Assembly: GCF_024204645.1 (NCBI RefSeq)
Contig: NZ_CP100351.1
Location: 3,002,001-3,066,000, forward strand
Direction of reading: 5' to 3'
From: Desulfomicrobium sp. ZS1
GTDB lineage: Bacteria > Desulfobacterota > Desulfovibrionia > Desulfovibrionales > Desulfomicrobiaceae
Length of the DNA stretch: 64,000 nt
Shown here: positions 1 through 64,000 of the stretch, piece by piece
How the letters are laid out: each line of letters starts with the position of its first letter
How positions within the stretch are numbered: the first letter of the stretch is position 1
Notes under the pieces: generated by a model
Told to the model about the DNA's origin: nothing
What the model saw: only the letters and a program-made list of their open reading frames with translations
The model's database searches: none
Program-made: the position numbers and the translations under genes

Positions 1-1659
1 GCATTGGCGCGCGGCCCGCGCGGCTCCGATTTCGAGTCGCCGTCGATCCTCTTTGATTTCGCCGAACAGTTCGGCCAGCTCTTTGCCTTGGAGCAGGCCT
101 GCCGCTCCAAGGCCATGGAAACGGTAGGAACCCTGGCGGCAGGGCAGAGGCTGTTTCTGAACATACATCCGCGCACTGTGGTCGACCCGACCTTCGCGCC
201 CGGGAAGACCCTTGAAATTCTGGACAAGCATGGTCTGAGGCCCGAGGATATCGTCTTTGAAATCACCGAGCGCCATTGCATCAAGGACTTCACCTCGTTT
301 CACAAAACCTTGGACCATTATCGCAGCCAGGGCTTCAAGATCGCCGTGGACGATGCCGGAACAGGCTACTCGGGCCTGTCCACCGTCGCGGCCCTGAAGC
401 CGGACTTCATCAAGGTCGACATGTCGCTGGTGCGCGATGTGGACAAAGACCCTGTGCGCAGGGCGCTGATGGAGACCATGGTCACCCTGGCCGGCCGCAT
501 CGGCTCGGAGATCATCGCCGAAGGGATCGAAACCAAGGGCGAGGCCCGGGCATTGATGGAAATCGGGGTCCATTACGGTCAGGGGTACTACTTGAGCCGC
601 CCGCATTTCCCCAAACCCGAGACCCACCTGGACATGAAGGAGCTGACCCCGCTTCGCGCCGACAACTTCGGCAGGCTCTCCTGCTCGATCCCCATCGGGC
701 AGCTCGCGCAAAAGACGCTGACGGTCAGTCCGCGCACTCCGGTTCAATCCGTGCAGCGGATCTTCGCCACAAATCCGGCTCTCTCAAGCGTGGTCGTCGT
801 CGAGGACGAAATGCCCCGGGGACTGGTCATGGGCTACAACCTGGACCGGCATCTGGCCACTCTTTACGGTCGGGCGCTGTACGCGGAAAAGCCCGTGGCC
901 GTGCTCATGGACGCCATGCCCATGATCGTCGATGAACGCGAACCCGTGGAATCCGTGGCCAAAAACGCCAACACCCGCGAAATGCTCAAAGCCTACGACG
1001 AGGTCATCGTCACCAGCGGCGGGCAATTTCTGGGCGTGGTCACGGTGCAGAAGATGCTGACCACCCTGGCGCAGGTGCAGGTCGAGATGGCCAAGGGCAC
1101 CAACCCCCTGACCGGCATCCCCGGCAATGTCGCTCTGGAAAAGGAGATCGAGATGCGGCTCAGGCGGGCCAAGCCCTTCTGCATGCTCTATGCGGACCTG
1201 GACAATTTCAAGGTCTACAACGACGTCTACGGTTTCAAGGATGGCGACTTCGTCATCCTGCTGCTGGGCCGCATCATGACCTGGGCCATCTCCCGGCACG
1301 GACACAGCTCAGACTTCCTGGCCCACATCGGCGGGGATGACTTCGTGGCCATGGTCAATCCGGAGAAGGCGGAACGCATCTGCCTGGCCGTGACCCGCTG
1401 CTTCAAGAGGCTCATCCTGAACTGCTACCACGCCCAGGACCGCGCCAGGGGATGGATCATGGGCAAGGGCCGCGACGGCAAGGAACAGCAGTTCCCCCTT
1501 GTCTCCGTCTCCATCGGCATCGTGGACTGCATGGCTCCGTGCAGCCTGCAGGCCCTGGGGGAAAAAGCGGCCCAGATAAAGGGATACGCCAAGACCCTGC
1601 CCGGCAATGTCTATGTCCGTGACCGGCGGGGCAGCTCCGGATGCGGACAGGCGGCCTGA
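1..1659 (+). CDS. EAL-CBS-GGDEF cyclic-di-GMP turnover protein (5' end cut by window)
   Basis: The frame is open from base 1, and the first residues ALARGPRG are the end of an EAL signature, so the gene starts upstream. The EAL phosphodiesterase domain covers roughly residues 1-215 of the visible part, with the motifs FLNIHP, EITER, DDAGTGYSGL, KVDMSLVR and AEGIET that carry metal-binding and catalytic residues. A pair of CBS-like segments follows (about 235-355), then a GGDEF domain (about 365-540) with LDNFKVYND and GGDDF. GGDDF suits an active cyclase; no RxxD inhibitory site is visible just before it. This domain order is known in bifunctional c-di-GMP proteins with a CBS sensory linker. 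Net activity cannot be read from sequence. Confidence 0.9.
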   Translation, partial: ALARGPRGSDFESPSILFDFAEQFGQLFALEQACRSKAMETVGTLAAGQRLFLNIHPRTVVDPTFAPGKTLEILDKHGLRPEDIVFEITERHCIKDFTSFHKTLDHYRSQGFKIAVDDAGTGYSGLSTVAALKPDFIKVDMSLVRDVDKDPVRRALMETMVTLAGRIGSEIIAEGIETKGEARALMEIGVHYGQGYYLSRPHFPKPETHLDMKELTPLRADNFGRLSCSIPIGQLAQKTLTVSPRTPVQSVQRIFATNPALSSVVVVEDEMPRGLVMGYNLDRHLATLYGRALYAEKPVAVLMDAMPMIVDEREPVESVAKNANTREMLKAYDEVIVTSGGQFLGVVTVQKMLTTLAQVQVEMAKGTNPLTGIPGNVALEKEIEMRLRRAKPFCMLYADLDNFKVYNDVYGFKDGDFVILLLGRIMTWAISRHGHSSDFLAHIGGDDFVAMVNPEKAERICLAVTRCFKRLILNCYHAQDRARGWIMGKGRDGKEQQFPLVSVSIGIVDCMAPCSLQALGEKAAQIKGYAKTLPGNVYVRDRRGSSGCGQAA

Positions 1660-1667
1660 ACTCTTCA

Positions 1668-1691
1668 GCCGCCCGGCTTCAGGCGGGCGGC
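1668..1691. terminator. Possible convergent terminator hairpin
   Basis: GCCGCCCG and CGGGCGGC form an 8-bp stem around an 8-base loop between the convergent EAL/GGDEF and MATE genes. It overlaps the last codons of the MATE gene and has no clear T run, so it is only a candidate. Confidence 0.35.
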
Positions 1692-3061
1692 CCTTTCTCC
1701 ACCACCAGCATGTGCCGCCATTTTCCCTGTCTGAAGCGCCACCAGCCCACAAGGGACAGCATGACCAGAAACGTGCAGCTCACGGCCCAGAAATAATACA
1801 GTCCAAAGCCAAGCCTGGCTCCGGCCAGAAGCGGCCCGACCATGACCATGATGACCAGCGCCAGGCGCGAGGTCATGACAAAGACCGTATCCCCCGCTCC
1901 TTTCAAGGCTCCGTAGACAATGAAGCTGACCCCGTCGAAGAACAGGTAGGCGACCACGATCATGAGCAGAATCCGGCCCATGTCGACCACCGAGGCAAAG
2001 GCGGCCGGATCCATGTCGCGGGGCTGGAACAGCTGCAGGACCGCTTCCGGAGCGAACAGGAACACCGCCGACATGACCGCCAGATAGGCAAAGGTCAGCA
2101 CCAGGCTGGCACGCACCACGACCGGCACGTCATCGGGCTTGCCGGCGCCCATGGCCTGCCCGACCAGGGTGCTGGTACCCATGGCGAAACCGACCAGAGG
2201 CATGAAGGCCAGGGCATTGATATTGAGGGCGATGTTGGTCGCGGCCAGCTCCATGGTCCCGAGCCGGCCGACCACGAAGATGAAGACCGTGAAGGCGAAG
2301 ATATCGAGAAAAAACTCCATCCCGCTCGGCAGGCCGTAGCGCATGAGCCGCAGCCAAAGGTCAAGCCGCAGCCGTCGATCCGTGGTCAGGCGGAAACGGG
2401 CATTCTCGCGGCGGCGCATGGCCATCCAGAGAATTGCCGTAATGAGCCCCCAGCTCATCACCGTGGCCAGACCTGCGCCAAAGATGCCCAGCTCCGGAAA
2501 CGGCCCGATGCCGTTGATGAGGCAATAATCGAGGGGGATGTTCAGGAGCATTCCCGCCAGGTTGGCGAGCATGACAACGCGCGTGCGGCCCAGGCCGGTA
2601 AAGAATCCGGCGAAAGCGCCGCCGGCGAGATGAATCCCCGCCCCCAGGCACAGGGTCCGAAAATAAATGGATTCAAGGACCTGAATCTCCCTGGAATGAC
2701 CTCCGAGCGCAAAAATGCCATCGGCGAGAAAGGCCATTCCCCCCAGCACGGCCGCCCCCAACAGCGCCACGTAGATGCCCTGCCAGACCGCCCTGCCGAC
2801 CATCTCGGGCCGCCCCTGGCCGGTGTACTGGGCCACGAACACGGACACATAGCTGGTAGTGCCCAGAAAAATCGTCATGGCCAAAAGCGCCATGATCCCG
2901 GCGGGCAAGGCTGCGGCAATGGCGTCGAGGGAATAGCGGGCCAGGAAGAGGCGGTCCGTGAACTCCATGACCGTGGTCGCGCCGAGGCTGACGACCAGGG
3001 GCATGGAAACCTTGAAGATGCGGCGATATATGATGGCGGTGGCCGGGGAAATGTGGATCAT
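1679..3061 (-). CDS. MATE family multidrug/sodium antiporter
   Basis: A 460-aa integral membrane protein of the usual MATE length, with about 12 hydrophobic segments in two similar halves. The N-terminus (residues 15-45) has the typical pattern with a conserved PL in helix 1 and TDRLFLARY in place of the usual VDxxxVG segment. The family exports cationic drugs or metabolites across the inner membrane using H+ or Na+ gradients; the substrate cannot be predicted. It stands alone, convergent with the EAL/GGDEF gene and separated from the next minus-strand gene by about 110 bp, so it is probably its own transcription unit. Confidence 0.85.
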   Translation of the reverse strand: MIHISPATAIIYRRIFKVSMPLVVSLGATTVMEFTDRLFLARYSLDAIAAALPAGIMALLAMTIFLGTTSYVSVFVAQYTGQGRPEMVGRAVWQGIYVALLGAAVLGGMAFLADGIFALGGHSREIQVLESIYFRTLCLGAGIHLAGGAFAGFFTGLGRTRVVMLANLAGMLLNIPLDYCLINGIGPFPELGIFGAGLATVMSWGLITAILWMAMRRRENARFRLTTDRRLRLDLWLRLMRYGLPSGMEFFLDIFAFTVFIFVVGRLGTMELAATNIALNINALAFMPLVGFAMGTSTLVGQAMGAGKPDDVPVVVRASLVLTFAYLAVMSAVFLFAPEAVLQLFQPRDMDPAAFASVVDMGRILLMIVVAYLFFDGVSFIVYGALKGAGDTVFVMTSRLALVIMVMVGPLLAGARLGFGLYYFWAVSCTFLVMLSLVGWWRFRQGKWRHMLVVEKGPPA

Positions 3062-3172
3062 GGGCTATGAGTGCCGCAAGAGCGGCCGACAGGCAAGAGC
3101 GCAGGAGGTCAGTGATCGAGTCGTAACATGAATTCGGATCGGACCGGAGTCGGTGCTTCTACGCGGAACGGC

Positions 3173-3928
3173 TCACCGGCCGTGGGTTTTCGCGTTGAGT
3201 CCGCACAGCAGGAACCCCAGAATTGGCCGACATTTTTCCGCGCAGGGCGCGAAAAACTGCCCGTGCCTGCGGGTGGCGGAACGATTTTCTCGGCCAACAA
3301 AAAATTCCGCGAGACCGAGCGGGGTCAGCCCGTGCAGGGCGGCGTGGTGCAAGAGCTTGGGCGCGCAGCATTCCCCCGTGCCCGTGGGCATGGAAGCACC
3401 CATGAACACGTCGGTCAGGGCCCTGGTCCGGCCGTGAAAATTGGTCAGTCGGTACAAGCCGAAGATGCGATCCATGAGATTTCGGGACAATTCGCGCCGC
3501 TCAGCCAGCATTGCCAGGCGATTCGGATCGTCCACGCCCAATCCCTGCATGCGGCGGGTCAAGTCCTTGATGCGCGGCTCGTCACGCTCAATGGTGCGCG
3601 CAAACTCCGCCGGGTCAAGAATGGGCGGGGCCCAGCCCGGCACTTCCCAGATTCCGTTGTACTGTCCGGAAAAGGCCTTCAGCACGCCCTGATTCCCAGC
3701 CTTGTCCGTATACAGGAGCACCCCGAACATCTGGCCTCGGGCAGGGCCGTTCAGGTAATCCAGGGAAAGACGCGAATCTTTTGCCTCCAGCCCAAGCCCG
3801 ATATGGCCGTGGCGTTCGAGCAGTCCCATCAATTCCAAGGCCTGGGGTACGGCAGGCGCGGCCGGAAGGACGTGCTCGCGTCCGCAGTCCCGGCAGAATC
3901 CGGCGCAATCAAAGGCGGAATATTCCAT
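3173..3928 (-). CDS. Stand-alone RluA-associated N-terminal domain protein
   Basis: A 251-aa protein. The reading frame extends further upstream, but the start at 3928 (MEYSAFDC) avoids a long overlap with the preceding regulator gene. From memory of the family, it resembles the N-terminal extension of long gammaproteobacterial RluA-type pseudouridine synthases: it has PTGTGECCAPKLLHHA, GLAEFFVG, and a late RRHGQFFAPCAEKC motif with paired cysteines. There is also a Cys pair near the start (CRDC). No synthase catalytic domain follows, so function is unknown. It starts 14 bp after the sigma-54 activator gene and probably ends the Lon-receiver/kinase/activator operon. Similarity is judged by eye. 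Confidence 0.6.
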   Translation of the reverse strand: MEYSAFDCAGFCRDCGREHVLPAAPAVPQALELMGLLERHGHIGLGLEAKDSRLSLDYLNGPARGQMFGVLLYTDKAGNQGVLKAFSGQYNGIWEVPGWAPPILDPAEFARTIERDEPRIKDLTRRMQGLGVDDPNRLAMLAERRELSRNLMDRIFGLYRLTNFHGRTRALTDVFMGASMPTGTGECCAPKLLHHAALHGLTPLGLAEFFVGRENRSATRRHGQFFAPCAEKCRPILGFLLCGLNAKTHGR

Positions 3929-3942
3929 ACCCCGCCTCCGGC

Positions 3943-5322
3943 CTACAATCCGTGACGCTTGATCTTGCGCCACAAAGAAGCCCGGTCGATGCCCAGCAGT
4001 TTGGCGGCCAGGGTGCGATTGTCCGCCGCGTGTTCCAGAGTCCACTGGATCTGATCGCGCTCGCACTCCTCCAGGGTCATGGGCTGCCTGTCCCCGGCCC
4101 GGCTGACATGCAGGGAGACTTCGCGCAGCTCCGGAGAAAGGTGGGCCGCACGGATCTCATCCCCGTTGCAAAAGACTACGGCCCGCTCGATGACGTTCTG
4201 CAGCTCGCGGACATTGCCCGGAAAGGCATAGCGACTCAGAATCTCCATCACTTCATCGGAAATGCCCGGAGCCGGGCGGTCCGTCTCCCGGCTGGCCTTT
4301 TCCGCGAAATAACGGGCCAACAGCGGCAGATCCTCCCGGCGCTGCACCAACGGCGGCATGTTCAGCACCAGGACGTGCAGACGGAAATACAGGTCCTGAC
4401 GAAAGCGGCCCACCTCCACTTCGGTTTTCAGATTTTTATTGGTCGCGGCCACGAGGCGCACGTCCACGGCGATATCGGCGGTGCCGCCCACGCGGCGGAT
4501 GGTCCGTTCCTGCACGGCGCGCAGCAGCTTGACCTGCATGGCCAGGGACATCTCGCCCACTTCGTCGAGGAAGAGCGTGCCGCCCTCAGCCGCCTCGAAC
4601 AGGCCCTTCTTTTGCCGGGTCGCGCCGGAAAAGGCCCCCTGCTCGTGCCCGAAAAGCTCGCTTTCAAGAAGCTCCTCGTTGAACGCCCCGCAATTGATGG
4701 CCAAAAAACGGGCCTCGGAGCGACGGCTGAAGAGATGCACCATGCGCGCCGCCACTTCCTTGCCCGTGCCCGTCTCCCCAAGGATCAGCACCGTGGCGTC
4801 GGACGGAGCGACCTGCGCGATGGTGCGCTTGAGTTCCACCATGCACGGGGCCGCGCCGAGCATGGGCACGGGCAGGGTCCGCTCGCGCAACTGCTCGCGC
4901 AGCCGGGTCACCTCCAGCCTAAGCCGTCGCTTTTCCAGCGCCTTGTGCACCAGCAGCCGGGCCTCGTCGATGCGGTACGGTTTGGCCAGATAGTCATAAG
5001 CCCCGGCCCGCATGGCTTCCACCGCCGTGTCCACCGTGGGGTAGCCGGTGATGACCACGACCTCGATGTCGGGATGGCGGGACTTGACCTCGCGCAAGAG
5101 GGCCAAGCCGTCCATGCCCTCCATCATCAGGTCAGTCAGGACCATGTCGAAATCCGAATCCTGTAAAAGGCCAAGGGCCTCGGGCCCACCTGATGCGGTC
5201 ACCGTGTCGTGACCCTGCCTGGCCAGGGCCAGGGCCAGATTGTCGCGCGAGATGGTCTCGTCATCGACCACCAGAATCCTGGCCGCAGGAATGGCCGGGG
5301 TCGTCTGCGCCGGGGCGTTCAT
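3943..5322 (-). CDS. NtrC-family sigma-54 response regulator
   Basis: 459 aa in the order receiver (about 14-128), AAA+ sigma-54 activator domain (about 155-395) and C-terminal Fis-type helix-turn-helix (about 415-459). The receiver has the acidic pair VDDE and the likely phospho-acceptor Asp64 in LTDLMM. Walker A is GETGTGKE at 182-189 and Walker B is TLFLDE near 249. The sigma-54 contact loop reads GAFSGA (229-234) instead of the usual GAFTGA, a conservative change. It overlaps the histidine kinase gene by 4 bp, so the two form a two-component pair. The likely target is the divergent sigma-54 promoter at 9003 with the dyads at 8836-8928 (inference from position). Confidence 0.93.
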   Translation of the reverse strand: MNAPAQTTPAIPAARILVVDDETISRDNLALALARQGHDTVTASGGPEALGLLQDSDFDMVLTDLMMEGMDGLALLREVKSRHPDIEVVVITGYPTVDTAVEAMRAGAYDYLAKPYRIDEARLLVHKALEKRRLRLEVTRLREQLRERTLPVPMLGAAPCMVELKRTIAQVAPSDATVLILGETGTGKEVAARMVHLFSRRSEARFLAINCGAFNEELLESELFGHEQGAFSGATRQKKGLFEAAEGGTLFLDEVGEMSLAMQVKLLRAVQERTIRRVGGTADIAVDVRLVAATNKNLKTEVEVGRFRQDLYFRLHVLVLNMPPLVQRREDLPLLARYFAEKASRETDRPAPGISDEVMEILSRYAFPGNVRELQNVIERAVVFCNGDEIRAAHLSPELREVSLHVSRAGDRQPMTLEECERDQIQWTLEHAADNRTLAAKLLGIDRASLWRKIKRHGL

Positions 5323-6779
5323 GCAGCCCCCGAATTCATGCGCGGCAGTCGGATGGTGAAGGTCGTGCCTTCGCCCACCGCGCTTTCAACGCTGATGGTT
5401 CCCCCATGCTTTTTGATGATGCCAAACACCACGGACAGCCCCAGGCCCGTGCCCGTTTCCTTCAACGTGAAAAAGGGGTCGAAGATGCGACCCATGTGTT
5501 CGGGGGCGATGCCCGCCCCGGTGTCGGTGACCTGCAGCACCGCCTCCGTCGAACCGGGTTCGGACGTGGCGGAAAGCGAGATCACGCCGGGCGGGGTGAT
5601 GGCGTGGATGGCGTTTATCATCAGGTTCAACAGCACCTCCTGAAAACGCTGGTTGTCCAGGGGCAGCACGATGTCCGCCGGAATATCGGTCAGGATGCGC
5701 ACCCCTGTCGGCACTTCGCTCGAAACCAGGGTCACGGCCCGCAGCACCACGGCCTGCAAGGATACGGACTTCAGACAAAAGTCCGTCTCGCGGGCAAATT
5801 CAAGCAACCCCTTGACGATGTCGCGCGACCGGCTGACCTCCTGATAAATGTTGTCGAGCATCTGCCGGGTCAGGGCCGGATCGACGGGCAGAGCCGCCTC
5901 CAGATCCTCCTGCAGAATCTGGCAGGAGGTGGAGATATTGTTGAGCGGATTGTTGAGCTGGTGGGCGATGCCCGAAGTGAGAACACCTAGCGAGGCCAGC
6001 TTCTTTTCCTGCAAGAGCTGGCTTTGTCTGCGTTCAAGCTCCTCGATCATGTGATTGAAGGCTTCGACCACGCCGCGGGTCTCATCGCTGGTGTCCGGCA
6101 GCGGCAAGGGCTCGAAATTGCCCTGCACGATCTGGCGGGCGGAGTGCTCGATAATGCCGAGGGCTCCGAAAATCCTGCGCCCGACCAGCCAGGAGAAGAA
6201 TATGGCCACCCCGGTGAACGCGGCGATGGCCAGGGCCAGCTGGTGCTTCAACGTCCCGACGATACCCAGGATTTGTTCACGCTGATAGATCACGAACCGC
6301 CTGACCACATCGACAAGATCCTTGCCCTGGTCGCGCAGTTCGATTCCCAGGGCGTCGTCCTCGCCATTACCGGCCCCCCCCTGCGCGCCGAGACTGGAAA
6401 ACAGCTCTTTGTAGCGCCGCAGATCGTCCCGCAATTGCGCCAGGGTCATCCGCCCCTTCAAATCGGCCCCGATCAGCCCCCCTTCCCGGGGTTCGATGCG
6501 CTCGATGATGGACAGGGCGGCGTCGCAATAGCGCAAGGTCTCCTGGTAGTCCTCTTGCAGCGCGTAGAGAAGATAGTTCTTCTCGTAACGGCGGATCTCC
6601 AGAATCTCGCTGCTCAGATCGTCCACGACCTCGGCCAGGGCCAAAGCATCCTCGATCTGCAGCAGATAGCGGTAGGAAATGCCTCCGAGCACGGAAAAAC
6701 CCAGGACGGACAGCACCATGCCGAAAAGAACGATGCGGCGGATCTTGCCGCTGGCAAAACGCGAGATCATGCCATACAT
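5319..6779 (-). CDS. Membrane sensor histidine kinase (HAMP, HisKA, HATPase)
   Basis: 486 aa. One membrane segment lies at about 16-38, an extracytoplasmic helical sensor region at about 40-177, and a second membrane segment at about 179-200, followed by HAMP. The phospho-acceptor is His273 in GIAHQLNNPL. The ATPase domain has N-box LMINAIHAI, DTGAGI and GTGLGLSV. The start at 6779 is supported by AGGAGG seven bases upstream and overlaps the Lon-receiver gene by 13 bp; the downstream activator overlaps by 4 bp. The kinase presumably phosphorylates the activator and possibly also the receiver inside the Lon protein. The signal is unknown. Confidence 0.93.
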   Translation of the reverse strand: MYGMISRFASGKIRRIVLFGMVLSVLGFSVLGGISYRYLLQIEDALALAEVVDDLSSEILEIRRYEKNYLLYALQEDYQETLRYCDAALSIIERIEPREGGLIGADLKGRMTLAQLRDDLRRYKELFSSLGAQGGAGNGEDDALGIELRDQGKDLVDVVRRFVIYQREQILGIVGTLKHQLALAIAAFTGVAIFFSWLVGRRIFGALGIIEHSARQIVQGNFEPLPLPDTSDETRGVVEAFNHMIEELERRQSQLLQEKKLASLGVLTSGIAHQLNNPLNNISTSCQILQEDLEAALPVDPALTRQMLDNIYQEVSRSRDIVKGLLEFARETDFCLKSVSLQAVVLRAVTLVSSEVPTGVRILTDIPADIVLPLDNQRFQEVLLNLMINAIHAITPPGVISLSATSEPGSTEAVLQVTDTGAGIAPEHMGRIFDPFFTLKETGTGLGLSVVFGIIKKHGGTISVESAVGEGTTFTIRLPRMNSGAA

Positions 6780-8794
6780 GGTGCGTCCTCCTGAGCGGCC
6801 AGGACCACGGCCAGGGCCTGCTCGACCCGTTCCACCAAGACCACCGGCGGCAGATCGGCGACACTCTCACGCAAGGCCGCCACATCGGCCGCGTTGGCGG
6901 CGGGCAGCACGACCGTGGCCGCCCGGCCGCGCAGAGCGGCCAGAATCTTTTCGCGCACCCCGCTGACCGGCAATACTCGACCCACCAGCGACAGCTCGCC
7001 GGACAGGGCCACGTCCGAACGCGCCGGGCGGCCCGTCAAAAGAGATATCAGGGCCACGGCGATGGTCAACCCGGCCGAGGGCCCATCCTTGGCAATACCG
7101 CCGGCCGGAATGTGGATGTGGATGTCGTGGCCTTCAAAGAAATCTGCGGCCACGCCCAGGGCTTGCGCGTTGCTGCGGATGAAGCTGAGCGCAATCTGGG
7201 CCGATTCCTTGAGCACCCCGCCCAGAGAGCCGGTCAGGATGAGCTGGCCCGGGCCGCTCATGCGCGTGGCCTCGACAAAGATGATCTCCCCGCCCGTCTC
7301 GGACCAGACCAGGCCCGTGGCCGTGCCGACGAGCCCTCCCGCCTCCGCCGCATCATGCCGAAACCGCGCCGGTCCGAGCAAAACCGCCGCGCCCTCGCTG
7401 GCCACGGGCGCGGCCACGGCCTGGACCCCGCCGTCCAGACGCAGACGGGCCAGCTTGCGGCACAGCCGCGCGATCTCGCGCTCAAGACCGCGCACCCCGG
7501 ACTCGTTGGTGTATTCGCGGATGATGCGCACCAGGGCCTCGGGAAGAATGGTGGGATACGGATTCGTCAGGCCGTGCCCCCGCAACTGGCGCGGCAGCAG
7601 GAAGCGGGTGGCGATATCAAGCTTCTCGGCCTCGGAGTATCCGGAGAACTGGACCACCTCCAGGCGGTCCAGCAGCGGGCCGGCCAAGCGTTCGACTCCG
7701 TTGGCCGTGGCGATGAAGAGCACCTCGGACAGATCGAAGGGCATCTCCAGATAGCGGTCCACGTAGCGCGAATTCTGTTCCGGATCGAGGATTTCGAGCA
7801 TGGCCATGGCCGGATCGCCCTTCACGTCCTGACCGATCTTGTCCATCTCATCGAGCATGAAGACCGGGTTGCGCACGCCCACGCTTTTCAGCGCCTGGAT
7901 GATGCGGCCAGGCATGGCTCCGACATAGGTCCGGCGGTGTCCGCGCAGCTCGGCCTCATCGCGTAGATCGGCCAAGGACATGCGGTAGAAACGCCGCCCC
8001 AGGGCCTCAGCGATGGCCTTGCCGACCGAGGTCTTGCCCACGCCCGGAGGCCCGACAAAGCACAGGATCGGCGAACGGTTGGCGTAGCGGTGCGTGCGCG
8101 AGAGCAGGGCCGAGCGCACCGCATCCCGCAATTCATTAAGATCTATCGGCTTTGAAAGATAATGCACGGCCCCGGTCTTCAAGGCCTGCACCGCCGTATC
8201 CACCGTGGCGTACCCTGTGACCAGAATGAATTTTGTGTCCGGGGCCACGGCCCTGGCCGCTTCAAGGAGCTGCATGCCGTCCATGCGGTCCATTTTCAGA
8301 TCCGTCACGATGCAATCGAACTCCTGGCGGGCAAGAAATGCCATGGCCTCCTCGCCGTTGGCCGCAACCTCGACCGCATACCCCTCCCGCGCCAGCACGT
8401 GGCGCAGGTTGGAACGCGCGATGGGCTCGTCATCGACGATGAGCAGCGAGGCCTGTCGCTTGGAATGCAGCACCCGAGACGCCAAGTGCTCCAGCACCCG
8501 CTCCCGGACCTGCCCCAGGCCCGCATGGCTGCCGTCGAACACTTCCGCCGCCTGCGCCAGATCGAGATTATCCCGCGTCATGGCGTTCCACGGCAACGAA
8601 AGCAACGTCTCCACGTAATTGAGCGCGATGGAATATTCCGCCACCGCCGCATCGGTTTTTTCCATGCGGCTGATTTCGGATTCAATGGCGCTTTGCACCG
8701 ACTCCGGCAATTCCGCCTGCCGGCATTTTTCCCGCAACCCCGTGGGGTCCGCCGGCTGCACCGGCGCCTCGAGTTCCTGTTTGCGAAAAAACAT
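6767..8794 (-). CDS. Lon-type ATP-dependent protease with embedded receiver domain
   Basis: 675 aa from the ATG at 8794, which has an AGGGGA ribosome site; the frame stays open further upstream, but that stretch covers the dyad sites and is unlikely to be coding. Residues 20-112 match the helical region before the Lon ATPase (LPWN, then an LASRVL end). A full response-regulator receiver (about 115-228, VDDE, Asp165 in VTDLKM, SKP) follows, then the Lon AAA+ module (Walker A GPPGVGKT at 248-255, Walker B FMLDE) and the Lon protease domain with Ser573 in KDGPSAGL and Lys616 in VREK. The usual N-terminal substrate-binding LON domain is absent. It heads an operon with a kinase and NtrC-type activator, which suggests phosphorylation-controlled proteolysis. 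Confidence 0.92.
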   Translation of the reverse strand: MFFRKQELEAPVQPADPTGLREKCRQAELPESVQSAIESEISRMEKTDAAVAEYSIALNYVETLLSLPWNAMTRDNLDLAQAAEVFDGSHAGLGQVRERVLEHLASRVLHSKRQASLLIVDDEPIARSNLRHVLAREGYAVEVAANGEEAMAFLARQEFDCIVTDLKMDRMDGMQLLEAARAVAPDTKFILVTGYATVDTAVQALKTGAVHYLSKPIDLNELRDAVRSALLSRTHRYANRSPILCFVGPPGVGKTSVGKAIAEALGRRFYRMSLADLRDEAELRGHRRTYVGAMPGRIIQALKSVGVRNPVFMLDEMDKIGQDVKGDPAMAMLEILDPEQNSRYVDRYLEMPFDLSEVLFIATANGVERLAGPLLDRLEVVQFSGYSEAEKLDIATRFLLPRQLRGHGLTNPYPTILPEALVRIIREYTNESGVRGLEREIARLCRKLARLRLDGGVQAVAAPVASEGAAVLLGPARFRHDAAEAGGLVGTATGLVWSETGGEIIFVEATRMSGPGQLILTGSLGGVLKESAQIALSFIRSNAQALGVAADFFEGHDIHIHIPAGGIAKDGPSAGLTIAVALISLLTGRPARSDVALSGELSLVGRVLPVSGVREKILAALRGRAATVVLPAANAADVAALRESVADLPPVVLVERVEQALAVVLAAQEDAPCMA

Positions 8795-8835
8795 CGAGAG
8801 TCCCCTGTACCCAGCCTGTTCCGTTTTTGGCCTTT

Positions 8836-8928
8836 TGTTGCGTTTTGCAACAGCGCTGCAATCTGCATCAACCCCGACAAGCTGGACTTTGTTATGGTTT
8901 TCACGATCAGGCGCTGCAATCTGCAACA
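8836..8928. promoter_or_regulatory. Three imperfect dyads, likely NtrC-type upstream activator sites
   Basis: Three copies of the form YGYTGC-N5-GCAWCA lie at 8836-8852 (TGTTGC/GCAACA, perfect dyad), 8854-8870 (CGCTGC/GCATCA) and 8912-8928 (CGCTGC/GCAACA). Copies 2 and 3 also share the 15-mer GCGCTGCAATCTGCA. They lie 75-167 bp upstream of the sigma-54 element at 9003, the normal range for enhancer sites, and just before the divergent Lon-receiver operon. Confidence 0.7.
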
Positions 8929-9002
8929 TAGCCCGAAATCCCGCCCATACTCCAGTCCTGATTAACATCAATTATTTCAAATAAGTAGAATTTTTACAAA
9001 CA

Positions 9003-9018
9003 TGGCACGAGCCTTGTT
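9003..9018 (+). promoter_or_regulatory. Sigma-54 (-24/-12) promoter of the SulP operon
   Basis: TGGCACG-AGCC-TTGT matches the sigma-54 consensus TGGCACG-N4-TTGC at all but the last base. It ends about 38 bp before the first ORF of the SulP operon, and a sigma-54 activator is encoded divergently next door. Confidence 0.8.
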
Positions 9019-9055
9019 TAGGCGATCGCATCACATTTAACGCGAGGTTAGCAAA

Positions 9056-9232
9056 ATGAGCACCATCCGTGAAACGATCGAGACGAATTATGCGGCCACT
9101 GCCTTTGCGGAACGGAACTTAAGCGAAGAAGCCACGCTGCTGCTCAAAGCAGAGCAGCCGCAGCCCAAAACCCAGGCCGAAGCGGTCAAGCAGGTGGAAA
9201 AGCGTCCCCGTCCGACCTTGCTGGCACGCTAG
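9056..9232 (+). CDS. 58-aa leader ORF of the SulP operon
   Basis: ATG at 9056 opens a 58-aa frame that ends with TAG at 9230-9232. The upstream GCGAGG is a possible ribosome site. The protein is hydrophilic, Ala/Glu-rich and probably helical, with a Pro/Lys-rich tail and no cysteine. It is the first ORF after the sigma-54 element and 31 bp before the USP-like gene. I do not recognise a family. It could be a small soluble partner or a translated leader; codon use is like that of its neighbours, which favours a real gene. Confidence 0.55.
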   Translation: MSTIRETIETNYAATAFAERNLSEEATLLLKAEQPQPKTQAEAVKQVEKRPRPTLLAR

Positions 9233-9263
9233 GCCAACCAGACAACACGAGCAGGAGCAGAAC

Positions 9264-9791
9264 ATGCCGCGCAATTGGTTACGAAATTCGATGCACACGC
9301 CCACCCCGTCACTGCGCCGCGCCAAGTCCGTCCAGGACAGGCTCGCGGATTACAGCGAAGCGGTCGCCCTGGCCGAAGCCGGAGAGCAGATGCTCGCCGC
9401 CGACCTGGTCGCGCCGACATACACGGGCCGCAGACGCATCCTGGTCATCGGGCATGGCTGCTCCTTTTCACCACGCCTGCGTGAATACGCCCTGAGCGTG
9501 GCCGAAAGAATGGGCAGCGACCTTTTGCTCCTGAGCATCGGCATGAAGACGGGGGACGCGACGTGGCGGGAATCCTTTACCCAGCTCTCGGCCCAGGCGG
9601 CTTCCACCTGGCATGAAAGCGCCGCGCGGATGGGTCTGCACATCGCCCACGAGGTCCGTTTTGGGGGCATTGAAGAGGCTGTCAGCGAGCTTGTGCGGTC
9701 CTGCGGAAGAATCGAATTCATCTTAAGCGAACCCGAGGAAGGCGAACATGTCGTCGGCCAGACCGGGCTCGCTCTATTCACGGTCAAATGA
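9264..9791 (+). CDS. Universal-stress-protein-like protein of the SulP operon
   Basis: 175 aa; the start at 9264 has an AGGAG site. Residues 50-175 have the alpha/beta pattern of a USP fold: strand RRILVIGHG, helix, then SDLLLLSIG, and a final strand. The ATP-binding loop G-2X-G-9X-G is not obvious, so it may be a non-nucleotide-binding member. The N-terminal 50 residues are a helical extension. It lies between the 58-aa ORF and the SulP permease in the same operon. A role as a cytoplasmic regulator of the transporter is inference only. Confidence 0.6.
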   Translation: MPRNWLRNSMHTPTPSLRRAKSVQDRLADYSEAVALAEAGEQMLAADLVAPTYTGRRRILVIGHGCSFSPRLREYALSVAERMGSDLLLLSIGMKTGDATWRESFTQLSAQAASTWHESAARMGLHIAHEVRFGGIEEAVSELVRSCGRIEFILSEPEEGEHVVGQTGLALFTVK

Positions 9792-9882
9792 TGCGGTCAA
9801 TCACCTGCCATCTCATTTTCGCCCCTCAACGAACCCGGGGCACTTCCGTCAAGATTCGCACCTTGACGGCCAAGGAGACATC

Positions 9883-12093
9883 ATGGGCACTTTAGTCTTA
9901 AAAATGATCCCGTTTTCCGGCTGGATCAAGACGTATTCCACCGAGCACCTGAAAATGGATTTCATGGCCGGACTGACCGTGGCCCTGGTGCTCATCCCGC
10001 AGAGCATGGCCTATGCCCAGCTCGCGGGACTGCCGCCATACTACGGCCTGTACGCGTCCTTCCTGCCGCCACTCATCGCCGCATTGTTCGGTTCCAGTCG
10101 GCAGCTCTCCACCGGGCCCGTGGCCGTGGTCTCGCTCATGACCGCAGCCTGCCTCGAACCCCTGGCCACGGCGGGTAGCGCAAGCTACATTGCCTACGCC
10201 GTGCTGCTGGCCCTGGCCGTCGGCATCTTCCAGCTATCCCTGGGAGTCTTGCGACTGGGACTGGTGGTCAACTTCCTGTCCCATCCCGTGGTGGCCGGCT
10301 TCACCAACGCGGCGGCCATCATTATCGCCACCAGCCAGCTTTCCAAGATGTTCGGCGTGTCCGTGGACAGCGCCGAGCATCACTATCAGACCATCCTGCG
10401 GGTCGCGCAGGCGGCCATGGACTACACGCACTGGCCCACGCTGGCCCTGGGTGTCTTCGCCTTCACGCTCATGTTCGTCCTGAAGCGTTTTTGTCCGAAT
10501 GTGCCCAACGTGCTGGTGGCCGTGGCCCTGACCACAATCTTTTCCTGGGGCACGGGCTTTGAGCACAACGCCATTACCGGCGTGAACTCCCTGGCCGCGC
10601 CCAAGGCGAGCCAGGCCCTTGCCGACTACAACAGGGCCATGCAGGCCCAAGTCGATCTGGCCACCAAACGCACGGCCCTGACAACGGCCATGGAAGAGGC
10701 CAAAAAATCCGGCGAACTCTTTGCCTTGGTCGACGAAGAGCATGAACTGCGCCGCCTGTCCCTGGAAATGGAGATCGCCAAAAGCCAAGCCCAAAACGTC
10801 AAGGCGATGCTTCGCTCCATGCTCTTTCAGGCCGTGCCCGAGCCTGACGGAAGGCTGAAATTCTATCCCCAGGACAGTCCCATTCCTGCAGGAACGGACA
10901 ATGACGGCCGGACATGGCGTCTGCGCGTCGGCAATTCCCTTCTCGATCCCCTGGCCTTGACCATGATCGGCGGCGGAGCCGTGGTCGGAGCGGTGCCCAG
11001 TGGCCTGCCCGCCTTGAGCGTGCCGCATTTCGATCTCGGCGTGATGTTCAGGCTCCTCCCCAGCGCCATGATCATCGCCCTTCTGGGATTCATGGAAGCC
11101 ATCTCCATCGCCAAGGCCATGGCCGCAAAAACAGGCCAAAGCCTGGACCCGAATCAGGAGCTGATCGGCCAGGGCCTCGCCAACATTCTGGGCGCATTCA
11201 GCAAAAGCTATCCGGTCTCGGGATCCTTCTCACGCTCGGCGGTCAACCTGCAGGCCGGTGCGCTGACCGGATTCTCCAGCGTGTTCACCAGCGCGGTGGT
11301 GCTCGCGGCCCTGCTCTTCCTCACCCCGCTTCTCTATCACCTGCCCCAGTGCACCCTGGCCGCGGTGATCATGATGGCGGTCATCGGGCTCATCCAGCCC
11401 GCAGGCTTCCTGCATTCTTGGAAGGTCGCCAAATACGACGGGGCCATCTCCGTGATCACTTTTATCGCCACCCTGGCCTTCGCGCCACACCTGGACAAAG
11501 GCATCATGATCGGCGTGATCCTGTCCCTGGGCGTCTTCCTGTACCGCAACATGCGCCCCATGGTCAGTTCCCTGGCCCGGACCGAAGGAGGCGAACTGCG
11601 CGACGCAACCCGTTTCGGGCTCGATTTGTGCGCCCACGTGGACATGGTCCGCTTCAACGGTCCCCTCTTTTTCGCCAATGCCAGCTTCCTGGACGAAGCC
11701 ATCACCGGGCGTCTGCAGTCCAAGAAGCGCCTGAAGCACATCGTGCTGGTGGCCAAGGGTATCAACGATATGGACGCCTCCGGCGAGGAGGCCCTGTCCC
11801 TGGTCATCGAACGCTGCCGCAGCCGGGGCGTGGACATCTCGCTGGCCGGAGTCAACGACACGGTCATGGCCATCATGGAACGCAGTGGTCTCCTGGACAA
11901 GATCGGCCGGGACCACATTTACACCAACATGGAAAAGGCGCTGTGCACGGTTCACTTCGACGCTCATTGCGGTAGCGATGAAGCCCGGTGTCCTCTGACC
12001 ACAGCCTGTCAAGTAACAACGCGGCCGCAGCCGCAACAACCACGGGTCCGCGCCTATGCCACGGCAGGCGCTTCCCAAGCAGAACGACCGTAG
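9883..12093 (+). CDS. SulP family anion permease with STAS domain and coiled-coil insertion
   Basis: 736 aa from ATG 9883, preceded by AAGGAG; the longer frame upstream overlaps the USP-like gene and is less likely. Residues 20-60 have the SulP signature (AGLTVALVLIPQSMAYA, YYGLYASFLP), and about ten or more membrane helices follow to about 560. A C-terminal STAS domain covers about 570-690 (FNGPLFFANA, VAKGINDMDASG). Residues about 235-370 are an unusual hydrophilic, Lys/Glu-rich, probably coiled-coil insertion just before the conserved VPSGLP segment. The family exchanges or imports sulfate, bicarbonate and related anions; sulfate is the likely substrate given the neighbouring TauE-type exporter and the host type. 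Confidence 0.9.
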   Translation: MGTLVLKMIPFSGWIKTYSTEHLKMDFMAGLTVALVLIPQSMAYAQLAGLPPYYGLYASFLPPLIAALFGSSRQLSTGPVAVVSLMTAACLEPLATAGSASYIAYAVLLALAVGIFQLSLGVLRLGLVVNFLSHPVVAGFTNAAAIIIATSQLSKMFGVSVDSAEHHYQTILRVAQAAMDYTHWPTLALGVFAFTLMFVLKRFCPNVPNVLVAVALTTIFSWGTGFEHNAITGVNSLAAPKASQALADYNRAMQAQVDLATKRTALTTAMEEAKKSGELFALVDEEHELRRLSLEMEIAKSQAQNVKAMLRSMLFQAVPEPDGRLKFYPQDSPIPAGTDNDGRTWRLRVGNSLLDPLALTMIGGGAVVGAVPSGLPALSVPHFDLGVMFRLLPSAMIIALLGFMEAISIAKAMAAKTGQSLDPNQELIGQGLANILGAFSKSYPVSGSFSRSAVNLQAGALTGFSSVFTSAVVLAALLFLTPLLYHLPQCTLAAVIMMAVIGLIQPAGFLHSWKVAKYDGAISVITFIATLAFAPHLDKGIMIGVILSLGVFLYRNMRPMVSSLARTEGGELRDATRFGLDLCAHVDMVRFNGPLFFANASFLDEAITGRLQSKKRLKHIVLVAKGINDMDASGEEALSLVIERCRSRGVDISLAGVNDTVMAIMERSGLLDKIGRDHIYTNMEKALCTVHFDAHCGSDEARCPLTTACQVTTRPQPQQPRVRAYATAGASQAERP

Positions 12094-12148
12094 GATTCCC
12101 CGCACAAAACACCCGCTGCAAGCGGTAAACAACAACATGGAGAATACA

Positions 12149-12445
12149 ATGGCCACATCTCAATCGAACAAAAAGCCCATCGGACGGACCATTCTCTTCG
12201 GAACGCTGACTGCGGCACTGTACACCGGATTTTTTGCCTACGCGGACACCATCACCGCGTACTTTGCGCAGGGTTCTTTCTGGGCAGCCGGCCCCATCGC
12301 CACGGTCTTTGCCGTATCCTACCTGCATGGCGAATTCGCGGGCAACCTGTGGGCGGTTCTTGGAATTTCCGCCATTCGCAAAGATGCCCGCAAGACTGTC
12401 GAAGCGACCAAGCGTCCCGCTCAGCGCCCCGTCCTCAACGCATGA
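12149..12445 (+). CDS. Small two-helix membrane protein between SulP and TauE
   Basis: 98 aa from ATG 12149, which has GGAG seven bases upstream; an in-frame ATG at 12137 is the alternative. It has two hydrophobic segments (about 14-33 and 41-74) and a basic C-terminal tail. I do not recognise a named family. Its place between two sulfur-anion transporters, with only short gaps on either side, suggests an accessory subunit of one of them. Confidence 0.65.
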   Translation: MATSQSNKKPIGRTILFGTLTAALYTGFFAYADTITAYFAQGSFWAAGPIATVFAVSYLHGEFAGNLWAVLGISAIRKDARKTVEATKRPAQRPVLNA

Positions 12446-12470
12446 TAAAGCCATAAGAAGGATAACTACC

Positions 12471-13520
12471 ATGGATATACTCAGTCTCGATCCCACCAAC
12501 TTCATTGATCTGAACGCGGTGAACATCAGCTTTCTGTTCATTGTCGGATTCATCGGCGGACTTGTCAGCGGCTTCATCGGCTCCGGCGGCGCCTTCGTGC
12601 TTACCCCGGGCATGATGAGTCTTGGCGTGCCCGGCACCGTGGCCGTGGCCAGCAACATGTGTCACAAATTCCCCAAAGCGCTGGTCGGTGCCATCAAGCG
12701 CTTCCAGTACGGACAGGTGGACATCAAGCTCGGCCTGTATATGGCGGCCTCGGCAGTGGTCGGCGTACAGATCGGCATCAAGATCCAGCAGCTTATTCTG
12801 GCCGCATGGGGAACCGCGGGCTCCGACCTCTACGTCAGCGTATCCTTTGTGCTCGTACTGGTTCTGGTCGGCGGCTATGTCATGCGCGACGCCATCAAAT
12901 GCGCCCGGTGCGGCGGCGAGGAACAGGTCGCGCCCCTGGCCCAGCGGCTTCAGAAGATCGAACTTGCGCCCATGATCAACTTCCCACGCTCCGGCATCCG
13001 CATCTCCTTGTGGTTCACCATTCCCGTCGGCTTCGCCACCGGCATGCTCGCCGCGACCATCGCCGTAGGCGGGTTCATCGGTGTCCCCGGCATGATCTAC
13101 GTGCTCGGCGTGCCCGGCCTCATGGCCTCGGCCACGGAACTGATCATCGCCTTCGTCATGGGCCTGGGCGGCTCCATCAACTGGGCCATGCACGGCATGG
13201 TCGACATCCGCCTCGTGCTCATCATCCTCGGCGGATCGCTCCTGGGCGTACAGCTCGGCGCCATCGGCACCACCTACGTCAAACCGCACATGATCAAGAT
13301 GGTCATGGCCACCATCATGCTCATCGTCGCGGTCAGCCGCGGCCTGGCAATGCCCACATATCTGGAGAAGTTGGGCTTCATGAACGTCGGCCCGGATATG
13401 CTGAATCTCCTGAACAAGGTCAGCTTCGGCTCCATGTGCCTGGCCCTCCTGGTCGGCTCCGGCATCATCCTCGGCAGCATGTGGGTTGGCCGCAAAACGC
13501 AGCTGGCCGAAGCCGCATAG
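12471..13520 (+). CDS. TauE/SafE (DUF81) sulfite/sulfonate exporter family protein
   Basis: 349 aa with about eight membrane segments. The N-terminal repeat has FIGGLVSGFIGSGGAFVLTP and the second half has AVGGFIGVPGMIYVLG; the paired glycine-rich motifs are typical of TauE/SafE proteins. A hydrophilic loop with CARCGG lies near residue 145. Members export sulfite, sulfoacetate or similar anions. It is the last gene of the sigma-54 driven SulP operon and is followed by a strong hairpin. A role in balancing sulfate or sulfite inside a sulfate reducer fits but is inference. Confidence 0.88.
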   Translation: MDILSLDPTNFIDLNAVNISFLFIVGFIGGLVSGFIGSGGAFVLTPGMMSLGVPGTVAVASNMCHKFPKALVGAIKRFQYGQVDIKLGLYMAASAVVGVQIGIKIQQLILAAWGTAGSDLYVSVSFVLVLVLVGGYVMRDAIKCARCGGEEQVAPLAQRLQKIELAPMINFPRSGIRISLWFTIPVGFATGMLAATIAVGGFIGVPGMIYVLGVPGLMASATELIIAFVMGLGGSINWAMHGMVDIRLVLIILGGSLLGVQLGAIGTTYVKPHMIKMVMATIMLIVAVSRGLAMPTYLEKLGFMNVGPDMLNLLNKVSFGSMCLALLVGSGIILGSMWVGRKTQLAEAA

Positions 13521-13543
13521 ATCTCAGATCAATTCATACTTGA

Positions 13544-13580
13544 CGCACGAAGCCCCGCCTGATTCGCGGGGCTTCGTGCG
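13544..13580 (+). terminator. Strong hairpin ending the SulP operon
   Basis: CGCACGAAGCCCCGC and its exact complement form a 15-bp stem with a 7-base loop directly after the TauE gene. There is no T run, but position and stability favour termination and insulation of pstS. Confidence 0.7.
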
Positions 13581-13608
13581 TTCACAGCCAGGACTACCCC
13601 CCCACCGC

Positions 13609-13652
13609 CTGTCACATCTTTGTCACATTCGCCTCAACATCCTGTAACAAAC
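13609..13652 (+). promoter_or_regulatory. Pho box upstream of pstS
   Basis: CTGTCACATCT is followed 11 bp later by TTGTCACATTC, and a weaker CTGTAAC unit lies at 13642, two periods further. This matches the PhoB direct-repeat pattern (CTGTCAT spaced by 11 bp) about 70-110 bp before pstS. Confidence 0.85.
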
Positions 13653-13721
13653 CCCCTCTAAAAAGACCTCCAGCGCATGACGCAAAACTGAATTTGAAAC
13701 AAAAGCCAAGGAGGCACTTTC

Positions 13722-14738
13722 ATGAACCGTTTTCTGAACAAAGCAATTTTTGCTCTGGCCCTGCTGCTGGTCGGCACGGGCATGGCCCATGCCCGCGATC
13801 AGGTCAAAATTTCCGGATCGTCCACGGTCTTCCCCTTCTCCAGCTACGTAGCTGAAGAACTTGGCGCGACCACCAAGTTCCCCTCGCCCGTGGTCGAATC
13901 CACAGGTTCCGGCGGAGGTCACAAGCTTTTCGGCGCCGGCATGGGTGCGGGCACCCCCGACATCGCCAACTCCTCCCGCCGCATGAAGAGCAGCGAATTC
14001 GAGACCGCCGCCAAAAACGGCGTGACCGACATCACCGAAGCCAAGATCGGCTTTGACGGCATCGCCGTGGCCCAGAACAAGGACAACGCGCCCATGAGCA
14101 TCTCCCTTGAAGAACTGGCCACCGCCGTGGCCGCCGACATCATGGTCGACGGCAAGCTCGTCCCGAACCCCTACAAGATGTGGAACGAGATCAACCCCCA
14201 GCTGCCCGCCCGCAAGATCGTCTTCTACGGCCCGCCCACCTCTTCCGGCACCCGCGACGCCTTCGAGGAAATGGTCGTTGAAAAGATCTTCGGCAAGAAG
14301 GAAGGCTACGAGAAGGGCTACCACGCGATCCGTCAGGACAGCGCTTACGTGCCCGCCGGTGAGAACGACAACCTGATCGTGCAGAAACTGGCCAAGGACA
14401 AGGACGCGTTCGGTATCTTCGGCTACAGCTTCCTGGAAGAAAACGCCGACTCCATCCAGGGCGCGGCCATCAACGGCGTAACCCCGAATCCAGAGTCCGT
14501 CGCCTCCGGTAAGTACCCCATCTCCCGCTCCCTGTTCTTCTACGTCAAGAACGCCCACTACGACGCCATCCCCGGCCTGAAGGAATATGTGGAACTGTTC
14601 ATGAGCGAGAAGATGATCGGCAAGGATGGCCTGCTCAAGTCCATCGGCCTCATTCCGCTGCCCGAGGAAGAGCGTGCCAAGGCTCGCGAAAACGTGCTTG
14701 CCAAGAAGAAGTTGACCCTCGACGACCTGAAGAAATAG
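13722..14738 (+). CDS. pstS: PstS phosphate-binding protein
   Basis: 338 aa with an AAGGAGG ribosome site and a Sec signal peptide of about 24 residues ending AHA. Mature residues have the phosphate-binding pattern KISGSSTVFPF, then STGSGGGHKLF and GPPTSSGTRDAFEE, as in PstS proteins. It captures phosphate in the periplasm for the PstCA channel encoded next. A Pho box lies upstream and a stable hairpin lies between pstS and pstC; the hairpin may raise pstS expression over that of the permease genes. Confidence 0.95.
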   Translation: MNRFLNKAIFALALLLVGTGMAHARDQVKISGSSTVFPFSSYVAEELGATTKFPSPVVESTGSGGGHKLFGAGMGAGTPDIANSSRRMKSSEFETAAKNGVTDITEAKIGFDGIAVAQNKDNAPMSISLEELATAVAADIMVDGKLVPNPYKMWNEINPQLPARKIVFYGPPTSSGTRDAFEEMVVEKIFGKKEGYEKGYHAIRQDSAYVPAGENDNLIVQKLAKDKDAFGIFGYSFLEENADSIQGAAINGVTPNPESVASGKYPISRSLFFYVKNAHYDAIPGLKEYVELFMSEKMIGKDGLLKSIGLIPLPEEERAKARENVLAKKKLTLDDLKK

Positions 14739-14753
14739 TAAAAAAAGAAAAAC

Positions 14754-14797
14754 CGGCAAAGGGCCGAGCCGCCAACTTGCGGATCGGCCCTTTGCCG
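14754..14797 (+). terminator. Intercistronic hairpin between pstS and pstC
   Basis: A 14-bp stem (CGGCAAAGGGCCGA with its exact complement) encloses a 16-base loop that has its own 4-bp CCGC/GCGG stem. It sits 15 bp after pstS and 25 bp before pstC, with no T run. It could be an attenuator or an mRNA-stabilising element. Confidence 0.6.
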
Positions 14798-14822
14798 CGC
14801 CCGACAACATGCGAGGAACCTC

Positions 14823-16052
14823 GTGACCACAACCTACCTGGCCCAATATCTGTTTACCGGCCTGTTGCCCCTGGCTCTGTTCGGGTATTTTCTTGGCCGC
14901 AAGAAAATCCGCAGCCAGCAGGATCCCAATGCCAGATACAAGGCATCGGAAAATCTGTTCGGCTGGTTTGCCGTCAGCAAGATGCTCATGCCCGCCGTGC
15001 TGATCAGCTTCATCGGCTCGATTCTCGACCTCTTTGATCTGGTCGAAGTGCCCTGGCCCATGCTCGCGGCCGCAGCCCTGCTGCTGGGCGCTGGAAGCAT
15101 CTGGATTGCGATCACGGCCATCCGTCCGGGTCTGCGGGTGCGCACGGCGCTGGAAAAGACCATCACCCGCATTCTGCTGGTGGCGTCTCTCATTTCCATT
15201 CTGACGACCATCGGCATCGTCATGTCCATCATCTTCGAAGCGGTTCATTTTTTTCGCATCGTCAACTTCTGGGACTTCCTGACCGGAACGACCTGGAACC
15301 CCGACGCGGCGACCATTGACGACGCCGGCAACATCCAGCCCCTCTTCGGGTCGGTGCCCCTTTTCGCAGGCACATTCATGATCACGGCCATCGCCATGTG
15401 CGTGGCCATCCCCGTGGGCCTGCTGTCGGCCATCTGCATGTCCGAATACGCATCGCTTACGGTCAGGCGGGTGGCCAAGCCCGCCCTGGAGATCCTGGCC
15501 GGCATCCCCACCGTTGTTTACGGATTCTTCGCAGCCATCACGGTCAGCCCCCTGATCGTGAGCCTGGCCGACAAGGTGGGCATAAGCGCCGACTACACCA
15601 ACGCCTTAAGCCCTGGTCTGGTCATGGGCATCATGATCATCCCCCTGGTCTCGTCCCTGTCCGACGACGTGATCAGCTCCGTGCCGCAGAGCCTGCGCGA
15701 GGGGTCGCTGGCCCTCGGCGCCTATCCTTCCGAGACCATCAAGCGGGTGGTCCTGCCCGCCGCCCTGCCGGGCATTGTCTCGGCCTGCCTGCTGGCCGTG
15801 TCCCGCGCTGTCGGGGAAACCATGATCGTAGTCATGGCCGCGGGCCTGCAACCAAACCTGTCCTGGAACCCGCTGGTGGGTATGACCACGGTCAACGTGC
15901 GCATCGTCGATGCCCTCACCGGCGACCAGGCCTTTGACAGCCCCGAAACGCTGTCCGCGTTCGGCCTGGGCCTGGTCCTCTTGGTCCTGACCCTGTGCCT
16001 GAACATCGTCTCCCTGACAGTCATTCGAAAGTTCCGCCAAAGGTACGAATAG
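14823..16052 (+). CDS. pstC: PstC phosphate ABC transporter permease
   Basis: 409 aa starting with GTG 14823, preceded by GAGGA. The N-terminal 130 residues hold three membrane segments of the long PstC type. The ABC permease core follows from about 180, with the conserved EAA-type loop LREGSLALGAYPSETIKRV and a VSRAVGET motif near 320-335. It forms the inner-membrane phosphate channel together with PstA, which is encoded 9 bp downstream. Confidence 0.93.
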   Translation: MTTTYLAQYLFTGLLPLALFGYFLGRKKIRSQQDPNARYKASENLFGWFAVSKMLMPAVLISFIGSILDLFDLVEVPWPMLAAAALLLGAGSIWIAITAIRPGLRVRTALEKTITRILLVASLISILTTIGIVMSIIFEAVHFFRIVNFWDFLTGTTWNPDAATIDDAGNIQPLFGSVPLFAGTFMITAIAMCVAIPVGLLSAICMSEYASLTVRRVAKPALEILAGIPTVVYGFFAAITVSPLIVSLADKVGISADYTNALSPGLVMGIMIIPLVSSLSDDVISSVPQSLREGSLALGAYPSETIKRVVLPAALPGIVSACLLAVSRAVGETMIVVMAAGLQPNLSWNPLVGMTTVNVRIVDALTGDQAFDSPETLSAFGLGLVLLVLTLCLNIVSLTVIRKFRQRYE

Positions 16053-16061
16053 GAGTCTCAC

Positions 16062-17222
16062 ATGAGCATGCCCATAGATCCGCGCAGCCTGCGCAAACGC
16101 AAAAACAAAGAGAGCCAGTTCAAAGCTCTCTCCTACATGGCCATTGCCGTTGCCGGAATTTTTCTGGTGGTCTTCTTCGCGGACATCATCCGTCAGGGAT
16201 ACACCGCCTTCATGCAAACGGAGATCCGAACCAACGTCACCTTTTCGCAGTCGATTTTGGATGACCCCAGATCCGCCCTGGACAGGAAGCTCATTCCCCT
16301 AGTCAGCCGCGGCGTAACCCGCATCTTGCCCATGCAACTGCGCGAAAATCCGCAACTGCTGGGCACGACCTCCGAGGTCTGGGTGCTGGCCAACGCCGAG
16401 GTGGACCAATACATAAAGGGCAAGCCCAACCGTCTGAAGCCCAAGGAAATAGCGCTGGTAGACGAGCTTGTGGCCGAAGGCTCGATCAAGAAAGCCTTCA
16501 ACGTCGGTTTCTTCACCAACGGCGACTCCAAGCTGGCGGAGATGGCGGGCATCCTGTCCGCCGCCGTGGGCACGCTCTACCTGCTGGGCATCACCTTCAT
16601 CTTCAGCTTTCCGGCCGGAGTGATGGCCGCCATCTATCTGGAGGAGTTCGCTCCGGACAACCGGCTCATGCACATCGTCGAGGTCAACATCAACAACCTT
16701 GCCGCCATCCCGTCCATCCTTTTCGGTCTTTTGGGACTTGCGATCTTCATCAACTTCATGGGCCTGCCGCGCTCCTCCGCCCTGGTCGGCGGGCTTACCC
16801 TTGCGCTCATGACCCTGCCGGTCATCATCATCTCCACCCGCGCGGCCATCCGGGCCATTCCGGACTCCATCCGCGAGGGCGCGCTGGCGCTGGGCGCAAC
16901 CCATTGGCAGGTGGTCTGGGACCACATCCTGCCTTTGTCCCTGCCCGGCATCCTGACCGGCACCATCATCGGCCTGGCCCGCGCCATCGGCGAGACCGCG
17001 CCGCTCCTCATCATCGGCATGGTCGCCTACATCCAGGACATGCCGCGCGGCCTGACCAGCGCGGCCACCGTGCTCCCGGCCCAGATCTACGTGTGGTCCT
17101 CGGAATCCATACGCGCCTTCACCGAGCGCACTTCCGCCGGCATCATCGTCCTTCTGGTCGTGCTCTTGTCCATGAACGCCCTGGCCATTCTGCTCAGGAA
17201 CAAATACGAGCGCAAATGGTGA
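16062..17222 (+). CDS. pstA: PstA phosphate ABC transporter permease
   Basis: 386 aa with an AGGAG site. After one membrane segment (about 27-45) there is a long extracytoplasmic stretch (about 46-165) of the kind found in long proteobacterial PstA proteins. The permease core follows, with IREGALALGATHWQVVW and GLARAIGETAP. It is the last gene of the pst unit here: no pstB ATPase or separate phoU follows, and a clear terminator closes the operon. The ATPase must be encoded elsewhere. Confidence 0.93.
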   Translation: MSMPIDPRSLRKRKNKESQFKALSYMAIAVAGIFLVVFFADIIRQGYTAFMQTEIRTNVTFSQSILDDPRSALDRKLIPLVSRGVTRILPMQLRENPQLLGTTSEVWVLANAEVDQYIKGKPNRLKPKEIALVDELVAEGSIKKAFNVGFFTNGDSKLAEMAGILSAAVGTLYLLGITFIFSFPAGVMAAIYLEEFAPDNRLMHIVEVNINNLAAIPSILFGLLGLAIFINFMGLPRSSALVGGLTLALMTLPVIIISTRAAIRAIPDSIREGALALGATHWQVVWDHILPLSLPGILTGTIIGLARAIGETAPLLIIGMVAYIQDMPRGLTSAATVLPAQIYVWSSESIRAFTERTSAGIIVLLVVLLSMNALAILLRNKYERKW

Positions 17223-17247
17223 CCACCACCGGACCTGCCTAAAACAC

Positions 17248-17271
17248 AAAGGGGAGCGATCCCCTTTTTTT
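17248..17271 (+). terminator. Rho-independent terminator after pstA
   Basis: AAAGGGGA, a GCGA tetraloop and TCCCCTTT are followed by T residues to 17271: a classic intrinsic terminator 25 bp after pstA. Confidence 0.92.
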
Positions 17272-17349
17272 GTTCCCGCCCTCCGGCTTGACGCGGGTTC
17301 GGCGGCAAGCTACCCGCCGTCGAAGTTTCTTATCGCAGGGAGCTCCCGT

Positions 17350-18408
17350 ATGAGGCAAATCATGACACCACGCAGCACCATCAGCTATTTTCTCGAATCC
17401 ATCATCCTCTCCCTGCTCGGCCTGGCCGGGGCTTTTTACCTGGGATACCATAACGGCGGGTTGCCCATGGCCCTTGCATTTCTGCTGACCACGAGCCTTC
17501 TGGCCTGCCTGGAGACCTCCGTGTCCCTGGACAACGCCGTCGTCAACGCCACGGTGCTGAGGGTCATGACCCCGTTCTGGCGCATCATGTTCCTGACCGT
17601 GGGCATCGCCATCGCCGTATTCGGGATGCGGATTCTTTTCCCCATTCTGATCATCTCCGTGGCCGGGCACATGGAGTTCAGCCAGGCCTGGATCATCGCC
17701 ACCACAAGGCCCGACGAATACCGCCAGATCATGGAGGGAAGCCACCTCGGCATCATGGGCTTCGGCGGCACCTTTTTGCTCGTAGTGGCCCTGACCTATT
17801 TCCTGAACAAGGAAAAGGAAACGCACTGGCTGCCCGTGATTGAAAGAATGCTCTCCAAGGTCGGAGGCGTGGACAATGCGGCCGCGAGCCTGACCATCGG
17901 CCTGGTCATGGTCACGACCCTCTTCATCCCTTCCACCGACAAGTACACCTTTCTCATCAGCTCACTGAGCGGTTTTGCCGTGCACGCGCTCATCGATGTG
18001 CTCAAGCATGTCGTCGGCGGTGGAGACATCGTCACCGTGGCGGGAAAAAACGGCTTGGTCGGGCTCCTGTACCTGGAAGTTCTGGACAGCAGCTTTTCCT
18101 TTGACGGCGTGGTGGCGGCCTTCGCCATCACCAACAAATTCTGGCTCATCGCCATCGGACTGGGCATCGGCGCCCTTTTCGTGCGCTCCATGACCGTGTA
18201 CCTCGTGGCCAAGGGCACCCTTGAACAGTACATCTACCTGGAACCGGCCGCGTTCTGGGCCATCGCCTTTCTGGTTCTGGTCATGTTCATGTCTGCAGCC
18301 GGGCACCATCTGCCCGGAGGAGAAATCACCACGGGCCTGGCCAGCATGGTCATCCTCGGCGCCGGAGTGTTGACCAGCATCATGCAGAATCGAAGCAAGG
18401 TCGCCTGA
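17350..18408 (+). CDS. DUF475/TerC-superfamily integral membrane protein
   Basis: 352 aa with about nine membrane helices. It carries the acidic membrane motifs of the TerC superfamily: ETSVSLDNAVVNA near residue 57 and LEVLDSSFSFDGVVAAFAIT near 240, each with Glu and Asp in helices. I place it in the DUF475 branch. TerC relatives are linked to metal efflux at the membrane and to tellurite resistance; the exact substrate is unknown. The start at 17350 has GGGAG upstream. It follows the pst terminator and is followed after 32 bp by the Cys-rich protein gene, possibly in one unit. Confidence 0.8.
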   Translation: MRQIMTPRSTISYFLESIILSLLGLAGAFYLGYHNGGLPMALAFLLTTSLLACLETSVSLDNAVVNATVLRVMTPFWRIMFLTVGIAIAVFGMRILFPILIISVAGHMEFSQAWIIATTRPDEYRQIMEGSHLGIMGFGGTFLLVVALTYFLNKEKETHWLPVIERMLSKVGGVDNAAASLTIGLVMVTTLFIPSTDKYTFLISSLSGFAVHALIDVLKHVVGGGDIVTVAGKNGLVGLLYLEVLDSSFSFDGVVAAFAITNKFWLIAIGLGIGALFVRSMTVYLVAKGTLEQYIYLEPAAFWAIAFLVLVMFMSAAGHHLPGGEITTGLASMVILGAGVLTSIMQNRSKVA

Positions 18409-18440
18409 TCGCCACCTCTAACCGGCAAACAGGGAACACG

Positions 18441-19262
18441 ATGCCGATTCTTCCCGAAGATGAACAGGTCCGGGGCGGAGTGTACCTCTGCCAGACGGGC
18501 GCCTGCGTCTCCTGCGGCAGCTGCTGCGGGCTCTACAATATGCAGGACCTGTCCCGCGACCGTCTGCACGCCATCCTGGCCGAGCGCACCGGAAGCTTTG
18601 CCGGGACGCCCCGCACCATTGACGCCATCCTCGCCTTTGAACAGGAGCGCCTGAAGGCTGAGGGCTCGGACTTTCCCATCCCTGATTTCCATCACTGCGT
18701 CTTTGTCGGGCTGATTCAGGACGGCGGCGAGCGCATCGGCTGCCTTCTGCATCCGCTGGCCCTGGGAAATGGCGGCGTGGATTGGCGGGGCCTCAGCTTT
18801 TATGGCGGCGCGGCCTGCAAACTCTTCTTCTGCCCGACCTATGACGAGCTGGAGCCAAGATACAAACGCATCACGCGCGAAGTTCTGGACGACTGGTACG
18901 AATACGGGCTGATCATCCCGGAGCATCGCTTCCTGGCCGCCCTGCTCGGCGCAGTTGAAGACCGCCTGGGCTCCGCCCTCGATCCCGAGCGCCTGTCCGA
19001 GACAGGCCGCGCCGCGCTCGCGGAGCTGCTGCGCCTTAGGCTGAGCTGGCCTTTCCGCGACAGGCAAGCGCCTCTGGCCTGGAACTTTTTCAGCACAAAA
19101 GAAACGCACAGGCCCGCCCTGCTTGGACCCGAGCAGGCTCATAACCCTGAGCTGCGTCAGCTCCTGCACGAACTGGACACCCTGCCCGAACATGCCGAGG
19201 CTGCGCAGAGGCTGCTGCGCGATCTGCTTGGCCGAGCTGCTGACGCCGTGGCCCGAAAATGA
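18441..19262 (+). CDS. Cys-rich YkgJ-like protein, unknown function
   Basis: 273 aa. The N-terminus (residues 17-31) has CQTGACVSCGSCCG, and single or paired cysteines follow in HHCVFVG, IGCLLHP and CKLFFC. About nine cysteines in this arrangement resemble the YkgJ-type family, thought to bind zinc or an iron-sulfur cluster. The C-terminal half is helical without known motifs. It is probably co-transcribed with the DUF475 gene (32-bp gap) and ends at a strong hairpin. No specific reaction can be assigned. Confidence 0.6.
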   Translation: MPILPEDEQVRGGVYLCQTGACVSCGSCCGLYNMQDLSRDRLHAILAERTGSFAGTPRTIDAILAFEQERLKAEGSDFPIPDFHHCVFVGLIQDGGERIGCLLHPLALGNGGVDWRGLSFYGGAACKLFFCPTYDELEPRYKRITREVLDDWYEYGLIIPEHRFLAALLGAVEDRLGSALDPERLSETGRAALAELLRLRLSWPFRDRQAPLAWNFFSTKETHRPALLGPEQAHNPELRQLLHELDTLPEHAEAAQRLLRDLLGRAADAVARK

Positions 19263-19263
19263 A

Positions 19264-19287
19264 AGGACCGGCGCAAAGGCCGGTCCT
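19264..19287. terminator. Bidirectional terminator between Cys-rich gene and hsp20
   Basis: AGGACCGGC and GCCGGTCCT form a 9-bp stem with a GCAAAG loop between convergent genes. Only short T tracts flank it on either strand. Confidence 0.75.
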
Positions 19288-19324
19288 AAAGGGTAAGCGG
19301 AGGCGAGCTGTCCGCCAAGGTCAC

Positions 19325-19768
19325 TTAATCGACATGGATGTCGATGGCCTTGGGCCGCGCCTTCTCTGTCTTGGGCAGATGCAGATGAAGCATACCGTCC
19401 TTGAACACCGCCTTGATGCCGTCCGGATCCACGTTCTCCGGCACGGTAAAGCGGCGCATGAAGCTTCCGGTGAAACGTTCCACGCGATGGTACTTTTTGT
19501 CCTTTTCTTCCTTTTCGGTCTTGCGCTCACCCTGAATGGTCAACACTCCGTTCTCCAGCGACACCTTGACATGGTCCTTTTCCACGCCGGGAATATCGGC
19601 CTTGATCAAAAACTCGGTTTCGGTCTCGGCTATATCCACCCGCGGGGTCCAGTCGCTGGACGCAAGGGCCTCCTGCCCTCCGCTCGGCCATCCTACGGCC
19701 TTGGTGTACCGATCGAACATGTCTTCAATCTCCCGCCAGGGATCCCATTTCATCAGCGTCATGGCCAA
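19325..19768 (-). CDS. Hsp20/alpha-crystallin small heat shock protein
   Basis: 147 aa, the usual size. The alpha-crystallin domain covers about 40-135: WTPRVDIAETETEFLIKADI, LENGVLTIQGER, and the late FKDGMLHLHLPK strand. The N-terminus KWDPWREIEDMFDR is typical of bacterial class A small chaperones that hold unfolding proteins as ATP-independent oligomers. AAGGAGG lies before the start. No CIRCE-type repeat was seen in the 189-bp upstream gap. Confidence 0.93.
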   Translation of the reverse strand: MAMTLMKWDPWREIEDMFDRYTKAVGWPSGGQEALASSDWTPRVDIAETETEFLIKADIPGVEKDHVKVSLENGVLTIQGERKTEKEEKDKKYHRVERFTGSFMRRFTVPENVDPDGIKAVFKDGMLHLHLPKTEKARPKAIDIHVD

Positions 19769-19957
19769 CCTCCTTTCCGTGACCAGCCTTCAACAGTTTC
19801 ATGAATCCGGGACCATCCCGAATCGCATAAAACATATGACGCAGGCACGGACAGTCAAGGGAGGCGGTGCTTCGGAATGGCGAGTGATGCAGACGAATCC
19901 CCTTCTTCAAGAGGAAGACGATCATTTACAGAGACTTCGCGAATCAGGATTTTCAGA

Positions 19958-20869
19958 TCACCCCCCGGCCAGATACGCCGCCAGGGCCAGGGCGTAGAAC
20001 TTGGAGCGGTCGGAGTCCCCGCGCGAAGGGACGACCAGGGGATAGCTCGCGCCGACCACGATCCCGGCCATGGGCAGGTCCATGAGACTGGTCACGGCCT
20101 TGTAGAGCACGTTACCGGTGACGATGTTGGGTGCGCAGAGAATATCCGCCCGGCCTGCGGCGGGATGGTCAACGCCCTTGGCCAGCGCCTTGTCCGTGGA
20201 AACGGCGATATCGAGGGCAAAAGGCCCCCCGACCACCGCGTCGCCAAAAATGCCCATGCGACAGAGCTTGGCCAGGATGTCGGCGTCCTTGCTGGAGACC
20301 ATGTCGTTGTAGGAAACTTTTTCCGTGGCTGAGAGCACGGCCACCTTGGGCGGATCCATGCCCAGCTTTTTGGCCACGGTCACGGCGTTGTTGATGATGT
20401 CGATCTTGCGCGTCAGGGAAGGCGCAATATTGACGCCCGCGTCGGTCACGATCAGAAGCCGCTCCTCGCGTGGGTGCGGAAACACGCCGATATGGCTGAG
20501 GAGCCCGTCGCTCCCGCGCTTGCGGCCCAGCACGGCCCGCAGCAACACATCGGTCTTGACCCCGCCCTTCATCAAAAACTGAGCCCGGCCTTCTTGTAGA
20601 AGGTCGAGGCTCGCCGCAAGAGCTTTCTTGTCATCCGGCTCGTGCAGGCATTCGAAGGCGTCGAAATTCCCGCTTGTCAGCTCCGGCAAACCGCGCATGC
20701 GGTCCACGTCCCCGACAAAGACCGGTTCGGCCAGCCCCTGCCGCGCGGCCTCAAGCCCGGCCAGCACCGCGTTGGGTTCGGCGCAGGCCGCGATGACCAC
20801 ACGCACCGGCGTTTTACGGGAACGGACCAATTCCACCATCCGGTCAAGGGAACGCACCGGCCCGGCCAT
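19958..20869 (-). CDS. Phosphate acetyl/butyryltransferase family protein
   Basis: 303 aa, the length of phosphate butyryltransferase (Ptb). It has the Pta/Ptb fold with FLMKGGVKTDVLLRAV, ITDAGVN-like VTDAGVNIAPSL, and the C-terminal ADILCAPNIVTGNVLYK segment. These enzymes move an acyl group between CoA and phosphate. The stop of the upstream ACT-domain gene overlaps its start by 1 bp, so the two are translationally coupled. No butyrate or acetate kinase gene is adjacent, so the metabolic role is unclear; branched-chain or acetyl substrates are both possible. Confidence 0.85.
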   Translation of the reverse strand: MAGPVRSLDRMVELVRSRKTPVRVVIAACAEPNAVLAGLEAARQGLAEPVFVGDVDRMRGLPELTSGNFDAFECLHEPDDKKALAASLDLLQEGRAQFLMKGGVKTDVLLRAVLGRKRGSDGLLSHIGVFPHPREERLLIVTDAGVNIAPSLTRKIDIINNAVTVAKKLGMDPPKVAVLSATEKVSYNDMVSSKDADILAKLCRMGIFGDAVVGGPFALDIAVSTDKALAKGVDHPAAGRADILCAPNIVTGNVLYKAVTSLMDLPMAGIVVGASYPLVVPSRGDSDRSKFYALALAAYLAGG

Positions 20870-21348
20870 CAGGCGTCCCCCCGGGACAGGGCGATGAGCC
20901 CGGTGCGGCTCAGAGACTGGATGCCGTGCGGGGCCAGGGTGCGGATGAGCCCGGCGACCTTGCCCTGGGGAGCGGCAAGCTCGGCGGAGATGGTCTCGTT
21001 GCCCATGTCGATCACGTTGGCCCGGAAAACCTCGAAGATCTGCAGAATCTGGCTGACCGTGTCCTTGGTGATGCGGACCTTGATCATGACCAGCTCGCGG
21101 TCCATGAGATCCTGCTCCGAGAGGTCTTCCAGGCGCAGCACGAAATTCAGGGAGGCGATCTCGTCGGTCACGGCCGTGATCTTTCCTTCGTCCGGCTCGA
21201 CGCAGATGATCATGCGCGAGACATCCTCGCGCTCGGTCTCCCCGCAGGAAATGGAACGGATGTTGATGCCGTGGCGCTGGAAAACCAGAGCCATGGCGGC
21301 CAGGACGCCGGGCTCGTTCCGGACCAGGGTGGAGATGGTGTGACGCAT
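20869..21348 (-). CDS. Acetolactate synthase small-subunit-like ACT protein
   Basis: 159 aa, matching the IlvN/IlvH regulatory subunit in length and layout: an N-terminal ACT domain (RHTISTLVRNEPGVLAAMA, with GINIRSISCGETE) and a second ACT-like C-terminal domain with TKDTVSQILQIFEVFRANVID. The normal partner, the large catalytic subunit, is not next to it. Here it is translationally coupled to a Ptb-like gene, which may point to valine-sensing control of branched-chain acyl metabolism (inference). Confidence 0.8.
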   Translation of the reverse strand: MRHTISTLVRNEPGVLAAMALVFQRHGINIRSISCGETEREDVSRMIICVEPDEGKITAVTDEIASLNFVLRLEDLSEQDLMDRELVMIKVRITKDTVSQILQIFEVFRANVIDMGNETISAELAAPQGKVAGLIRTLAPHGIQSLSRTGLIALSRGDA

Positions 21349-21463
21349 GGGGGCTCCTTGATGATGGGATGCGCGGACCGGACGAGTATGTCAGGGCTCG
21401 CGCTTTGAATCAAGGCGACCCAGAGGAGCACGTTTCGGAGCGGAGGCGCAAAGACGGAAAGAC

Positions 21464-21590
21464 ATGGATCCCCGCCTTCGCGGGGATAACACTGAGAAGC
21501 GCGGGCAGGTCGTGCATTTCCGGCGATGCGTATAGCTCCGGACCCGTCGATTCACAGCGGCGTCATTCCCGCGAAGGAGGGAATCCATGC
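21464..21590. repeat. Two palindromic repeats downstream of tdh
   Basis: Two copies of a short palindrome of the GGATTCCCGC-N-GCGGGAATCC type lie at 21464-21492 and 21561-21588 in the 272-bp gap between the ACT gene and tdh. The same repeat occurs three more times on the other side of tdh. This is a REP-like dispersed intergenic element. Confidence 0.75.
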
Positions 21591-21620
21591 CTTTTCATTC
21601 TCATCGTCCACACCCCGGAA

Positions 21621-22658
21621 TTAGGCGTTCCAGTCCAATATGACCTTGCCCGACTTGCCCGTGCGCATGACATCGAAGCCTTTCTGGAAATCCTCGGCCG
21701 CGAAGTTGTGGGTGATGACCGGGGTCATGTCCAGGCCGCTTTGCAGCATGGCCGTCATCTTGTACCAGGTCTCGAACATTTCCCGGCCATAGATGCCTTT
21801 GAGCTTCAGACCCTTGAAGACGACCTGGCCCCAATCGATGGCCGTGTCGTCGGGCATGATGCCCAGAAGCGCAATGTGGCCGCCGTGGTTCATCTGCGCG
21901 AGCATTTCCCGGAAGGCGTGGGGATTGCCGGACATTTCCAGGCCCACGTCAAAGCCTTCAGACATGTGCAGGTCGGCCATGGTTTCGACCAGGGATTCGC
22001 TGCCGACGTTGACGGCGCGGCTCACGCCCATCTTGCGGGCCAAGTCCAGGCGGTAGTCGTTGACGTCGGTGATGACCACGTGGCGGGCTCCGCAAAAGCG
22101 GGCGATGCCGGCTGCCATGATGCCGATGGGCCCGGCCCCGGTGATGAGCACGTCCTCGCCGACCAGATCAAAGGATAGGGCCGTGTGCGTGGCGTTGCCC
22201 AAGGGGTCGAGCATGGCGGCCACGTCGCCGGAGATGGTGTCAGGGACCTTGAAGGCGTTGACGGCCGGAACGCAAACGTACTCCGCGAAACAGCCGGGGC
22301 GGTTGACCCCTACGCCAATGGCGTTGCGGCAGAGGTGGCGCTTGCCCGCCTTACAGTTGCGGCAGTGACCGCAAGTGATGTGCCCTTCGGCGGAGACCCG
22401 GTCGCCGACTTTAAGCCCGCGCACCTCGGAACCCACCTCAACAATGCGGCCCACAAACTCGTGCCCGACGGCCATGGGCACGGGAATGGTCTTCGCGGCC
22501 CAGGCGTCCCAGTTGTAGATATGGATGTCGGTGCCGCAAATGGCGGTCTTACCGACCTTGATCAGAATATCGTTATGGCCGACCTCGGGCACGGGAATCT
22601 CTTCCATCCAGATTCCGACCTCGGGTTTGGCTTTTACCAATGCTTTCATTTTTTCCAT
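21621..22658 (-). CDS. tdh: L-threonine 3-dehydrogenase
   Basis: 345 aa, zinc-dependent medium-chain dehydrogenase. The catalytic zinc site is in [13 protein letters not shown] and VGHEFVGRI; the structural zinc cysteines are in [15 protein letters not shown]; the NAD-binding [13 protein letters not shown] lies near residue 175. It oxidises threonine to 2-amino-3-ketobutyrate, which the Kbl enzyme encoded upstream cleaves with CoA to glycine and acetyl-CoA. The two genes share a strand but are split by 466 bp of repeats, so they may not be one tight operon. Confidence 0.95.
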
Positions 22659-22713
22659 TTTTTTATCCTCGTATGCTCTTAAATTTTATTCTCAGCGGTG
22701 CAAATTATTGAAG

Positions 22714-22837
22714 ATGGATTCCCGCCTTCGCGTGAATGACGGAACGCCTGGATCCCGTGTTGGTGTCATCCCCGTGTAGACGGGGATCCACGTCTTTGAT
22801 GACGGAAAGATGGATTCCCGCCTGCGCGGGAATGACG
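22714..22837. repeat. Three palindromic repeats upstream of tdh
   Basis: Copies at 22714-22741, 22765-22790 and 22810-22837 share the core TGGATTCCCGC/GCGGGAATGACG with the copies at 21464-21588. Orientation alternates. They start about 55 bp before the tdh start codon and could form hairpins in a kbl-tdh transcript. Confidence 0.75.
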
Positions 22838-22867
22838 CCAGAAACAATCCCTAAGACCTCATTAAAT

Positions 22868-22883
22868 AAAGCATTCATGCTTT
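22868..22883. repeat. Small perfect palindrome AAAGCAT-TC-ATGCTTT
   Basis: A 7-bp perfect inverted repeat with a 2-base centre next to the larger palindromic element. It could be an operator or a remnant of that element's edge. Confidence 0.35.
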
Positions 22884-22907
22884 ACGCGCCTGACCGGACA
22901 GCGCTCA

Positions 22908-23087
22908 AGGCTTTGCGGGTTGTCGGGATGGCGGGGCGCCGACTGTCTGACCGAGCCAGGCATCGTTTGTCGCAGTGTCGCGTTGCGCCCGAAGCGCAGA
23001 CAGCTGTTCGACAGCAGCGACAATGCGACTCTACAAGGCCGGCGAGGGAGTTTCGGCGGCTCGCCATCCCGGCAACCCGCAAAGCCT
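22908..23087. repeat. 180-bp MITE-like palindromic element between kbl and tdh
   Basis: Arms of 35 bp at 22908-22942 and 23053-23087 are inverted copies matching at 32 of 35 positions (the outer parts read AGGCTTTGCGGGTTG). The inner sequence is also partly self-complementary (GTCGCA-TGTCGC near 22970 against its complement near 23025). No ORF of note is present, so it looks like a non-autonomous mobile element or a structured RNA-forming repeat. Confidence 0.65.
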
Positions 23088-23124
23088 CTCCCGTCCTGTC
23101 CCGTCCCGTCTTTCAGCTCGCCCC

Positions 23125-24309
23125 TCAAATCACTCCCAGTTCCTTCCCGACCTTCACAAACGCCGCCACCGCCTGCTCCAGCTGCTCCCGCGTATGCGCC
23201 GCGCTCATCTGGGTGCGGATCCGGGCCTTGCCCTGGGGCACCACCGGAAAACTGAACCCCACCACGTAGATCCCCTCTTCCAGCATCCGCGCCGCCATGC
23301 GCTGGGCCAAGACGGCGTCCCCCAACATAACGGGAATGATGGGATGCTCGCCCGGAGCCAGGGTGAATCCGGCTTTTGTCATGGCTTCCCGGAAGTATCG
23401 GCTATTTTCGCCCAGTCTCACGCGCAGTTCCGGCTCTTCCCTGATCAGATCGAGCACGGCCAGGGATGTGGCCGTGATGACCGGGGCCAGCGTATTGGAA
23501 AAAAGATACGGCCGGGAGCGCTGCCGCAGCCATTCGACGATCTCCTTGCGCCCGGAGGTGTAGCCGCCGGAGGCCCCGCCCAGGGCCTTGCCCAGGGTAC
23601 CGGTGATGATGTCCACCCGGCCCATGACGCCGCAGTGCTCGTGGGTGCCGCGCCCGTTTTCGCCCATGAAGCCCACGGCGTGGGAATCGTCGACCATGAC
23701 CAGAGCGTCATATTTGTCGGCCAAGTCACAGATGGCCTTCAAGTTGGCAATATGGCCGTCCATGGAAAAAACGCCGTCGGTGACGATGAGCCTGTAGCGG
23801 CAATCCGCAGCGTCTTTGAGCTGCGTTTCCAGATCGGCCATGTCATTGCTCGCATAGCGGAAACGCTTGGCCTTGCACAGCCGCACCCCGTCGATGATGG
23901 AGGCATGATTCAGGGCGTCGCTGATGACCGCGTCCTCGGCCCCGAGCAGGGTCTCGAAAAGGCCGCCGTTGGCGTCGAAGCAGGAGCTGTACAGGATGGT
24001 GTCGTCCATGCCCAGAAACTCGGACAGCCTGTTTTCAAGCTCCTTGTGCACGTCCTGGGTGCCGCAGATAAAACGCACCGAGGACAGGCCATAACCCCAG
24101 TGGTCCAGGGCATCGTGCGCGGCCGCGACCAGGCGCTTGTCGCCAGCCAGGCCGAGATAGTTGTTGGCGCAGAAATTGAGCACTTCGCCTCCACCGGCCA
24201 CGGAGATGCGCGCCCCCTGGGGTGAGGTGATGACCCGTTCCGCCTTGAAGAGCCCCTTTTCCCGCAATTCCTCTGTCTGCCGCGCCAGATCTTCCAGTAT
24301 TCGCTTCAT
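23125..24309 (-). CDS. kbl: Glycine C-acetyltransferase (2-amino-3-ketobutyrate CoA ligase)
   Basis: 394 aa, PLP-dependent alpha-oxoamine synthase of normal length. Residues near 105 read NYLGLAGDK-like context, [10 protein letters not shown] holds the cofactor aspartate, and [10 protein letters not shown] carries the PLP lysine near residue 240. It converts 2-amino-3-ketobutyrate and CoA to glycine and acetyl-CoA, following the Tdh step. GGAGG precedes the start. The 176-bp upstream region, shared with a divergent Lrp-type regulator, carries repeated AT-rich sites. Confidence 0.95.
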
Positions 24310-24318
24310 GCCGCCTCC

Positions 24319-24361
24319 CCGTAAAATTTCGATTTCCGCAATTTTATCACCGTAAAATTTC
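24319..24361. promoter_or_regulatory. AT-rich repeated sites, likely Lrp-type operator
   Basis: CCGTAAAATTTC occurs twice (24319-24330 and 24350-24361, 31 bp apart, about three helical turns), with an inverted GCAATTTTAT copy between. It lies 10-52 bp upstream of kbl and before the divergent Lrp-family gene, fitting feast/famine regulator binding. Confidence 0.55.
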
Positions 24362-24485
24362 TTGTCAACGAATTGAAAGGCAATATATTAACGAATAAAT
24401 CAATTAGCAACCCTCTCCAGACCCGTCCGCCCGGATTTTGTCTTTCAGGCCGGACTGGGCTAAACGCTCACGCGGGAGCATAAAC

Positions 24486-24959
24486 GTGAACGAAAAAGAA
24501 ATCACCCTGGATCACACGGACCGCCAGATCATCGCCGCCTTGCAGGAAAACGGACGCGAATCCTACAAGAGCATCGCCCAGCGCCTGGGCGTGTCCGACG
24601 GCACGGTGCGGCTGCGCACGGAGCGGCTGCTGAAAAGCGGTTACCTGCGCATCTCGGCGTCGGTAAACCCGATGTTCTTCGAGGACGGGTTGACCGCCAC
24701 CGTGGGAGTCAGTCTTGAGGGGCGGGCCAATGCCCAGATCATGCAGGCCATTGCGGATCTTGAGGGGGTGCAGTCCGTGTCCAACGTCTCGGGCCGCTTC
24801 GATCTCCTGGTGGAGATCCATGTGGCTTCCCGCAGCGACCTGCGCCGCTTTCTGGTAGATGACCTGTCGGCCCTCGGCGCGGTCCAGAACACCGAGACCT
24901 TCCTGTATCTGGAAACCATCAACAAATGGGTGCAGCAGCGCCAGGAAGCCGCCAAATGA
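24486..24959 (+). CDS. Lrp/AsnC family transcriptional regulator
   Basis: 157 aa from GTG 24486, with GGGAG upstream. The N-terminal helix-turn-helix is DRQIIAALQENGRESYKSIAQRLG followed by SDGTVRLRTERL in residues 10-50 (quoted in parts). The C-terminal RAM/ACT-type domain covers about 65-145 and ends with the ETFLYLETINKW strand. Family members sense amino acids and often regulate a divergent gene; here the divergent target would be kbl and threonine breakdown. The next ORF overlaps its stop by 4 bp. Confidence 0.9.
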   Translation: MNEKEITLDHTDRQIIAALQENGRESYKSIAQRLGVSDGTVRLRTERLLKSGYLRISASVNPMFFEDGLTATVGVSLEGRANAQIMQAIADLEGVQSVSNVSGRFDLLVEIHVASRSDLRRFLVDDLSALGAVQNTETFLYLETINKWVQQRQEAAK

Positions 24960-25156
24960 GCCACATCCTGCACGGATTCACGGACCCCAACTATCTGGAA
25001 GCGTTGATCGCCAAGGCCGAAACCCAACTGCGAGAGGCGGAAAACGAAGAGGACCGGCAGCGGTTTGCCGCCTATCTGGACGTGTTGAAAGGATGGAAGG
25101 GAAAAATCACGGCGAGCCAGGATGTCTGCTCTCACGGTGAAAACGAATCAAAATAG
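24956..25156 (+). CDS. 66-aa helical protein coupled to the Lrp-type regulator
   Basis: ATG overlaps the regulator's TGA (ATGA), so translation is coupled. The 66-aa product is highly charged, mostly helical (EALIAKAETQLREAENEED) and ends with a single Cys/His patch. No family is recognised. Its coupling suggests a small partner of the regulator or simply a conserved short gene; it is convergent with the secreted protein gene 3 bp beyond. Confidence 0.6.
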   Translation: MSHILHGFTDPNYLEALIAKAETQLREAENEEDRQRFAAYLDVLKGWKGKITASQDVCSHGENESK

Positions 25157-25159
25157 AAA

Positions 25160-26251
25160 CTACGGAGCGAGCAGCCGCTCCCGCATCAAAAGCCCGATCA
25201 ACTCACCGCGATCGAGGTGCCGCGCGTAGCCCTTTTCCAAAATTCCTGAAGCAGTCCTGTTCTTTTCCTGCTCGGCCTGCGCCAGATACCCGGCCAGAAT
25301 GGGTTCGACCTCACGGCGCAACTGGGCGTCGAACTTTCCGTCCAGCGCCCTGAACAGCGCTTCCAGCTCTTCGGGCGCGGGCAGATCGGCGGCGTTCAGA
25401 ACCGCGCCGATCCGCTCCCGGTAGCGCACCAGCGAAGCCCTTATATGACTCTCCTTGATGACGGACAGGCCCGACCAGCCCGCCCGCATCCATTGGAACA
25501 CACCGCTTTGCACCACCTCGCCCTCATCAAGATAGACCCCGATGGAGACGTTGGTCTGAATCCGGGACGAGACCCAGCCCAGCCCGGTCTTGGTCAATCC
25601 TTCCTCTTCCGAATAGACGTAGCGGCTGTCCTCGTCGCGCCCGACACGGTACCCTTTGGTGCCCACTTCCGATGGTTCGGGCTGCACGCTCACGGACAAA
25701 AGCGCCTTCGCTTCCGGCAAAAGAACAAGCACCCGCTTCAAACGCATCGCGTAGCATCCGCCCGTGGACAGATCTGCGGTGGTGCGGTCGTATTGCTCGC
25801 CCCGCACCACCAGCGTCCTAGCCGGCGGCCAGGGATCAGCCCACAGCTGCCGCTGTGCCTCCGCGCTTTTCGGTGTGGTCCAGACCGAAGAACGGATCGA
25901 AAAAGGCTTTATGAGCTCTTGGGGGATTTCGGGATTGTAAAGACAGCGCAACAGGCGCTGCATGGGCAGATTGATCGCAAAGCCCTGATACGCGCCGGGT
26001 GCGTCGTCGTATCGGAACAGGCCACCGGCGGCGTCGCCCTGGGCTCGGACATGGGCGATGAGAGGGGCGATGCGGTGCGGGTCGGGCTCGTGGCCGAGAA
26101 GCACCTCGCGGCACAGATGATCCACCGCCTGCTCAAGGCCGGGCAGCGACGGGTGGGGGCCGAGGGCATGGACCGGGCCCGCGCCAAAACCGAAAAAAAA
26201 GAGGATGAGTCCGCAGACCCACCCCCGCCGTACAAGAAAGGGGACACTCAC
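25160..26251 (-). CDS. Secreted protein of unknown function (lipid-gene operon)
   Basis: 363 aa from GTG 26251, preceded by AGGGGA. Residues 1-32 form a signal peptide (basic RR, hydrophobic core, cut after VHA). The mature protein has no domain I recognise: helical N-terminal part, a middle section with beta-type segments (TLVVRGEQYDRTTADL), and a helical end. The long in-frame extension upstream overlaps the Lgt-like gene and is unlikely. It begins directly after the Lgt-like stop codon and is probably the last gene of the four-gene operon. It may act in the periplasm on the envelope (inference). Confidence 0.6.
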   Translation of the reverse strand: MSVPFLVRRGWVCGLILFFFGFGAGPVHALGPHPSLPGLEQAVDHLCREVLLGHEPDPHRIAPLIAHVRAQGDAAGGLFRYDDAPGAYQGFAINLPMQRLLRCLYNPEIPQELIKPFSIRSSVWTTPKSAEAQRQLWADPWPPARTLVVRGEQYDRTTADLSTGGCYAMRLKRVLVLLPEAKALLSVSVQPEPSEVGTKGYRVGRDEDSRYVYSEEEGLTKTGLGWVSSRIQTNVSIGVYLDEGEVVQSGVFQWMRAGWSGLSVIKESHIRASLVRYRERIGAVLNAADLPAPEELEALFRALDGKFDAQLRREVEPILAGYLAQAEQEKNRTASGILEKGYARHLDRGELIGLLMRERLLAP

Positions 26252-26252
26252 G

Positions 26253-27284
26253 TTATATTTCCCCTTCCTTGACGAAAAAGCGGACCTGCGACCCCGTGAC
26301 CGAACTGCGGCCCGTGTACAGAAAAACGAGCAGGAAAACGCCCTGCAGGAGTAGCAGCACCGGCACGTTCCACAAGGCGGCAAGCCCATGGCCAAGATTT
26401 GCCGCAACCCCGTGCGCAGACAGGAGCACGGCGGGCGCAAGTCCGTAGAAAACGCTCACTGCGGCCATGATCTGATAGGCGGATATCTTTTGCTCGCCCC
26501 GGTAGTCGGCGCGGAAGAATTCGGAAATCACCCGCCAGACCTGGGTCGCAACCAGCGGCACGATCATGGCCACCGAGAAATTTTCAGCCGCGAAGAAGGC
26601 CATCCCCAGACAGGCGGCGGCGCAATACAGGTAGGCGGTCATGAGCTGCACGGGCACCAGTTCGCGTCCGCAGAGCTCATGGGCGTAGGCCGCTTTCTTG
26701 GTCTGCCCCTGGAAAACGATGTTCCAGCGGTTGAAGATCCCGCGCCACGGTTCGGGCATGGTCTGCACAGGGCGACCGTAGCAGCAGCCGAAACTTAAGC
26801 ACGCCAAGCGTCCCACTCCCTCGCCCACGGCGTAGGCGATGGCCAGGGCCGCAAGAGCCGGCAGAACGGCCCCCTGCCCGGTCAGCGCAACCACGGCCCA
26901 GGCTACGAAGGGGGCCACGACGATGCCCACGAAGGCGGCTCCGCCCACGCTCAAGGTGTTGGGCTTGCCTTCGACCAGCCGCGCCACGATCTTCGCCGCC
27001 GGAATGCACAGCCCGAGCATGCCCGCGACCATAAGCACAAGCCCGGTGATCCCCATGCCCACGGACCCCAGCAGCGCGACAGCAACGGCCGTGGCCAGCG
27101 TGTAGGCCAGGGCGCTCAAGGCTCCGTACCAGGTCAGGTTCAACGCCTGCCACGCGCCGTCCGGATTCTTGAACAGGGGCACGCTGGCCATCATCTGCCA
27201 GCGTTCACCGGGAAGAACCCGCCCGCCCCAGGCGATGAACGCGAAAAGCATGGCCCCGAAACACACAATCAGCACATACTCCAT
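26253..27284 (-). CDS. Lgt-like (prolipoprotein diacylglyceryl transferase family) membrane protein
   Basis: 343 aa with about eight hydrophobic segments. The motif GEGVGRLACLSFGCCYGRPV aligns by eye with the Lgt signature (GRxGNFxNxExxGRP), VPVQLMTAYLYC with HPSQLYE, and RVISEFFRADYRGEQKIS with the Lgt C-terminal RFxxEFFR-SxGQ region. The catalytic-loop Asn and His of true Lgt are replaced, so it may transfer a lipid part to something other than prolipoproteins. It sits between a PS-decarboxylase-like gene and a secreted protein gene, which supports a lipid role. Confidence 0.6.
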   Translation of the reverse strand: MEYVLIVCFGAMLFAFIAWGGRVLPGERWQMMASVPLFKNPDGAWQALNLTWYGALSALAYTLATAVAVALLGSVGMGITGLVLMVAGMLGLCIPAAKIVARLVEGKPNTLSVGGAAFVGIVVAPFVAWAVVALTGQGAVLPALAALAIAYAVGEGVGRLACLSFGCCYGRPVQTMPEPWRGIFNRWNIVFQGQTKKAAYAHELCGRELVPVQLMTAYLYCAAACLGMAFFAAENFSVAMIVPLVATQVWRVISEFFRADYRGEQKISAYQIMAAVSVFYGLAPAVLLSAHGVAANLGHGLAALWNVPVLLLLQGVFLLVFLYTGRSSVTGSQVRFFVKEGEI

Positions 27285-27314
27285 ATTTTCTCCAGCCGGG
27301 CCGAGACGCCCGGG

Positions 27315-28319
27315 TTATGCGTTGGGTCCAAGGATGCGGCCGATGCTCTCACGCACCCGCACGTCCGTTTCCACCCAGGGACGCCCCAGCCAGCTCGAAA
27401 AGCGGCTGCCCGCGTCCCCGCGAAACTGATTGGCGACCAGATCCGGGCTGAATTCGACCCGGCCCGGCTCAAAAATGAGCACATCAAGAGAACTCCCGGG
27501 CCGGTACAGGCTCTTGGGCTGCCCCTTGCGCAGGAAAAGACCGGGACGCATCCGCTCGCACGGCTCGTAGCCGCTGCCCGCATAGGCCTGCACGATCTGG
27601 CCGATCATGAGCGCCGCCACCTCGACCATGGCCACCAGGCCGCAGCCGCTGCCGCCCGGAACATCCGTGTCGATGACCGTGACCGCGCGGCGGTTGCGGG
27701 AAAATGGCGTGACCTCGCTGATCACGGCGGCGGGGTTGCAGGAATGGAAGGCGCCTTCGATCTCGTAGAAATCGCGCACCACCCCGCTGACCGGAGCGTG
27801 ATTGTAATGATACTTGTCCGGGGTGAGGCGAAAGATGGCAAAATCACCGCCCGTGAAGGACCAGACCCAGTTCGGCCGCCCCAGAAACTCCGCAAAGGAG
27901 AAGAACTTGTCCTTGATGAAAAGCACGCTCCCCTGGCTAAGCGACCCCGCAAACATGCGCGAGTCGGCGGGCGAGACCACGTCCAGAGGGTCGTCGCTCA
28001 TGGGCCGAACCTCGTCGTAGCGGATGCGGCGCTCGAAAATACGGCGGGCCGTGGTGTAATAGGATGCGTCCTCCACGCATTCCGAAAGATCGATGCCCAG
28101 ACGCCGGATGAGCGAATTCGCGCCCGAAATGCGCGCCCCCAGCGGCAGGTCGTAGTTCATGAACCCCAAAAGGCTCGATGCGCGGCCCGATACCACGGCA
28201 TTGAACAGGAACGGAGCCCGCTCCCTCACCCGTGAATACAGGTAGCCGATGGCCCGGTCGCAAAAAAGTTCCTCGTCCCGGATCTGCCCGGAATCTCTAG
28301 CTATATACTGATGCGTCAT
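27315..28319 (-). CDS. Phosphatidylserine decarboxylase-like pyruvoyl proenzyme
   Basis: 334 aa from ATG 28319, with GGGA upstream. It has the family pattern: VVSPADSRM (Asp119 of the triad), FRLTPDKYHYNHAPVSG (His171/His174), and RPGSSLDVLIF in place of the LGST cut site, giving predicted cleavage between Gly275 and Ser276 to make the pyruvoyl cofactor. The family turns phosphatidylserine into phosphatidylethanolamine at the inner membrane. It is a longer, divergent member and overlaps the upstream 801-aa gene by 23 bp. Another decarboxylation substrate is possible. Confidence 0.75.
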   Translation of the reverse strand: MTHQYIARDSGQIRDEELFCDRAIGYLYSRVRERAPFLFNAVVSGRASSLLGFMNYDLPLGARISGANSLIRRLGIDLSECVEDASYYTTARRIFERRIRYDEVRPMSDDPLDVVSPADSRMFAGSLSQGSVLFIKDKFFSFAEFLGRPNWVWSFTGGDFAIFRLTPDKYHYNHAPVSGVVRDFYEIEGAFHSCNPAAVISEVTPFSRNRRAVTVIDTDVPGGSGCGLVAMVEVAALMIGQIVQAYAGSGYEPCERMRPGLFLRKGQPKSLYRPGSSLDVLIFEPGRVEFSPDLVANQFRGDAGSRFSSWLGRPWVETDVRVRESIGRILGPNA

Positions 28320-30702
28320 GTTTTTTTCCCATTTTTTGTCCACTCAAGCGGGCATTTTCGCTGTGCATGCCGATGACAAGAAGCAGGAGCTGGATCAGCA
28401 CCGGCCGACACCCGCCCAGCTCGCCCGTGCGTTTCAATTCCGTGCGGGCCTCGCGCGCGAACTCCATGATGTCCCGTCCGCCGAGCAGCGCGGGGAGCCC
28501 GGTGCGGCAGAACTGCGCGGGCAGACATCCGAAATTCTTAACCGTCTCGCAGTCTTCCAGAAGATAATCGAGGGCTTCGGCAAGATGCGAGCGCCGCAAT
28601 TCCCCTCTATAGACCGCCTCAGCCCCCATGTTGAAGTCCTGCGCGCGCAGGGCCAGCGGGGTGCGCGCTCCGGCATGGTCCAGAATGCGCCGGGTCAGCT
28701 TTCCCCCGGCGCCGTGTTCCGGGTCCGTGATGCGGGCGCGCAGATCGCGCAGAAGCTCACCCGCCCCGAAAAGTTCGATCACATCCCGCCCCTCGGATTC
28801 GATGAAATCGAGCAGCGCCATGCGGTACTCCTGCACATGCACGCGCAGGTTGCCCGGATAGCGATGACTGCCCCGGACGCGGGACGCCCTGGATACGAGG
28901 TCGAGCAGCAAGGCGTTGCCCGAATCCCGGCGTACGAAAAAGGTGGGCAGGTTGATGGCCGTGGCAAAAAATATCTGTCGCCGCTCGCTCTCCACTTCCG
29001 GGCTATCGGGAATCGAAGACCGGCTGACGCGGCCGCCGAGCACAAGCTTGCAAGCAAGCGCGCTCAGGAACTGCTGCAAGCGGGCGGCAGGCCGCAGGTC
29101 CGCCTCCAGGGAATCGAAGAGGCTGTAGAACCTGGCCTCGAAACCGGAAAAACCCATCACCCCAAACGAGCGCTGCTTGTAGAGCAGGTAGGTCGACATG
29201 GACTCGTGAAAAACGCCCATGGCTGCAAGGTCGCGCTTCAGCCGCAGGTCGTTGCCGACCTCGCCGTCCAGGGCCGCGCAGCGATGGGTGCTCATGAGTG
29301 TAGTCATGTAATCGAGCAGCCGAAAATCCGGGATGAAATCGCCACGCAGGCCAAAAACCCGGGCGATGGTCCGGTCCATGAGCGGAGGGCCGAAGGGGGT
29401 CAGGGGACGGCCGCAGACTTTAAGCTTGGCCTTCTTCTTCCAGCGCCGCCAGATCATGCGCAGGTGGGTGTAATCAAGCTCGTGCGGCAGGAACCCGAGC
29501 GCCTTTTCCGGATGGAAATCCTCGAAATCCATGCGCATGGGAGCTGCGCTGTAGGTACCGACAAAAAGCGGCAGAAAATGTTCCATGATCTTGATGACCA
29601 GATCGCCCAGATATTTCTCGTCGGCCGCGCCGAAATCGCCGCCGCGCATGAGTTCTCCCAAGCGCTTGCTGCCAAGGGAGATATGCGTCCCGTTGTTGGC
29701 CAGGCAGGTGTTGGAGGTGTTGGGCAGAACGACCAGATTGTTGGCCAGGATACCGGATTCGCGCAGCTTGGCGATGGTGTTCAGCTGACTGCGCGAGAGC
29801 ATGCGGTGGCACAGGCCCATGTATTCCTTCTTGGCCTCGCCCCGGTCCCAGCCCGACAGGCACGGGTTCATGAACAGCTCGCGGTAATGGGCGTCGGGGA
29901 TGATCTCGTTCAGCCGCTTCTGCCGGGCCGGCGGCAACGGGGCGAAGTAGATCATGGCCCGCTGGCCGTGATCCAGCAGCCCGAACCGTTCATTGGCATG
30001 GTCGAGGAGCAGCTGGGACAGCAGGAAACGCTGGCTGGTTTCCCGGGCGATGCCGCGCCCGCCTTCGAACGCCTCGTTCATAGGCGCGGGATAAAAGGAA
30101 AAGGTCTCGGGGGAGGTGTTGTCGTTCAGGAAATGGCCGAGAAAGGATTCCGCCAGCTTGCGCACCTCGGCGCTCACCCCGGACCCGGCCAGATCGGCCA
30201 GGGAGAGCTTCAAAAGATAACTAATGGGGATGCGCAGCCAGTCTTCGCCGTCTTTCACGAAGAAGAAATCCGCGCTGTCTTTCCTGCGCCCGGAGGCCGG
30301 GTCGCTCTTGTCCGCCAGCAGGTCCCGCTCCAGGGTGTGGCGGGCAAAGGAGTTCAGCCGGGTCAAGGGAAAGCGCACCCAGCTGTTTTCCCAGACAGCG
30401 CCCGGCCCGGCCTGCAGATAGCGTTCAAGCTCAAGCAGAGTGTGGCTGGAGGTATCCCCGGCCACGGTGCGGCGGGCCACGTTCTGGTAGAAACTCGATT
30501 CGCGGATGCGTAGCGGCAGATCAACGGATTCCGGGCTGCCCATGACCGCGACCTGGAGTTCGCTTTCGCTTCCGGCCGTGGCGTCGTCAGGGCCAAAAGG
30601 GAGCAGGTCCACTAGGCGGTCGTTCCAGACACCTTCGAATCCCATCTTCCCGGCCAACCGCCCTTCCATGCCCGCCTGCATCATTGTCGTATCGAAAAAC
30701 AT
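28297..30702 (-). CDS. 801-aa conserved-looking protein of unknown function
   Basis: The ATG at 30702 follows AAGGTGGT; two GTG codons just upstream lie inside that ribosome site. The protein is soluble, with no signal peptide or clear membrane segment, mixed alpha/beta, rich in Arg and Leu. A central patch NLVVLPNTSNTCLANNGTH and a GGKLTRRI segment stand out, but no known nucleotide-binding or catalytic motif is evident. It heads the operon with the PS-decarboxylase-like, Lgt-like and secreted proteins, and a Pho box lies 60 bp upstream. A role in lipid or envelope change under phosphate limitation is inference. Confidence 0.7.
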   Translation of the reverse strand: MFFDTTMMQAGMEGRLAGKMGFEGVWNDRLVDLLPFGPDDATAGSESELQVAVMGSPESVDLPLRIRESSFYQNVARRTVAGDTSSHTLLELERYLQAGPGAVWENSWVRFPLTRLNSFARHTLERDLLADKSDPASGRRKDSADFFFVKDGEDWLRIPISYLLKLSLADLAGSGVSAEVRKLAESFLGHFLNDNTSPETFSFYPAPMNEAFEGGRGIARETSQRFLLSQLLLDHANERFGLLDHGQRAMIYFAPLPPARQKRLNEIIPDAHYRELFMNPCLSGWDRGEAKKEYMGLCHRMLSRSQLNTIAKLRESGILANNLVVLPNTSNTCLANNGTHISLGSKRLGELMRGGDFGAADEKYLGDLVIKIMEHFLPLFVGTYSAAPMRMDFEDFHPEKALGFLPHELDYTHLRMIWRRWKKKAKLKVCGRPLTPFGPPLMDRTIARVFGLRGDFIPDFRLLDYMTTLMSTHRCAALDGEVGNDLRLKRDLAAMGVFHESMSTYLLYKQRSFGVMGFSGFEARFYSLFDSLEADLRPAARLQQFLSALACKLVLGGRVSRSSIPDSPEVESERRQIFFATAINLPTFFVRRDSGNALLLDLVSRASRVRGSHRYPGNLRVHVQEYRMALLDFIESEGRDVIELFGAGELLRDLRARITDPEHGAGGKLTRRILDHAGARTPLALRAQDFNMGAEAVYRGELRRSHLAEALDYLLEDCETVKNFGCLPAQFCRTGLPALLGGRDIMEFAREARTELKRTGELGGCRPVLIQLLLLVIGMHSENARLSGQKMGKKHDASVYS

Positions 30703-30761
30703 GCGCACCACCTTGTTTCACTGCCTTGAACATATATATATGAAGGGGATGCGAAGAATCC

Positions 30762-30779
30762 GTGACCGGACAGTGACAG
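30762..30779 (-). promoter_or_regulatory. Pho-box-like repeat for the lipid-gene operon
   Basis: On the minus strand CTGTCAC-TGTC-CGGTCAC shows two heptamers 11 bp apart, the PhoB spacing, 60 bp before the 801-aa gene. An AT-rich TATATATA tract near 30732-30740 could be the -10 region. Confidence 0.65.
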
Positions 30780-30811
30780 CCTTGCCAGCCCTTTGTGGCG
30801 GACGGTCAGGA

Positions 30812-30829
30812 CTGTCACCCAAACGTCAC
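30812..30829 (+). promoter_or_regulatory. Pho-box-like repeat for dedA
   Basis: CTGTCAC-CCAA-ACGTCAC on the plus strand has the same 11-bp period, 44 bp before the DedA gene. With the minus-strand box it makes a back-to-back arrangement in one 170-bp intergenic region. Confidence 0.6.
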
Positions 30830-30873
30830 GGCGCTGCCACGGGCATGCGTGAAGTTCGCGGCAAGGAAGGGTC

Positions 30874-31422
30874 ATGGAGATGAACACCATTGCCCAATAC
30901 GGTCCTATGGCCATCGCGCTAGGCGCTTTCGTGGAAGGGGAGACGGCGGTGCTTCTGGGCGGGGCGGGGCTGGCGCTGGGGCTGTTCGATTTCTGGACCG
31001 TGGTGGGAGCTGCCTTTGCGGGCAGCATGGCCGGAGACCAATTCTTTTTCTGGCTCGGCAGGCTCAAAGGATCCGCCTATCTTGCGGGGCATCCGCGCTT
31101 CGGGGCCAAGCTCGCCCGCGTCGGCAGCCTGCTGCTGCGCCACCGCCTGCCGCTCCTTGGCACCTACCGCTTCATCTACGGCATGCGCGGGGTCGTCCCC
31201 TTTGCCTTTGGCGTGTCGGACCTCTGCTGGCGCTTCTTCCTTGCCGCCAACCTGTTCACGGCAACGCTATGGTCGCTCTTCATCACCCTGCTCGGGCTTC
31301 ATGCCGGAAAATTCCTGGCCGATCCGTCCATCGTCGCAAGACTGCCCCTGCTCGGCGCGGGCGCGGCCCTGCTTTTCGGACTGGGGATGCTGGTGCGCGG
31401 ACGAATCAAGGCCCGGTCCTGA
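30874..31422 (+). CDS. DedA family (VTT domain) membrane protein
   Basis: 182 aa, typical DedA size, with about five hydrophobic segments. It carries the signatures EGETAVLLGGAGLALG (F/E-xxxP-type entry), AGDQFFFWLGR, and the conserved R-x-G/R motif in TYRFIYGMRGVVPFAFG. DedA proteins act in membrane lipid turnover; some are flippases or scramblases for phospholipids or undecaprenyl phosphate. AAGGAAGGG precedes the start. Its position opposite the PS-decarboxylase-like operon, with Pho boxes for both, fits a shared lipid role. Confidence 0.85.
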   Translation: MEMNTIAQYGPMAIALGAFVEGETAVLLGGAGLALGLFDFWTVVGAAFAGSMAGDQFFFWLGRLKGSAYLAGHPRFGAKLARVGSLLLRHRLPLLGTYRFIYGMRGVVPFAFGVSDLCWRFFLAANLFTATLWSLFITLLGLHAGKFLADPSIVARLPLLGAGAALLFGLGMLVRGRIKARS

Positions 31423-31469
31423 ACGCGGCGGGTCTGCCGGGTTCCGCGCCATCGACGCAGAATGGAGAT

Positions 31470-32741
31470 TCAGGACGCGCTCTCCGGGGAGACAACAAGC
31501 GCGGGCGCGGCCTGCGGTGGCGCGAAGCGCGCCAGTTTTTCCGTGCGCATGGGTTTGGTGCCGTCAAAGAAATCGCAGGCCATGTAGTAGCGCAGGTCGG
31601 AAAACCAGAGGCCGGGCAGATCCGGACGGGACGAGAACCTGCGCAGCACTTCAAGCGGATTGGAGAGCGCCATCCCGAAGGGACCGAGCAACTCGGACGG
31701 GTCGCGGAAGCATTCCCAGTCGCAGCGCCGACAGACCGGCTCGCCGCCCGGCAAATCCGTAAGCTCCCAGAAAGGGCCGAGGTCCTCCGCGCTGCGGTAG
31801 CCGCACGGATAGGCATGCCCGGCCGTGGCATCCACGAAAAAGAAGTCCAGGCCTCCGCGACAGGCGTACGTTTGCCCGCCTTCCCCATCCGTCTGCCGCA
31901 CAAGGGCGTCCAGTGAGGACAGCGGCGTGAAGAGGCGAATGCGCGACCTGAAGTCCGGCACGACATCCTTGAGCGCCAGCAACATGGCCCTTTTCTCCTC
32001 GGGGCTGAAACGGATGAAGGAATCCGAGGATGTGGCCTGGTAAACGGCACGATCTTCATCACTCATGGGGTAGCAACAATTGGCGATAGTGAAACCAAGG
32101 TTCGTCGCAAACGTGAAAAAACGGGTGAAGGCCTCGAAAAAGCCCTGCTGAAATCCGTGCGCATCAAAAGGGCCGTGCAAGGCCGGAATATGACCGCCGC
32201 AAAGACGGTTGATACCCAGATTGACCGAAGGGTAAAGGCCGCTCTGGTGAAAAATGGGCAACGCCTTGGCCATGCCCCGCACCACGCCGGGCAGGCCACG
32301 GTTTGTCTCATGGATGTCCGAGTCGCTGGAATCGAGGCTGATCCAGAAATTGCGGATGCCGCTCTCGAGCAATTCATCGGCCGTGCGGCGCATGCGGTCC
32401 TCAAAATCCGAGGCCTCGTGGCGCTGAAAGATAAAGCCGTTGGTGCCGGTGCGAATGTAGGGGATGCCGAGCTTTTTGGCGCTGCGGATCATGCCGGTCA
32501 GACGCGGCAGATCAAGCAGAGGTTCGCCTCCGGTAAACGAAACGGCCTGCATGCCAAGCCTGGCCACAGTATCGAGAATGCGGTCCACGACCTCCGGGTC
32601 GAGACTGTGGCGGGCAAAGGAATGATCGATGCTCATGCCGCATTGCACGCACCGCGCATTGCAGCGGGTCGTGATCTGGATCACGGCCTGGCCGGGAAGT
32701 CGTCCCCGGAACAGGGCGCGACAGGTGGAAAGAAACTTCAT
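31470..32741 (-). CDS. Radical SAM enzyme with C-terminal Cys-rich (SPASM-like) region
   Basis: 423 aa from ATG 32741, preceded by CAGGAG. The cluster motif CNARCVQC (CxxxCxxC) lies near residue 26, followed by the SAM-binding FTGGEPLLD. The C-terminal part has CRGGLDFFF, PCGYRS and CRRCDWECFRD, which could bind a second iron-sulfur cluster as in SPASM proteins that modify peptides or act in cofactor making. The substrate is unknown. It starts 46 bp after the HU-like gene and may be the last gene of the GAK-type operon. Confidence 0.8.
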   Translation of the reverse strand: MKFLSTCRALFRGRLPGQAVIQITTRCNARCVQCGMSIDHSFARHSLDPEVVDRILDTVARLGMQAVSFTGGEPLLDLPRLTGMIRSAKKLGIPYIRTGTNGFIFQRHEASDFEDRMRRTADELLESGIRNFWISLDSSDSDIHETNRGLPGVVRGMAKALPIFHQSGLYPSVNLGINRLCGGHIPALHGPFDAHGFQQGFFEAFTRFFTFATNLGFTIANCCYPMSDEDRAVYQATSSDSFIRFSPEEKRAMLLALKDVVPDFRSRIRLFTPLSSLDALVRQTDGEGGQTYACRGGLDFFFVDATAGHAYPCGYRSAEDLGPFWELTDLPGGEPVCRRCDWECFRDPSELLGPFGMALSNPLEVLRRFSSRPDLPGLWFSDLRYYMACDFFDGTKPMRTEKLARFAPPQAAPALVVSPESAS

Positions 32742-32787
32742 GCAAAACTCCTGCGGGCCTAAAAACCCAGGAATGCCGGGCCCAGGT

Positions 32788-33198
32788 TCATGAATTGAGA
32801 AGCTCCCGGAGTACCTTGCCCGTCTTGAAATGAATCCGCCGGCGAGCCGGAATAGTGATGGTTTCCCCGGTGCGCGGGTTCCGCCCCATGCGCGCGGCAT
32901 GGAGCATCACGGAAAAGGAACCAAGCCCCGGCAAAGAGAGTCCTTGGCCTTGGGCCAGAGCTTCGCGGATGATCGCGTAGAAGGCCTTTTGCGGGGAAGA
33001 ATGGGAGTCCTGGGTCGTATGGGACAAATGGGACGTATGTTCTGCTGTGAGTTCCGTATTTTCATACGTCTCGTTTATCTCATTCGCCTCATGAGACTCA
33101 TTCACTTCATTCGTCACATTGGTCTCATAGGTCCCATTCGTCCCATTTTCTTCCGCCTGCGGCTCTTCCTTCAGCTCATTTTTTTTTTGCTTCGTCAC
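32788..33198 (-). CDS. HU-like DNA-binding protein with Asn/Thr/Glu-rich N-terminal tail
   Basis: 136 aa if started at the GTG 33198, which has no clear ribosome site and overlaps the amphi-Trp gene by 23 bp. Residues 1-65 are a low-complexity tail (TNGTYETNVTNEVNE type), encoded by degenerate short repeats. Residues about 68-136 match the arm and dimer region of HU/IHF: LSLPGLGSFSV, ARMGRNPRTGETITIPARR, IHFKTGKVLRELL. The N-terminal helix of HU is shortened. An A10 run at 33179-33188 could allow slippage from the amphi-Trp frame (see findings). Confidence 0.75.
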   Translation of the reverse strand: MTKQKKNELKEEPQAEENGTNGTYETNVTNEVNESHEANEINETYENTELTAEHTSHLSHTTQDSHSSPQKAFYAIIREALAQGQGLSLPGLGSFSVMLHAARMGRNPRTGETITIPARRRIHFKTGKVLRELLNS

Positions 33199-33487
33199 CC
33201 AGTGGGCTCGAAGGCAAAACCGGAGCTTGCTGTTGCGTCGCCACAGGGGTCAGCGGCTGCATTTTGTTCGGCACCCAGGAAAGCTTGAGCTCAAGCTTCT
33301 CCTTGTCGCTTTTCTGCTTGATTTCGAGCTCCGCCTCGATGCTGTCCGAAGGCCGCAGGATGAGGGGCCGCTCTTCATTGTCGAGAATGAGTGTGCCCTG
33401 CCTTAGGCCCGCGAGTACGGTTTCCAGATACGCGACCAGATCATCCCTGGTCATGATGTTCTTGGATTTGAGCTTGTCTTTACCCAT
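33176..33487 (-). CDS. Amphi-Trp domain protein of the GAK-type cluster
   Basis: 103 aa with AGGAGG before the start. The domain (about 12-75) has TRDDLVAYLETVLAGLRQG, ILRPSD and ELEIKQKSDKEKLELKLSW, ending in the conserved tryptophan that names the family. Function is unknown; such domains occur in one or more copies in GAK clusters. Its last codons are three AAA lysines in an A10 tract followed directly by TGA. It lies 19 bp after the CofD-like gene. Confidence 0.75.
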   Translation of the reverse strand: MGKDKLKSKNIMTRDDLVAYLETVLAGLRQGTLILDNEERPLILRPSDSIEAELEIKQKSDKEKLELKLSWVPNKMQPLTPVATQQQAPVLPSSPLGDEAKKK

Positions 33488-33506
33488 AAAATCCTCCTTT
33501 TAAGTA

Positions 33507-34697
33507 TCACGCCAGGGAAATGAGAGCCTGGCAGAGCAGATGCGGGTCGATGGCGCCGGTATTCGTGTCGGTCAGGGGAGTTTTAATGATCTGGATACCC
33601 AGCGAAGCCAGCTCCCGCTGCGGATTTTTCGTGTCCGCATAGGTCACGGACGGATCAAGCAGGACAAAATCGAGAACATCGCTGATGGCGATGCTGTCCG
33701 GGGCGTCGGCCCGCAGGTGACGCAGCAGGGTCCGGACCTGGCCCGCCAGAGACAGCCCGATCGATTCGGGGTCTTCGAACGTGTTCGGAATGAACACCTT
33801 GGGACAGGGCGTCTGACTCACGGCCTGCCCGACTCCGCGGGGCAGCAGGTTGGCGACGATGGAGCTGTAAAAACTGCCCACCGGGTAGCAGATGAGGTCC
33901 GCGCCCTGGATGGCTCTTCGGATCTTGTCGCGGATGAGCGGCCGCACCGGGGCGTTGCCCTTGGCCGGATCGACAAGGGACAGCTCGGACACGGCGCGGG
34001 TCAGAGGGGGAGTCTCCTTGCCGGTCAGCAGGTGCTGTCCGACGAGATGCCCCCCGCCCTCCAGCACGGCCCGAAGTTGCAGGTTGGAATTGATCAGCAG
34101 GCGAACTTCCCCTCGCACCTGAACCAGCTTGGAATAGATGTAGACAATGGGGTCGATGTGCCGCCTGTTCTCGAGATACCCGGCGGTCAGGATGAGGTTG
34201 CCGACGCTCGCCCCGCGTAGGTCGAAATCCGGGCCAATGGATTTCTCGAAGAGCTGCAGGTGATGGCGGATGATCTTGCGCATGGGATCCGACACCCGGG
34301 TGATGAGCGGGTGACTGCCCCCGACCAGGGCGGAGAGTTCGTCCTGCAGCTGTTCCGGACTGGCGGTCCTCGGCAGGCGGTGGGCAAAAAGCTCGAAAAT
34401 TTCTGGGTATCCGTGCAGGGTGCGATCGGCCAGGGCCATGAGCCGATTGCGCAGGTCGCCCACGGCCGGCATGTCGAAATAGCGCCGCAGCACGGCCGAA
34501 CTGCCGCCCGAATCAAACGGCGTGACCAGATGCACGGAGTTGTGGGTGTATCCGACCAGGGCCTGGCTGGTTTCCTTCAGCGCCGTGCCTCCGGTGAAAA
34601 ACAGGATTCGCGGCCCCAGGTCCGGGCTGCGCTGCGCCCTGGCCACGCGCACCGGATCAGGGACATTGACCTCCCGGGTGACCCGTATCGCCGTCAT
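33507..34697 (-). CDS. CofD-like (YvcK-related) protein of the GAK-type system
   Basis: 396 aa. The N-terminal TGGTALKETSQAL and PFDSGGSSAVLRRYF match the phosphate/nucleotide-binding start of CofD/YvcK proteins; LRGASVGNLILTAGYL and YPVGSFYSSIVANLLP are further family motifs. CofD itself moves a 2-phospho-L-lactate group, but this subgroup is uncharacterised. Its start overlaps the kinase stop by 4 bp (ATGA), so it is translationally coupled within the cluster. Confidence 0.82.
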   Translation of the reverse strand: MTAIRVTREVNVPDPVRVARAQRSPDLGPRILFFTGGTALKETSQALVGYTHNSVHLVTPFDSGGSSAVLRRYFDMPAVGDLRNRLMALADRTLHGYPEIFELFAHRLPRTASPEQLQDELSALVGGSHPLITRVSDPMRKIIRHHLQLFEKSIGPDFDLRGASVGNLILTAGYLENRRHIDPIVYIYSKLVQVRGEVRLLINSNLQLRAVLEGGGHLVGQHLLTGKETPPLTRAVSELSLVDPAKGNAPVRPLIRDKIRRAIQGADLICYPVGSFYSSIVANLLPRGVGQAVSQTPCPKVFIPNTFEDPESIGLSLAGQVRTLLRHLRADAPDSIAISDVLDFVLLDPSVTYADTKNPQRELASLGIQIIKTPLTDTNTGAIDPHLLCQALISLA

Positions 34698-35764
34698 GTG
34701 CTCTCCAACAGGCGCAGACAGCCGGCCGCGGCCTGGTCAAAGTCCACGCCCCCGCTGATCTCGAAAACCCTGCACCCGCGCAGCGCCTTGGCATAGTCCT
34801 CGGCCGTGGGGGCATAGCCATTTTCGGCGGTGAAAAAGAGGCCGGTATCCTTCATGAAGGCGTCCAGCAGATCGTGCCGCTCGTTTATGTCGATTTCCCC
34901 GATGCGCGTGGGCGAGCCGTCCCGATGCCAGTTCAGCAGCACCAGATAGCGCATGGGGCACTGCAGGATGAAACGGTCCGAACCAAAGAGCTGATCGATG
35001 AGCGCGTCGTATTTATGCTCCAGGCTCCAAAGCTCCTCCGGGGACAGACTTTGGAATCGCACCGTGTCCTCGGGAGAGATTATGCCTGTCAGATCGGGAT
35101 TGTGCAGCGCCGTGCCTGGATTGATGCGCGGATGCTTGGCCACGCCGAACATGACCGGAGCAGGCGTTCCCGGGCTGATCATCAAGCGGTCGTTGCTGAC
35201 AAAGGTCACTCCCTTGCTGACCAGATGCAGGGCCAGGGTGGACTTGCCCATGCCCGAAAACCCGGCCATGGCCATGCCGGCCTCGCACACGGCCACTCCG
35301 GCGGCGTGGGCCAGAAGACAGCCGTCGTTCAGGTTGCGCTCGATGAAGCGGTTGTTGATGAAATTGACGACCTGGTTGGGATTGGCCTCGCAGTCGCCCA
35401 CGGCCAGATTCCGCCCTTTTCCGAACAGAAAGTGCATGCCGGTCAGGCGCTTGCGAATAACCCGCCCGCCTGCGACGTCGGCCCACTCCTCCTTGATCTT
35501 GGTCTTGCCCGGATCCGGCTGTTTGACCTGAAAAGAAAGCCCCAGCTCCGGGACCTCGGCCTGCAAAGCCGTGATGGTGATGTCCGCGTCCGCTGCCGAT
35601 TTCAGAAAGGGCCCGAAATACGTGGTCATTTCCCGGGCCAGATTTTCGGAATTGGTCACGATCCGAAAGCGGCAGTCGCCCATGCTCAGGCAGACCTGAT
35701 GCGGTGTCGCGATTCCGGCGCTCAAGAGATCCACGAGTTTGGCCAGACTGGTATCATCGTTCAC
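34694..35764 (-). CDS. HprK-related kinase (GAK type B)
   Basis: 356 aa from GTG 35764, with GGAG seven bases upstream; it overlaps the ATP-grasp gene by 11 bp. The P-loop GFSGMGKST is at about 168-176, followed by VSNDRLMI, as in HPr kinase/phosphorylase C-terminal domains. The preceding 150 residues include a conserved NFINNRFIERNL stretch. The protein substrate is unknown; no HPr gene is present. TIGRFAM-type descriptions of HprK-related kinase B place it in the GAK cluster, which matches this context (recalled, not searched). Confidence 0.85.
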   Translation of the reverse strand: MNDDTSLAKLVDLLSAGIATPHQVCLSMGDCRFRIVTNSENLAREMTTYFGPFLKSAADADITITALQAEVPELGLSFQVKQPDPGKTKIKEEWADVAGGRVIRKRLTGMHFLFGKGRNLAVGDCEANPNQVVNFINNRFIERNLNDGCLLAHAAGVAVCEAGMAMAGFSGMGKSTLALHLVSKGVTFVSNDRLMISPGTPAPVMFGVAKHPRINPGTALHNPDLTGIISPEDTVRFQSLSPEELWSLEHKYDALIDQLFGSDRFILQCPMRYLVLLNWHRDGSPTRIGEIDINERHDLLDAFMKDTGLFFTAENGYAPTAEDYAKALRGCRVFEISGGVDFDQAAAGCLRLLEST

Positions 35765-36626
35765 GAATCTTCTCCATGACGTAATCGGTGTACATGGCCG
35801 CCGCATCGAGCCCGCAGGCATCCTGGATGCCGCGGAACCCGCCGAAGGCGGAAACCTCGAAGACAACCGGGCCGGTGGCCGCTTCCACCACATCGACGCA
35901 GGTGAAATCGAGGTCGAAAAGGGCCTGGGCCTGTTCGGCCATACGCAGGGCCTCGGACGAAGGCGTGGCCGGAGCGTATTTGCCGCCCGACTCGGTGGTC
36001 GTGTTCCAGGCCCCGGTGCCGCAGCGGGCGTAGGTGGTCAGGTATTTGCCGCCGAGAAAAACAATGCCCAGATCCTGGCCTGGCAGCTCGATCTTCTGCT
36101 GCATATACATGATAGGGTTTTCCGCGTGAAAGGCCTCGATGGCGAGGCGTGCCCCGGCGCCGTGTTCAATGACCGTCATGCCCCGGGCCTTTGACGTGAA
36201 AAGCGGCTTGAACACCGCTGAACCGTAGCGCTCCACCGCGCCCAGCGCCTCGTCCACGGACTCGGTGATGGTCGTGGGCGGCATGGGAATATCCCCCAGG
36301 CGCAGGGTCACGGTGCAACTCAGCCGGTCCAGGACCCGCATGATGGACATAGGCGAGGAGAAAATGGACAGCCCGCGCTGCGCCAGAAAGCGCAGCACCT
36401 CAAGCCTGTCGAGAAGATCCGGGGAATAGCGCGCGCCGATCTTCTTGATGATGAGACCGTCAAGCCCGCCCAGATCGACTCCTTCGGTCCAGACCTTGCC
36501 CGCGTCCAGATCCATGCAGACCTGCTCCATATCCACCAGCAGACGAAACCCGGTCTTGGCGGCCACCGTGTCCGCAAGAAGTTCCGAAGACCACCCGCCG
36601 CGTGTACCGACCACTCCTATCTTCAT
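35754..36626 (-). CDS. ATP-grasp enzyme of the GAK-type system
   Basis: 290 aa with a RimK-like ATP-grasp layout: a short N-terminal domain (KIGVVGTRGGWSSE), then ATP-binding FKPLFTSKARGM near 140-150 and the metal-binding end VVFEVSAFGGFRG near 255-268. ATP-grasp enzymes join a carboxylate to an amine or thiol through an acyl phosphate; the substrate here is unknown. It lies 9 bp after the PhoU-kinase gene and overlaps the HprK-related kinase gene. Confidence 0.83.
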   Translation of the reverse strand: MKIGVVGTRGGWSSELLADTVAAKTGFRLLVDMEQVCMDLDAGKVWTEGVDLGGLDGLIIKKIGARYSPDLLDRLEVLRFLAQRGLSIFSSPMSIMRVLDRLSCTVTLRLGDIPMPPTTITESVDEALGAVERYGSAVFKPLFTSKARGMTVIEHGAGARLAIEAFHAENPIMYMQQKIELPGQDLGIVFLGGKYLTTYARCGTGAWNTTTESGGKYAPATPSSEALRMAEQAQALFDLDFTCVDVVEAATGPVVFEVSAFGGFRGIQDACGLDAAAMYTDYVMEKIRER

Positions 36627-36635
36627 AAGCGATTC

Positions 36636-38273
36636 CTAATAGTTGAGTATTTCCAGGGGGAAAGAGAACTGTGCCGGCGACTCAAGGCGGGCTTCCGTGA
36701 GCCGCTCCATGAGGAAGAGGCAGCGATTGTACATGGCGTGGGCAAAGGTCCGGTTCAGCTCGAACCGGGTCGAAGTATAAAACGATCTGGCCACGCCGAG
36801 CCCAAGGCGGATATCGAAGCTCTCGTCGCCATGGGCCTTGGCGAACGCCTTGCTGAAATCGTAAAAACTTTTGATGGTCGCAGTGATCCGTGCGCGCGAT
36901 CCCCGGTCAAAGGCAGGCAGCCGGAAATTGGACACAAGAAAAACCGAGACGTCCTGCACGTAGTCGGAATGCTGCGAACGGTGCAGATCGATAAAATACA
37001 CCTTCTGATCCAGGTGGTTGTAGATGACGTTATTGATGTTGAAGTCGCCGTGAATAAAAACCGAAAAGGGAGCCGGATATCTGACTTCGATATCCATGCA
37101 TCCCTTGATCAATCCACTGGCCGAGGGGATGGGCACGGAACCTATGCCCATGGCGGGACGCATGAGATCCGGGTGGACCTGCAGGATGGAGGACATGCGA
37201 TCCAGGGCCTGGCGCATCATGTTCGTGGGCAGAGCGACCTGGTTCATGGTCTGCTCCCAGACATGCTGTACGGTCTGCTCGAAGATGAACAGGGCGTTCT
37301 TGAGAATCTCCTCATCCGGGTTGAAGATGGCCTCATCCAGGGTGCAGCCGGACAGAAACTCGGTCAAAAGCGACGCGTTTTCCCCTTCTTCCTGATAGCT
37401 GAAGACTCTCGGGACCAGTCCGGGAAAAATTTCATTCCAGCATTCCAGATTGATTTTTTCCTGCCGGATCTTGCGCAGGTTGCCTTCCTTGAAAATGGAA
37501 TCCCTGGCCTGGGGAGTTTTCTTCCCTTCCACGCGGGCGATGCGGCAGCCCGAGCGCGAGCCCCAGATGCCCTGGAAATCCACATCCGTGACATCCCCCT
37601 GCAGGCCCGACTTGTTCAGGTTGCGCTGCAGGGCCTTGAACTGCTGGATCTTGATGCGCTCGCCAATGATGACGAAAAGCAAGGCTTCCCCGATGTTGAG
37701 CAGGCTATCGCCGATGCGTTCCAAATAACGGATGATAAAGAGCGAGGTGATATGATCCTCCACGTTGCGGCCAATGCGCAGGTGGATCATGATCTTGTCG
37801 AAGTTCTCCTTATACATGATATCAAGCTCGTCTTCCATGCGACAAATGGTCAACGCTCCGGAAAGATTTGCTTTTTGCAAGACAGGAAGGATCTCGCTGA
37901 CCGTCTCGTGGATTTTGAGAAAACTGTCCTTGTACTCAAAATTTTCCAAAAACCGGTGGGTCGACAGATAGCCCATCTGCTTGGCTATATTGACGCAATA
38001 ATCGCCGATGCGCTCCAGATTGATGGTGATGATATGCACGGCGCGCAGATACTTCATCTGATCCGGAGCCAACTTGGTCTGATTGAGCGTCATGAAACAT
38101 TTATTTTCAATGACGTTCTTCAGGTTGTCTATGTAGTCGTCCTTGCTGAATATCTTGTCATAGGTCGCTGGCGTCGGCTCCAGCAGGAATTCGAACGTGG
38201 CCTTGATCTGGTTTTGCACCTCCATGATCAGGAACCGAAAATTCTCATCGAGCCCTTCAAAACTTTTGAGCAT
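36636..38273 (-). CDS. PhoU domain fused to an aminoglycoside-phosphotransferase-like kinase
   Basis: 545 aa. Residues 1-215 hold two PhoU three-helix units with the metal-binding motifs NLERIGDYCVNIA (85-97) and YLERIGDSLLNIGEA (183-197). Residues about 240-530 form an APH-type kinase: phosphate-anchor region near 260-275, catalytic HGDFNINN (His408, Asp410, Asn415) and FIDLH (Asp429). PhoU units sense or relay phosphate-transport state from PstSCAB. The fusion suggests a small-molecule or protein kinase controlled by phosphate status. It is part of the GAK operon, which has a Pho-box-like element upstream. Confidence 0.88.
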   Translation of the reverse strand: MLKSFEGLDENFRFLIMEVQNQIKATFEFLLEPTPATYDKIFSKDDYIDNLKNVIENKCFMTLNQTKLAPDQMKYLRAVHIITINLERIGDYCVNIAKQMGYLSTHRFLENFEYKDSFLKIHETVSEILPVLQKANLSGALTICRMEDELDIMYKENFDKIMIHLRIGRNVEDHITSLFIIRYLERIGDSLLNIGEALLFVIIGERIKIQQFKALQRNLNKSGLQGDVTDVDFQGIWGSRSGCRIARVEGKKTPQARDSIFKEGNLRKIRQEKINLECWNEIFPGLVPRVFSYQEEGENASLLTEFLSGCTLDEAIFNPDEEILKNALFIFEQTVQHVWEQTMNQVALPTNMMRQALDRMSSILQVHPDLMRPAMGIGSVPIPSASGLIKGCMDIEVRYPAPFSVFIHGDFNINNVIYNHLDQKVYFIDLHRSQHSDYVQDVSVFLVSNFRLPAFDRGSRARITATIKSFYDFSKAFAKAHGDESFDIRLGLGVARSFYTSTRFELNRTFAHAMYNRCLFLMERLTEARLESPAQFSFPLEILNY

Positions 38274-38281
38274 GACACGTC

Positions 38282-38551
38282 CTAGGAGGTGATGGAAATT
38301 GTGCCGGTTGCCGGGGATTCATCGCTTTTGTCTTTCCAACTGACCTTGATGCCGAGCTTGTTCTCCGAGCCCTTCTTCTTCACCGACACCTCGAATTTCA
38401 TGTACCCGCCCGGATGCAGGCAGATTTCAGACCCCTCGGAGTTGAGCACGATCCGCCCCTCGGCAAATCCATCCTGCAAGGCCTGCAGATATTTCTGGAT
38501 GGTCCGGCTGTCCTGTACGGACTCGAATTCAAATTTATCGTCTTCAGACAT
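38282..38551 (-). CDS. Second amphi-Trp domain protein
   Basis: 89 aa, nearly all one amphi-Trp domain: SRTIQKYLQALQDGFAEG, then EICLHPGGYMKFEVSVKKKG and KLGIKVSW with the terminal tryptophan. It lies 8 bp before the PhoU-kinase start and is clearly related to the 103-aa protein at 33176-33487. Function is unknown; it may form a scaffold or partner for the larger enzymes of the cluster. Confidence 0.72.
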   Translation of the reverse strand: MSEDDKFEFESVQDSRTIQKYLQALQDGFAEGRIVLNSEGSEICLHPGGYMKFEVSVKKKGSENKLGIKVSWKDKSDESPATGTISITS

Positions 38552-38568
38552 AAGTATTCCTTTTTTTT

Positions 38569-39708
38569 TCAGCCCAGCAGGCGTTCGCGATATTCGCGGA
38601 TGACGATTTCCCGACTCATGCCCGAGAGGATGAGCCGCTTGGAGATCTCCAGGTCATCCCAGGCCGGTTGATAGCCGATCTCCCGATTCGCCTTTTCCGC
38701 ATTTTGCGACGTGACGGGTTTGACTTTCTCACCCATGTGGGTGTCATCGCCCATGAAGACCAGCTTGCGACGTGTGGACGGACCCGCGCAGGCGTTGACC
38801 CTGCCCACGACCGTGATCAGAAAATCCGTGTAGCGCTGCGACTGGGGGTTCCAGACCTCGTATCCGTCCACGTCGTAATCGGCCAGGAGAATGGGCCAGA
38901 ACTGTTCGGGATGCGGAATGATGATCCCTCCGCCTAGCGCCCGGACCTCCTCGATCACCTCCGATGTACGATAGAAATAACGCAGCGAAAAATGGGTCTT
39001 GACGATGGCCTTGACCGCCGAGAGATAGGTCTGGATGCGGCCTATGAGTTCGTTATCGTACACTGGCCGCAGCGCATCGAAATAGTTGCGCAGCAGCTTG
39101 TTCTTGAGAGCGTCCTGGAAAAGGCATGCGTGGTTTTCCTCCACCATGCGCTGCACCTTAGTCACGTGATGGCGCACGAATTCGACCAGATCCAGATCCG
39201 CCCCGGTCTCCCGGGCAGCCTGTTCGATGCGGTCTTCCAGCGGTGCCGTTATGGTGTGCATGAAATCAAAGAGCTGGGAGGCGCGGTAGGTCTGGGTGTG
39301 CCGGAGCATGGCGCGGAGCGTGTGGGCGTGTTCCAGACGGACCGTGGCGAAGTGCAACAAGAGCTGCACCTTCTGGTTGAAGCCATGGGAGTAGCAGTCC
39401 ACCTCCACGCCGCTGAAATCCCCGTACTCCAAGATCTCGTTATGCTGAGTCGGGATGATCAGATTCTCGGTCATGCCTGGGAACATGTTGTGAACGCGTT
39501 GTTTAATGACCGGCATGGGCACGAATTCCGGGTGCCAGTGCACGGCCATGACGCTTTGCTGCCCAGGAAGGACAAGTGGCGGCGAGGCCAGTTCCGTCAA
39601 TTTTTCCTCGCTCAGGTCCGTACTGATCACGCTTTCGAACACGGCGCGGTCCTGCGCGGTGATGGCCGGGTCCCAGCCCGCAGGATTCATGGGATCAAGT
39701 GAACGCAT
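38569..39708 (-). CDS. PHP-like metal-dependent hydrolase of the GAK cluster
   Basis: 379 aa from ATG 39708; a TTG two codons upstream is a possible alternative. Histidine/aspartate motifs spread along the chain, AVHWHPEFVP near 57, PTQHNEIL near 87, IIIPHPEQFWP near 275 and GDDTHMGE near 325, resemble the metal ligands of PHP-type phosphoesterases. No known substrate. It sits between the XXXCH and amphi-Trp genes with short gaps (9 and 17 bp). Confidence 0.6.
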   Translation of the reverse strand: MRSLDPMNPAGWDPAITAQDRAVFESVISTDLSEEKLTELASPPLVLPGQQSVMAVHWHPEFVPMPVIKQRVHNMFPGMTENLIIPTQHNEILEYGDFSGVEVDCYSHGFNQKVQLLLHFATVRLEHAHTLRAMLRHTQTYRASQLFDFMHTITAPLEDRIEQAARETGADLDLVEFVRHHVTKVQRMVEENHACLFQDALKNKLLRNYFDALRPVYDNELIGRIQTYLSAVKAIVKTHFSLRYFYRTSEVIEEVRALGGGIIIPHPEQFWPILLADYDVDGYEVWNPQSQRYTDFLITVVGRVNACAGPSTRRKLVFMGDDTHMGEKVKPVTSQNAEKANREIGYQPAWDDLEISKRLILSGMSREIVIREYRERLLG

Positions 39709-39717
39709 TTGCAAAAC

Positions 39718-40251
39718 CTATTTGTAGCGGTCGTGGCAGGATTTCTTGGCCTGGGCCAGTTCTTCGACCACCGCAGCCGTTGCGGCCTGGTCCTCGTGGT
39801 CAAAAGACGTGCGCAGACGCTCGCACATTTCCGCATACGCAGGATAAAAGTCATCACCGTATCCGTGATACGAAATCATCTTTTCAGAATCCGAAAGAAA
39901 AACCGAGACGATCTCACGCGAAGGCATCTCGCCGCGGGCAACGCTTTCTCGGATGGCCTTGAAATAGATCTGCATCCTCTTCTTGAGCTTCGAATAGCTC
40001 TCGCACACAACCCCCGACCCACACGGATCTTCTGCTCCGCAAACCTTGAGGCCCTTGCCCGTGAATTTCACTTCCAGGGCATCGTCCTGCCCCAGATCAA
40101 CCTTGACCTTGAACTTGACCAGTTCCGCAAGGCTGATCCCGTATTCGCCCAACTCATCGGACTCCTGCTCCAGGGTATCCGCCAGTTTGCGCAACAGGTC
40201 CGCGGCTTCGGCGCGTGAGAGCAGCCAATTGTGTTTCAGTTTCGATGCCAT
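39718..40251 (-). CDS. GAK-system XXXCH-type protein
   Basis: 177 aa. The N-terminal 75 residues resemble an amphi-Trp-like helix-strand region (LSRAEAADLLRKLADTLEQ, LVKFKVKVDLG), and the C-terminus ends AKKSCHDRYK, the CH signature for which the XXXCH domain is named. It is the first gene of the minus-strand cluster; AGGA precedes the start and the Pho-box-like element is 79 bp upstream. Function is unknown. Confidence 0.72.
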   Translation of the reverse strand: MASKLKHNWLLSRAEAADLLRKLADTLEQESDELGEYGISLAELVKFKVKVDLGQDDALEVKFTGKGLKVCGAEDPCGSGVVCESYSKLKKRMQIYFKAIRESVARGEMPSREIVSVFLSDSEKMISYHGYGDDFYPAYAEMCERLRTSFDHEDQAATAAVVEELAQAKKSCHDRYK

Positions 40252-40329
40252 GCAAGCTTCCTTGGTGAAAAGTAATATGGAAATGCTAATTTTCTCTATT
40301 AACAGGGCCGCAAAGTCAATTCCCGTACT

Positions 40330-40358
40330 GTGTCATTTGTGTCACAGTTCCGTGACAG
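40330..40358 (-). promoter_or_regulatory. Pho-box-like triple repeat upstream of the GAK operon
   Basis: On the minus strand CTGTCAC-GGAA-CTGTGAC-ACAA-ATGACAC gives three heptamers at an 11-bp period. It lies 79 bp before the GAK operon and 111 bp before the divergent PHP-glycosyltransferase gene, so it could serve either or both. Confidence 0.65.
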
Positions 40359-40468
40359 ACCAATTCTGTACCAACATGATTCCGAAATCTTTATCAAATT
40401 GCCATGCGAGTGTAACAGTAATGACGCCCGCGCGGGATAGCGTGCGCAAACCACAACGAGGTACGCAT

Positions 40469-42880
40469 ATGATGCCACAGCGCAAAGCGGACATGCATGT
40501 CCATTCCAAGTTTTCCAGCAGGCCATCGCAATGGATCCTGCAAAAACTTGGCTGCCCGGAGAGCTTCACAGAACCAATATTCATTTATAATCAGGCCAAA
40601 GCGGCTGGCATGGATTTCGTGACCATCACCGATCACAACGTCATCGATGGAGGCCTGCACATTGCCCATCTGCCGGGAGTTTTTTTAAGCGAGGAGGTGA
40701 CCACCTATTTCCCGGAGGACCGCTGCAAGCTGCATGTCCTGGTCTACGGCATCACCGAGACGCAGCACGGCGAAATTCAGCGCCTGCGCGAAAATGTATT
40801 TGATCTGTGCGGCTACCTACGCAGGGAAAGTTTGGTCCATGCACTGGCCCATCCCCTGTTCGCGGTCAACGACACGCTCAGCATCGACCATTTCGAACAG
40901 AGCCTGCTCCTCTTTGACGTCTTTGAATTGAACGGTTGCCGCGACGAAATGCAGAACACGGTGCTGCGGTCGATCTTGGCGGATCTGGACCGGATCACGA
41001 TGGAGATCCTGGCCGACCGGCACGGGCTGGAACCGCTGGGGCGCACGCCCTGGAAAAAAGGCTTGATCGGGGGGTCCGACGATCATTCGAGCCTCAACAT
41101 CGCAAGCATGCACACCCTGGCCGAAGCGGACAGGCTGGATGATTTTCTCGGCGCGGTGCGTGATGGGCGGGGGCTACCGTCCGGTCGCGCGGCCACCGGA
41201 CATGCCCTGGCGCGAAATCTCTACGCCATAGCCTACCAATTCTACCGCGCCCGGACCAAACGTTCGCGCTCCAAAATGCTCTGCATGCAGTTCGCCGACC
41301 ACATGCTCGGCGCCGGCGAAACGTCCGGGGACGGCATTCTGGCCCGCCTGCACGCGGCCATCGGCACGCGCAAAAGCAGCACCTACCTGCGCCTGGCCGA
41401 TGCCGACGGAGTCAAGGCCGTACTCTTGAAAGAGGTGACCCGCATCATCGAGAACGACCCCACATTCACGGCCATCGCCAAGGGAGAACCGGGCGCGGAC
41501 TTTGACCAGGAGTGGTTCCGCTGCGTCGGCCAGGCCTCGGACAAACTCATCGCCACATTTCTGGACCGCCTGCTGACCAGCGCGATCGGCGCGGACATCT
41601 TCGACATTTTCAGCACCATCGGCACTGCCGGGTCGCTGTACGCCCTTTTGGCCCCGTATTTCGTGTCGTTCGGGCTCTTTGCCCGTGAACGGTCATTCAG
41701 CCGACAATGCGCCAAGGCTTTCGGACAGGCGAGGCCGCGGCCACTTACGCTCCTGCATTTCACGGATACGTTCGAAGACGTGAACGGCGTCTCCTGGACC
41801 ATCCGGCAACAACTGGACATGGCCCTGGAGCATGGCAAAGACATGACCGTGATCACGTGCGGCCAAGGAGATAACGCACCGGGGATCAAGGTCTTCGACC
41901 CCATTGGCACGTTCGCCATGCCCGAGTATCCGGAGATTTCCATTTCCTACCCTCCTTTCTTGCGCATGCTTGAGTACACGCTGGAAACGGACGCAAAACT
42001 CATCCTGGCCGCCACGCCCGGTCCTGTCGGCCTCGCCGCGTTGGCCATCAGCAAAATTCTGCACATCCCCATCCACGGCACCTACCACACCGCCTTCCCC
42101 CAGTATGTCGCGTCCCTGACCGGCGATTCAGGCCTGACAGACCTGACCCGCAAGTACATGGCATGGTATTACAAGCAGATGGACGTGGTTTATGCCCCAT
42201 CTTCGGCCATCGCCGAAGAACTGACGACCTTCGGCGTGGACCGCAAGGCCATCCGGGTATACCCGCGCGGGGTGGACACAGCGCGCTTTGATCCGATCAA
42301 GCGAAATGGCTTTTACAAACCTTGGCCAGGCATAGACTCTTTCAAACTGATCTATGTCGGACGGGTTTCCAGGGAAAAGGACCTGGACATCCTGGTAACG
42401 GCCTACAAAAGTGCGATCTCGCGGATGAACGGACACGACGTACACCTCGTCATTGTCGGAGATGGCCCTTACCGGACGGAAATGGAAAAGGAACTCCTCG
42501 GGTTGCCAGTGGTCTTCACCGGCGTGCTGCATGGCGAGGCATTGGCCGCGGCCTATGCCTCGGCGGATCTTTTTGTCTTTCCGTCGACCACGGACACATT
42601 CGGCAATGTGGTGCTGGAGGCCCAGGCATCGGGGCTGCCGGTCATTGTCAGCGACAGGGGCGGACCCATGGAAAACATCGATCCCGGCAAAACGGGCCTC
42701 GTCGTTCCCGGCCGGGACGCGGACAGTCTGGCCCAGGCCATGATCGAGCTGTGCGCCGATCCGCGCCGCGTCAAACGCATGGGTGAAGCGGCGCGTGTCT
42801 TTGCCGAAGAGCGCAGCTTCGGCTCCGCGTTTCTGGCCACCTGGGAACTCTACAAAGACGCCGCCCCGCCCGCCGCGTGA
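40469..42880 (+). CDS. PHP hydrolase fused to GT4 glycosyltransferase
   Basis: 803 aa from ATG 40469 with GAGG upstream; the open frame extends to 40046, but that part overlaps the divergent gene's start. The N-terminal PHP domain (about 1-245) has KADMHVHSK, TITDHNVIDGG, HALAHPLF and GGSDDHSS metal-ligand motifs. A helical section follows (250-400), then a GT4 family glycosyltransferase (about 420-800) with VNGVSWTIRQQ, GRVSREKDLDIL and the nucleotide-sugar motif STTDTFGNVVLEAQASGLP. GT4 members build glycolipids, mannosides or polysaccharides. A hydrolase-plus-transferase may remodel a lipid or glycan head group (inference). Confidence 0.85.
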   Translation: MMPQRKADMHVHSKFSSRPSQWILQKLGCPESFTEPIFIYNQAKAAGMDFVTITDHNVIDGGLHIAHLPGVFLSEEVTTYFPEDRCKLHVLVYGITETQHGEIQRLRENVFDLCGYLRRESLVHALAHPLFAVNDTLSIDHFEQSLLLFDVFELNGCRDEMQNTVLRSILADLDRITMEILADRHGLEPLGRTPWKKGLIGGSDDHSSLNIASMHTLAEADRLDDFLGAVRDGRGLPSGRAATGHALARNLYAIAYQFYRARTKRSRSKMLCMQFADHMLGAGETSGDGILARLHAAIGTRKSSTYLRLADADGVKAVLLKEVTRIIENDPTFTAIAKGEPGADFDQEWFRCVGQASDKLIATFLDRLLTSAIGADIFDIFSTIGTAGSLYALLAPYFVSFGLFARERSFSRQCAKAFGQARPRPLTLLHFTDTFEDVNGVSWTIRQQLDMALEHGKDMTVITCGQGDNAPGIKVFDPIGTFAMPEYPEISISYPPFLRMLEYTLETDAKLILAATPGPVGLAALAISKILHIPIHGTYHTAFPQYVASLTGDSGLTDLTRKYMAWYYKQMDVVYAPSSAIAEELTTFGVDRKAIRVYPRGVDTARFDPIKRNGFYKPWPGIDSFKLIYVGRVSREKDLDILVTAYKSAISRMNGHDVHLVIVGDGPYRTEMEKELLGLPVVFTGVLHGEALAAAYASADLFVFPSTTDTFGNVVLEAQASGLPVIVSDRGGPMENIDPGKTGLVVPGRDADSLAQAMIELCADPRRVKRMGEAARVFAEERSFGSAFLATWELYKDAAPPAA

Positions 42881-42951
42881 GGGGACGCACGGCAGACGGG
42901 GCGGACACGTTGGCAGGAAAAAGGATCCGGACCATGCGGCCCGGTCATGGA

Positions 42952-44139
42952 TCAAAGCCCGGTCTTGATGACCATGTCCGTGATCGGACCGCGCGAGCGT
43001 TCGCCCTTGAGCACGATGTGGCCGTAGCCCGGCAGGCCTTTGAGCATTTTGACGGTCCAGTTCAGACCGTTGTTGGACTCGTTCAGATAGGGGTTGTCGA
43101 CCTGGCGCGTGTCGCCAAGGCAGATGCACTTCACGTTCTCGCCCATGCGGGTCAAAAGCGCCCTTGTTTCGGCGCGTGAGAGGTTCTGCATCTCGTCGAT
43201 GATGACCACCGCGTTTTCGAGATTCATGCCCCGGATAAAGGCGATGGGCAGGATCTCGAAGCGTTTGGGGTTGAAGCGGAAATTGCCGCTCTCGCTGTCG
43301 GCGAAGAGGCGGTTGGCCGGGCGCAGGTCGTGCAGCTTCATGAGCAAGTCCCCCACGTAGCGCACATAGGGGGCCATCTTCTCCTCAAGATCGCCGGGCA
43401 GGTAGCCGAGCTTGGCGCCAATCTCAATGACCGGCTTGACGAGGTAGATCTTGCGGTAAGGGTTGTCCTTCTTCTCCAGGGCCATGAACAGGGCGGCGGC
43501 CAGGGCCAGGAAGGTCTTGCCGTACCCGGCCTCGGACTGGATGGTGACCAGGTTCACGGCATCGTCGAGCAGCAGCTCCAGAGCCAGGTTCTGATAGACA
43601 TTGCGCGGACGCACGTTCCAGACGTTATGCTGAAAGTCGATGACGCGGGGCCCGGAGGTGGCGTGCATGTATGGCTGGCCGCCAATCCAGGCGAAGCTGT
43701 TGGCTATGGGCGGTTCGCCCTCGCGCACAAAGCCGGTGTAGGACTGGGATTCGGAGCGGAACGGGTTGGAATCGCGGAACCCTTCGCTGGCGATGGCGTG
43801 GATGCGGGCCTTGAGCTGCAGGATGCGGTCGTTGGTGACCAGGATGGGCGCATCCACGCCGCTGTCTTTGAGTTCGTCAAGGATCAGTTCGTCGCCGTTC
43901 TTGCCCTCCGCGTCCGTGAAAATCCGGGGCGGAAGGAACTGGATGTCCGGGTCGTCCTGCAGCGCGGCAATGGCCTGGGCCACGATATGGGCCACGCGCG
44001 GCTCGCGCTTGAGCTTGTCCAGCTCCCGCAGGACGGTGTACGGCAGGATGACCCGGTTCTCCTGGCCGTTGCGCAGAGCGCGGATGCATTGGGGGTTGTC
44101 AATGAGCACATTGGTATCGAGTACGTAATTCTTCTGCAT
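42952..44139 (-). CDS. PIN-PhoH (PhoH2-type) RNA helicase/ribonuclease
   Basis: 395 aa. An N-terminal PIN nuclease domain (about 4-130: LDTNVLIDNP, VTNDRILQL with metal-binding acids) is joined to a PhoH-type P-loop ATPase (about 180-390: EAGYGKTFLAL as Walker A, VVIIDEMQNL as Walker B, GDTRQVDNP). Such proteins unwind and cut RNA. PhoH names come from phosphate-starvation genes, but no Pho box was seen here. It is convergent with the PHP-glycosyltransferase gene. Confidence 0.9.
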   Translation of the reverse strand: MQKNYVLDTNVLIDNPQCIRALRNGQENRVILPYTVLRELDKLKREPRVAHIVAQAIAALQDDPDIQFLPPRIFTDAEGKNGDELILDELKDSGVDAPILVTNDRILQLKARIHAIASEGFRDSNPFRSESQSYTGFVREGEPPIANSFAWIGGQPYMHATSGPRVIDFQHNVWNVRPRNVYQNLALELLLDDAVNLVTIQSEAGYGKTFLALAAALFMALEKKDNPYRKIYLVKPVIEIGAKLGYLPGDLEEKMAPYVRYVGDLLMKLHDLRPANRLFADSESGNFRFNPKRFEILPIAFIRGMNLENAVVIIDEMQNLSRAETRALLTRMGENVKCICLGDTRQVDNPYLNESNNGLNWTVKMLKGLPGYGHIVLKGERSRGPITDMVIKTGL

Positions 44140-44202
44140 GGACGGCTCAATCCTTAGGGGCTCATGCCCCGGTCCGGACCATTGACGGGAGAGGGCGGCC
44201 GA

Positions 44203-44604
44203 TCAGACTGCTGCCAGAACCCCGTCCCCAAGTCCGGTGCGCCCGAATTCTTCGGGAAGCCTGTCTATCATCTCCTGGCACTCTATGCAGAAGAGCGCGC
44301 TCGGTATGGCCAGGAGCCTGCGGTCGGCAATATGCTCGCCGCACATTTCACAGATCCCGTAGGAATCGTTGTCGATGGCCTTGAGGGCGACGGTGATGTC
44401 TTTGAGCAGCTTAACGTTACGATTATAGCGTATCACATTCCAGTCCCGTGAGGAAGCGCTGCAGGCCTGGTCCGCCAGATCCGGCTCAAGCTCCCTGTTC
44501 TGGCTCATGATTTCCCGCAGGGACTCGTTTTCCTCTTCGATCTTCCTGAATTTTTCCCGTAATTGCAGCTCGATTCCCTGATGAATATGGCAAACACGCG
44601 ACAT
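44203..44604 (-). CDS. DksA/TraR-type zinc finger protein
   Basis: 133 aa from ATG 44604, which has GGAGGT five bases upstream. A helical N-terminal half (coiled coil, about 15-60) is followed by the C4 zinc finger CEMC-x17-CIEC near the end, as in DksA-type regulators that enter the RNA polymerase secondary channel. The DksA tip residues (DxxDxA) are not obvious, so it may be a TraR/YocK-type relative. A long frame extension upstream has no ribosome site. Confidence 0.85.
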   Translation of the reverse strand: MSRVCHIHQGIELQLREKFRKIEEENESLREIMSQNRELEPDLADQACSASSRDWNVIRYNRNVKLLKDITVALKAIDNDSYGICEMCGEHIADRRLLAIPSALFCIECQEMIDRLPEEFGRTGLGDGVLAAV

Positions 44605-44732
44605 AGGCACCTCCGTTGTGTGTGGCCGTCGGTTCACCCGGAACACCCGGACCCAAACCTTTTGCCGTTGAAGCACCCTAGATCCGGCGTGTTGCGGGTC
44701 AGAGACGAAGGCGAGGAGGTTTCATGACAGAG

Positions 44733-45107
44733 TCATTCGCCACCGTCCGCAAAAAGACGGTCGACGAGGAGGCGCTCCAGGGCTGGATCGTCCTGCAAGG
44801 TCGGCTGAATGACGAATTCGACGCCGGGAAATTCCTCTCGCAACGCGGCGATCATTTGCGGAATGTCCTGTTCGATATGCACCCCGTTGTAGAGAAAATA
44901 CTGCATGACCACGATCCTCGTGCAGCCCCGTTCGGCAAGTTCGCGCACCTGATCGGCCAGGGTCGGCTCGCCCAGGGAAAAAAAGGCCGGCAGGACCTGC
45001 GCCCCTGCGATTCGGCTTGCGACCCGCCCGACCATGGCCGTAAACTGCAAGGCAACCTCCTTGCGCCTGCTGCCGTGCCCAAGCACGATCATTCCCGTTT
45101 TATGCAC
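44733..45107 (-). CDS. CbiX/SirB-type small chelatase
   Basis: 124 aa, the short (single-domain) form. The motif VLGHGSRR near residue 9 holds the metal-binding His, and MQYFLYNGVHIEQDIP near 68-83 carries the second His. These enzymes insert cobalt or iron into sirohydrochlorin in the cobalamin and siroheme pathways; sulfate reducers need large amounts of siroheme. It has no His-rich tail, but a separate His-rich peptide is encoded just upstream. Confidence 0.85.
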   Translation of the reverse strand: MHKTGMIVLGHGSRRKEVALQFTAMVGRVASRIAGAQVLPAFFSLGEPTLADQVRELAERGCTRIVVMQYFLYNGVHIEQDIPQMIAALREEFPGVEFVIQPTLQDDPALERLLVDRLFADGGE

Positions 45108-45125
45108 ACATCCTCCTCAAATGAT

Positions 45126-45160
45126 AAAAAAAGGCCGCCCACTCACGGCAGGCGGCCCTT
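45126..45160 (-). terminator. Terminator after the His-rich peptide gene
   Basis: GGCCGCC/GGCGGCC stem (45133-45139 with 45151-45157), followed on the minus strand by a run of T residues: an intrinsic terminator between the His-rich gene and cbiX, possibly partial. Confidence 0.8.
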
Positions 45161-45183
45161 GAACCGACGTTACCCGTCCAGTC

Positions 45184-45351
45184 CTAATGCTTGTGATCCT
45201 CATGAGCCGCTGCAGGCTGCTCATCGTGGGCATGGTCGTGATCGTGATCATGGGGATGGCTGTGGGTCAGCTCCCCGTGGGTATGTTCATGATCATGCTT
45301 GACCACGGTCGTAGTGGCCTTGCCCCTCAAACATCCGCAACCCTTGCACAT
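45184..45351 (-). CDS. 55-aa His-rich metal-binding peptide
   Basis: ATG 45351 follows AGGAGG six bases upstream. The peptide begins MCKGCGC (three Cys) and then has 14 His in its last 37 residues as alternating HD/HE/HT units. It is almost certainly a metal-binding protein, for nickel, cobalt or zinc storage or hand-over. Long CbiX forms often carry a His-rich stretch; here it is a separate gene upstream of the CbiX gene. A longer frame upstream has no ribosome site. Confidence 0.8.
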   Translation of the reverse strand: MCKGCGCLRGKATTTVVKHDHEHTHGELTHSHPHDHDHDHAHDEQPAAAHEDHKH

Positions 45352-45451
45352 ATGGACCTCCTTGAGCCTTGAAACAGGCTGTTTGCGATAAATATGGGGT
45401 TCAAAGTAATCCTTTCCTTGCCGATGGCAATACCGAATACAATGCAGCATT

Positions 45452-45476
45452 TTGCACATCTACACATCTTGTGCAA
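45452..45476. promoter_or_regulatory. Inverted repeat, likely ZraR-type activator site
   Basis: TTGCACA-N11-TGTGCAA, a perfect 7-bp dyad, lies 76 bp upstream of the sigma-54 element at 45552, a normal enhancer distance, and between the divergent His-rich and zraP-like genes. Confidence 0.55.
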
Positions 45477-45551
45477 GAGGCGGTACGTAAACCGCCCGCA
45501 CAGGGCACGCCACGACAACTCAACAACTTGAAATAAATCAATTTCATCCAT

Positions 45552-45566
45552 TGGCACGACGTCTGC
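45552..45566 (+). promoter_or_regulatory. Sigma-54 promoter of the zraP-like gene
   Basis: TGGCAC-GACGT-CTGC differs from the TGGCAC-N5-TTGC consensus at one base and lies 65 bp before the zraP-like start. A sigma-54 activator is encoded downstream in the same cluster. Confidence 0.72.
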
Positions 45567-45630
45567 TAAGACAAAATCAACCAAAGACATTCCACTACCT
45601 CCAGAATGTAATTGTAAAGGGAGCCTTCAA

Positions 45631-46104
45631 ATGCACGTGAAACACCTCATAATCGCCCTCACGCTGGTCCTGGCCCTCGCAGCCGGGGCCCAGGCCTACA
45701 AGGGCGGCTGCCCGGGGCAGGGACACTACCAGGACTTCATGTCCGGCCTGACCCCCGAGCAGCAGCAGAACGTCCAGGCGCTGACTGACGAACACCACAA
45801 GGAACTCTTTGCCCTCCACAAGGAGCTCCTTGCCAGGCACGAAGCCATGGAAGCACTGTTCGCGGCAACCCCCACCGACAAGTCCGCCATCGACAAGGCC
45901 GTGACCGAAGTGAGCGAACTGCAGGCGAAAAAAGCGAAACTCAACGCAGACTATCGCGTGGAGTTGACTGAAATCGCCGGAAAGCCTGTTCCCATCGAAT
46001 CCGGCAGAGGCTGCGGACGCATGTCCGGGTGCGGAGCAAACTCCAGCGGCGCCACCCCAGGCGCCGGTTCCGCCCCCGGATGCCCAGCCGCACAAACCAT
46101 GTAA
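45631..46104 (+). CDS. ZraP/Spy-like periplasmic metal-binding chaperone
   Basis: 157 aa with a signal peptide (about 1-22, ending AQA). Residues 35-115 are the helical Spy/CpxP/ZraP region: LTPEQQQNVQALTDEH, HKELFALHKELLARHEAMEAL. The tail has CGRMSGCG and GCP cysteine/glycine motifs that could bind zinc. In enterobacteria ZraP is a zinc-dependent periplasmic chaperone that also restrains ZraS. A sigma-54 promoter precedes it and ZraS/ZraR-like genes follow. Confidence 0.82.
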   Translation: MHVKHLIIALTLVLALAAGAQAYKGGCPGQGHYQDFMSGLTPEQQQNVQALTDEHHKELFALHKELLARHEAMEALFAATPTDKSAIDKAVTEVSELQAKKAKLNADYRVELTEIAGKPVPIESGRGCGRMSGCGANSSGATPGAGSAPGCPAAQTM

Positions 46105-46183
46105 ACCCTCTCTCTCCCTCCCTTGAAAAGGGCAAAGGCCGTACCCCCTGCGGCCTTTGCCTTTTTCTTGAGAAAGGCAGGCC

Positions 46184-47878
46184 ATGGAACTCGTTCTCCC
46201 ATCCCGCAGCGATCGCACCATCATGATGGCCACCATGGCCGTGTTCATGCTCGGCCTGGCGCTGAGCTTCTCCACATGGCGCAACCTGCGCCAGCAGCAG
46301 GATTCCTTTCATGAGCACGCCCTGGTCACGGCCCGCGCCATTGCCGCCGGAATCGAGATAAATCTGCGCCGTGAATTGCGATTGCCTGCGACTCCCGAGC
46401 ACACCAACACGCTCCTGCATCTCCATCGCACCCTGGCCAAGGAATTGCTCCAGGACTACATAAAACGCACCGACGCCCGCTTCATCGGCCTCTACAACCC
46501 GCTGGGGCACATCCTGCTCTCCTCGCACAACGATCCAAAAGCGATCCAGGGCCAATTGCCGACCATCGCCTGGGCGAGCATCGGCAACGCCGGGGAATGG
46601 AGCGGCGAAATGAATTTCGAAGGTCAGCCCATCATGGTCCTGGGCCGCATCTCACACCTGACCTCGGCCCCTGTCTGCCCCGACGGCCAGTGTCCGCCGG
46701 ACAAGCAGCCCCCCCTCCTGCTCGTCGGCGTCGACATGACCCATCATCTGGCGGCCTTTGGCAAGTACAAGCGCACGGCCATCCTGCAAACCGGCTACAT
46801 CCTGGCGGTGACCATCGTCTTCTGGATTCTGCTCCTGGGCTTTCTGCAACGCAACGAGCAGCACAGACGCCTGCAACGCCTGGAGTCCTTCAACGCCCGC
46901 CTGCTGGACAACATGCCCGACGGCCTGCTGACCCTCTCCGCAGACGGCACGGTCGTGGCGGCCAATCCGGCGGCCATAAGCCTCATGGGCGGCCTGAGTC
47001 TCGTCGGCCAGCCGCTCTCCAATATTTTCTCGAATCTGGGCCTGACCCCGGACAAGCAGCCGGGCCAGGACTGGAGCACGCTCAAGACTGCCGATCGGCA
47101 TCTGGAAATTCTGCAACTGCCCTTGAAGGATGGATCGGAGCAACGCCTCGTGCTGATTCGCGACCGCACGGAACTGGCCAGCCTTGAGCGGGAACTGCAC
47201 CGCAATGAAAAGCTGGCCGCCATCGGCCGCATGGCGGCGGGCGTGGCCCACGAGATCCGCAACCCGCTCTCGGCCCTGCGCGGCTTCGCCCAGTTCTTCG
47301 CCAAGAAGCTGGCCGGCCGGGACCCCGAAGAACTGTATGCGCGGACCATGGTTCAGGAAGCGGACCGCCTGAACCGCGTCATCACCGACCTGCTCTTTCT
47401 GGCCCGTCCCCGGCAGCTGAACTTCGCCCAGGTGCCCCTTGCAGAGATTTTCCGGGAAGTGCATACTCTCTTGTCCATGGATGCAGGCGCCAGGAATGGC
47501 CGTCTGGAACATTGGACAGACACCGAAACCGTGCAGGCCGACCGGGACGCCCTGAAGCAGGCTGTCATCAACCTGCTCATGAACAGCGTGGAGGCCCTGC
47601 CCGGGGAAGAGGGTTTGATCGAACTCTGGGCCGAAGGGGATGACGACGGGACCTGGATTCGCGTCCGGGACAACGGCGCGGGCATGAGCCCGGAAGAGCG
47701 CGAACACGCCCTGGAGCCGTTCTTCACCACCCGCGATAAAGGCACGGGCCTTGGGCTGGCCATCGTCCACACAATCATGCAGGAGCATGGCGGATTCATC
47801 CAGATTGAAACGCCGACGGCCGGAGGCACGGTCGTCTCCCTTTTCTTTCCCGCAAACCCCACCGGGAGCGCTACATGA
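46184..47878 (+). CDS. ZraS-like sensor histidine kinase
   Basis: 564 aa. Membrane segments at about 10-29 and 205-226 enclose a periplasmic sensor region of about 175 residues containing CPDGQCPPD. A PAS domain (about 235-330), HisKA with His356 in GVAHEIRNPLSAL, and an ATPase domain (NSVEALP, DNGAGMS, GTGLGLAI) follow. The gene is followed with a 4-bp overlap by the sigma-54 regulator, so it is its partner. The neighbouring zraP-like gene suggests zinc or envelope-stress sensing. Confidence 0.9.
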   Translation: MELVLPSRSDRTIMMATMAVFMLGLALSFSTWRNLRQQQDSFHEHALVTARAIAAGIEINLRRELRLPATPEHTNTLLHLHRTLAKELLQDYIKRTDARFIGLYNPLGHILLSSHNDPKAIQGQLPTIAWASIGNAGEWSGEMNFEGQPIMVLGRISHLTSAPVCPDGQCPPDKQPPLLLVGVDMTHHLAAFGKYKRTAILQTGYILAVTIVFWILLLGFLQRNEQHRRLQRLESFNARLLDNMPDGLLTLSADGTVVAANPAAISLMGGLSLVGQPLSNIFSNLGLTPDKQPGQDWSTLKTADRHLEILQLPLKDGSEQRLVLIRDRTELASLERELHRNEKLAAIGRMAAGVAHEIRNPLSALRGFAQFFAKKLAGRDPEELYARTMVQEADRLNRVITDLLFLARPRQLNFAQVPLAEIFREVHTLLSMDAGARNGRLEHWTDTETVQADRDALKQAVINLLMNSVEALPGEEGLIELWAEGDDDGTWIRVRDNGAGMSPEEREHALEPFFTTRDKGTGLGLAIVHTIMQEHGGFIQIETPTAGGTVVSLFFPANPTGSAT

Positions 47879-49239
47879 CTCAGCAATCCACTGTCCTTGT
47901 CATCGATGACGAACCCGCGCACCGGCTCATGGTCCGCGTCGTCCTCGGTGACGCCGGCTTCAAGGTGCTGGAGGCGGACAACGGCTCGTCCGGCCTGGCC
48001 ACATTGCGCGCCAAGCCTGTGGACGTCGTCCTGCTGGACATGCGCATGCCGGGCATGAGCGGCCTCGATGTGTTGCAAAAAATGCACGAGGAAGGGATCG
48101 CGACGCCGGTGATCATGCTGACCGCGTTCGGCAATGTGAGCAGCGCCGTGGAGTCCATGAAAATTGGCGCCTGGGATTATCTGACCAAGCCGACGGACAA
48201 CGACGAACTCCTGGCGGTGGTCAAAAAAGCGGCGGAACATGTGCGCCTGACCCGCGAAAACCGCGATCTCAAAAAACAGATCAATCAACTGCGCGAAACC
48301 AGGATCATCGGCAACAGCCCGGAGATCCGCAAAGTCGTGGAGCTCATCGAGCAGGTGGGGCCCAGTGAAGCCAACGTGCTCATCCTCGGCGAATCGGGCA
48401 CGGGCAAAGAACTTGTCGCCCAACAACTGCACGAACAGAGCACGCGCTGCAAAGGCCCGCTGGTCAAGGTCAACTGTGCGGCCCTGCCCGAAAACCTGCT
48501 CGAAAGCGAACTCTTCGGCTACGTGCGCGGCGCCTTCACCGGCGCGGCCCAGGACAAACCCGGCCGCTTCCAGCTGGCCGGAGGTGGGACCCTCTTTCTG
48601 GATGAAATCGGCGAACTGCCCCTGACCTTGCAGGCCAAGATCCTGCGCGCCTTGCAGGAACGCATCGTCGAACCCCTCGGCGGCGTGACCCCGGTCAGCA
48701 TCGACGTGCGTTTCATCGCGGCCACAAACCGCGACCTCCCGGCCATGATCGCCGCAGGCCAATTCCGCGAGGACCTGTATTACCGGCTCAATGTGCTCGA
48801 AATCCACATTCCGCCCCTGCGAGAACGCAGCGAGGACATCCCCCTTTTGGTCGACTACCTGCTCGACAAGCTCGGCCGCAAAAACAACCGCCCGATCCGC
48901 ACCGTCAGCCGCGAATTCCTGGATGCCCTCGGCCGGCACGAATGGCGGGGCAATGTGCGCGAACTTGAAAACGTCCTGGAGCGGGCCCTTATCCTCTGCC
49001 GCGCGGACACGCTGGACCTGCGGGACCTCCCGGATCATCTGCTGGCTTCCGCCCCGGCGTCCCGCCCTGCGCACCAGGCCCAACCCGGAGAAAGCCCGCT
49101 GGAAGCGGCCGAGCGTCAGGCCCTGGAAGAAACCCTGCGCAAATACGCCGGACACCGCGAACGCACCGCCCAGGCCCTCGGGATCAGCCGCCGCACGCTG
49201 CAATACCGCCTCAAGAAATACGGTTTGACCACCAGATAA
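47875..49239 (+). CDS. ZraR-like sigma-54 response regulator
   Basis: 454 aa: receiver (about 5-118, VIDDE, Asp55 in LLDMRMPG), AAA+ activator (about 140-375, GESGTGKE, intact GAFTGA loop, TLFLDE), and Fis-type helix-turn-helix (about 410-454, ERTAQALGISRRTLQYRLKK). It overlaps the kinase gene by 4 bp. The probable target is the sigma-54 promoter at 45552 and hence the zraP-like gene, as in the ZraSR system. Confidence 0.93.
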   Translation: MTQQSTVLVIDDEPAHRLMVRVVLGDAGFKVLEADNGSSGLATLRAKPVDVVLLDMRMPGMSGLDVLQKMHEEGIATPVIMLTAFGNVSSAVESMKIGAWDYLTKPTDNDELLAVVKKAAEHVRLTRENRDLKKQINQLRETRIIGNSPEIRKVVELIEQVGPSEANVLILGESGTGKELVAQQLHEQSTRCKGPLVKVNCAALPENLLESELFGYVRGAFTGAAQDKPGRFQLAGGGTLFLDEIGELPLTLQAKILRALQERIVEPLGGVTPVSIDVRFIAATNRDLPAMIAAGQFREDLYYRLNVLEIHIPPLRERSEDIPLLVDYLLDKLGRKNNRPIRTVSREFLDALGRHEWRGNVRELENVLERALILCRADTLDLRDLPDHLLASAPASRPAHQAQPGESPLEAAERQALEETLRKYAGHRERTAQALGISRRTLQYRLKKYGLTTR

Positions 49240-49275
49240 AAAAGGCCGGCCCCCTTCGCGGGAACCGGCCTTTTC
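49240..49275. terminator. Bidirectional intrinsic terminator
   Basis: AAAAGGCCGG and CCGGCCTTTT form a 10-bp stem with a 15-base loop between the convergent zraR-like and usp genes, with T-rich ends on both strands. Confidence 0.9.
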
Positions 49276-49294
49276 ATTTTCATGCACGAAGAAA

Positions 49295-49759
49295 TCAGAT
49301 GCCGCAGGCATCCTTGAGATACTTCACGCGCAGGTTGCGCGTGACCAGCACCGGGCACGACGCCCCTTCAAGCACGCGCGTAACCACGCTGCCCATGATC
49401 ACGTTCTCGAGCACCGACAACCCGCGCGATCCGATGACAATGAGGTCGCAGTCCAGTTCGTCCTGCACATTCAGGATCTCATAGTCCGGACGGCCGCTGC
49501 GCGAAATCAGTTCCACTTCCATGCTGCACGGTTCCAGCATCGTTTTATACTCTTCCAGAATCGCCATGGACTTGGCCTCGGCGCTGGCGCGCAACTTCTC
49601 GGCCATCTCGCCGCCGATGGTCATGGTGATGGGCTCCCAGACATTGAGCAGATAAATCTTGGGATTTCTGGAGTTGACCAGTTGCGTGCCGTACTTGGCC
49701 GCATTTCTGGAAGAATCCGAACCATCCACCGGTATCAAAACACGTTCAACCTTTATCAT
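49295..49759 (-). CDS. UspA universal stress protein (copy 1)
   Basis: 154 aa, single USP domain: VERVLIPVDGSDSSRNAAKY at the start, and the ATP-binding loop VIGSRGLSVLENVIMGSVVTRVL near 115-135, matching G-2X-G-9X-G(S/T). It lies 42 bp after an NhaD-type antiporter gene. A near-identical nhaD-usp pair is encoded just upstream (52-54 kb), so this is one half of a local duplication. Cytoplasmic. Confidence 0.92.
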   Translation of the reverse strand: MIKVERVLIPVDGSDSSRNAAKYGTQLVNSRNPKIYLLNVWEPITMTIGGEMAEKLRASAEAKSMAILEEYKTMLEPCSMEVELISRSGRPDYEILNVQDELDCDLIVIGSRGLSVLENVIMGSVVTRVLEGASCPVLVTRNLRVKYLKDACGI

Positions 49760-49801
49760 GGCAGTATCTCCACGGCGGCAGGGCCGCCTCTTTGCTTGCG
49801 A

Positions 49802-51244
49802 TTAACGGAAGAAAAGAAAGGTCATGAGCACGAAACAGGGAATCAGAATACCCACGGACCAGGCCATGTAACCGAAGAAGCTGGGCATCTTGATCCCGCT
49901 TGATTCCGCGATGGACCGGACCATGAAGTTGGGGGCGTTGCCGATATAGGTGTTGGCGCCCATGAATACCGCACCCGCCGAGATGGCCATGAGGGTATGC
50001 ACGTGTTCCATCAAGAATTGCGCGTCGCCACCGGCGGTGTTGAAGAAGACCAGATAGGTCGGCGCGTTGTCCAGGAAGCTCGACAGAGCGCCGGTCAGCC
50101 AGAAGTACATGGCGTTGTTGGCCACGCCGTCGACGGAGACCAGGGCAATGAGGCTCGACAAGGCGCCGTCCATGCCCGCGCGCAGGATGGAGATGGCCGG
50201 AATCATGGTCAGGAAGATGCCCGCGAAAAGCTTGGCCACCTCGACAATGGGCTCCCAGTTGAACTCGTTGCGGCGGCGGATCTCGGCGGCCGTGGTCTTG
50301 AGGCTCACACCGGCCAGGATCAGAAGCAGCACGTCGCGGGCGATGTTCTGCAATTCCATGTGCACGTGATAAACGGTCACACCGCCCTCGGGCTTCCACA
50401 TGCCGCTCATGAGCACGCCGCCTACCACGCCGGCCAGCAGGAGCAGGTTGAAGGTGCCTTCCAGGCGCAGCTTGCCGTCCTGGCCCGCGTCAGGCGACTC
50501 GGGGCGGCCTTCCTTGTTGAAAAGCACTGTGTCGATGGCGAAATACAGGCAAAGCAAAATGACCGACATGACCGCGAAAGGCATGAACAGGTGCTGCGTG
50601 GTCCAGAAAAAGGACACGCCCTTCAAAAAGCCTAGGAACAGCGGCGGATCGCCCAAGGGGGTCAGGCTGCCGCCGATGTTGGCCACCAGGAAGATGAAAA
50701 ACACGATGGTGTGCACCTTGTATTTGCGGTGCGAGATGGCCCGCATGAGCGGACGGATGAGCAGCATGGCCGCGCCGGTGGTGCCCATCCAGCTGGCCAG
50801 CAAGGTGCCGATCAGCAGAATGACCGTGTTGACCACGGGCCTCCCCACCAGGGAGCCGCGCAGACACACGCCGCCCGCGATGGTGAACAGCGAAAAAAGC
50901 AGGATCAGAAACGAAACGTACTCCAGGGCAATGGTGTGCACCACGGAATACAGCGCCAGTTCGTAACCATGGAACAGGGCGAAGGGCGCGAGGAAAGCCA
51001 CGCTCCAGAAAGCCGCCACCTTGCCGTAATGGTGATGCCAGAAATGCGGCACGGCCAAAGGCATGACGGCGATGGAAAGAAGCATGAAGGCAAAGGGGAG
51101 CACCCATAGCACGCTCAGATGTTTGCCGATCTCCTCGGCCTCATGGTGCAAATCCCCTGCGGAAGCCCAAACATCCGGCAAGACGCCAAGAACCCCCATG
51201 CCTATGACCGCCAGGCAAAAAAACCAGACAGAACTTTTTCGCAT
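49802..51244 (-). CDS. NhaD-type Na+/H+ antiporter (copy 1)
   Basis: 480 aa with an N-terminal signal-like segment and about 12-13 membrane helices. Family segments include GTLLASWMGTTGAAMLLIRP and GGSLTPLGDPPLFLGFLKG in the first half and SSFLDNAPTYLVFFNTAGG in the second. NhaD exchangers move sodium out for protons at alkaline pH in salt-adapted bacteria. AAGGAG lies before the start. The second copy at 52239-53681 has the same length and long identical stretches. Confidence 0.9.
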   Translation of the reverse strand: MRKSSVWFFCLAVIGMGVLGVLPDVWASAGDLHHEAEEIGKHLSVLWVLPFAFMLLSIAVMPLAVPHFWHHHYGKVAAFWSVAFLAPFALFHGYELALYSVVHTIALEYVSFLILLFSLFTIAGGVCLRGSLVGRPVVNTVILLIGTLLASWMGTTGAAMLLIRPLMRAISHRKYKVHTIVFFIFLVANIGGSLTPLGDPPLFLGFLKGVSFFWTTQHLFMPFAVMSVILLCLYFAIDTVLFNKEGRPESPDAGQDGKLRLEGTFNLLLLAGVVGGVLMSGMWKPEGGVTVYHVHMELQNIARDVLLLILAGVSLKTTAAEIRRRNEFNWEPIVEVAKLFAGIFLTMIPAISILRAGMDGALSSLIALVSVDGVANNAMYFWLTGALSSFLDNAPTYLVFFNTAGGDAQFLMEHVHTLMAISAGAVFMGANTYIGNAPNFMVRSIAESSGIKMPSFFGYMAWSVGILIPCFVLMTFLFFR

Positions 51245-51730
51245 CCGATGTTCTCCTTATTGACCACCACCGGAAGGTGGCGACCCGTTCGCTAACATGA
51301 AAGGCGCCACAAAGACGCCCAGCCTCTCCCCCGCATCCCTGTAAGCGAAAAAGCAGACCCGTCACTCCCGACGCGTGTCCTCTCCAGACACCGAAAAAGA
51401 TAAAAAAATGAACACTCTCGCCCGGCACGAGGCTAAGCCATCCGGGAATGGGGCGGTCGTTTTAGTGCAACTCGCCCGCCAGGAACCTGATTTTTCGCAC
51501 GGCGAGTCCATATGCCATATCGTCTCACGCGGCAATACCCCTGTAAAACCCGCTGTCTATCTACCTAAACGGGCACTCCGCCCAAGCCCGGCCGAGGCCC
51601 CGCGAGAGGTCCTGTTTCTTTGAACAATTCGTACAAAATTGATTCACATTGCCTTAATCCTAAAAAAAGCCGGTCCCCGACAAGGGGGACCGGCCGTTCT
51701 TCAAAGCTCCGGACTGTCTTGCCGCCAGAC
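51245..51730. other. 486-bp gap between usp copy 2 and nhaD copy 1
   Basis: No plausible gene on either strand. It holds the usp copy 2 terminator (51661-51694) and, nearer the nhaD gene, an expected but unrecognised promoter region. Short ORFs seen here lack ribosome sites. Confidence 0.6.
51661..51694 (-). terminator. Intrinsic terminator after usp copy 2
   Basis: GCCGGTCCCC and GGGGACCGGC form a 10-bp stem with a GACAAG loop, followed on the minus strand by seven T residues. Confidence 0.9.
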
Positions 51731-52195
51731 TTAGAGACCGCAAGCTCCCTCAAGGTATTTGACCCTCAGGTTGCGCGTGACAAGCACGGGACAGGTCGCG
51801 CCTTCGAGCACGCGGGTGACCACGCTGCCCATGATCACGTTCTCAAGCACCGACAGGCCGCGCGAGCCAATGACGATGAGGTCGCAATCGAGCTCGTCCT
51901 GCACGTTCAGAATGACATAGTCAGGACGGCCGCTGCGTGCGATCAGTTCCACTTCCAGGCCGCAGGGCTCAAGCAGGTTCTTGTATTCCTCCAGCATCTC
52001 CATGGCCTTGGCATGGGCCCGCTCGCGCAGTTTCTCCGCCTTTTCGCCGCCGATGGTCATGTTGATGGGCTCCCAGACGTTGAGCAGATAAAGCTTGGCG
52101 CTGCGGGGGCTGACCAGATGCGCGGCATACTTGGCCGCATTCCTGGAAGAGTCCGAACCGTCGACAGGTATGAGTACACGTTCGATTTTGATCAT
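51731..52195 (-). CDS. UspA universal stress protein (copy 2)
   Basis: 154 aa, same length as copy 1 and nearly identical in the first 25 residues and in the VIGSRGLSVLENVIMG loop; differences cluster in the middle (EKLRERAHAKAMEMLEEY against the copy 1 version). It follows nhaD copy 2 after 43 bp. The pair is probably co-transcribed and ends at its own terminator. Confidence 0.92.
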   Translation of the reverse strand: MIKIERVLIPVDGSDSSRNAAKYAAHLVSPRSAKLYLLNVWEPINMTIGGEKAEKLRERAHAKAMEMLEEYKNLLEPCGLEVELIARSGRPDYVILNVQDELDCDLIVIGSRGLSVLENVIMGSVVTRVLEGATCPVLVTRNLRVKYLEGACGL

Positions 52196-52238
52196 AAAAG
52201 TATCTCCACAGGCGGCGATGCCGCCTTTTCGCTTTCGA

Positions 52239-53681
52239 TTAATGGAAAAAAAGGTAGTTCATCAATACGAAGCTGGGCACCAGGATGCCTGCGGACCAGG
52301 CCATGTAGCCGAAGAAGCTCGGCATCTTGATGCCGCCCGTTTCAGCGATGGATCGGACCATGAAGTTGGGAGCGTTGCCGATGTAGGTACATGCTCCGAA
52401 AAAGACCGCGCCTGCGGAAATGGCAAGCAGCGTGCCCACCTCCGTCATCAGACGCTGCGCATCGCCGCCGGCCGTGTTGAAAAACACGACATAGGTCGGG
52501 GCGTTGTCCAGGAAGGCGGACAGGGCTCCGGTCAGCCAGAAGTACATGGTGTGGTTGTCGAGCCCCTCGGCGGTCTTGACCATGGAAATGATGCCGTTCA
52601 AGGCGCCGTCCATGCCTGCGCGCAGGATGGAGATGGCCGGAATCATGGATATGAAGATACCGGAGAAGAGCTTGGCGACCTCGCGGATGGGCTCCCAGTC
52701 GAACTCGTTGCGACGGCGGATTTCCGGAGCCGTGATCTTCAGGCTGACGAAAGCCAGAGCCACCAGCAGCACGTCGCGCAGGATATTCTGCAGTTCCACA
52801 TGGACTTCGTAGATCGTGATCTCGAAGCCGGGCTTCCACATGCCGCTCATGAGCACGCCGCCGACCACGCCGGCCAGCAGGAGCAGATTGGCGGTGCCTT
52901 CCAGGCGCAGCTTGCCGTCCTGGCCCGCGTCTGGAGACTCGGGGCGGCCTTCCTTGTTGAAGAGCACCGTGTCGATGGCGAAATACAGCGTCAGCAAAAT
53001 CGCCGAAATGACCGCGAAGGGAATGAACATGTGCGTCGTGGTCCAAAAGAAGGACACGCCTTTCAAGAAGCCCAGGAACAGCGGCGGATCGCCCAAGGGG
53101 GTCAGGCTGCCGCCGATGTTGGCCACCAGGAAGATAAAAAACACGATGGTGTGCACCTTGTACTTACGGTGCGAGATGGCGCGCATGAGCGGGCGGATGA
53201 GCAGCATGGCCGCGCCCGTGGTGCCCATCCAGCTGGCCAGCAGCGTGCCGATGAGCAGGATGACCGTGTTGACCTGCGGCTTGCCCACCAAAGAGCCGCG
53301 CAGGCACACGCCGCCGGCGATGGTAAACAGGGAAAAAAGCAGGATGATGAAGGAGATGTACTCCAGAAACAGGACGTGCAGCACGTTGTAGACGGCAAGG
53401 CTGAACCCGTACACCAGGGCGTAGGGCACGATAAAGGCCGCGCCCCAGAAGGCGGCGACCTTGCCGTAATTGTGATGCCAGAAGCGGGGAACCGCCAGCG
53501 GCATGATGGCGATGGACAGGAGCAGGCCGGCAAAGGGCACAACCCACAGCACCCCCATCTGCTTGCCGATCTCATCTGCCGCATGGTGCAAACCGTCGGC
53601 GGCCCAGACTTCAGACGCCAAGCCAAGCCATCCCAGGCCAACGGCCGTCAAGCAAACAAACCACACAGAAATTTTCCGCAT
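52239..53681 (-). CDS. NhaD-type Na+/H+ antiporter (copy 2)
   Basis: 480 aa from ATG 53681, with AAGGAG placed as in copy 1; the ten extra residues of the open frame upstream are not needed. Same family motifs as copy 1, with long identical blocks in helices 4-7 and the GDPPLFLGFLKG segment, but a different second-half loop (NGIISMVKTAEGLDNHTM). Both are expected in the inner membrane. It lies 69 bp after bioA on the same strand, with no obvious terminator between. Confidence 0.9.
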   Translation of the reverse strand: MRKISVWFVCLTAVGLGWLGLASEVWAADGLHHAADEIGKQMGVLWVVPFAGLLLSIAIMPLAVPRFWHHNYGKVAAFWGAAFIVPYALVYGFSLAVYNVLHVLFLEYISFIILLFSLFTIAGGVCLRGSLVGKPQVNTVILLIGTLLASWMGTTGAAMLLIRPLMRAISHRKYKVHTIVFFIFLVANIGGSLTPLGDPPLFLGFLKGVSFFWTTTHMFIPFAVISAILLTLYFAIDTVLFNKEGRPESPDAGQDGKLRLEGTANLLLLAGVVGGVLMSGMWKPGFEITIYEVHVELQNILRDVLLVALAFVSLKITAPEIRRRNEFDWEPIREVAKLFSGIFISMIPAISILRAGMDGALNGIISMVKTAEGLDNHTMYFWLTGALSAFLDNAPTYVVFFNTAGGDAQRLMTEVGTLLAISAGAVFFGACTYIGNAPNFMVRSIAETGGIKMPSFFGYMAWSAGILVPSFVLMNYLFFH

Positions 53682-53750
53682 CCGATGTTCTCCTTCTTGG
53701 CCGCCACCCACTGCGACAGCCGGTCGTTTGTGGACGGGAGGAGGAAAACA

Positions 53751-55034
53751 TCAACTACAATGCCCTTCCACCACCCGAACCAAGGATTTGGTCAATACGG
53801 CCAGGTCCTGGTCTTCCATGATGTATGGAGGCATCACGTACACCAAACGGCCAAAGGGACGAACCCAGACGCCCTGATCTACAAAAGCGGTCTGAATTTC
53901 GGCCATTCGCACGGGTTCCCGGAGTTCCACCACACCGATGGCGCCGAGTACCCGTATGTCAATAACATATGTCAATTTCCGGCACGGTTCAAGCCCCTCG
54001 ACAAGAACGCGTCCGATCCTGGCCACTTGCGCAGCCCAATCATTTTTTTCCAATAATCCCAAGGAAGCCCTGGCTACGGCGCAGGCCAGCGGATTGCCCA
54101 TGAAGGTCGGCCCGTGCATGAACACGCCGGGCGAGCCTTCGCACACCCCTTCGGCCACGCGATCCGTGGCCAGGGTCGCGGCCAGGGTCATGTAGCCGCC
54201 GGTCAAGGCCTTGCCCAGGCACATGATGTCTGGACTCACCCCTGCGTGTTCGCAGGCGAAGAGCCGGCCCGTCCGGCCGAAGCCGGTGGCGATCTCGTCG
54301 GCGATGAGCAGCACGTCGAAGGCATCGCAGAGCTCTCGCACGCGTTTTAAGTACATGGGATGATAAAAGTACATGCCACCCGCGCCCTGCACCACGGGTT
54401 CCAGGATCACGGCCGCAATTTCATGGTGATGGCGTTCAAGCGCCTCGCGCATGGGGGTGATGTCGTTCTCGTCCCACTCGTCACCAAAGCGGCAGCCGGG
54501 CCTTGGCACGAAATGATGCCTGGACAGGACGCCTGAAAAGCTCTCGTGCATTCCGTTCACAGGGTCGCACACGCTCATGGCCGCAAACGTGTCGCCGTGG
54601 TAGCCGCCCCGGATGGTCAAAAGACGATTCTTTGTGCTCTGCCCCCTGCAAATCCAATACTGGAAGGCCATCTTGATGGCGACCTCCACAGCCACGGAAC
54701 CGGAATCGGCCAGAAAAACCTTGGTCAGGGGCGCGGGAGTGAGGTCCACCAACGTCCGGCACAACTCCACGGCCGGCTCATGGGTCAGGCCGCCGAACAT
54801 GACGTGGGCCATGCGGGAAAGCTGATCGGTGACGGCGGCGTTCAGGACCGGATGATTGTAGCCGTGGATGGCCGCCCACCAGGAGGCCATGCCATCGATG
54901 AGTTCCCGGCCATCGGCGAGCTTCAGGCGCACGCCATGCGCGGAAACCACCTCGCGCACGGGCAGGGGGTTGGTCGTCGAGGTGTAGGGATGCCAGATGT
55001 GCTGGCGGTCAAAATCCAGGATGTCGCGTGTCAT
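53751..55034 (-). CDS. bioA: Adenosylmethionine-8-amino-7-oxononanoate aminotransferase
   Basis: 427 aa, fold-type I PLP aminotransferase. BioA marks include HIWHPYTS at the N-terminus, [32 protein letters not shown], the aspartate in [14 protein letters not shown] and the PLP lysine in [11 protein letters not shown]. It makes 7,8-diaminopelargonate in biotin synthesis with SAM as amino donor. No other biotin gene is in the window. Divergent from queA. Confidence 0.93.
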
Positions 55035-55116
55035 GGGTTCGCCGGTAGGGTTACTGTTCTGAAGAATTGCGCTTCGCCGAGGCTTGGGCTAGCAGCACGT
55101 GGACATGAGGACAAAC

Positions 55117-56202
55117 ATGACTGCTATTGACCCGGAATTCAATCTTCAATCGTACGATTTCGACCTGCCCGAGGCCCAGATCGCCCAGGACCCGACCGCA
55201 AAACGCGGCGCCTCGCGGCTGCTGGTGCTGGACCGGAAAAGCGGCGAGGTGCGCGACGCCATGTTCGCAGACATCCCAGGGCTTCTCCCCCCAGGCGCGC
55301 TGCTGGTCGTCAACAACACCAAGGTCCTGCCCGCCCGGCTCATCGGGCGCAAGGAGTCCGGCGGCAAGGTCGAATTCCTGCTGCTCACGCCCCTGGCGCT
55401 GATCGAGGCAAACACCGCAGCGGACGGCACGAAAACAGCCACGGCCGAAGGATTGCTCAAGGCATCGAAAGGCCCCAGACAAGGCGATCTGCTCCTTTTC
55501 CCGGGCATTGAACTGCGCGTGCTCGAAAAGGGCGAGTTCGGAAGGGCGCGGGTTACGCTGCGCTGGACCGGCGACCTGGCCGAACATTTCCTGAGCCAGG
55601 GGCACATCCCCCTGCCCCCCTACATCCACCGCGAGGACAAGAGCGAGGACCGCACCCGCTACCAGACCGTCTATTCGCGGGAAGACAAGCTCGGTTCCGT
55701 GGCCGCGCCCACGGCCGGGCTGCACTTCACGCCGCAGATCATGGACGCCCTGGCCGGGCGGGACATCGGTCTGGCCGAGGTCACCCTCTACGTCGGCTAT
55801 GGTACCTTCAGCCCGGTGCGCTGCGATGATATCCGCGAACACGTCATGCACGCAGAATATGCGGAAGTGCCTGAGGAAACAGCCCGCGCCATCGCCAAGG
55901 CCAAAAGCGAAGGCCGTCCCGTCGTCGCCGTAGGCACGACCACCTCCCGAACGCTGGAGAGCATGGCCTCGGTCCTGGGAGAAATCGGCCCGTTCAAAGG
56001 CTGGACCGACATCTTCATCCACCCCGGGTATGAGTTCAAGGTCGTGGATCAGCTCATCACCAACTTCCACTTGCCCCGCTCTTCCCTAATCATTATGGTC
56101 TGCACACTTGCGGGCAGGCAACAGATTATCGATGCCTACAACCATGCGGTAAAGCAGGGTTTTCGCTTTTTTTCCTACGGCGACGCCATGCTCATCCGCT
56201 GA
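55117..56202 (+). CDS. queA: tRNA ribosyltransferase-isomerase QueA
   Basis: 361 aa from ATG 55117, with GAGGA just before; GTG 55099 is in frame but less well placed. Motifs: YDFDLPEAQIAQDP, LVVNNTKVLPARL, SRLLVLDR, the loop TAGLHFTP and VGTTTSRTLES, with the C-terminal FRFFSYGDAMLI. It adds the SAM-derived ribosyl part to 7-aminomethyl-7-deazaguanine at position 34 of tRNA, making epoxyqueuosine. Standard length. Confidence 0.96.
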   Translation: MTAIDPEFNLQSYDFDLPEAQIAQDPTAKRGASRLLVLDRKSGEVRDAMFADIPGLLPPGALLVVNNTKVLPARLIGRKESGGKVEFLLLTPLALIEANTAADGTKTATAEGLLKASKGPRQGDLLLFPGIELRVLEKGEFGRARVTLRWTGDLAEHFLSQGHIPLPPYIHREDKSEDRTRYQTVYSREDKLGSVAAPTAGLHFTPQIMDALAGRDIGLAEVTLYVGYGTFSPVRCDDIREHVMHAEYAEVPEETARAIAKAKSEGRPVVAVGTTTSRTLESMASVLGEIGPFKGWTDIFIHPGYEFKVVDQLITNFHLPRSSLIIMVCTLAGRQQIIDAYNHAVKQGFRFFSYGDAMLIR

Positions 56203-56258
56203 TCCGCCTGACAAGAAGTCCTTTATTATCAACACTATCCCCCCCGTGGAGGTATTCC

Positions 56259-56498
56259 ATGCCAAGCAGAGTCGAGTTCCGGGAAGACCGCTGCAAGGGC
56301 TGCCTGCTCTGCACCGAAGTCTGCCCGACCGGCATCATCCAGCAATCGAGTCGATTCAATCAGAAGGGATACAAGGTGACCGAAATCGCCCCCGACATGA
56401 TGAGCGAGTGCAAGGGCTGCGCCTTTTGCGCCATGATGTGTCCGGATTATGCCATCAACGTCTACACGACGAAGCCGGCCAAAGGAGGAGGAAAATGA
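56259..56498 (+). CDS. Ferredoxin-type subunit of 2-oxoacid oxidoreductase
   Basis: 79 aa with two 4Fe-4S motifs: CKGCLLCTEVCPTG and CKGCAFCAMMCPDY. It is the delta-type subunit that passes electrons from the catalytic subunits to ferredoxin. The stop overlaps the alpha-subunit start by 4 bp. First gene of a four-gene operon. Confidence 0.92.
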   Translation: MPSRVEFREDRCKGCLLCTEVCPTGIIQQSSRFNQKGYKVTEIAPDMMSECKGCAFCAMMCPDYAINVYTTKPAKGGGK

Positions 56499-57556
56499 GC
56501 ACTCCCAAACGCATCTTCGTCAAAGGCAATGAAGCCATCTCCCGCGGCGCCCTGGCCGCGGGCATGAAATGCTTTTTCGGCTACCCCATCACGCCCCAGA
56601 ACGACATCCCCGAGTTCCTGTCCCAGGCCCTGCCCGACGCGGGCGGCCAGTTCGTACAGGCCGAGAGCGAAGTGGCCGCGGCCAACATGCTGCTCGGCGC
56701 GGCGGGTTGCGGCATCCGCGCCATGACCTCCTCGTCGAGTCCGGGCATGTCGCTGAAGCAGGAAGCCATCTCGTACATGGCCGGCAGCGAGCTCCCCGGC
56801 GTGCTGGTCAACGTCAGTCGCGGAGGCCCGGGCCTGGGCGACATCGGCCCTTCCCAGGGCGACTATTTCCAGTCCGTCAAGGGCGGCGGCCACGGCGACT
56901 ACAAGCTGCTGGTGCTGGCGCCGGGCACGGTGCAGGAAGCCTACGACCTGACCATCAAGGCCTTCGATCTGGCCTTCAAGTACCGCAACCCGGTTCTGGT
57001 CCTGGCCGACGCCATCATCGGCCAGATGAAGGAACCCGTGGTGCCGTGGGTTCCCGAGAATCTGGACCCGGACGAGGGCCAGGACTGGGGGCTGCAGGGC
57101 GCCACGAATCGCGGTCCGCGCCTTTTGAAATCGCTCTTCCTCGATGACGGAGCGCTGGCGGGACAGAATCAAAAGCTTCAGGCCAAATACCAGGCCATGC
57201 AGGCCGAAGTGGATCAGGAACTCTTCCTGACCGAGGACGCCGAGCTCATCGTCGTGGCCTTCGGCTCCATCGGCCGCATCGTCAAGAGCACGATCCGCAA
57301 GCTGCGCGCCCAGGGCCATAAAGTCGGTCTGGTGCGGCCCATCACGCTCTTCCCCTTCCCCTCGGAAGTGCTCCTGAACCTGGCCAAAGAGGGCAAGCGT
57401 TTCCTGACCATCGAGCACAACATGGGCCAGATGGTGGAAGACGTGCGCCTCTCTATCCGGACCGTGGCGGACTCGGCGTTCCATGGCCAGCTGCCCGGCA
57501 ACCTGCCCACGCCGGATGATTTCGAAGAACCCATTCTGAAGGCGCTGGAGGGATAA
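56495..57556 (+). CDS. 2-oxoacid:ferredoxin oxidoreductase alpha subunit
   Basis: 353 aa, preceded by AAAGGAGGAGG. Contains GNEAISRGALAAGMKCFFGYPITPQ (in parts), ASSSSPGMSLKQEA-like TSSSSPGMSLKQE, and RNPVLVLADAIIGQM typical of the pyrimidine-binding side of POR/KOR/VOR enzymes. With the beta and gamma subunits it oxidises a 2-oxoacid to the acyl-CoA and CO2. Whether the substrate is 2-oxoglutarate or a branched-chain oxoacid cannot be settled; this gene order is often named vor or kor. Confidence 0.9.
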   Translation: MSTPKRIFVKGNEAISRGALAAGMKCFFGYPITPQNDIPEFLSQALPDAGGQFVQAESEVAAANMLLGAAGCGIRAMTSSSSPGMSLKQEAISYMAGSELPGVLVNVSRGGPGLGDIGPSQGDYFQSVKGGGHGDYKLLVLAPGTVQEAYDLTIKAFDLAFKYRNPVLVLADAIIGQMKEPVVPWVPENLDPDEGQDWGLQGATNRGPRLLKSLFLDDGALAGQNQKLQAKYQAMQAEVDQELFLTEDAELIVVAFGSIGRIVKSTIRKLRAQGHKVGLVRPITLFPFPSEVLLNLAKEGKRFLTIEHNMGQMVEDVRLSIRTVADSAFHGQLPGNLPTPDDFEEPILKALEG

Positions 57557-57558
57557 GC

Positions 57559-58320
57559 ATGACCCAGGAAATTCGTGTCACCAACTATCCGGAAGTCCTG
57601 ACCGACCGGGCCTCGCATTACTGTCCGGGCTGCCACCACGGCACGGCCCACCGTCTGGTGGCCGAGGCCATCACGGATCTGGGTCTGGTCGACAAGACCA
57701 TCCTCGTCGGATCCATCGGCTGCTCGGTCTTCATTTACAACTACCTCTCCCTGGACGCCATCGAGTCACCCCACGGCCGCGCTCCGGCGGTGGCCACGGG
57801 CGTCAAGCGCGCGCGTCCCGACAAGATCGTTTTCACCTACCAGGGCGACGGCGATTTGGCCTCCATCGGCATGGCCGAGATCATGCACTGCGCCAACCGC
57901 GGCGAGAACATCACCACGATCTTCGTCAACAACACCGTCTACGGCATGACCGGCGGACAGATGGCTCCCACCACCCTGGTCGGCCAGAAGACCACTACCT
58001 GTCCCGGCGGACGTTGCCGCGAGAACGAGGGCATGCCCATCCGCATGACCGAGATCATCGCCTCTCTTGGCGGCGTGGCCTTTGCCGAGCGGGTCGCGGT
58101 CAACAACATCAAGAACATCAAGAAAGCCAGAAAGGCCGTGACCAAGGCTTTTGAGTACCAGACAAAAGAGGTCGGCTTCTCCTTTGTGGAGGTTCTGGCG
58201 ACCTGCCCGACCAACTGGCGTATGACCCCGCTGCAGGCCAACAAGCGCATTGAAACGGAAATGATCCCCTACTTCCCTCTGGGCAACTTCAAAGACGTGC
58301 TGGCAAAGGAGGAGAAATGA
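57559..58320 (+). CDS. 2-oxoacid:ferredoxin oxidoreductase beta (TPP) subunit
   Basis: 253 aa. Contains HYCPGCHHGTAHRL at the start, the TPP/Mg motif YQGDGDLASIG followed by NNTVYGMTGGQMAPTT, and VLATCPTNW near the end. It binds thiamine pyrophosphate and a 4Fe-4S cluster. It lies 2 bp after the alpha gene and overlaps the gamma gene by 4 bp. Confidence 0.93.
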   Translation: MTQEIRVTNYPEVLTDRASHYCPGCHHGTAHRLVAEAITDLGLVDKTILVGSIGCSVFIYNYLSLDAIESPHGRAPAVATGVKRARPDKIVFTYQGDGDLASIGMAEIMHCANRGENITTIFVNNTVYGMTGGQMAPTTLVGQKTTTCPGGRCRENEGMPIRMTEIIASLGGVAFAERVAVNNIKNIKKARKAVTKAFEYQTKEVGFSFVEVLATCPTNWRMTPLQANKRIETEMIPYFPLGNFKDVLAKEEK

Positions 58321-58880
58321 GCATTTACCAGGATGCAATCATCGCCGGGTTCGGCGGCCAGGGCGTCATGCTCATCGGCAATCTCCTGGCCTACGCGGGT
58401 ATGAACGCCGGGCTCAACGTGACCTACATCCCCGTCTATGGGCCTGAAATGCGCGGCGGCACGGCCAACTGCACCGTGGTGGTCTCCGATGACGTCATCG
58501 GCTCGCCCATCATCCGCTCGCCCGTGAGCCTCATCATCATGAACGGCCCGTCTCTGGACAAATTCCAGCCGCAGCTGCAGGACGGCGGAATCCTGATCCT
58601 GAACTCCTCGCTTATTGATCCGGCCCAGACCGACAAGAGCCGGGTCAAGGTCTATGCCGTGCCGGTCAACGAGATCGCCGACGGCCTCGGCAACACGCGC
58701 ATGGCCAACATGGTCGCCATCGGCGCCTACGTGCAGGCCACGGGCGTCATGCCGGTCAAGCAGGTGCAGGATAGCCTTGATTCGGTCATCTCCGCGCACT
58801 ACAGCCACATGATCCCCAAGAACGCGGCGGCCATCCAGGCCGGAGCTGATTACGTCATCGCCAACGGCCAATACGCCTGA
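58317..58880 (+). CDS. 2-oxoacid:ferredoxin oxidoreductase gamma subunit
   Basis: 187 aa, with GFGGQGVMLIGNLLAYA at the N-terminus and YGPEMRGGTANCTVVVS after it, the pattern of the gamma domain in POR/KOR/VOR enzymes that helps bind CoA. Last gene of the operon; a perfect terminator follows. Confidence 0.93.
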   Translation: MSIYQDAIIAGFGGQGVMLIGNLLAYAGMNAGLNVTYIPVYGPEMRGGTANCTVVVSDDVIGSPIIRSPVSLIIMNGPSLDKFQPQLQDGGILILNSSLIDPAQTDKSRVKVYAVPVNEIADGLGNTRMANMVAIGAYVQATGVMPVKQVQDSLDSVISAHYSHMIPKNAAAIQAGADYVIANGQYA

Positions 58881-58887
58881 CGATCCC

Positions 58888-58913
58888 CGGGGCCCGCGAG
58901 GGCCCCGTTTTTT
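58888..58913 (+). terminator. Rho-independent terminator of the oxidoreductase operon
   Basis: CGGGGCCC, a GCGA tetraloop and GGGCCCCG, followed by TTTTTT. Textbook intrinsic terminator 8 bp after the stop. Confidence 0.95.
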
Positions 58914-58952
58914 CCGCACCCATCCTTCACCTGAACCGTCCGAGGTGCGACC

Positions 58953-59765
58953 ATGCTTCTCTTAGGCATCATCGGCCACCCGCTCTCGCACACCTTGAGC
59001 CCCATCCTGCACAACTGGGGGTTCCGGGAAATGGGCATCAAGGCCTCCTACCACGTCTGGGACACCCCTCCCGAAAAACTCATCTCCTTCATGGCCGCCC
59101 TGCGCACTCTGCCCATCCACGGGGCCAGCGTGACCATCCCGCACAAGGAGACGGTCATACCCCTGGTCGACAAGCTGACGCAAAGCGCCCGCGACATCGG
59201 CGCCGTAAACACCCTCTATTGGCACGACAAGGTGCTGTGGGGCGACAACACGGATGTGACCGGGTTCATGGCACCGCTGCTGGAGCGAGGGACGCAGCCG
59301 GGCACGGTCCTGGTCCTGGGCGCAGGAGGGGCGGCCCGCGCGGCGGTCTGCGGCCTGCACAGCGCAGGATGGAAGGTGTTTCTTTCCGCGCGCACGGGAG
59401 GCCGGGCCGACCGCCTAGCCCAATCATTCCAGGCCGAGCATGTGCCCTGGGCCGACCGACACGAAGTACGGCCGCACCTGCTGGTCAACACCACTCCGCT
59501 TGGCATGTCCGGGCCCTTCCAGGCCCTCTCGCCCTGGAAATCGTCCCTGGCGGGCATCTCCCTGGTCTACGACCTAGTCTACAACCCCAAGGAAACCCAG
59601 TTACTGGCCCAGGCCCAGCGTGAAGGCGTGGAGATCATTCCCGGCCTGCCCATGTTCGTGCATCAGGGTCTGGCCCAATTCGAACGCTGGACCGGGCAGC
59701 GTTTTCCCCTGGCCCGCGCCATCTCCCTGCTGGAAGAGACACTGGCCAGCCGGGGCAAGGCATGA
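58953..59765 (+). CDS. aroE: Shikimate dehydrogenase
   Basis: 270 aa. Substrate-binding IGHPLSHTLSP, the catalytic Lys in VTIPHKETV, the Asp in GDNTDVTGF, and the NADP-binding VLGAGGAARAAVCGL are all present. It reduces 3-dehydroshikimate with NADPH in aromatic amino acid synthesis. The tag gene overlaps its stop by 4 bp. Confidence 0.95.
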   Translation: MLLLGIIGHPLSHTLSPILHNWGFREMGIKASYHVWDTPPEKLISFMAALRTLPIHGASVTIPHKETVIPLVDKLTQSARDIGAVNTLYWHDKVLWGDNTDVTGFMAPLLERGTQPGTVLVLGAGGAARAAVCGLHSAGWKVFLSARTGGRADRLAQSFQAEHVPWADRHEVRPHLLVNTTPLGMSGPFQALSPWKSSLAGISLVYDLVYNPKETQLLAQAQREGVEIIPGLPMFVHQGLAQFERWTGQRFPLARAISLLEETLASRGKA

Positions 59766-60325
59766 TCCGCTGTCCCTGGCTGGATCTCTCCAAGCCGGAC
59801 TATGTCCGCTACCACGACGAGGAATGGGGAGTCCCGGTCCACGACGACCGCGTTCTTTTCGAGTTCCTGATCCTCGAATCGGCGCAGGCCGGACTGTCCT
59901 GGTACACGGTGCTGCGCAAACGGGCGGGGTACCGGGCCGCCTTTGCCGAGTTCGATCCTATGGCGGTGGCGCGGTTCACTCCGCGTGACGTGGACCGCTT
60001 GCTGCTTGATCCCGGCATCATCCGCCACCGCCGCAAAATCGAAGCCACCATCGTCAACGCCCGGGCATTCCTTGCCGTGCAGGCCAGCCATGGCTCTTTT
60101 GATGCCTATCTGTGGAATTTTGTCGACGGCCAACAGGTCATGCATGATATCAAAAGCCTGAGCGAATACCCCATCACCATCCCCCAGTCCGAGGCCCTGG
60201 CCAAAGATCTCAAGCAACGCGGATTCGCATTCCTCGGGGCCACCACCTGCTATGCATTGATGCAGGCCGTTGGCATGGTCAACGACCACAGCCTGGACTG
60301 TTTCCGAAGACATGAAATTTCATAG
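59762..60325 (+). CDS. tag: DNA-3-methyladenine glycosylase I
   Basis: 187 aa. It has the Tag signature RCPWLDLSKPDYVRYHDEEW with Cys4 and His, LESAQAGLSWYTVLRKR, and a C-terminal NDHSLDCFRRH that gives the other zinc ligands. It removes 3-methyladenine from alkylated DNA. It is translationally coupled to aroE, an unrelated function. Confidence 0.94.
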   Translation: MIRCPWLDLSKPDYVRYHDEEWGVPVHDDRVLFEFLILESAQAGLSWYTVLRKRAGYRAAFAEFDPMAVARFTPRDVDRLLLDPGIIRHRRKIEATIVNARAFLAVQASHGSFDAYLWNFVDGQQVMHDIKSLSEYPITIPQSEALAKDLKQRGFAFLGATTCYALMQAVGMVNDHSLDCFRRHEIS

Positions 60326-60456
60326 CGCCGACACGCTTCCGCACTGCGAATTTTCATGCTGCGAAAAATATTGAACAATTAATTCTGGTATTTCAATATA
60401 TAACGCGCTAAACTTTATATTATTTCTTTTTCTCAATTCGGCCCAGGAGGATCAGC

Positions 60457-61614
60457 ATGAACTTCACCGATCTGCGTAAATTCGTCGCTCCGGAAACCAT
60501 TTTTGGAGTCGGCGCGGTGGACCTGGCCGGACAGTACGCAGGCAAATTCGGCATCAGCAAACCGCTTGTCGTCACCGATCCCGGCGTACTCGCCGCCGGT
60601 TGGGCCACAAGAGTCATGGAGAGCCTGGCCGCTTTTGACATCGAGGGCGTAATTTTTTCAGAAATCACCCCCAATCCAAAGGCCGCGGAAGTCATGGCCG
60701 GTGTCACGGCCTACGAAGCGGGCGAATGCGACGGCATCGTCGCCGTGGGCGGGGGCAGCCCCATGGACTGCGCCAAGGGCATCGGAATCGTCGTCTCCAA
60801 CGGCGGGCATATCCTGGACTACGAAGGCGTGGACAAGATCATCATCCCCATGCCGCCGCTCATCTGCATTCCGACCACGGCGGGCACTTCGGCCGACGTG
60901 TCCCAGTTCGCCATCATCAACGACACGGACCGCAAAACCAAAATCGCCATCATCAGCAAGACCATCATTCCCGACGTGGCCCTCATCGATCCACAGACCC
61001 TGATGACCAAAAGCCCGTATCTCATCGCCTGCACGGGCATGGACGCCTTGGCCCACGCCATCGAGGCCTTTGTCTCCAGCGCCCACTCACCCATGACCGA
61101 TGTGCACGCCCTGGAAGCCATCCGCCTGGTTCACGGCAATCTGCTGGAATCGTTCCTGCATCCCGAGGACATGGAGCTCAAGGCCAAAACCATGCTGGGC
61201 AGCATGCAGGCCGGGCTGGCCTTTTCCAACGCAAGCCTTGGAGCCGTGCATGCCTTGGCCCACAGCCTGGGCGGATACAAGGACCTGCCCCACGGCGAAT
61301 GCAACGCTCTGCTCCTGCCGCACGTGGTGGACTACAATTTTTCGGCCGCGCCCGACAGATTCCGGACCATCGCCGAAACCATGGGGCTTGATTCCCGTGG
61401 CATGAGCACCTCGGAAATACGCGCATGGCTCATCGAAGCCATGACAAGCCTGCGCAGTTCCCTGGGCATAAAGGATCGCCTAGCCTCCAAGGGCATTCGC
61501 GCAAGCGATATCCCCGTCCTTTCGGACAAGGCCATCCTTGACCCCTGTCTGGTCACCAACCCCAAATCCGCGAACAGACGCGACATTCAAGTCATTTATG
61601 AAGAAGCAACCTGA
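60457..61614 (+). CDS. Iron-containing (group III) alcohol dehydrogenase
   Basis: 385 aa. NAD-binding GGGSPMDCAKG near residue 100, metal ligands in TGMDALAHAIEAF and GAVHALAHSLGG-PHGECNA near 195-280. It interconverts an alcohol and an aldehyde with NAD(H); sulfate reducers often carry several for ethanol or diols. CAGGAGG precedes the start. The 130-bp upstream gap is AT-rich with possible promoter elements. The sensor kinase gene starts inside its 3' end. Confidence 0.92.
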   Translation: MNFTDLRKFVAPETIFGVGAVDLAGQYAGKFGISKPLVVTDPGVLAAGWATRVMESLAAFDIEGVIFSEITPNPKAAEVMAGVTAYEAGECDGIVAVGGGSPMDCAKGIGIVVSNGGHILDYEGVDKIIIPMPPLICIPTTAGTSADVSQFAIINDTDRKTKIAIISKTIIPDVALIDPQTLMTKSPYLIACTGMDALAHAIEAFVSSAHSPMTDVHALEAIRLVHGNLLESFLHPEDMELKAKTMLGSMQAGLAFSNASLGAVHALAHSLGGYKDLPHGECNALLLPHVVDYNFSAAPDRFRTIAETMGLDSRGMSTSEIRAWLIEAMTSLRSSLGIKDRLASKGIRASDIPVLSDKAILDPCLVTNPKSANRRDIQVIYEEAT

Positions 61615-63859
61615 GGAGCGCGCGCCAAGCGCCACATCGCTGCGCGACAAGATCGTGGGGCTGAGCGAATCTTCAGGAAGAAAAAGCTACTACCCCATGC
61701 TGCAGCAAAAGATCCGGGAACTGCAAAACGAGATCGCCGAGCGGCACCGGGCCGAAGACGCCTTGCGCAAAACCCTGCAACGCATCGAACGGCAGCAGAC
61801 CGTCATTGCCGAAATCTCCACGCATCCGAGCGTCTTTCATGGCCGCCTGCAAGAAGCCGCGCCCATGATAACGACCAGAATGACCCACGCCATGGACGTG
61901 GCCCGGGCAAGCTTGTGGATAATGCGCGCGGGCAGCCTCTGCTGCATGGACAAGTTCGATGCGCAGGGCGGAGGCCATACCTCCGGAACCTGCCTGGACT
62001 GCGGCAGGTTCGATGTCTACTTCAAGGCGATCAGCAAAGGCCCCGTCATCGTGACCGACGCCCGCGAGGACCCGCGCACCCGCGATTTTGTCCCAAACTA
62101 TCTTGAACCAAATGGGATCGCGTCCATGCTCGACGTGCCGGTGCTCATCGACGCAGAGCTGACCGCCGTCATCTGCTTCGAGCACGTCGGAGAGCTGCGC
62201 ACCTGGCAGCCCGATGAAGTCACCTTCGCCAGCCGCATCGCCGACCAAGTGGCCCTCATCCTGGCCAGCCAGCGCCGACGCATCACGGAGGAGCAACTGC
62301 AGAGCGCCCACGCAAACTTGACGCGCAACCTACGCTTCACGGAGGTGCTGCTTGATGCCATACCCATCCCGATCTTCTACAAGGACTCGGAACGACGCTA
62401 TCTAGGCTGCAACCAGACCTTCGCCGACATCATGGGCATCACCTCCGCAGAAATCCGCGGCAGAAGAGCCCACGAATTCTGGCCGGACCTAGCCGAAGCC
62501 TATGAAGAGAAAGACAACAGCCTGCGGCAAGACACCCGCAAGTGCACCTACGAATCCAAAATACGCAACAAGGCCGGCGAGCTGCGCGAAGTGATCTTCG
62601 CCAAGCAGATTTTTTTTGACGAATTCAAGCACGCAGAGGGCATCATCGGATCCTTCGTGGATATCACGGAACGCAACCGCGCCGCCAAGGAAACGTGGCG
62701 CTTGCGCACCCTGCTCGCCAACATAATCAATTCCATGCCGTCCATGCTGATCGGAGTCGATGCCGACGGTCGCATTGCGCAATGGAACCAGCAGGCAGCC
62801 CTGGTGACCGGCGTGAGCGAGGCTCAGGCGCAAGGCAGCCCCCTTGTGCAGGTCGTGCCTTGGCTTGGCTCCGAGATGAAAAAGATCCGCCAGTCCATCG
62901 CCAGCAAAAAACCCTTTTTCGAGGGTAAGCTGAGCAGAGTGGAGAATGGTGAAACCATATTCGAAGACGTGACCATCTACCCCTTGATCACCAACGGAGT
63001 GGAAGGGGCGGTCATCCGCATTGACGACGTGACCGACAAAGTCCGCATCGAGGAAATTCTGATCCAGTCCGAAAAAATGCTCTCCGTCGGCGGTCTGGCC
63101 GCAGGCATGGCCCACGAAATCAACAATCCCCTGGCCTCCATCATGGGCAATACCCAAGTCCTGGAAACCAGGCTCCTCTTACCGCTACCGCAGAACGTGC
63201 AGGCGGCCCGGGAAGCAGGCATCACCCTTGAAGCCCTGCATAATTACCTGGAGAGGCGGGGAATCCCGAAGATGCTGAGTTCCGTTCGCAGTTCGGGGGC
63301 ACAAGCCGCGCAGATTGTCAGCAACATGCTGAGCTTCAGCCGCAAAAGCGAACCGGCGCTGGCTCCGGAAAGCATCACGGAAATGCTCGACAAGACCCTG
63401 GATCTTGCCAGCACCGACTATGACCTGAAAAAAAACTACGACTTCAAGAAAATCCAGATCGTCCGCGAATATGAAGACAATCTCCCCAAAATCCACGGCT
63501 CGGCAAGCAAGCTGCAACAGGTTTTCCTGAATCTGCTCCGCAATGGAGCCGAGGCCATGGGCGAAAAAATCTACCCTCAAGGCCGAGGGCCGCAATTCAC
63601 ACTGCGCGTGAGAGGAAATGCGCCATGGGTACGCGTTGAAATCGAAGACAACGGACCGGGGCTTGAGGAGTCTGTGCGCAAACGCGTGTTCGAGCCGTTC
63701 TTCACCACGAAGGCCGTGGGCAAGGGCACGGGGCTTGGGCTGTCCGTCTCCTATTTCATCGTCACCGAGGAACACGCAGGCATGATGGCTGTGCAGACGG
63801 CCAGGGGAGAATGGACCAGATTCGTCATCGACCTGCCGGTCGCGACGTCGTCAGAATGA
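61598..63859 (+). CDS. GAF-PAS-PAS sensor histidine kinase
   Basis: 753 aa from ATG 61598, 17 bp inside the alcohol dehydrogenase gene. It has a short helical start, a GAF domain (about 60-235), two PAS domains (about 250-370 and 375-490), HisKA with His506 in GMAHEINNPLAS, and an ATPase domain (RNGAEAMG, DNGPGLEE, GTGLGLSV). No membrane segment is visible, so it is cytoplasmic. The GAF region has CCMDKF and CLDCGRF cysteines that might bind a metal or respond to redox. No response regulator is adjacent. Coupling to the dehydrogenase suggests related control. Confidence 0.9.
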   Translation: MKKQPEERAPSATSLRDKIVGLSESSGRKSYYPMLQQKIRELQNEIAERHRAEDALRKTLQRIERQQTVIAEISTHPSVFHGRLQEAAPMITTRMTHAMDVARASLWIMRAGSLCCMDKFDAQGGGHTSGTCLDCGRFDVYFKAISKGPVIVTDAREDPRTRDFVPNYLEPNGIASMLDVPVLIDAELTAVICFEHVGELRTWQPDEVTFASRIADQVALILASQRRRITEEQLQSAHANLTRNLRFTEVLLDAIPIPIFYKDSERRYLGCNQTFADIMGITSAEIRGRRAHEFWPDLAEAYEEKDNSLRQDTRKCTYESKIRNKAGELREVIFAKQIFFDEFKHAEGIIGSFVDITERNRAAKETWRLRTLLANIINSMPSMLIGVDADGRIAQWNQQAALVTGVSEAQAQGSPLVQVVPWLGSEMKKIRQSIASKKPFFEGKLSRVENGETIFEDVTIYPLITNGVEGAVIRIDDVTDKVRIEEILIQSEKMLSVGGLAAGMAHEINNPLASIMGNTQVLETRLLLPLPQNVQAAREAGITLEALHNYLERRGIPKMLSSVRSSGAQAAQIVSNMLSFSRKSEPALAPESITEMLDKTLDLASTDYDLKKNYDFKKIQIVREYEDNLPKIHGSASKLQQVFLNLLRNGAEAMGEKIYPQGRGPQFTLRVRGNAPWVRVEIEDNGPGLEESVRKRVFEPFFTTKAVGKGTGLGLSVSYFIVTEEHAGMMAVQTARGEWTRFVIDLPVATSSE

Positions 63860-63887
63860 AAATGGCAGGCCTGGGGGCCTGCCATTT
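63860..63887. terminator. Bidirectional terminator hairpin
   Basis: AAATGGCAGGCC and GGCCTGCCATTT form a perfect 12-bp stem with a TGGG loop between the kinase gene and the convergent LysM gene. Confidence 0.85.
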
Positions 63888-63900
63888 GTGTGTGAAGGGA

Positions 63901-64000
63901 TCAGCGGTAGACCTTGAGCCGGTCTCCCGGGCGGATATGGCCGTTCTTGGCCAAATTGTTCCAGGACAGCAAATCCGAGGGAGTCACTCCAAAGCGCTTG
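63901..64000 (-). CDS. LysM domain protein, C-terminal end only
   Basis: The minus-strand frame reads FGVTPSDLLSWNNL then KNGHIRPGDRLKVYR before a TGA at 63901-63903: a LysM peptidoglycan-binding repeat at a C-terminus. The rest lies beyond the window. A lytic transglycosylase or peptidase is likely but not shown. Confidence 0.75.
   Translation of the reverse strand, partial: KRFGVTPSDLLSWNNLAKNGHIRPGDRLKVYR

Follow-up and report, generated by a model that had tools for sequence, protein, structure and literature searches.

The operon examined here raises the question of what a PSD-like decarboxylase, an Lgt-like transferase and a large protein with no sequence family might make together. 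We analysed a window of 64,000 nucleotides from Desulfomicrobium sp. ZS1, in which ORF calls confirmed the four-gene operon described in a first-pass annotation of this DNA, with all four reading frames on the minus strand.

28297-30702, minus strand: P0001 (801 aa, ATG start), a candidate ligase of the GCS/glutamine-synthetase fold according to its structural model
27315-28319, minus strand: PSD-like pyruvoyl decarboxylase (334 aa), the genome's second psd copy
26253-27284, minus strand: Lgt-like membrane transferase (343 aa), PF01790, of the GRxxCxxxGCCYG type
about 25160-26251, minus strand: secreted protein P0004, with a GTG start and a signal-peptide-like N-terminus

The genes had been described as linked by overlaps, which is the case for the P0001 and PSD-like genes (23 nt) but not for the later junctions, where gaps of 30 nt (PSD to Lgt-like gene) and 1 nt (Lgt-like to secreted-protein gene) were observed. 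The secreted protein, previously counted as a member of the unit, had no family match in Pfam or NCBIfam and was restricted to its own genome and Desulfomicrobium-type loci. It is a lineage-specific operon passenger in Desulfomicrobium, outside the conserved module.

The neighbourhood of the other three genes, for which a survey had been proposed, proved to be strongly conserved. All 26 of the genomes drawn independently had the three genes linked, and the trio was intact at all but one of about 112 loci where the contig allows it; one genome had the ligase gene alone. This linkage was kept even with three genes inserted, with variable flanks, and the gene trees were congruent (r 0.70-0.77, versus at most 0.22 for shuffles). 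Judged by gene order and phylogeny, the genes for P0001, the PSD-like protein and the Lgt-like protein are a rigid conserved module. It was found in 31 of the 297 sampled genomes of the phylum; in the whole sample, 4 genomes had a full-length BtaA and 54 an OlsB/OlsF-type domain. No description of the gene set, or of glutamyl-PE, was found in the open-access literature searched.

The Lgt-like protein belongs to the Lgt superfamily by score (PF01790, E 5e-11, 42.8 bits versus a cut-off of 24.9), by fold (prob 1.00 for its model against 5azb, the Lgt of E. coli) and by core residues: Y53, R159, G170, R251 and E255 are conserved, and the equivalents of Lgt Tyr26, Arg143, Gly154, Arg239 and Glu243 are kept. 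It also shares the GRxxCxxxGCCYG signature with the lspA-adjacent lgt of the same genome. It had been called degenerate, a description at odds with signature residues that were invariant in 57-58 of 58 relatives. It nevertheless differs from Lgt in several respects, with a score far below the TIGR00544 equivalog cut-off (29.6 versus 118.9 bits), replacement of His103 (Val in the window's protein), a TKKxAYA loop insertion and extra TM helices at both the N- and C-terminus. The loops on the active-site side carried a mean of 19.9 K+R, compared with 2.8 in the opposite loops, whereas three canonical Lgts had 7 and 7-10, respectively; by the positive-inside heuristic, the Lgt-like protein is therefore predicted to sit inverted in the membrane, its active site facing the cytosol. 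The same features bear on the idea that the PSD-like and Lgt-like proteins, both from families of housekeeping enzymes, are simply extra copies serving PE and lipoproteins under stress, next to an unrelated ligase. We consider this very unlikely, given the rigid co-inheritance with the ligase, the missed equivalog cut-off, the topology signal and the presence of two further Lgts in the genome.

The assignment of the second protein as a PSD-type pyruvoyl decarboxylase with a PGSS motif was upheld (PF02666, E 3e-39, 135 bits versus a cut-off of 22; cleavage site G274-S275). D118, H170 and H173 were present in 47 of 47 relatives and the pyruvoyl Ser in 46, and the solved PSD structures 7cnw and 6l06 matched by sequence. 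It thus shares the D/H/H residues, the GS(S) self-cleavage motif and the fold family of PSD (PF02666; PRK00723-like) and, as every catalytic residue is kept, is by these residues a complete PSD-type enzyme. Its scores, however, were below the equivalog cut-offs (TIGR00163, 75 versus 111.75 bits; PRK00723, 123 versus 371 bits), and, unlike canonical PSD, it is always an additional copy and forms a well-conserved clade of its own that goes with the ligase. The second, canonical psd that the first-pass annotation had suggested looking for adjoins pssA elsewhere in the same genome, and each of the 31 genomes with the trio in the phylum sample had at least two psd-family genes.

P0001 had been regarded as unknown, with the reservation that it might match a known, unrelated family. 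No known family was found by sequence (no match in Pfam at E ≤ 1, in NCBIfam or in PDB sequences), but its AlphaFold (AF2) model (pLDDT 91.9) points to a ligase of the GCS fold. The closest structures were GshA (1v4g; Z 16.6, rmsd 3.9 over 412 residues), GshF (Z 16.6), YbdK (Z 14.8) and PafA (Z 14.2), and the top fold matches were GCS, Pup-ligase/depupylase or GS, without exception; the fold is thus common to P0001, GshA (PF04262), YbdK (PF04107) and PafA/Dop at Z 14-17. GxExE 44-48, D194/E199, H340, P388 and E522xR524 were invariant in 87-88 of 88 relatives. They include the metal, ATP and phosphate motifs of the GCS/GS superfamily (ExE, E, H, ExR), in P0001 assigned by motif and order to E46/E48, D194/E199, H340 and E522/R524, and the series ExE, D..E, H, xAxP, ExR runs in the same order as in the GshA/YbdK/PafA/Dop superfamily. 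Since the predicted GCS fold is combined with invariant metal/ATP motifs, P0001 is probably an ATP-dependent carboxylate-amine ligase of a new family. Superfamily membership is here based on predicted fold and motif order: P0001 had no significant sequence or profile similarity to the GCS-GS families (GshA profile by hhalign, E 0.034, prob 1.5; YbdK not significant by sequence or profile) and failed the GshA (PF04262) and GCS2 (PF04107) models. It is also longer than its GCS-GS relatives (801 versus ~500 aa), has a large insertion between the first motif and D194 that they lack, and carries HxS where GshA has HxN. A NifB-like PDB match of the P0001 profile (E 1.1 over 31 residues) and a weak match at G053:C9, an M18-type aminopeptidase, were attributed to chance, and a search for plasmid- or phage-borne P0001 found none.

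PafA and Dop are among the nearest folds (Z 14), and proteins are the substrates of the Lgt family, so that a PafA-like ligase could be imagined to couple the carboxylate of a protein to an aminolipid supplied by the PSD-like and Lgt-like enzymes, in parallel to Atg8-PE. No conserved small or Pup-like ORF was found beside the trio, however, most of the apparent small-ORF families being shadows of the psd and lgt genes; moreover, the fourth gene is lineage-specific and the Lgt-like site is predicted to be cytosolic. We therefore regard protein or peptide lipidation as very unlikely, and the anchored product proposed in the first-pass annotation is not indicated.

GshA was absent from the 118 phylum genomes searched, which excludes it as a phylum-wide partner, and GCS2 had no match in the ZS1 genome. 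In contrast to GshA systems, no glutathione pathway was found in the phylum of the P0001 hosts. The role of making gamma-Glu-Cys thus seems vacant and might be filled by the ligase, giving a redox cofactor in the form of a soluble thiol or amine with a gamma-glutamyl group, with the Lgt-like protein as a transporter-like or dead relative. The PSD-like enzyme, however, would require a free alpha-amine. A route through gamma-Glu-Cys followed by decarboxylation was dismissed on mechanistic grounds: once amidated, the amine is unable to form a Schiff base with the pyruvoyl group, and amidation of the cysteine amine first would thus block the decarboxylase. As the Lgt-like residues are also as invariant as the enzyme cores and the gene context is one of lipids and phosphate, a soluble product appears improbable.

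The phosphate context in the window includes the following.

30762-30779, minus strand: Pho box CTGTCACTGTCCGGTCAC (CTGTCAC-N4-CGGTCAC, 0 mismatches), about 60-77 nt upstream of P0001
13722-17222, plus strand: pst operon (PstS/PstC/PstA), PstA by TIGR00974 (231 bits), PstS and PstC by eye

The pst operon has its own Pho box with the same motif (13609-13626) upstream of pstS, which validates the motif in this genome, and the half-sites CTGTCAC and CGGTCAC were identical in four Desulfomicrobium loci. Pho-box scores of at least 11 were obtained for 27 of 86 trio upstream regions, versus 40 of 315 control promoters (p 9e-5; p 6e-4 with Desulfomicrobium left out). Strong boxes were found mainly in Desulfomicrobium, and with this genus left out the class scoring at least 12 gave p 0.09. 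Pst/PhoU genes lay within 10 kb of the trio in only 5 of the 26 independent loci. From its promoter PhoB box, the trio operon is predicted to belong to the Pho regulon.

Across genomes, the module's neighbours included Pst/PhoU/PhoBR, OlsF, PHP-GT4, Zn-PLC, PPK and GAK genes. Those in the window were as follows.

30874-31422, plus strand: DedA/VTT-domain membrane protein, divergent neighbour (VTT domain in a relative)
31470-32741, minus strand: radical SAM protein, a recurrent trio neighbour
33176-39714, minus strand: GAK-system genes (TIGR04357, 542 bits), with a PhoU-like protein at 36636-38273 and a 381-aa protein
40469-42880, plus strand: PHP domain-GT4 glycosyltransferase fusion, a recurrent neighbour with relatives in 25 trio loci

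Homologues of DedA/VTT occurred near the trio in 7 loci, and the window's gene has a weaker Pho-box-like site (30812-30829). The radical SAM gene was found in 11 trio loci of several lineages, at one of them between psd and the Lgt-like gene, and GAK/381-aa genes were linked to the trio in four cases. The best NCBIfam model for PHP-GT4 was GlcNAc-phosphatidylglycerol synthase, below its cut-off, and a Pho-box-like site (40341-40358) is present in its divergent promoter. An OlsG/PmtA-like methyltransferase adjoined the Lgt-like gene in three loci. OlsF was located near the trio in 3 of the 4 phylum-sample genomes carrying both; the phylum sample as a whole gave no sign of a simple anticorrelation between the two (about 4/31 versus about 29/266, by eye). 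Together, the Pho box and the proximity of pst/pho genes, olsF and further lipid genes support the earlier idea of a modified lipid made in low phosphate.

Modification of PE is a further reading of this context: the PSD-like enzyme, with all true-PSD residues, would make PE locally from PS (pssA is present in the genome), the ligase would add glutamate or another carboxylate to give an N-aminoacyl-PE, and the Lgt-like protein would remodel or transfer the product. The order of PSD then ligase is chemically sound. A gamma-Glu-PE of this kind would be heavier than PE by 129.04 Da, with a predicted [M+H]+ of 821.565 for 32:0. Pho control, however, fits poorly with a phosphorus-rich product, PE is already supplied by the canonical psd, and the Lgt-like step is left unexplained; we consider this reading rather unlikely.

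We instead give roughly even chances to an operon of the Pho regulon that builds a membrane aminolipid under phosphate starvation, on the cytosolic side of the inner membrane, in the order Lgt-like enzyme, PSD-like enzyme, ligase. With phosphatidylglycerol as donor, the inverted Lgt-like enzyme would first place diacylglycerol on the thiol of cysteine in the cytosol, or on a similar acceptor, and the glycerol phosphate set free would go back to the cell. Decarboxylation of S-diacylglyceryl-cysteine by the PSD-like enzyme would then give S-diacylglyceryl-cysteamine, which resembles phosphatidylethanolamine but contains no phosphate. Finally, the ligase would use ATP to join a carboxylate to the new amine, most probably the one at the gamma position of glutamate. 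The zwitterionic lipid so formed would resemble ornithine and betaine lipids, and in some lineages the OlsG/PmtA-like methyltransferase may methylate it. The product would probably be a new, phosphorus-free aminolipid; we infer its structure, including the use of a thiol as acceptor and of glutamate as donor, the latter from superfamily precedent. For 32:0 chains, the predicted [M+H]+ is 628.533 for S-diacylglyceryl-cysteamine and 757.576 for its gamma-glutamyl form, with a neutral loss of 206.073. The more specific proposal, a new lipid class made via an inverted Lgt, namely gamma-glutamyl (or similar) S-diacylglyceryl-cysteamine, as a phosphorus-free thioether aminolipid of Desulfobacterota, Geobacter-type, Nitrospina and anammox-type bacteria, is possible but doubtful.

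Published lipid data bear on this pathway in both directions. When phosphate is limiting, the related D. alaskensis G20 produces both glycolipids and ornithine lipids (PMC5193443); the ZS1 genome, by contrast, had no PF13444 (OlsB/OlsF) or PF11899 (BtaA) match, which was counted in favour of a new pathway. Counted against it were the bulk lipids of the trio-bearing Desulfatibacillum alkenivorans, given as only PE, PG and cardiolipin in passages that concern growth on an alkene and say nothing of phosphate limitation (PMC11150832). With PlcP-Agt, BtaAB and OlsBA/OlsF remodelling (PMC4796936 for PlcP; PMC5193443 for G20), the module shares a Pho box, Pho-regulon and lipid neighbours and an aminolipid-type chemistry, but none of its enzymes is BtaA, BtaB, OlsA/B/F, PlcP or Agt, and a diacylglyceryl-transfer route would be new among such systems.

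Overall, the earlier reading of the locus is partly supported, its modified-lipid idea being largely borne out and sharpened; none of the three outcomes that it had named as refuting it was observed. P0001 would represent a ligase family entirely missed by sequence annotation, and the Lgt-like protein is a candidate cytosol-facing Lgt homologue. The enzymes of ornithine and betaine lipids are the known aminolipid options in these anaerobes, and the module is a candidate third route beside them. It may also offer a gene handle, with predicted masses, for the unidentified aminolipids in polar-lipid descriptions of sulfate reducers.

All four genes of the operon claimed in the first-pass annotation were found on the minus strand of the window:

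28297-30702, minus strand, ORF of P0001, an 801-aa protein
27315-28319, minus strand, PSD-like gene (PF02666, E 3e-39, above cut-off)
26253-27284, minus strand, Lgt-like gene (PF01790, E 5e-11, above cut-off)
about 25160-26251, minus strand, ORF of the secreted protein P0004

The proposed linkage by overlaps held for P0001 and the PSD-like gene (23 nt), but the other genes were separated by gaps of 30 and 1 nt. Profile searches returned zero family matches for P0001 and for P0004, which was restricted to Desulfomicrobium.

P0001 was unusually strongly conserved, with full-length identity of about 50% across Desulfobacterota, Geobacter-type bacteria, Nitrospina, Brocadia/Planctomycetota, and other groups. 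In a phylum sample, it was carried by 31 of 297 genomes; a 32nd match, 36 residues long, was discarded as chance. The PSD-like gene directly followed P0001 in 105 of about 111 loci and the Lgt-like gene in 95, the missing neighbours nearly all corresponding to contig ends. The complete trio was present in 26/26 loci drawn from the phylum sample; flanks outside the trio differed by lineage. Exceptions were one genome (G057) with three inserted genes, in which the PSD-like and Lgt-like genes still follow, and Desulforhopalus singaporensis (L074, 7833-10256), in which the ligase gene stood alone, with no PSD-like or Lgt-like partner anywhere in the genome. Tree distances of the three proteins were correlated (r 0.70-0.77 versus at most 0.22 in permutations), which partly reflects shared species history. 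We have hardly any doubt that the module is real.

The AlphaFold2 model of P0001 (88 homologues; pLDDT 91.9, pTM 0.94) was placed by Foldseek and VIA-align in the glutamate-cysteine ligase/glutamine synthetase superfamily, whose members activate a carboxylate, usually the glutamate gamma-carboxyl, and couple it to an amine. It matched E. coli GshA (Z 16.6, 3.9 Å over 412 residues), GshF (Z 16.6), YbdK (14.8), PafA (14.2), Dop (14.1), and glutamine synthetase (8.9). Motif order was the same as in GshA: GxExE at 44-48 (GshA 25-29); D194/E199 (D60/E67; compare DxxHPE of Pup ligases); H340 in GTHIS (H150); xAxP at 385-388 (GASP 199-202; spacing 47 versus 49); and E522xR524 (E328xR330; His-to-Glu spacing 182 versus 178). 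The motifs were invariant or nearly so (87-88 of 88 sequences; xAxP proline, 88/88). P0001 is very likely a GCS-fold ligase and probably active as an enzyme; since profile comparison gave no significance, we place it in a new family inside the superfamily. A conserved cationic-aromatic helix (R419, W421, and K424 invariant) could contact the anionic membrane.

In the PSD-like protein, D118, H170, and H173 were conserved in 47/47 sequences and the pyruvoyl serine in 46/47. A second, canonical psd, the check proposed earlier, adjoins pssA in the same genome. In the phylum sample, at least two PF02666 genes were present in 31/31 trio genomes but, by eye, in only about 19 of the 266 others.

The sole confident structural match of the Lgt-like model (pLDDT 94.2) was E. 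coli Lgt (5azb, prob 1.00). Equivalents of Tyr26, Arg143, Gly154, Arg239, and Glu243 are kept, but His103 is lost, Asn146/Glu151 is replaced by a CxxxGCCYG motif also found in the genome's own lgt beside lspA, the two termini bear extra helices, and there is a TKKxAYA insertion. Canonical Lgt (E. coli Lgt and the genome's own two) is rich in K/R in the loops facing away from the active site, with 7-10 in all, versus a mean of 2.8 in this family and 0 in the window protein; the active-site side carries a mean of 19.9 versus 7. By the positive-inside rule, this distribution predicts that the active site would be cytosolic, the reverse of Lgt. Part of the active-site-side K/R is lipid-binding, and the opposite-side loss is independent of that. 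Besides the Lgt-like gene, the genome holds two canonical-type lgt genes (L003, L004) that differ in signature, one of HGG type and one, next to lspA, of GCCYG type. In two Geobacter-type assemblies (L015, 10373-11580; L075), the Lgt-like gene lies in two reading frames, through frameshift or sequencing error.

A perfect Pho box precedes P0001, with both half-sites identical across four Desulfomicrobium loci, and the same motif precedes pstS of the window. Scores of at least 11 of 14 were reached by 27 of 86 distinct trio upstreams versus 40 of 315 promoters used as controls (p 9e-5, or 6e-4 with Desulfomicrobium left out), the strictest class being weak outside Desulfomicrobium. A weaker Pho-box-like site (30812-30829, plus strand) points toward the divergent DedA gene. 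Recurrent neighbours in other genomes included PstB, PhoU, PstC/A, PstS, PhoR, PhoB, Zn-dependent phospholipase C, a radical SAM protein (11 loci), DedA (7 loci), and a PHP-GT4 fusion (25 loci). Two such neighbours lie in the window:

33176-39714, minus strand, GAK-system operon (CofD-like TIGR04357, HprK-like, ATP-grasp, amphi-Trp)
40469-42880, plus strand, PHP-domain and GT4 glycosyltransferase fusion (42% identical orthologue)

The GAK operon is accompanied by PhoU-like 545-aa and 381-aa proteins and has a Pho-box-like site upstream (40341); the PhoU-like protein and this site tie the uncharacterised system to phosphate control. GAK genes adjoin the trio again in L032, L078, L184, and G089. 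The fusion, whose nearest NCBIfam model is GlcNAc-phosphatidylglycerol synthase, could be a single-protein analogue of the PlcP-Agt pair (phosphoesterase and lipid glycosyltransferase). Three loci (L039, L081, L045; from Brocadia, a second planctomycete, and a Nitrospinae genome) have an OlsG/PmtA-like lipid N-methyltransferase on the downstream side of the Lgt-like gene. In the phylum sample, OlsF was found within 14 kb of the trio in 3/26 regions versus 0/34 controls, one island (L184) being ordered OlsF-GAK-PhoU-like-381 aa-Lgt-PSD-P0001. Pst genes occurred in two of the control regions, one of which also had GAK genes, but both regions proved to lie on contigs that carry the trio itself, 10-30 kb from it. 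OlsB/OlsF and BtaA are absent from the Desulfomicrobium genome; in its sister family, 7 of 10 sampled genomes carry an OlsF-type gene without the trio.

The first-pass reading as an unnamed lipid pathway was largely right and can now be made specific; a Pho-linked lipid pathway is the reading we moderately favour. Pyruvoyl decarboxylases require a free alpha-amine, so decarboxylation must come before amidation. An Lgt-type transfer onto a cysteine thiol, the presumed acceptor, would occur on the cytosolic side; the PSD-like enzyme would then decarboxylate the product, and the new amine would be acylated, ATP-dependently, from a presumed donor. The end product would be a phosphorus-free zwitterionic lipid, with glycerol phosphate returned. 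We hold its phosphorus-free nature only tentatively, and a thioether structure is rather unlikely. The main rival is a PE-based product. PE, PG, and cardiolipin are the bulk lipids published for trio-bearing D. alkenivorans (PMC11150832), so the trio product is not among its major lipids under the published conditions. Unidentified aminolipids reported in Desulfosediminicola are at most suggestive of such a product. The three-step scheme, with its presumed acceptor and donor, would use each enzyme once and would fit Pho control.

Follow-up and report, generated by a model that had tools for sequence, protein, structure and literature searches.

The Desulfomicrobium GAK operon is a predicted Pho-regulon member with a PhoU-kinase fusion and a phosphoesterase among its core genes

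The GAK locus of Desulfomicrobium sp. ZS1 is a complete, typical copy of a widespread bacterial GAK gene set. Its core includes two parts beyond the named families: a PhoU-APH fusion (KU), absent by name from the GAK family models, and a phosphoesterase. The operon is predicted from its upstream sequence to belong to the Desulfomicrobium Pho regulon, and we read it as a Pho-linked reversible phosphorylation module in which an amphi-Trp protein would be the substrate of the HprK-related kinase B (HprK-B), a reading to which we give a probability of roughly 0.45.

The window, that is, the whole 64,000-nucleotide stretch analysed, carries on its minus strand (31470-40251) ten tightly packed genes in the same orientation, in the order XXXCH, PHP, amphi-Trp, PhoU-APH, ATP-grasp, HprK-B, CofD, amphi-Trp, HU and radical SAM (Table 1). 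Neighbouring genes overlap or are separated by at most about 46 bp, as the first-pass annotation had described (overlaps or gaps under 50 bp). The proteins were compared with the NCBIfam GAK models TIGR04354-TIGR04358 (amphi-Trp, HprK_rel_B, grasp_GAK, CofD_rel_GAK and XXXCH), whose cut-offs are 31, 200, 300, 340 and 40 bits, respectively. The results showed that all five families of the NCBIfam GAK system score above cut-off within one operon. These families bear names without an assigned function, and the models comprise neither the PhoU-APH fusion nor the PHP/phosphatase genes, though both are conserved alongside GAK. A literature search on GAK found neither a paper on function nor biochemical or expression data for any GAK protein. 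Automatic clustering of the neighbours of GAK loci (many shadow ORFs) was relied on for labelled families only.

Table 1. Coordinates of the GAK operon and of the phosphate-related features in the window.
Feature	Coordinates	Strand	Support or remark
Pho box upstream of pstS	13610..13626	+	PhoB-box consensus; reference within the window for the box before XXXCH
pstS	13722-14738		downstream of the pstS Pho box
pstC	14823-16052		downstream of the pstS Pho box
pstA	16062-17222		downstream of the pstS Pho box
Radical SAM protein	31470..32741 (start about 32741)	-	PF04055 53 bits
HU/IHF-like protein, low-complexity N-terminus	32788..33198	-	PF00216 72 bits
amphi-Trp protein class 2, without ESxQD motif	33176..33487	-	TIGR04354 65 bits
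GAK CofD-like protein	33507..34697	-	TIGR04357 542 bits
HprK-related kinase B	34694..35893	-	TIGR04355 564 bits
GAK ATP-grasp (RimK/MptN-like ligase fold)	35754..36626	-	TIGR04356 454 bits
PhoU-APH fusion (KU): two PhoU repeats and APH-type kinase, HGDxNxxN	36636..38273	-	PF01895, APH profile
amphi-Trp protein class 1, conserved ESxQD motif	38282..38551	-	TIGR04354 74 bits
PHP-fold phosphoesterase (predicted)	38569..39714	-	predicted fold; no Pfam or NCBIfam match
XXXCH protein: N-terminal amphi-Trp-like region and XXXCH domain	39718..40251	-	TIGR04358 116 bits, TIGR04354 34.5 bits
Pho box CTGTCACGGAACTGTGAC, 11-bp-period direct repeat	40341..40358	-	90 bp upstream of XXXCH start

KU carries two PhoU repeats at its N-terminus (two PF01895 stretches, 90.7 bits in Pfam) and differs from PhoU in its fused APH-type kinase (28 bits). 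PhoU chains are its nearest solved structures; it scores 93.3 bits on the phoU_full equivalog, below the cut-off of 130.25, and the genome encodes a separate true PhoU. The HGDxNxxN catalytic loop was present in 122/122 KU homologues. Within the order, KU was encoded in 118/118 genomes with the GAK ATP-grasp compared to 1/129 genomes without it, and it lay directly upstream of the ATP-grasp gene in 75 of the 80 named loci, which span several phyla; KU is therefore a core GAK part. Full-length KU was found in GAK loci across phyla, and the gamma- and alphaproteobacterial proteins likewise contain PhoU and APH, with a degenerate first PhoU repeat. Three genomes of one genus have KU and ATP-grasp at separate places. 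The fusion, initially taken for a special feature of the Desulfomicrobium locus, is thus a general GAK feature, and its conservation with the cluster, which the first-pass annotation had singled out as decisive, extends across several phyla.

The gene annotated as PHP-like matched nothing at sequence level among the Pfam, NCBIfam and PDB profiles, and it is the predicted fold that supports this label. The AF2 model (pLDDT 89.5) matched 3e0f, 3o0f and 9etk with a Foldseek probability of 1.00 and 3o0f with a Z of 15.8, and ten residues (H59, H61, H91, E104, D106, H121, H268, D323, D324 and H326) were invariant in 47 relatives. On the model, the protein has a PHP phosphoesterase fold, sharing metal-ligand-like invariant residues with the PHP phosphoesterases (3o0f, 2yb1, RNase AM), from which it differs by a large helical insert and undetectable sequence similarity. 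In 15 alpha-, gamma- and zetaproteobacterial loci a histidine phosphatase and a metallophosphatase stand in place of PHP, which is found in 97 loci; 0 loci have both, as expected if the two solutions do the same job. These results indicate that a phosphoesterase is a core GAK subunit, PHP here and the histidine phosphatase with the metallophosphatase in alpha- and gammaproteobacteria, where the minimal conserved set is KU, ATP-grasp, HprK-B, the two phosphatases and one class-1 amphi-Trp. The HU and radical SAM genes, first counted as parts of the system, were rejected as core: HU lies beside GAK in 9 loci including the Desulfomicrobium window, all in near relatives, and the GAK-adjacent radical SAM gene, whose start codon is uncertain like that of HprK-B, is likewise confined to near relatives. 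An anti-phage defence reading was also discarded, the core genes having no PADLOC model match; the radical SAM gene alone gave weak viperin-like matches, typical of its superfamily.

The GAK ATP-grasp shows profile similarity over its full length to RimK/MptN/LysX ligases, and RimK/LysX-type ligases are its nearest solved structures; it nevertheless forms its own family, with a conserved EVSAFGGF in the alignment instead of their usual EVN motif, and it could act on a protein or on a metabolite. The CofD-like protein contains the CofD domain of the YvcK/CofD family (122 bits) and has UPF0052 proteins as nearest solved structures, but it scores under the YvcK cut-off and belongs to a separate GAK family. 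CofE (F420 gamma-glutamyl ligase) was encoded in 0/24 GAK genomes, and an F420-like cofactor route is therefore disfavoured. With that exception, the data agree with the original suggestion that the product or target of the cluster would be a phosphorylated small molecule or protein. Tentatively, we hold it possible as an alternative that the GAK product is a small phosphorylated compound, whether a metabolite, a cofactor or a storage compound: KU and HprK-B would phosphorylate intermediates, the ATP-grasp would add an amino acid, CofD would use a nucleotide-activated donor for the transfer of a phospho-group, and amphi-Trp would be a scaffold or carrier. The closest relatives of the ATP-grasp (MptN/RimK/LysX) and of CofD (the 2-phospholactate transferase/YvcK family) belong to known pathways for cofactors or metabolites, small molecules are the usual substrates of APH-type kinases, and the solved structure of one PHP-related enzyme contains AMP and phosphate. 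However, the core has no conserved dedicated precursor enzyme, the missing CofE argues against an F420-like product, and some GAK loci have no detected CofD, a protein that can be divergent.

The HprK-B domain begins near residue 50 of the ORF, and the gene therefore probably starts further downstream than annotated. Its P-loop, NDR and RxNPGT motifs were conserved in 115 homologues, and it has the P-loop, catalytic Asp region and conserved His in common with HPr kinase/phosphorylase. A variant HPr kinase, through which GAK would link phosphate status to PTS/HPr with amphi-Trp proteins as adaptors, is nonetheless improbable. HPr is encoded in 24/24 GAK genomes tested and could be the HprK-B substrate, and the two kinases align over the P-loop region; yet the HPrK/P signature was found in 0/115 HprK-B sequences, all of which also lack the GKSE P-loop (GKST here), the downstream RxNPGT motif differs, the Pfam Hpr_kinase_C score is 30.5, under the gathering cut-off of 33.3, and HPr lies outside the conserved GAK neighbourhood. 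Among class-1 amphi-Trp sequences, the Ser of the ESxQD motif was present in 98/112, including every alpha- and gammaproteobacterial sequence displayed, which makes it a candidate HprK-B phosphorylation site. The predicted class-1 structure consists of a helix and four strands (pLDDT 84.5) and had no credible PDB match by Foldseek or VIA-align, a result that does not by itself prove a new fold. Because this predicted fold is not HPr-like, the proposal that HprK-B may act on amphi-Trp depends on a single conserved Ser together with the order of the genes, with HPr as a competing candidate substrate. In the XXXCH family profile, the C-terminal helix resembles cytochrome c' (E about 1e-3).

The Pho-box-like repeat reported upstream of the operon exists and, with its 11-bp period, is an exact match to the D. 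vulgaris PhoB-box consensus of two (c/t)GTnAC repeats (PMC3333781); an EMSA on a PhoB site has also been published (PMC6456213). Because GTNAC is self-complementary, the TGTCAC-N6-GTGACA palindrome at this position was counted as a Pho box, and its assignment as a CRP-like site was rejected. In the Desulfomicrobium genome the consensus also precedes pstS and phoB, and a further copy lies close to a Na/Pi cotransporter. The counts across GAK operons rest on the published D. vulgaris consensus, which is independent of our own sites and was preferred over an E. coli-like consensus and a PWM partly built from them. The total in the Desulfomicrobium genome was not above the reversed-pattern control (19 vs 17), and another scan gave 10 sites vs 14 in the reversed control; in this genome the position of the boxes is informative and their number is not. 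Across GAK operons, a PhoB box was found upstream of 17/120 (expected 1.5; reversed control 0), and outside the genus upstream of 9/112 (about 1.4 expected, P about 2e-5); in the other 103/120, the tested 340 bp contained no exact box. The expectation that the box is conserved with the cluster was thus borne out in part: it is kept in genus mates despite a diverged spacer and is significantly enriched at other GAK loci, and it is not universal. Similarly, among 97 independent lineages, 10 had pstB/phoU inside the GAK locus, against an expectation of about 0.6; one locus reads phoB-phoR-pstB-phoU-XXXCH-PHP-amphiTrp-KU-grasp-HprK-CofD (L063). An incidental phosphate link, with the PhoU-like helices of KU serving oligomerisation only and pho/pst proximity arising by chance, would suit the degenerate first PhoU repeat of the alpha- and gammaproteobacterial sequences and the majority of GAK loci, which lack both an exact Pho box and pho/pst genes nearby, but it has little chance of being right, as boxes and neighbours both exceed expectation in several separate lineages.

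In the Pho-linked phosphorylation module that we favour, PhoB would switch the GAK operon under phosphate scarcity, and the PhoU half of KU would tie the module to the phosphate-signalling state. The kinase half of KU would phosphorylate a small substrate, which the adjacent RimK-like ATP-grasp would couple to a second group. HprK-B would phosphorylate amphi-Trp, as carrier or regulator, at the ESxQD Ser, and the phosphoesterase would take the phosphate off again, with CofD serving as a nucleotide-sugar-binding or phospho-transfer partner. It is rather unlikely, though conceivable, that GAK constitutes a signalling system of several phyla, responsive to phosphate and not yet described, in which PhoU-fused and HprK-like kinases, opposed by PHP or by histidine and metallophosphatases, would set amphi-Trp phosphorylation or make a messenger of phosphate status.

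GAK genes have so far been named without a function, and KU and the phosphoesterase are now placed in their core. The Pho box or pho/pst neighbours of some GAK operons offer a condition (low phosphate) and a regulator (PhoB) for the search for an activity. Several culturable genera carry GAK, the known carriers including Desulfovibrionales, Phaeobacter, Thalassovita and Gilvimarinus, and a phosphate test is therefore practical.

The ten genes listed by the first-pass annotation were all recovered (10/10), in the order given and on the minus strand, with neighbours either overlapping or separated by no more than ~46 bp. XXXCH, ATP-grasp, HprK-related kinase B (HprK-B) and CofD scored far over the cut-offs of the NCBIfam GAK models, the operon carried two amphi-Trp genes, and the locus is a member of the already named GAK system. 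The claimed PhoU-kinase fusion (KU) matched PhoU twice and APH once. The HU and radical SAM genes were not upheld as cluster parts, since they adjoined GAK solely in near relatives among the loci surveyed. The HU-like protein bears a repetitive Asn/Glu/Thr-rich N-terminal extension ahead of its DNA-binding fold. In the C-terminal part of the XXXCH protein, the family profile showed similarity to the final helix of cytochrome c' (E ~1e-3) and, to a lesser degree, to cytochrome b562, so that this domain may form a four-helix bundle like those of heme proteins but lacking the first Cys.

Features of the GAK region and of phosphate-related sites in the window
Feature	Position	Strand	Remark
PhoB-box match, exact	13610-13626		96 bp upstream of pstS
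804-aa gene, then phosphatidylserine decarboxylase-like gene	27315-30711
Pho-box-like site	30762-30779		one mismatch; upstream of the 804-aa pair
Pho-box-like site	30813-30829		exact; upstream of the 804-aa pair
GAK operon, ten genes	31470-40251	-
HU-like gene	32788-33198	-	repetitive N-terminal extension at 32950-33198
KU	36636-38273	-
PHP gene	38569-39714	-
XXXCH gene	39718-40251	-
Pho-box repeat CTGTCACGGAACTGTGAC	40341-40358	-	90 bp upstream of XXXCH
Glycosyltransferase gene	40469-42877		divergent from GAK
phoH and DksA-like gene	42952-44676		adjoin the glycosyltransferase gene

Whole genomes belonging to the window's own phylum and order supplied GAK loci, and 80 named loci were obtained with an ATP-grasp profile. 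Among 247 genomes of the order, full-length KU was present in 118/118 with the GAK ATP-grasp and in 1/129 without it, the latter a draft assembly (Fisher P ~1e-71, phylogeny not corrected for). KU directly preceded ATP-grasp in 75 of the 80 named loci, and it was also a full PhoU-APH protein across the taxa that their records name (Desulfobacterota lineages, Myxococcales, Nitrospina, Zixibacteria, Phycisphaerae, alpha- and gammaproteobacteria). This co-occurrence, adjacency and shared architecture demonstrate that KU is a core GAK component omitted from the family models. One genus (loci L008-L011 and L046) had a split set, with ATP-grasp, HprK-B and CofD at one site and XXXCH-PHP-amphiTrp-KU plus a second, divergent HprK-B at another.

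The PHP-like assignment was supported by predicted fold and had no sequence match in Pfam or NCBIfam. The AlphaFold2 model (pLDDT 89.5) retrieved PHP phosphoesterases in Foldseek (probability 1.00) and aligned with 3o0f, RNase AM and 2yb1 in VIA-align (Z 14.6-15.8), and metal-ligand-like residues were invariant among 47 relatives. PHP was present in 97 loci and missing from 15 alpha-, gamma- and zetaproteobacterial loci, in which a histidine phosphatase and a calcineurin-like phosphatase sat between HprK-B and amphi-Trp. PHP and the two-phosphatase set never occurred together (0 loci), and we read this pattern as non-orthologous replacement of a phosphatase step. The literature searched held no description of KU and the phosphoesterase as core components, or of a Pho-regulon link of GAK.

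For D. vulgaris, experiments have defined the PhoB box as (c/t)GTnAC repeated with an 11-bp period (PMC3333781; EMSA in PMC6456213). The Pho-box-like repeat noticed upstream of the cluster proved an exact match to this consensus. Elsewhere in the same genome, besides the site ahead of pstS, exact matches lay 81 bp upstream of phoB and at a distance of ~112 bp from the start of a Na/Pi cotransporter gene; their evidential value rests on position, because the genome-wide number of sites equalled the reversed-pattern control. Among 120 GAK operons with sufficient upstream sequence, 17 had an exact box within 340 bp upstream, where the locus-wide rate predicts 1.5, and the reversed pattern occurred in 0/120; outside the window's genus the count was 9/112 versus ~1.4, and P values are indicative because loci of related species are non-independent and the background is mostly coding. 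The gene divergent from GAK in the window, which shares with it the intergenic region that carries the Pho box, encodes an N-terminal part that looks PHP-like by eye, joined to a C-terminal GT4 glycosyltransferase; its product may be a glycolipid synthase under Pho control, comparable to D. alaskensis Agt (PMC5193443).

Within fetched loci (mean 17 kb), pstB or phoU was found in 10/97 lineages clustered at 80% ATP-grasp identity, versus ~0.6 expected assuming one pst/pho locus per 4 Mb; an eleventh hit (L125) was left out, being itself a fragment of KU. In locus L063, phoB-phoR-pstB-phoU led straight into XXXCH-PHP-amphiTrp-KU-grasp-HprK-CofD, and in L020 phoB accompanied a pstS-pstC-pstA-pstB-phoU cluster that ended next to phoH and XXXCH. 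In the window, pstSCA and GAK are ~16 kb apart. The phoH/DksA-like arrangement recurred in the genus, and phoH lay near GAK in further lineages (L015, L020, L021, L025, L070, L107). The 804-aa gene, without a Pfam or NCBIfam match, and its partner were near GAK in distant lineages as well (L019, L086, L100).

HGDxNxxN was conserved in 122/122 KU proteins, and HprK-B retained the P-loop, NDR and RxNPGT; these conserved motifs indicate that both are predicted to be catalytically competent kinases. HprK-B differs from HPr kinase/phosphorylase in lacking its signature (0/115 sequences). Minimal-core amphi-Trp proteins carried a (H/F/Y)ES(L/V)QD motif immediately ahead of the helix, with the Ser in 98/112 sequences. 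The smallest conserved set comprised KU, ATP-grasp, HprK-B, phosphatases and amphi-Trp, in which kinases and phosphatases are in balance. The main rival is that GAK is a pure small-molecule pathway. Given the kinase-phosphatase balance, we favour the reading, inferred from such comparisons, that GAK is a reversible phosphorylation module tied to phosphate status, in which amphi-Trp would be the HprK-B substrate and KU with ATP-grasp would make or sense a small phosphorylated molecule.
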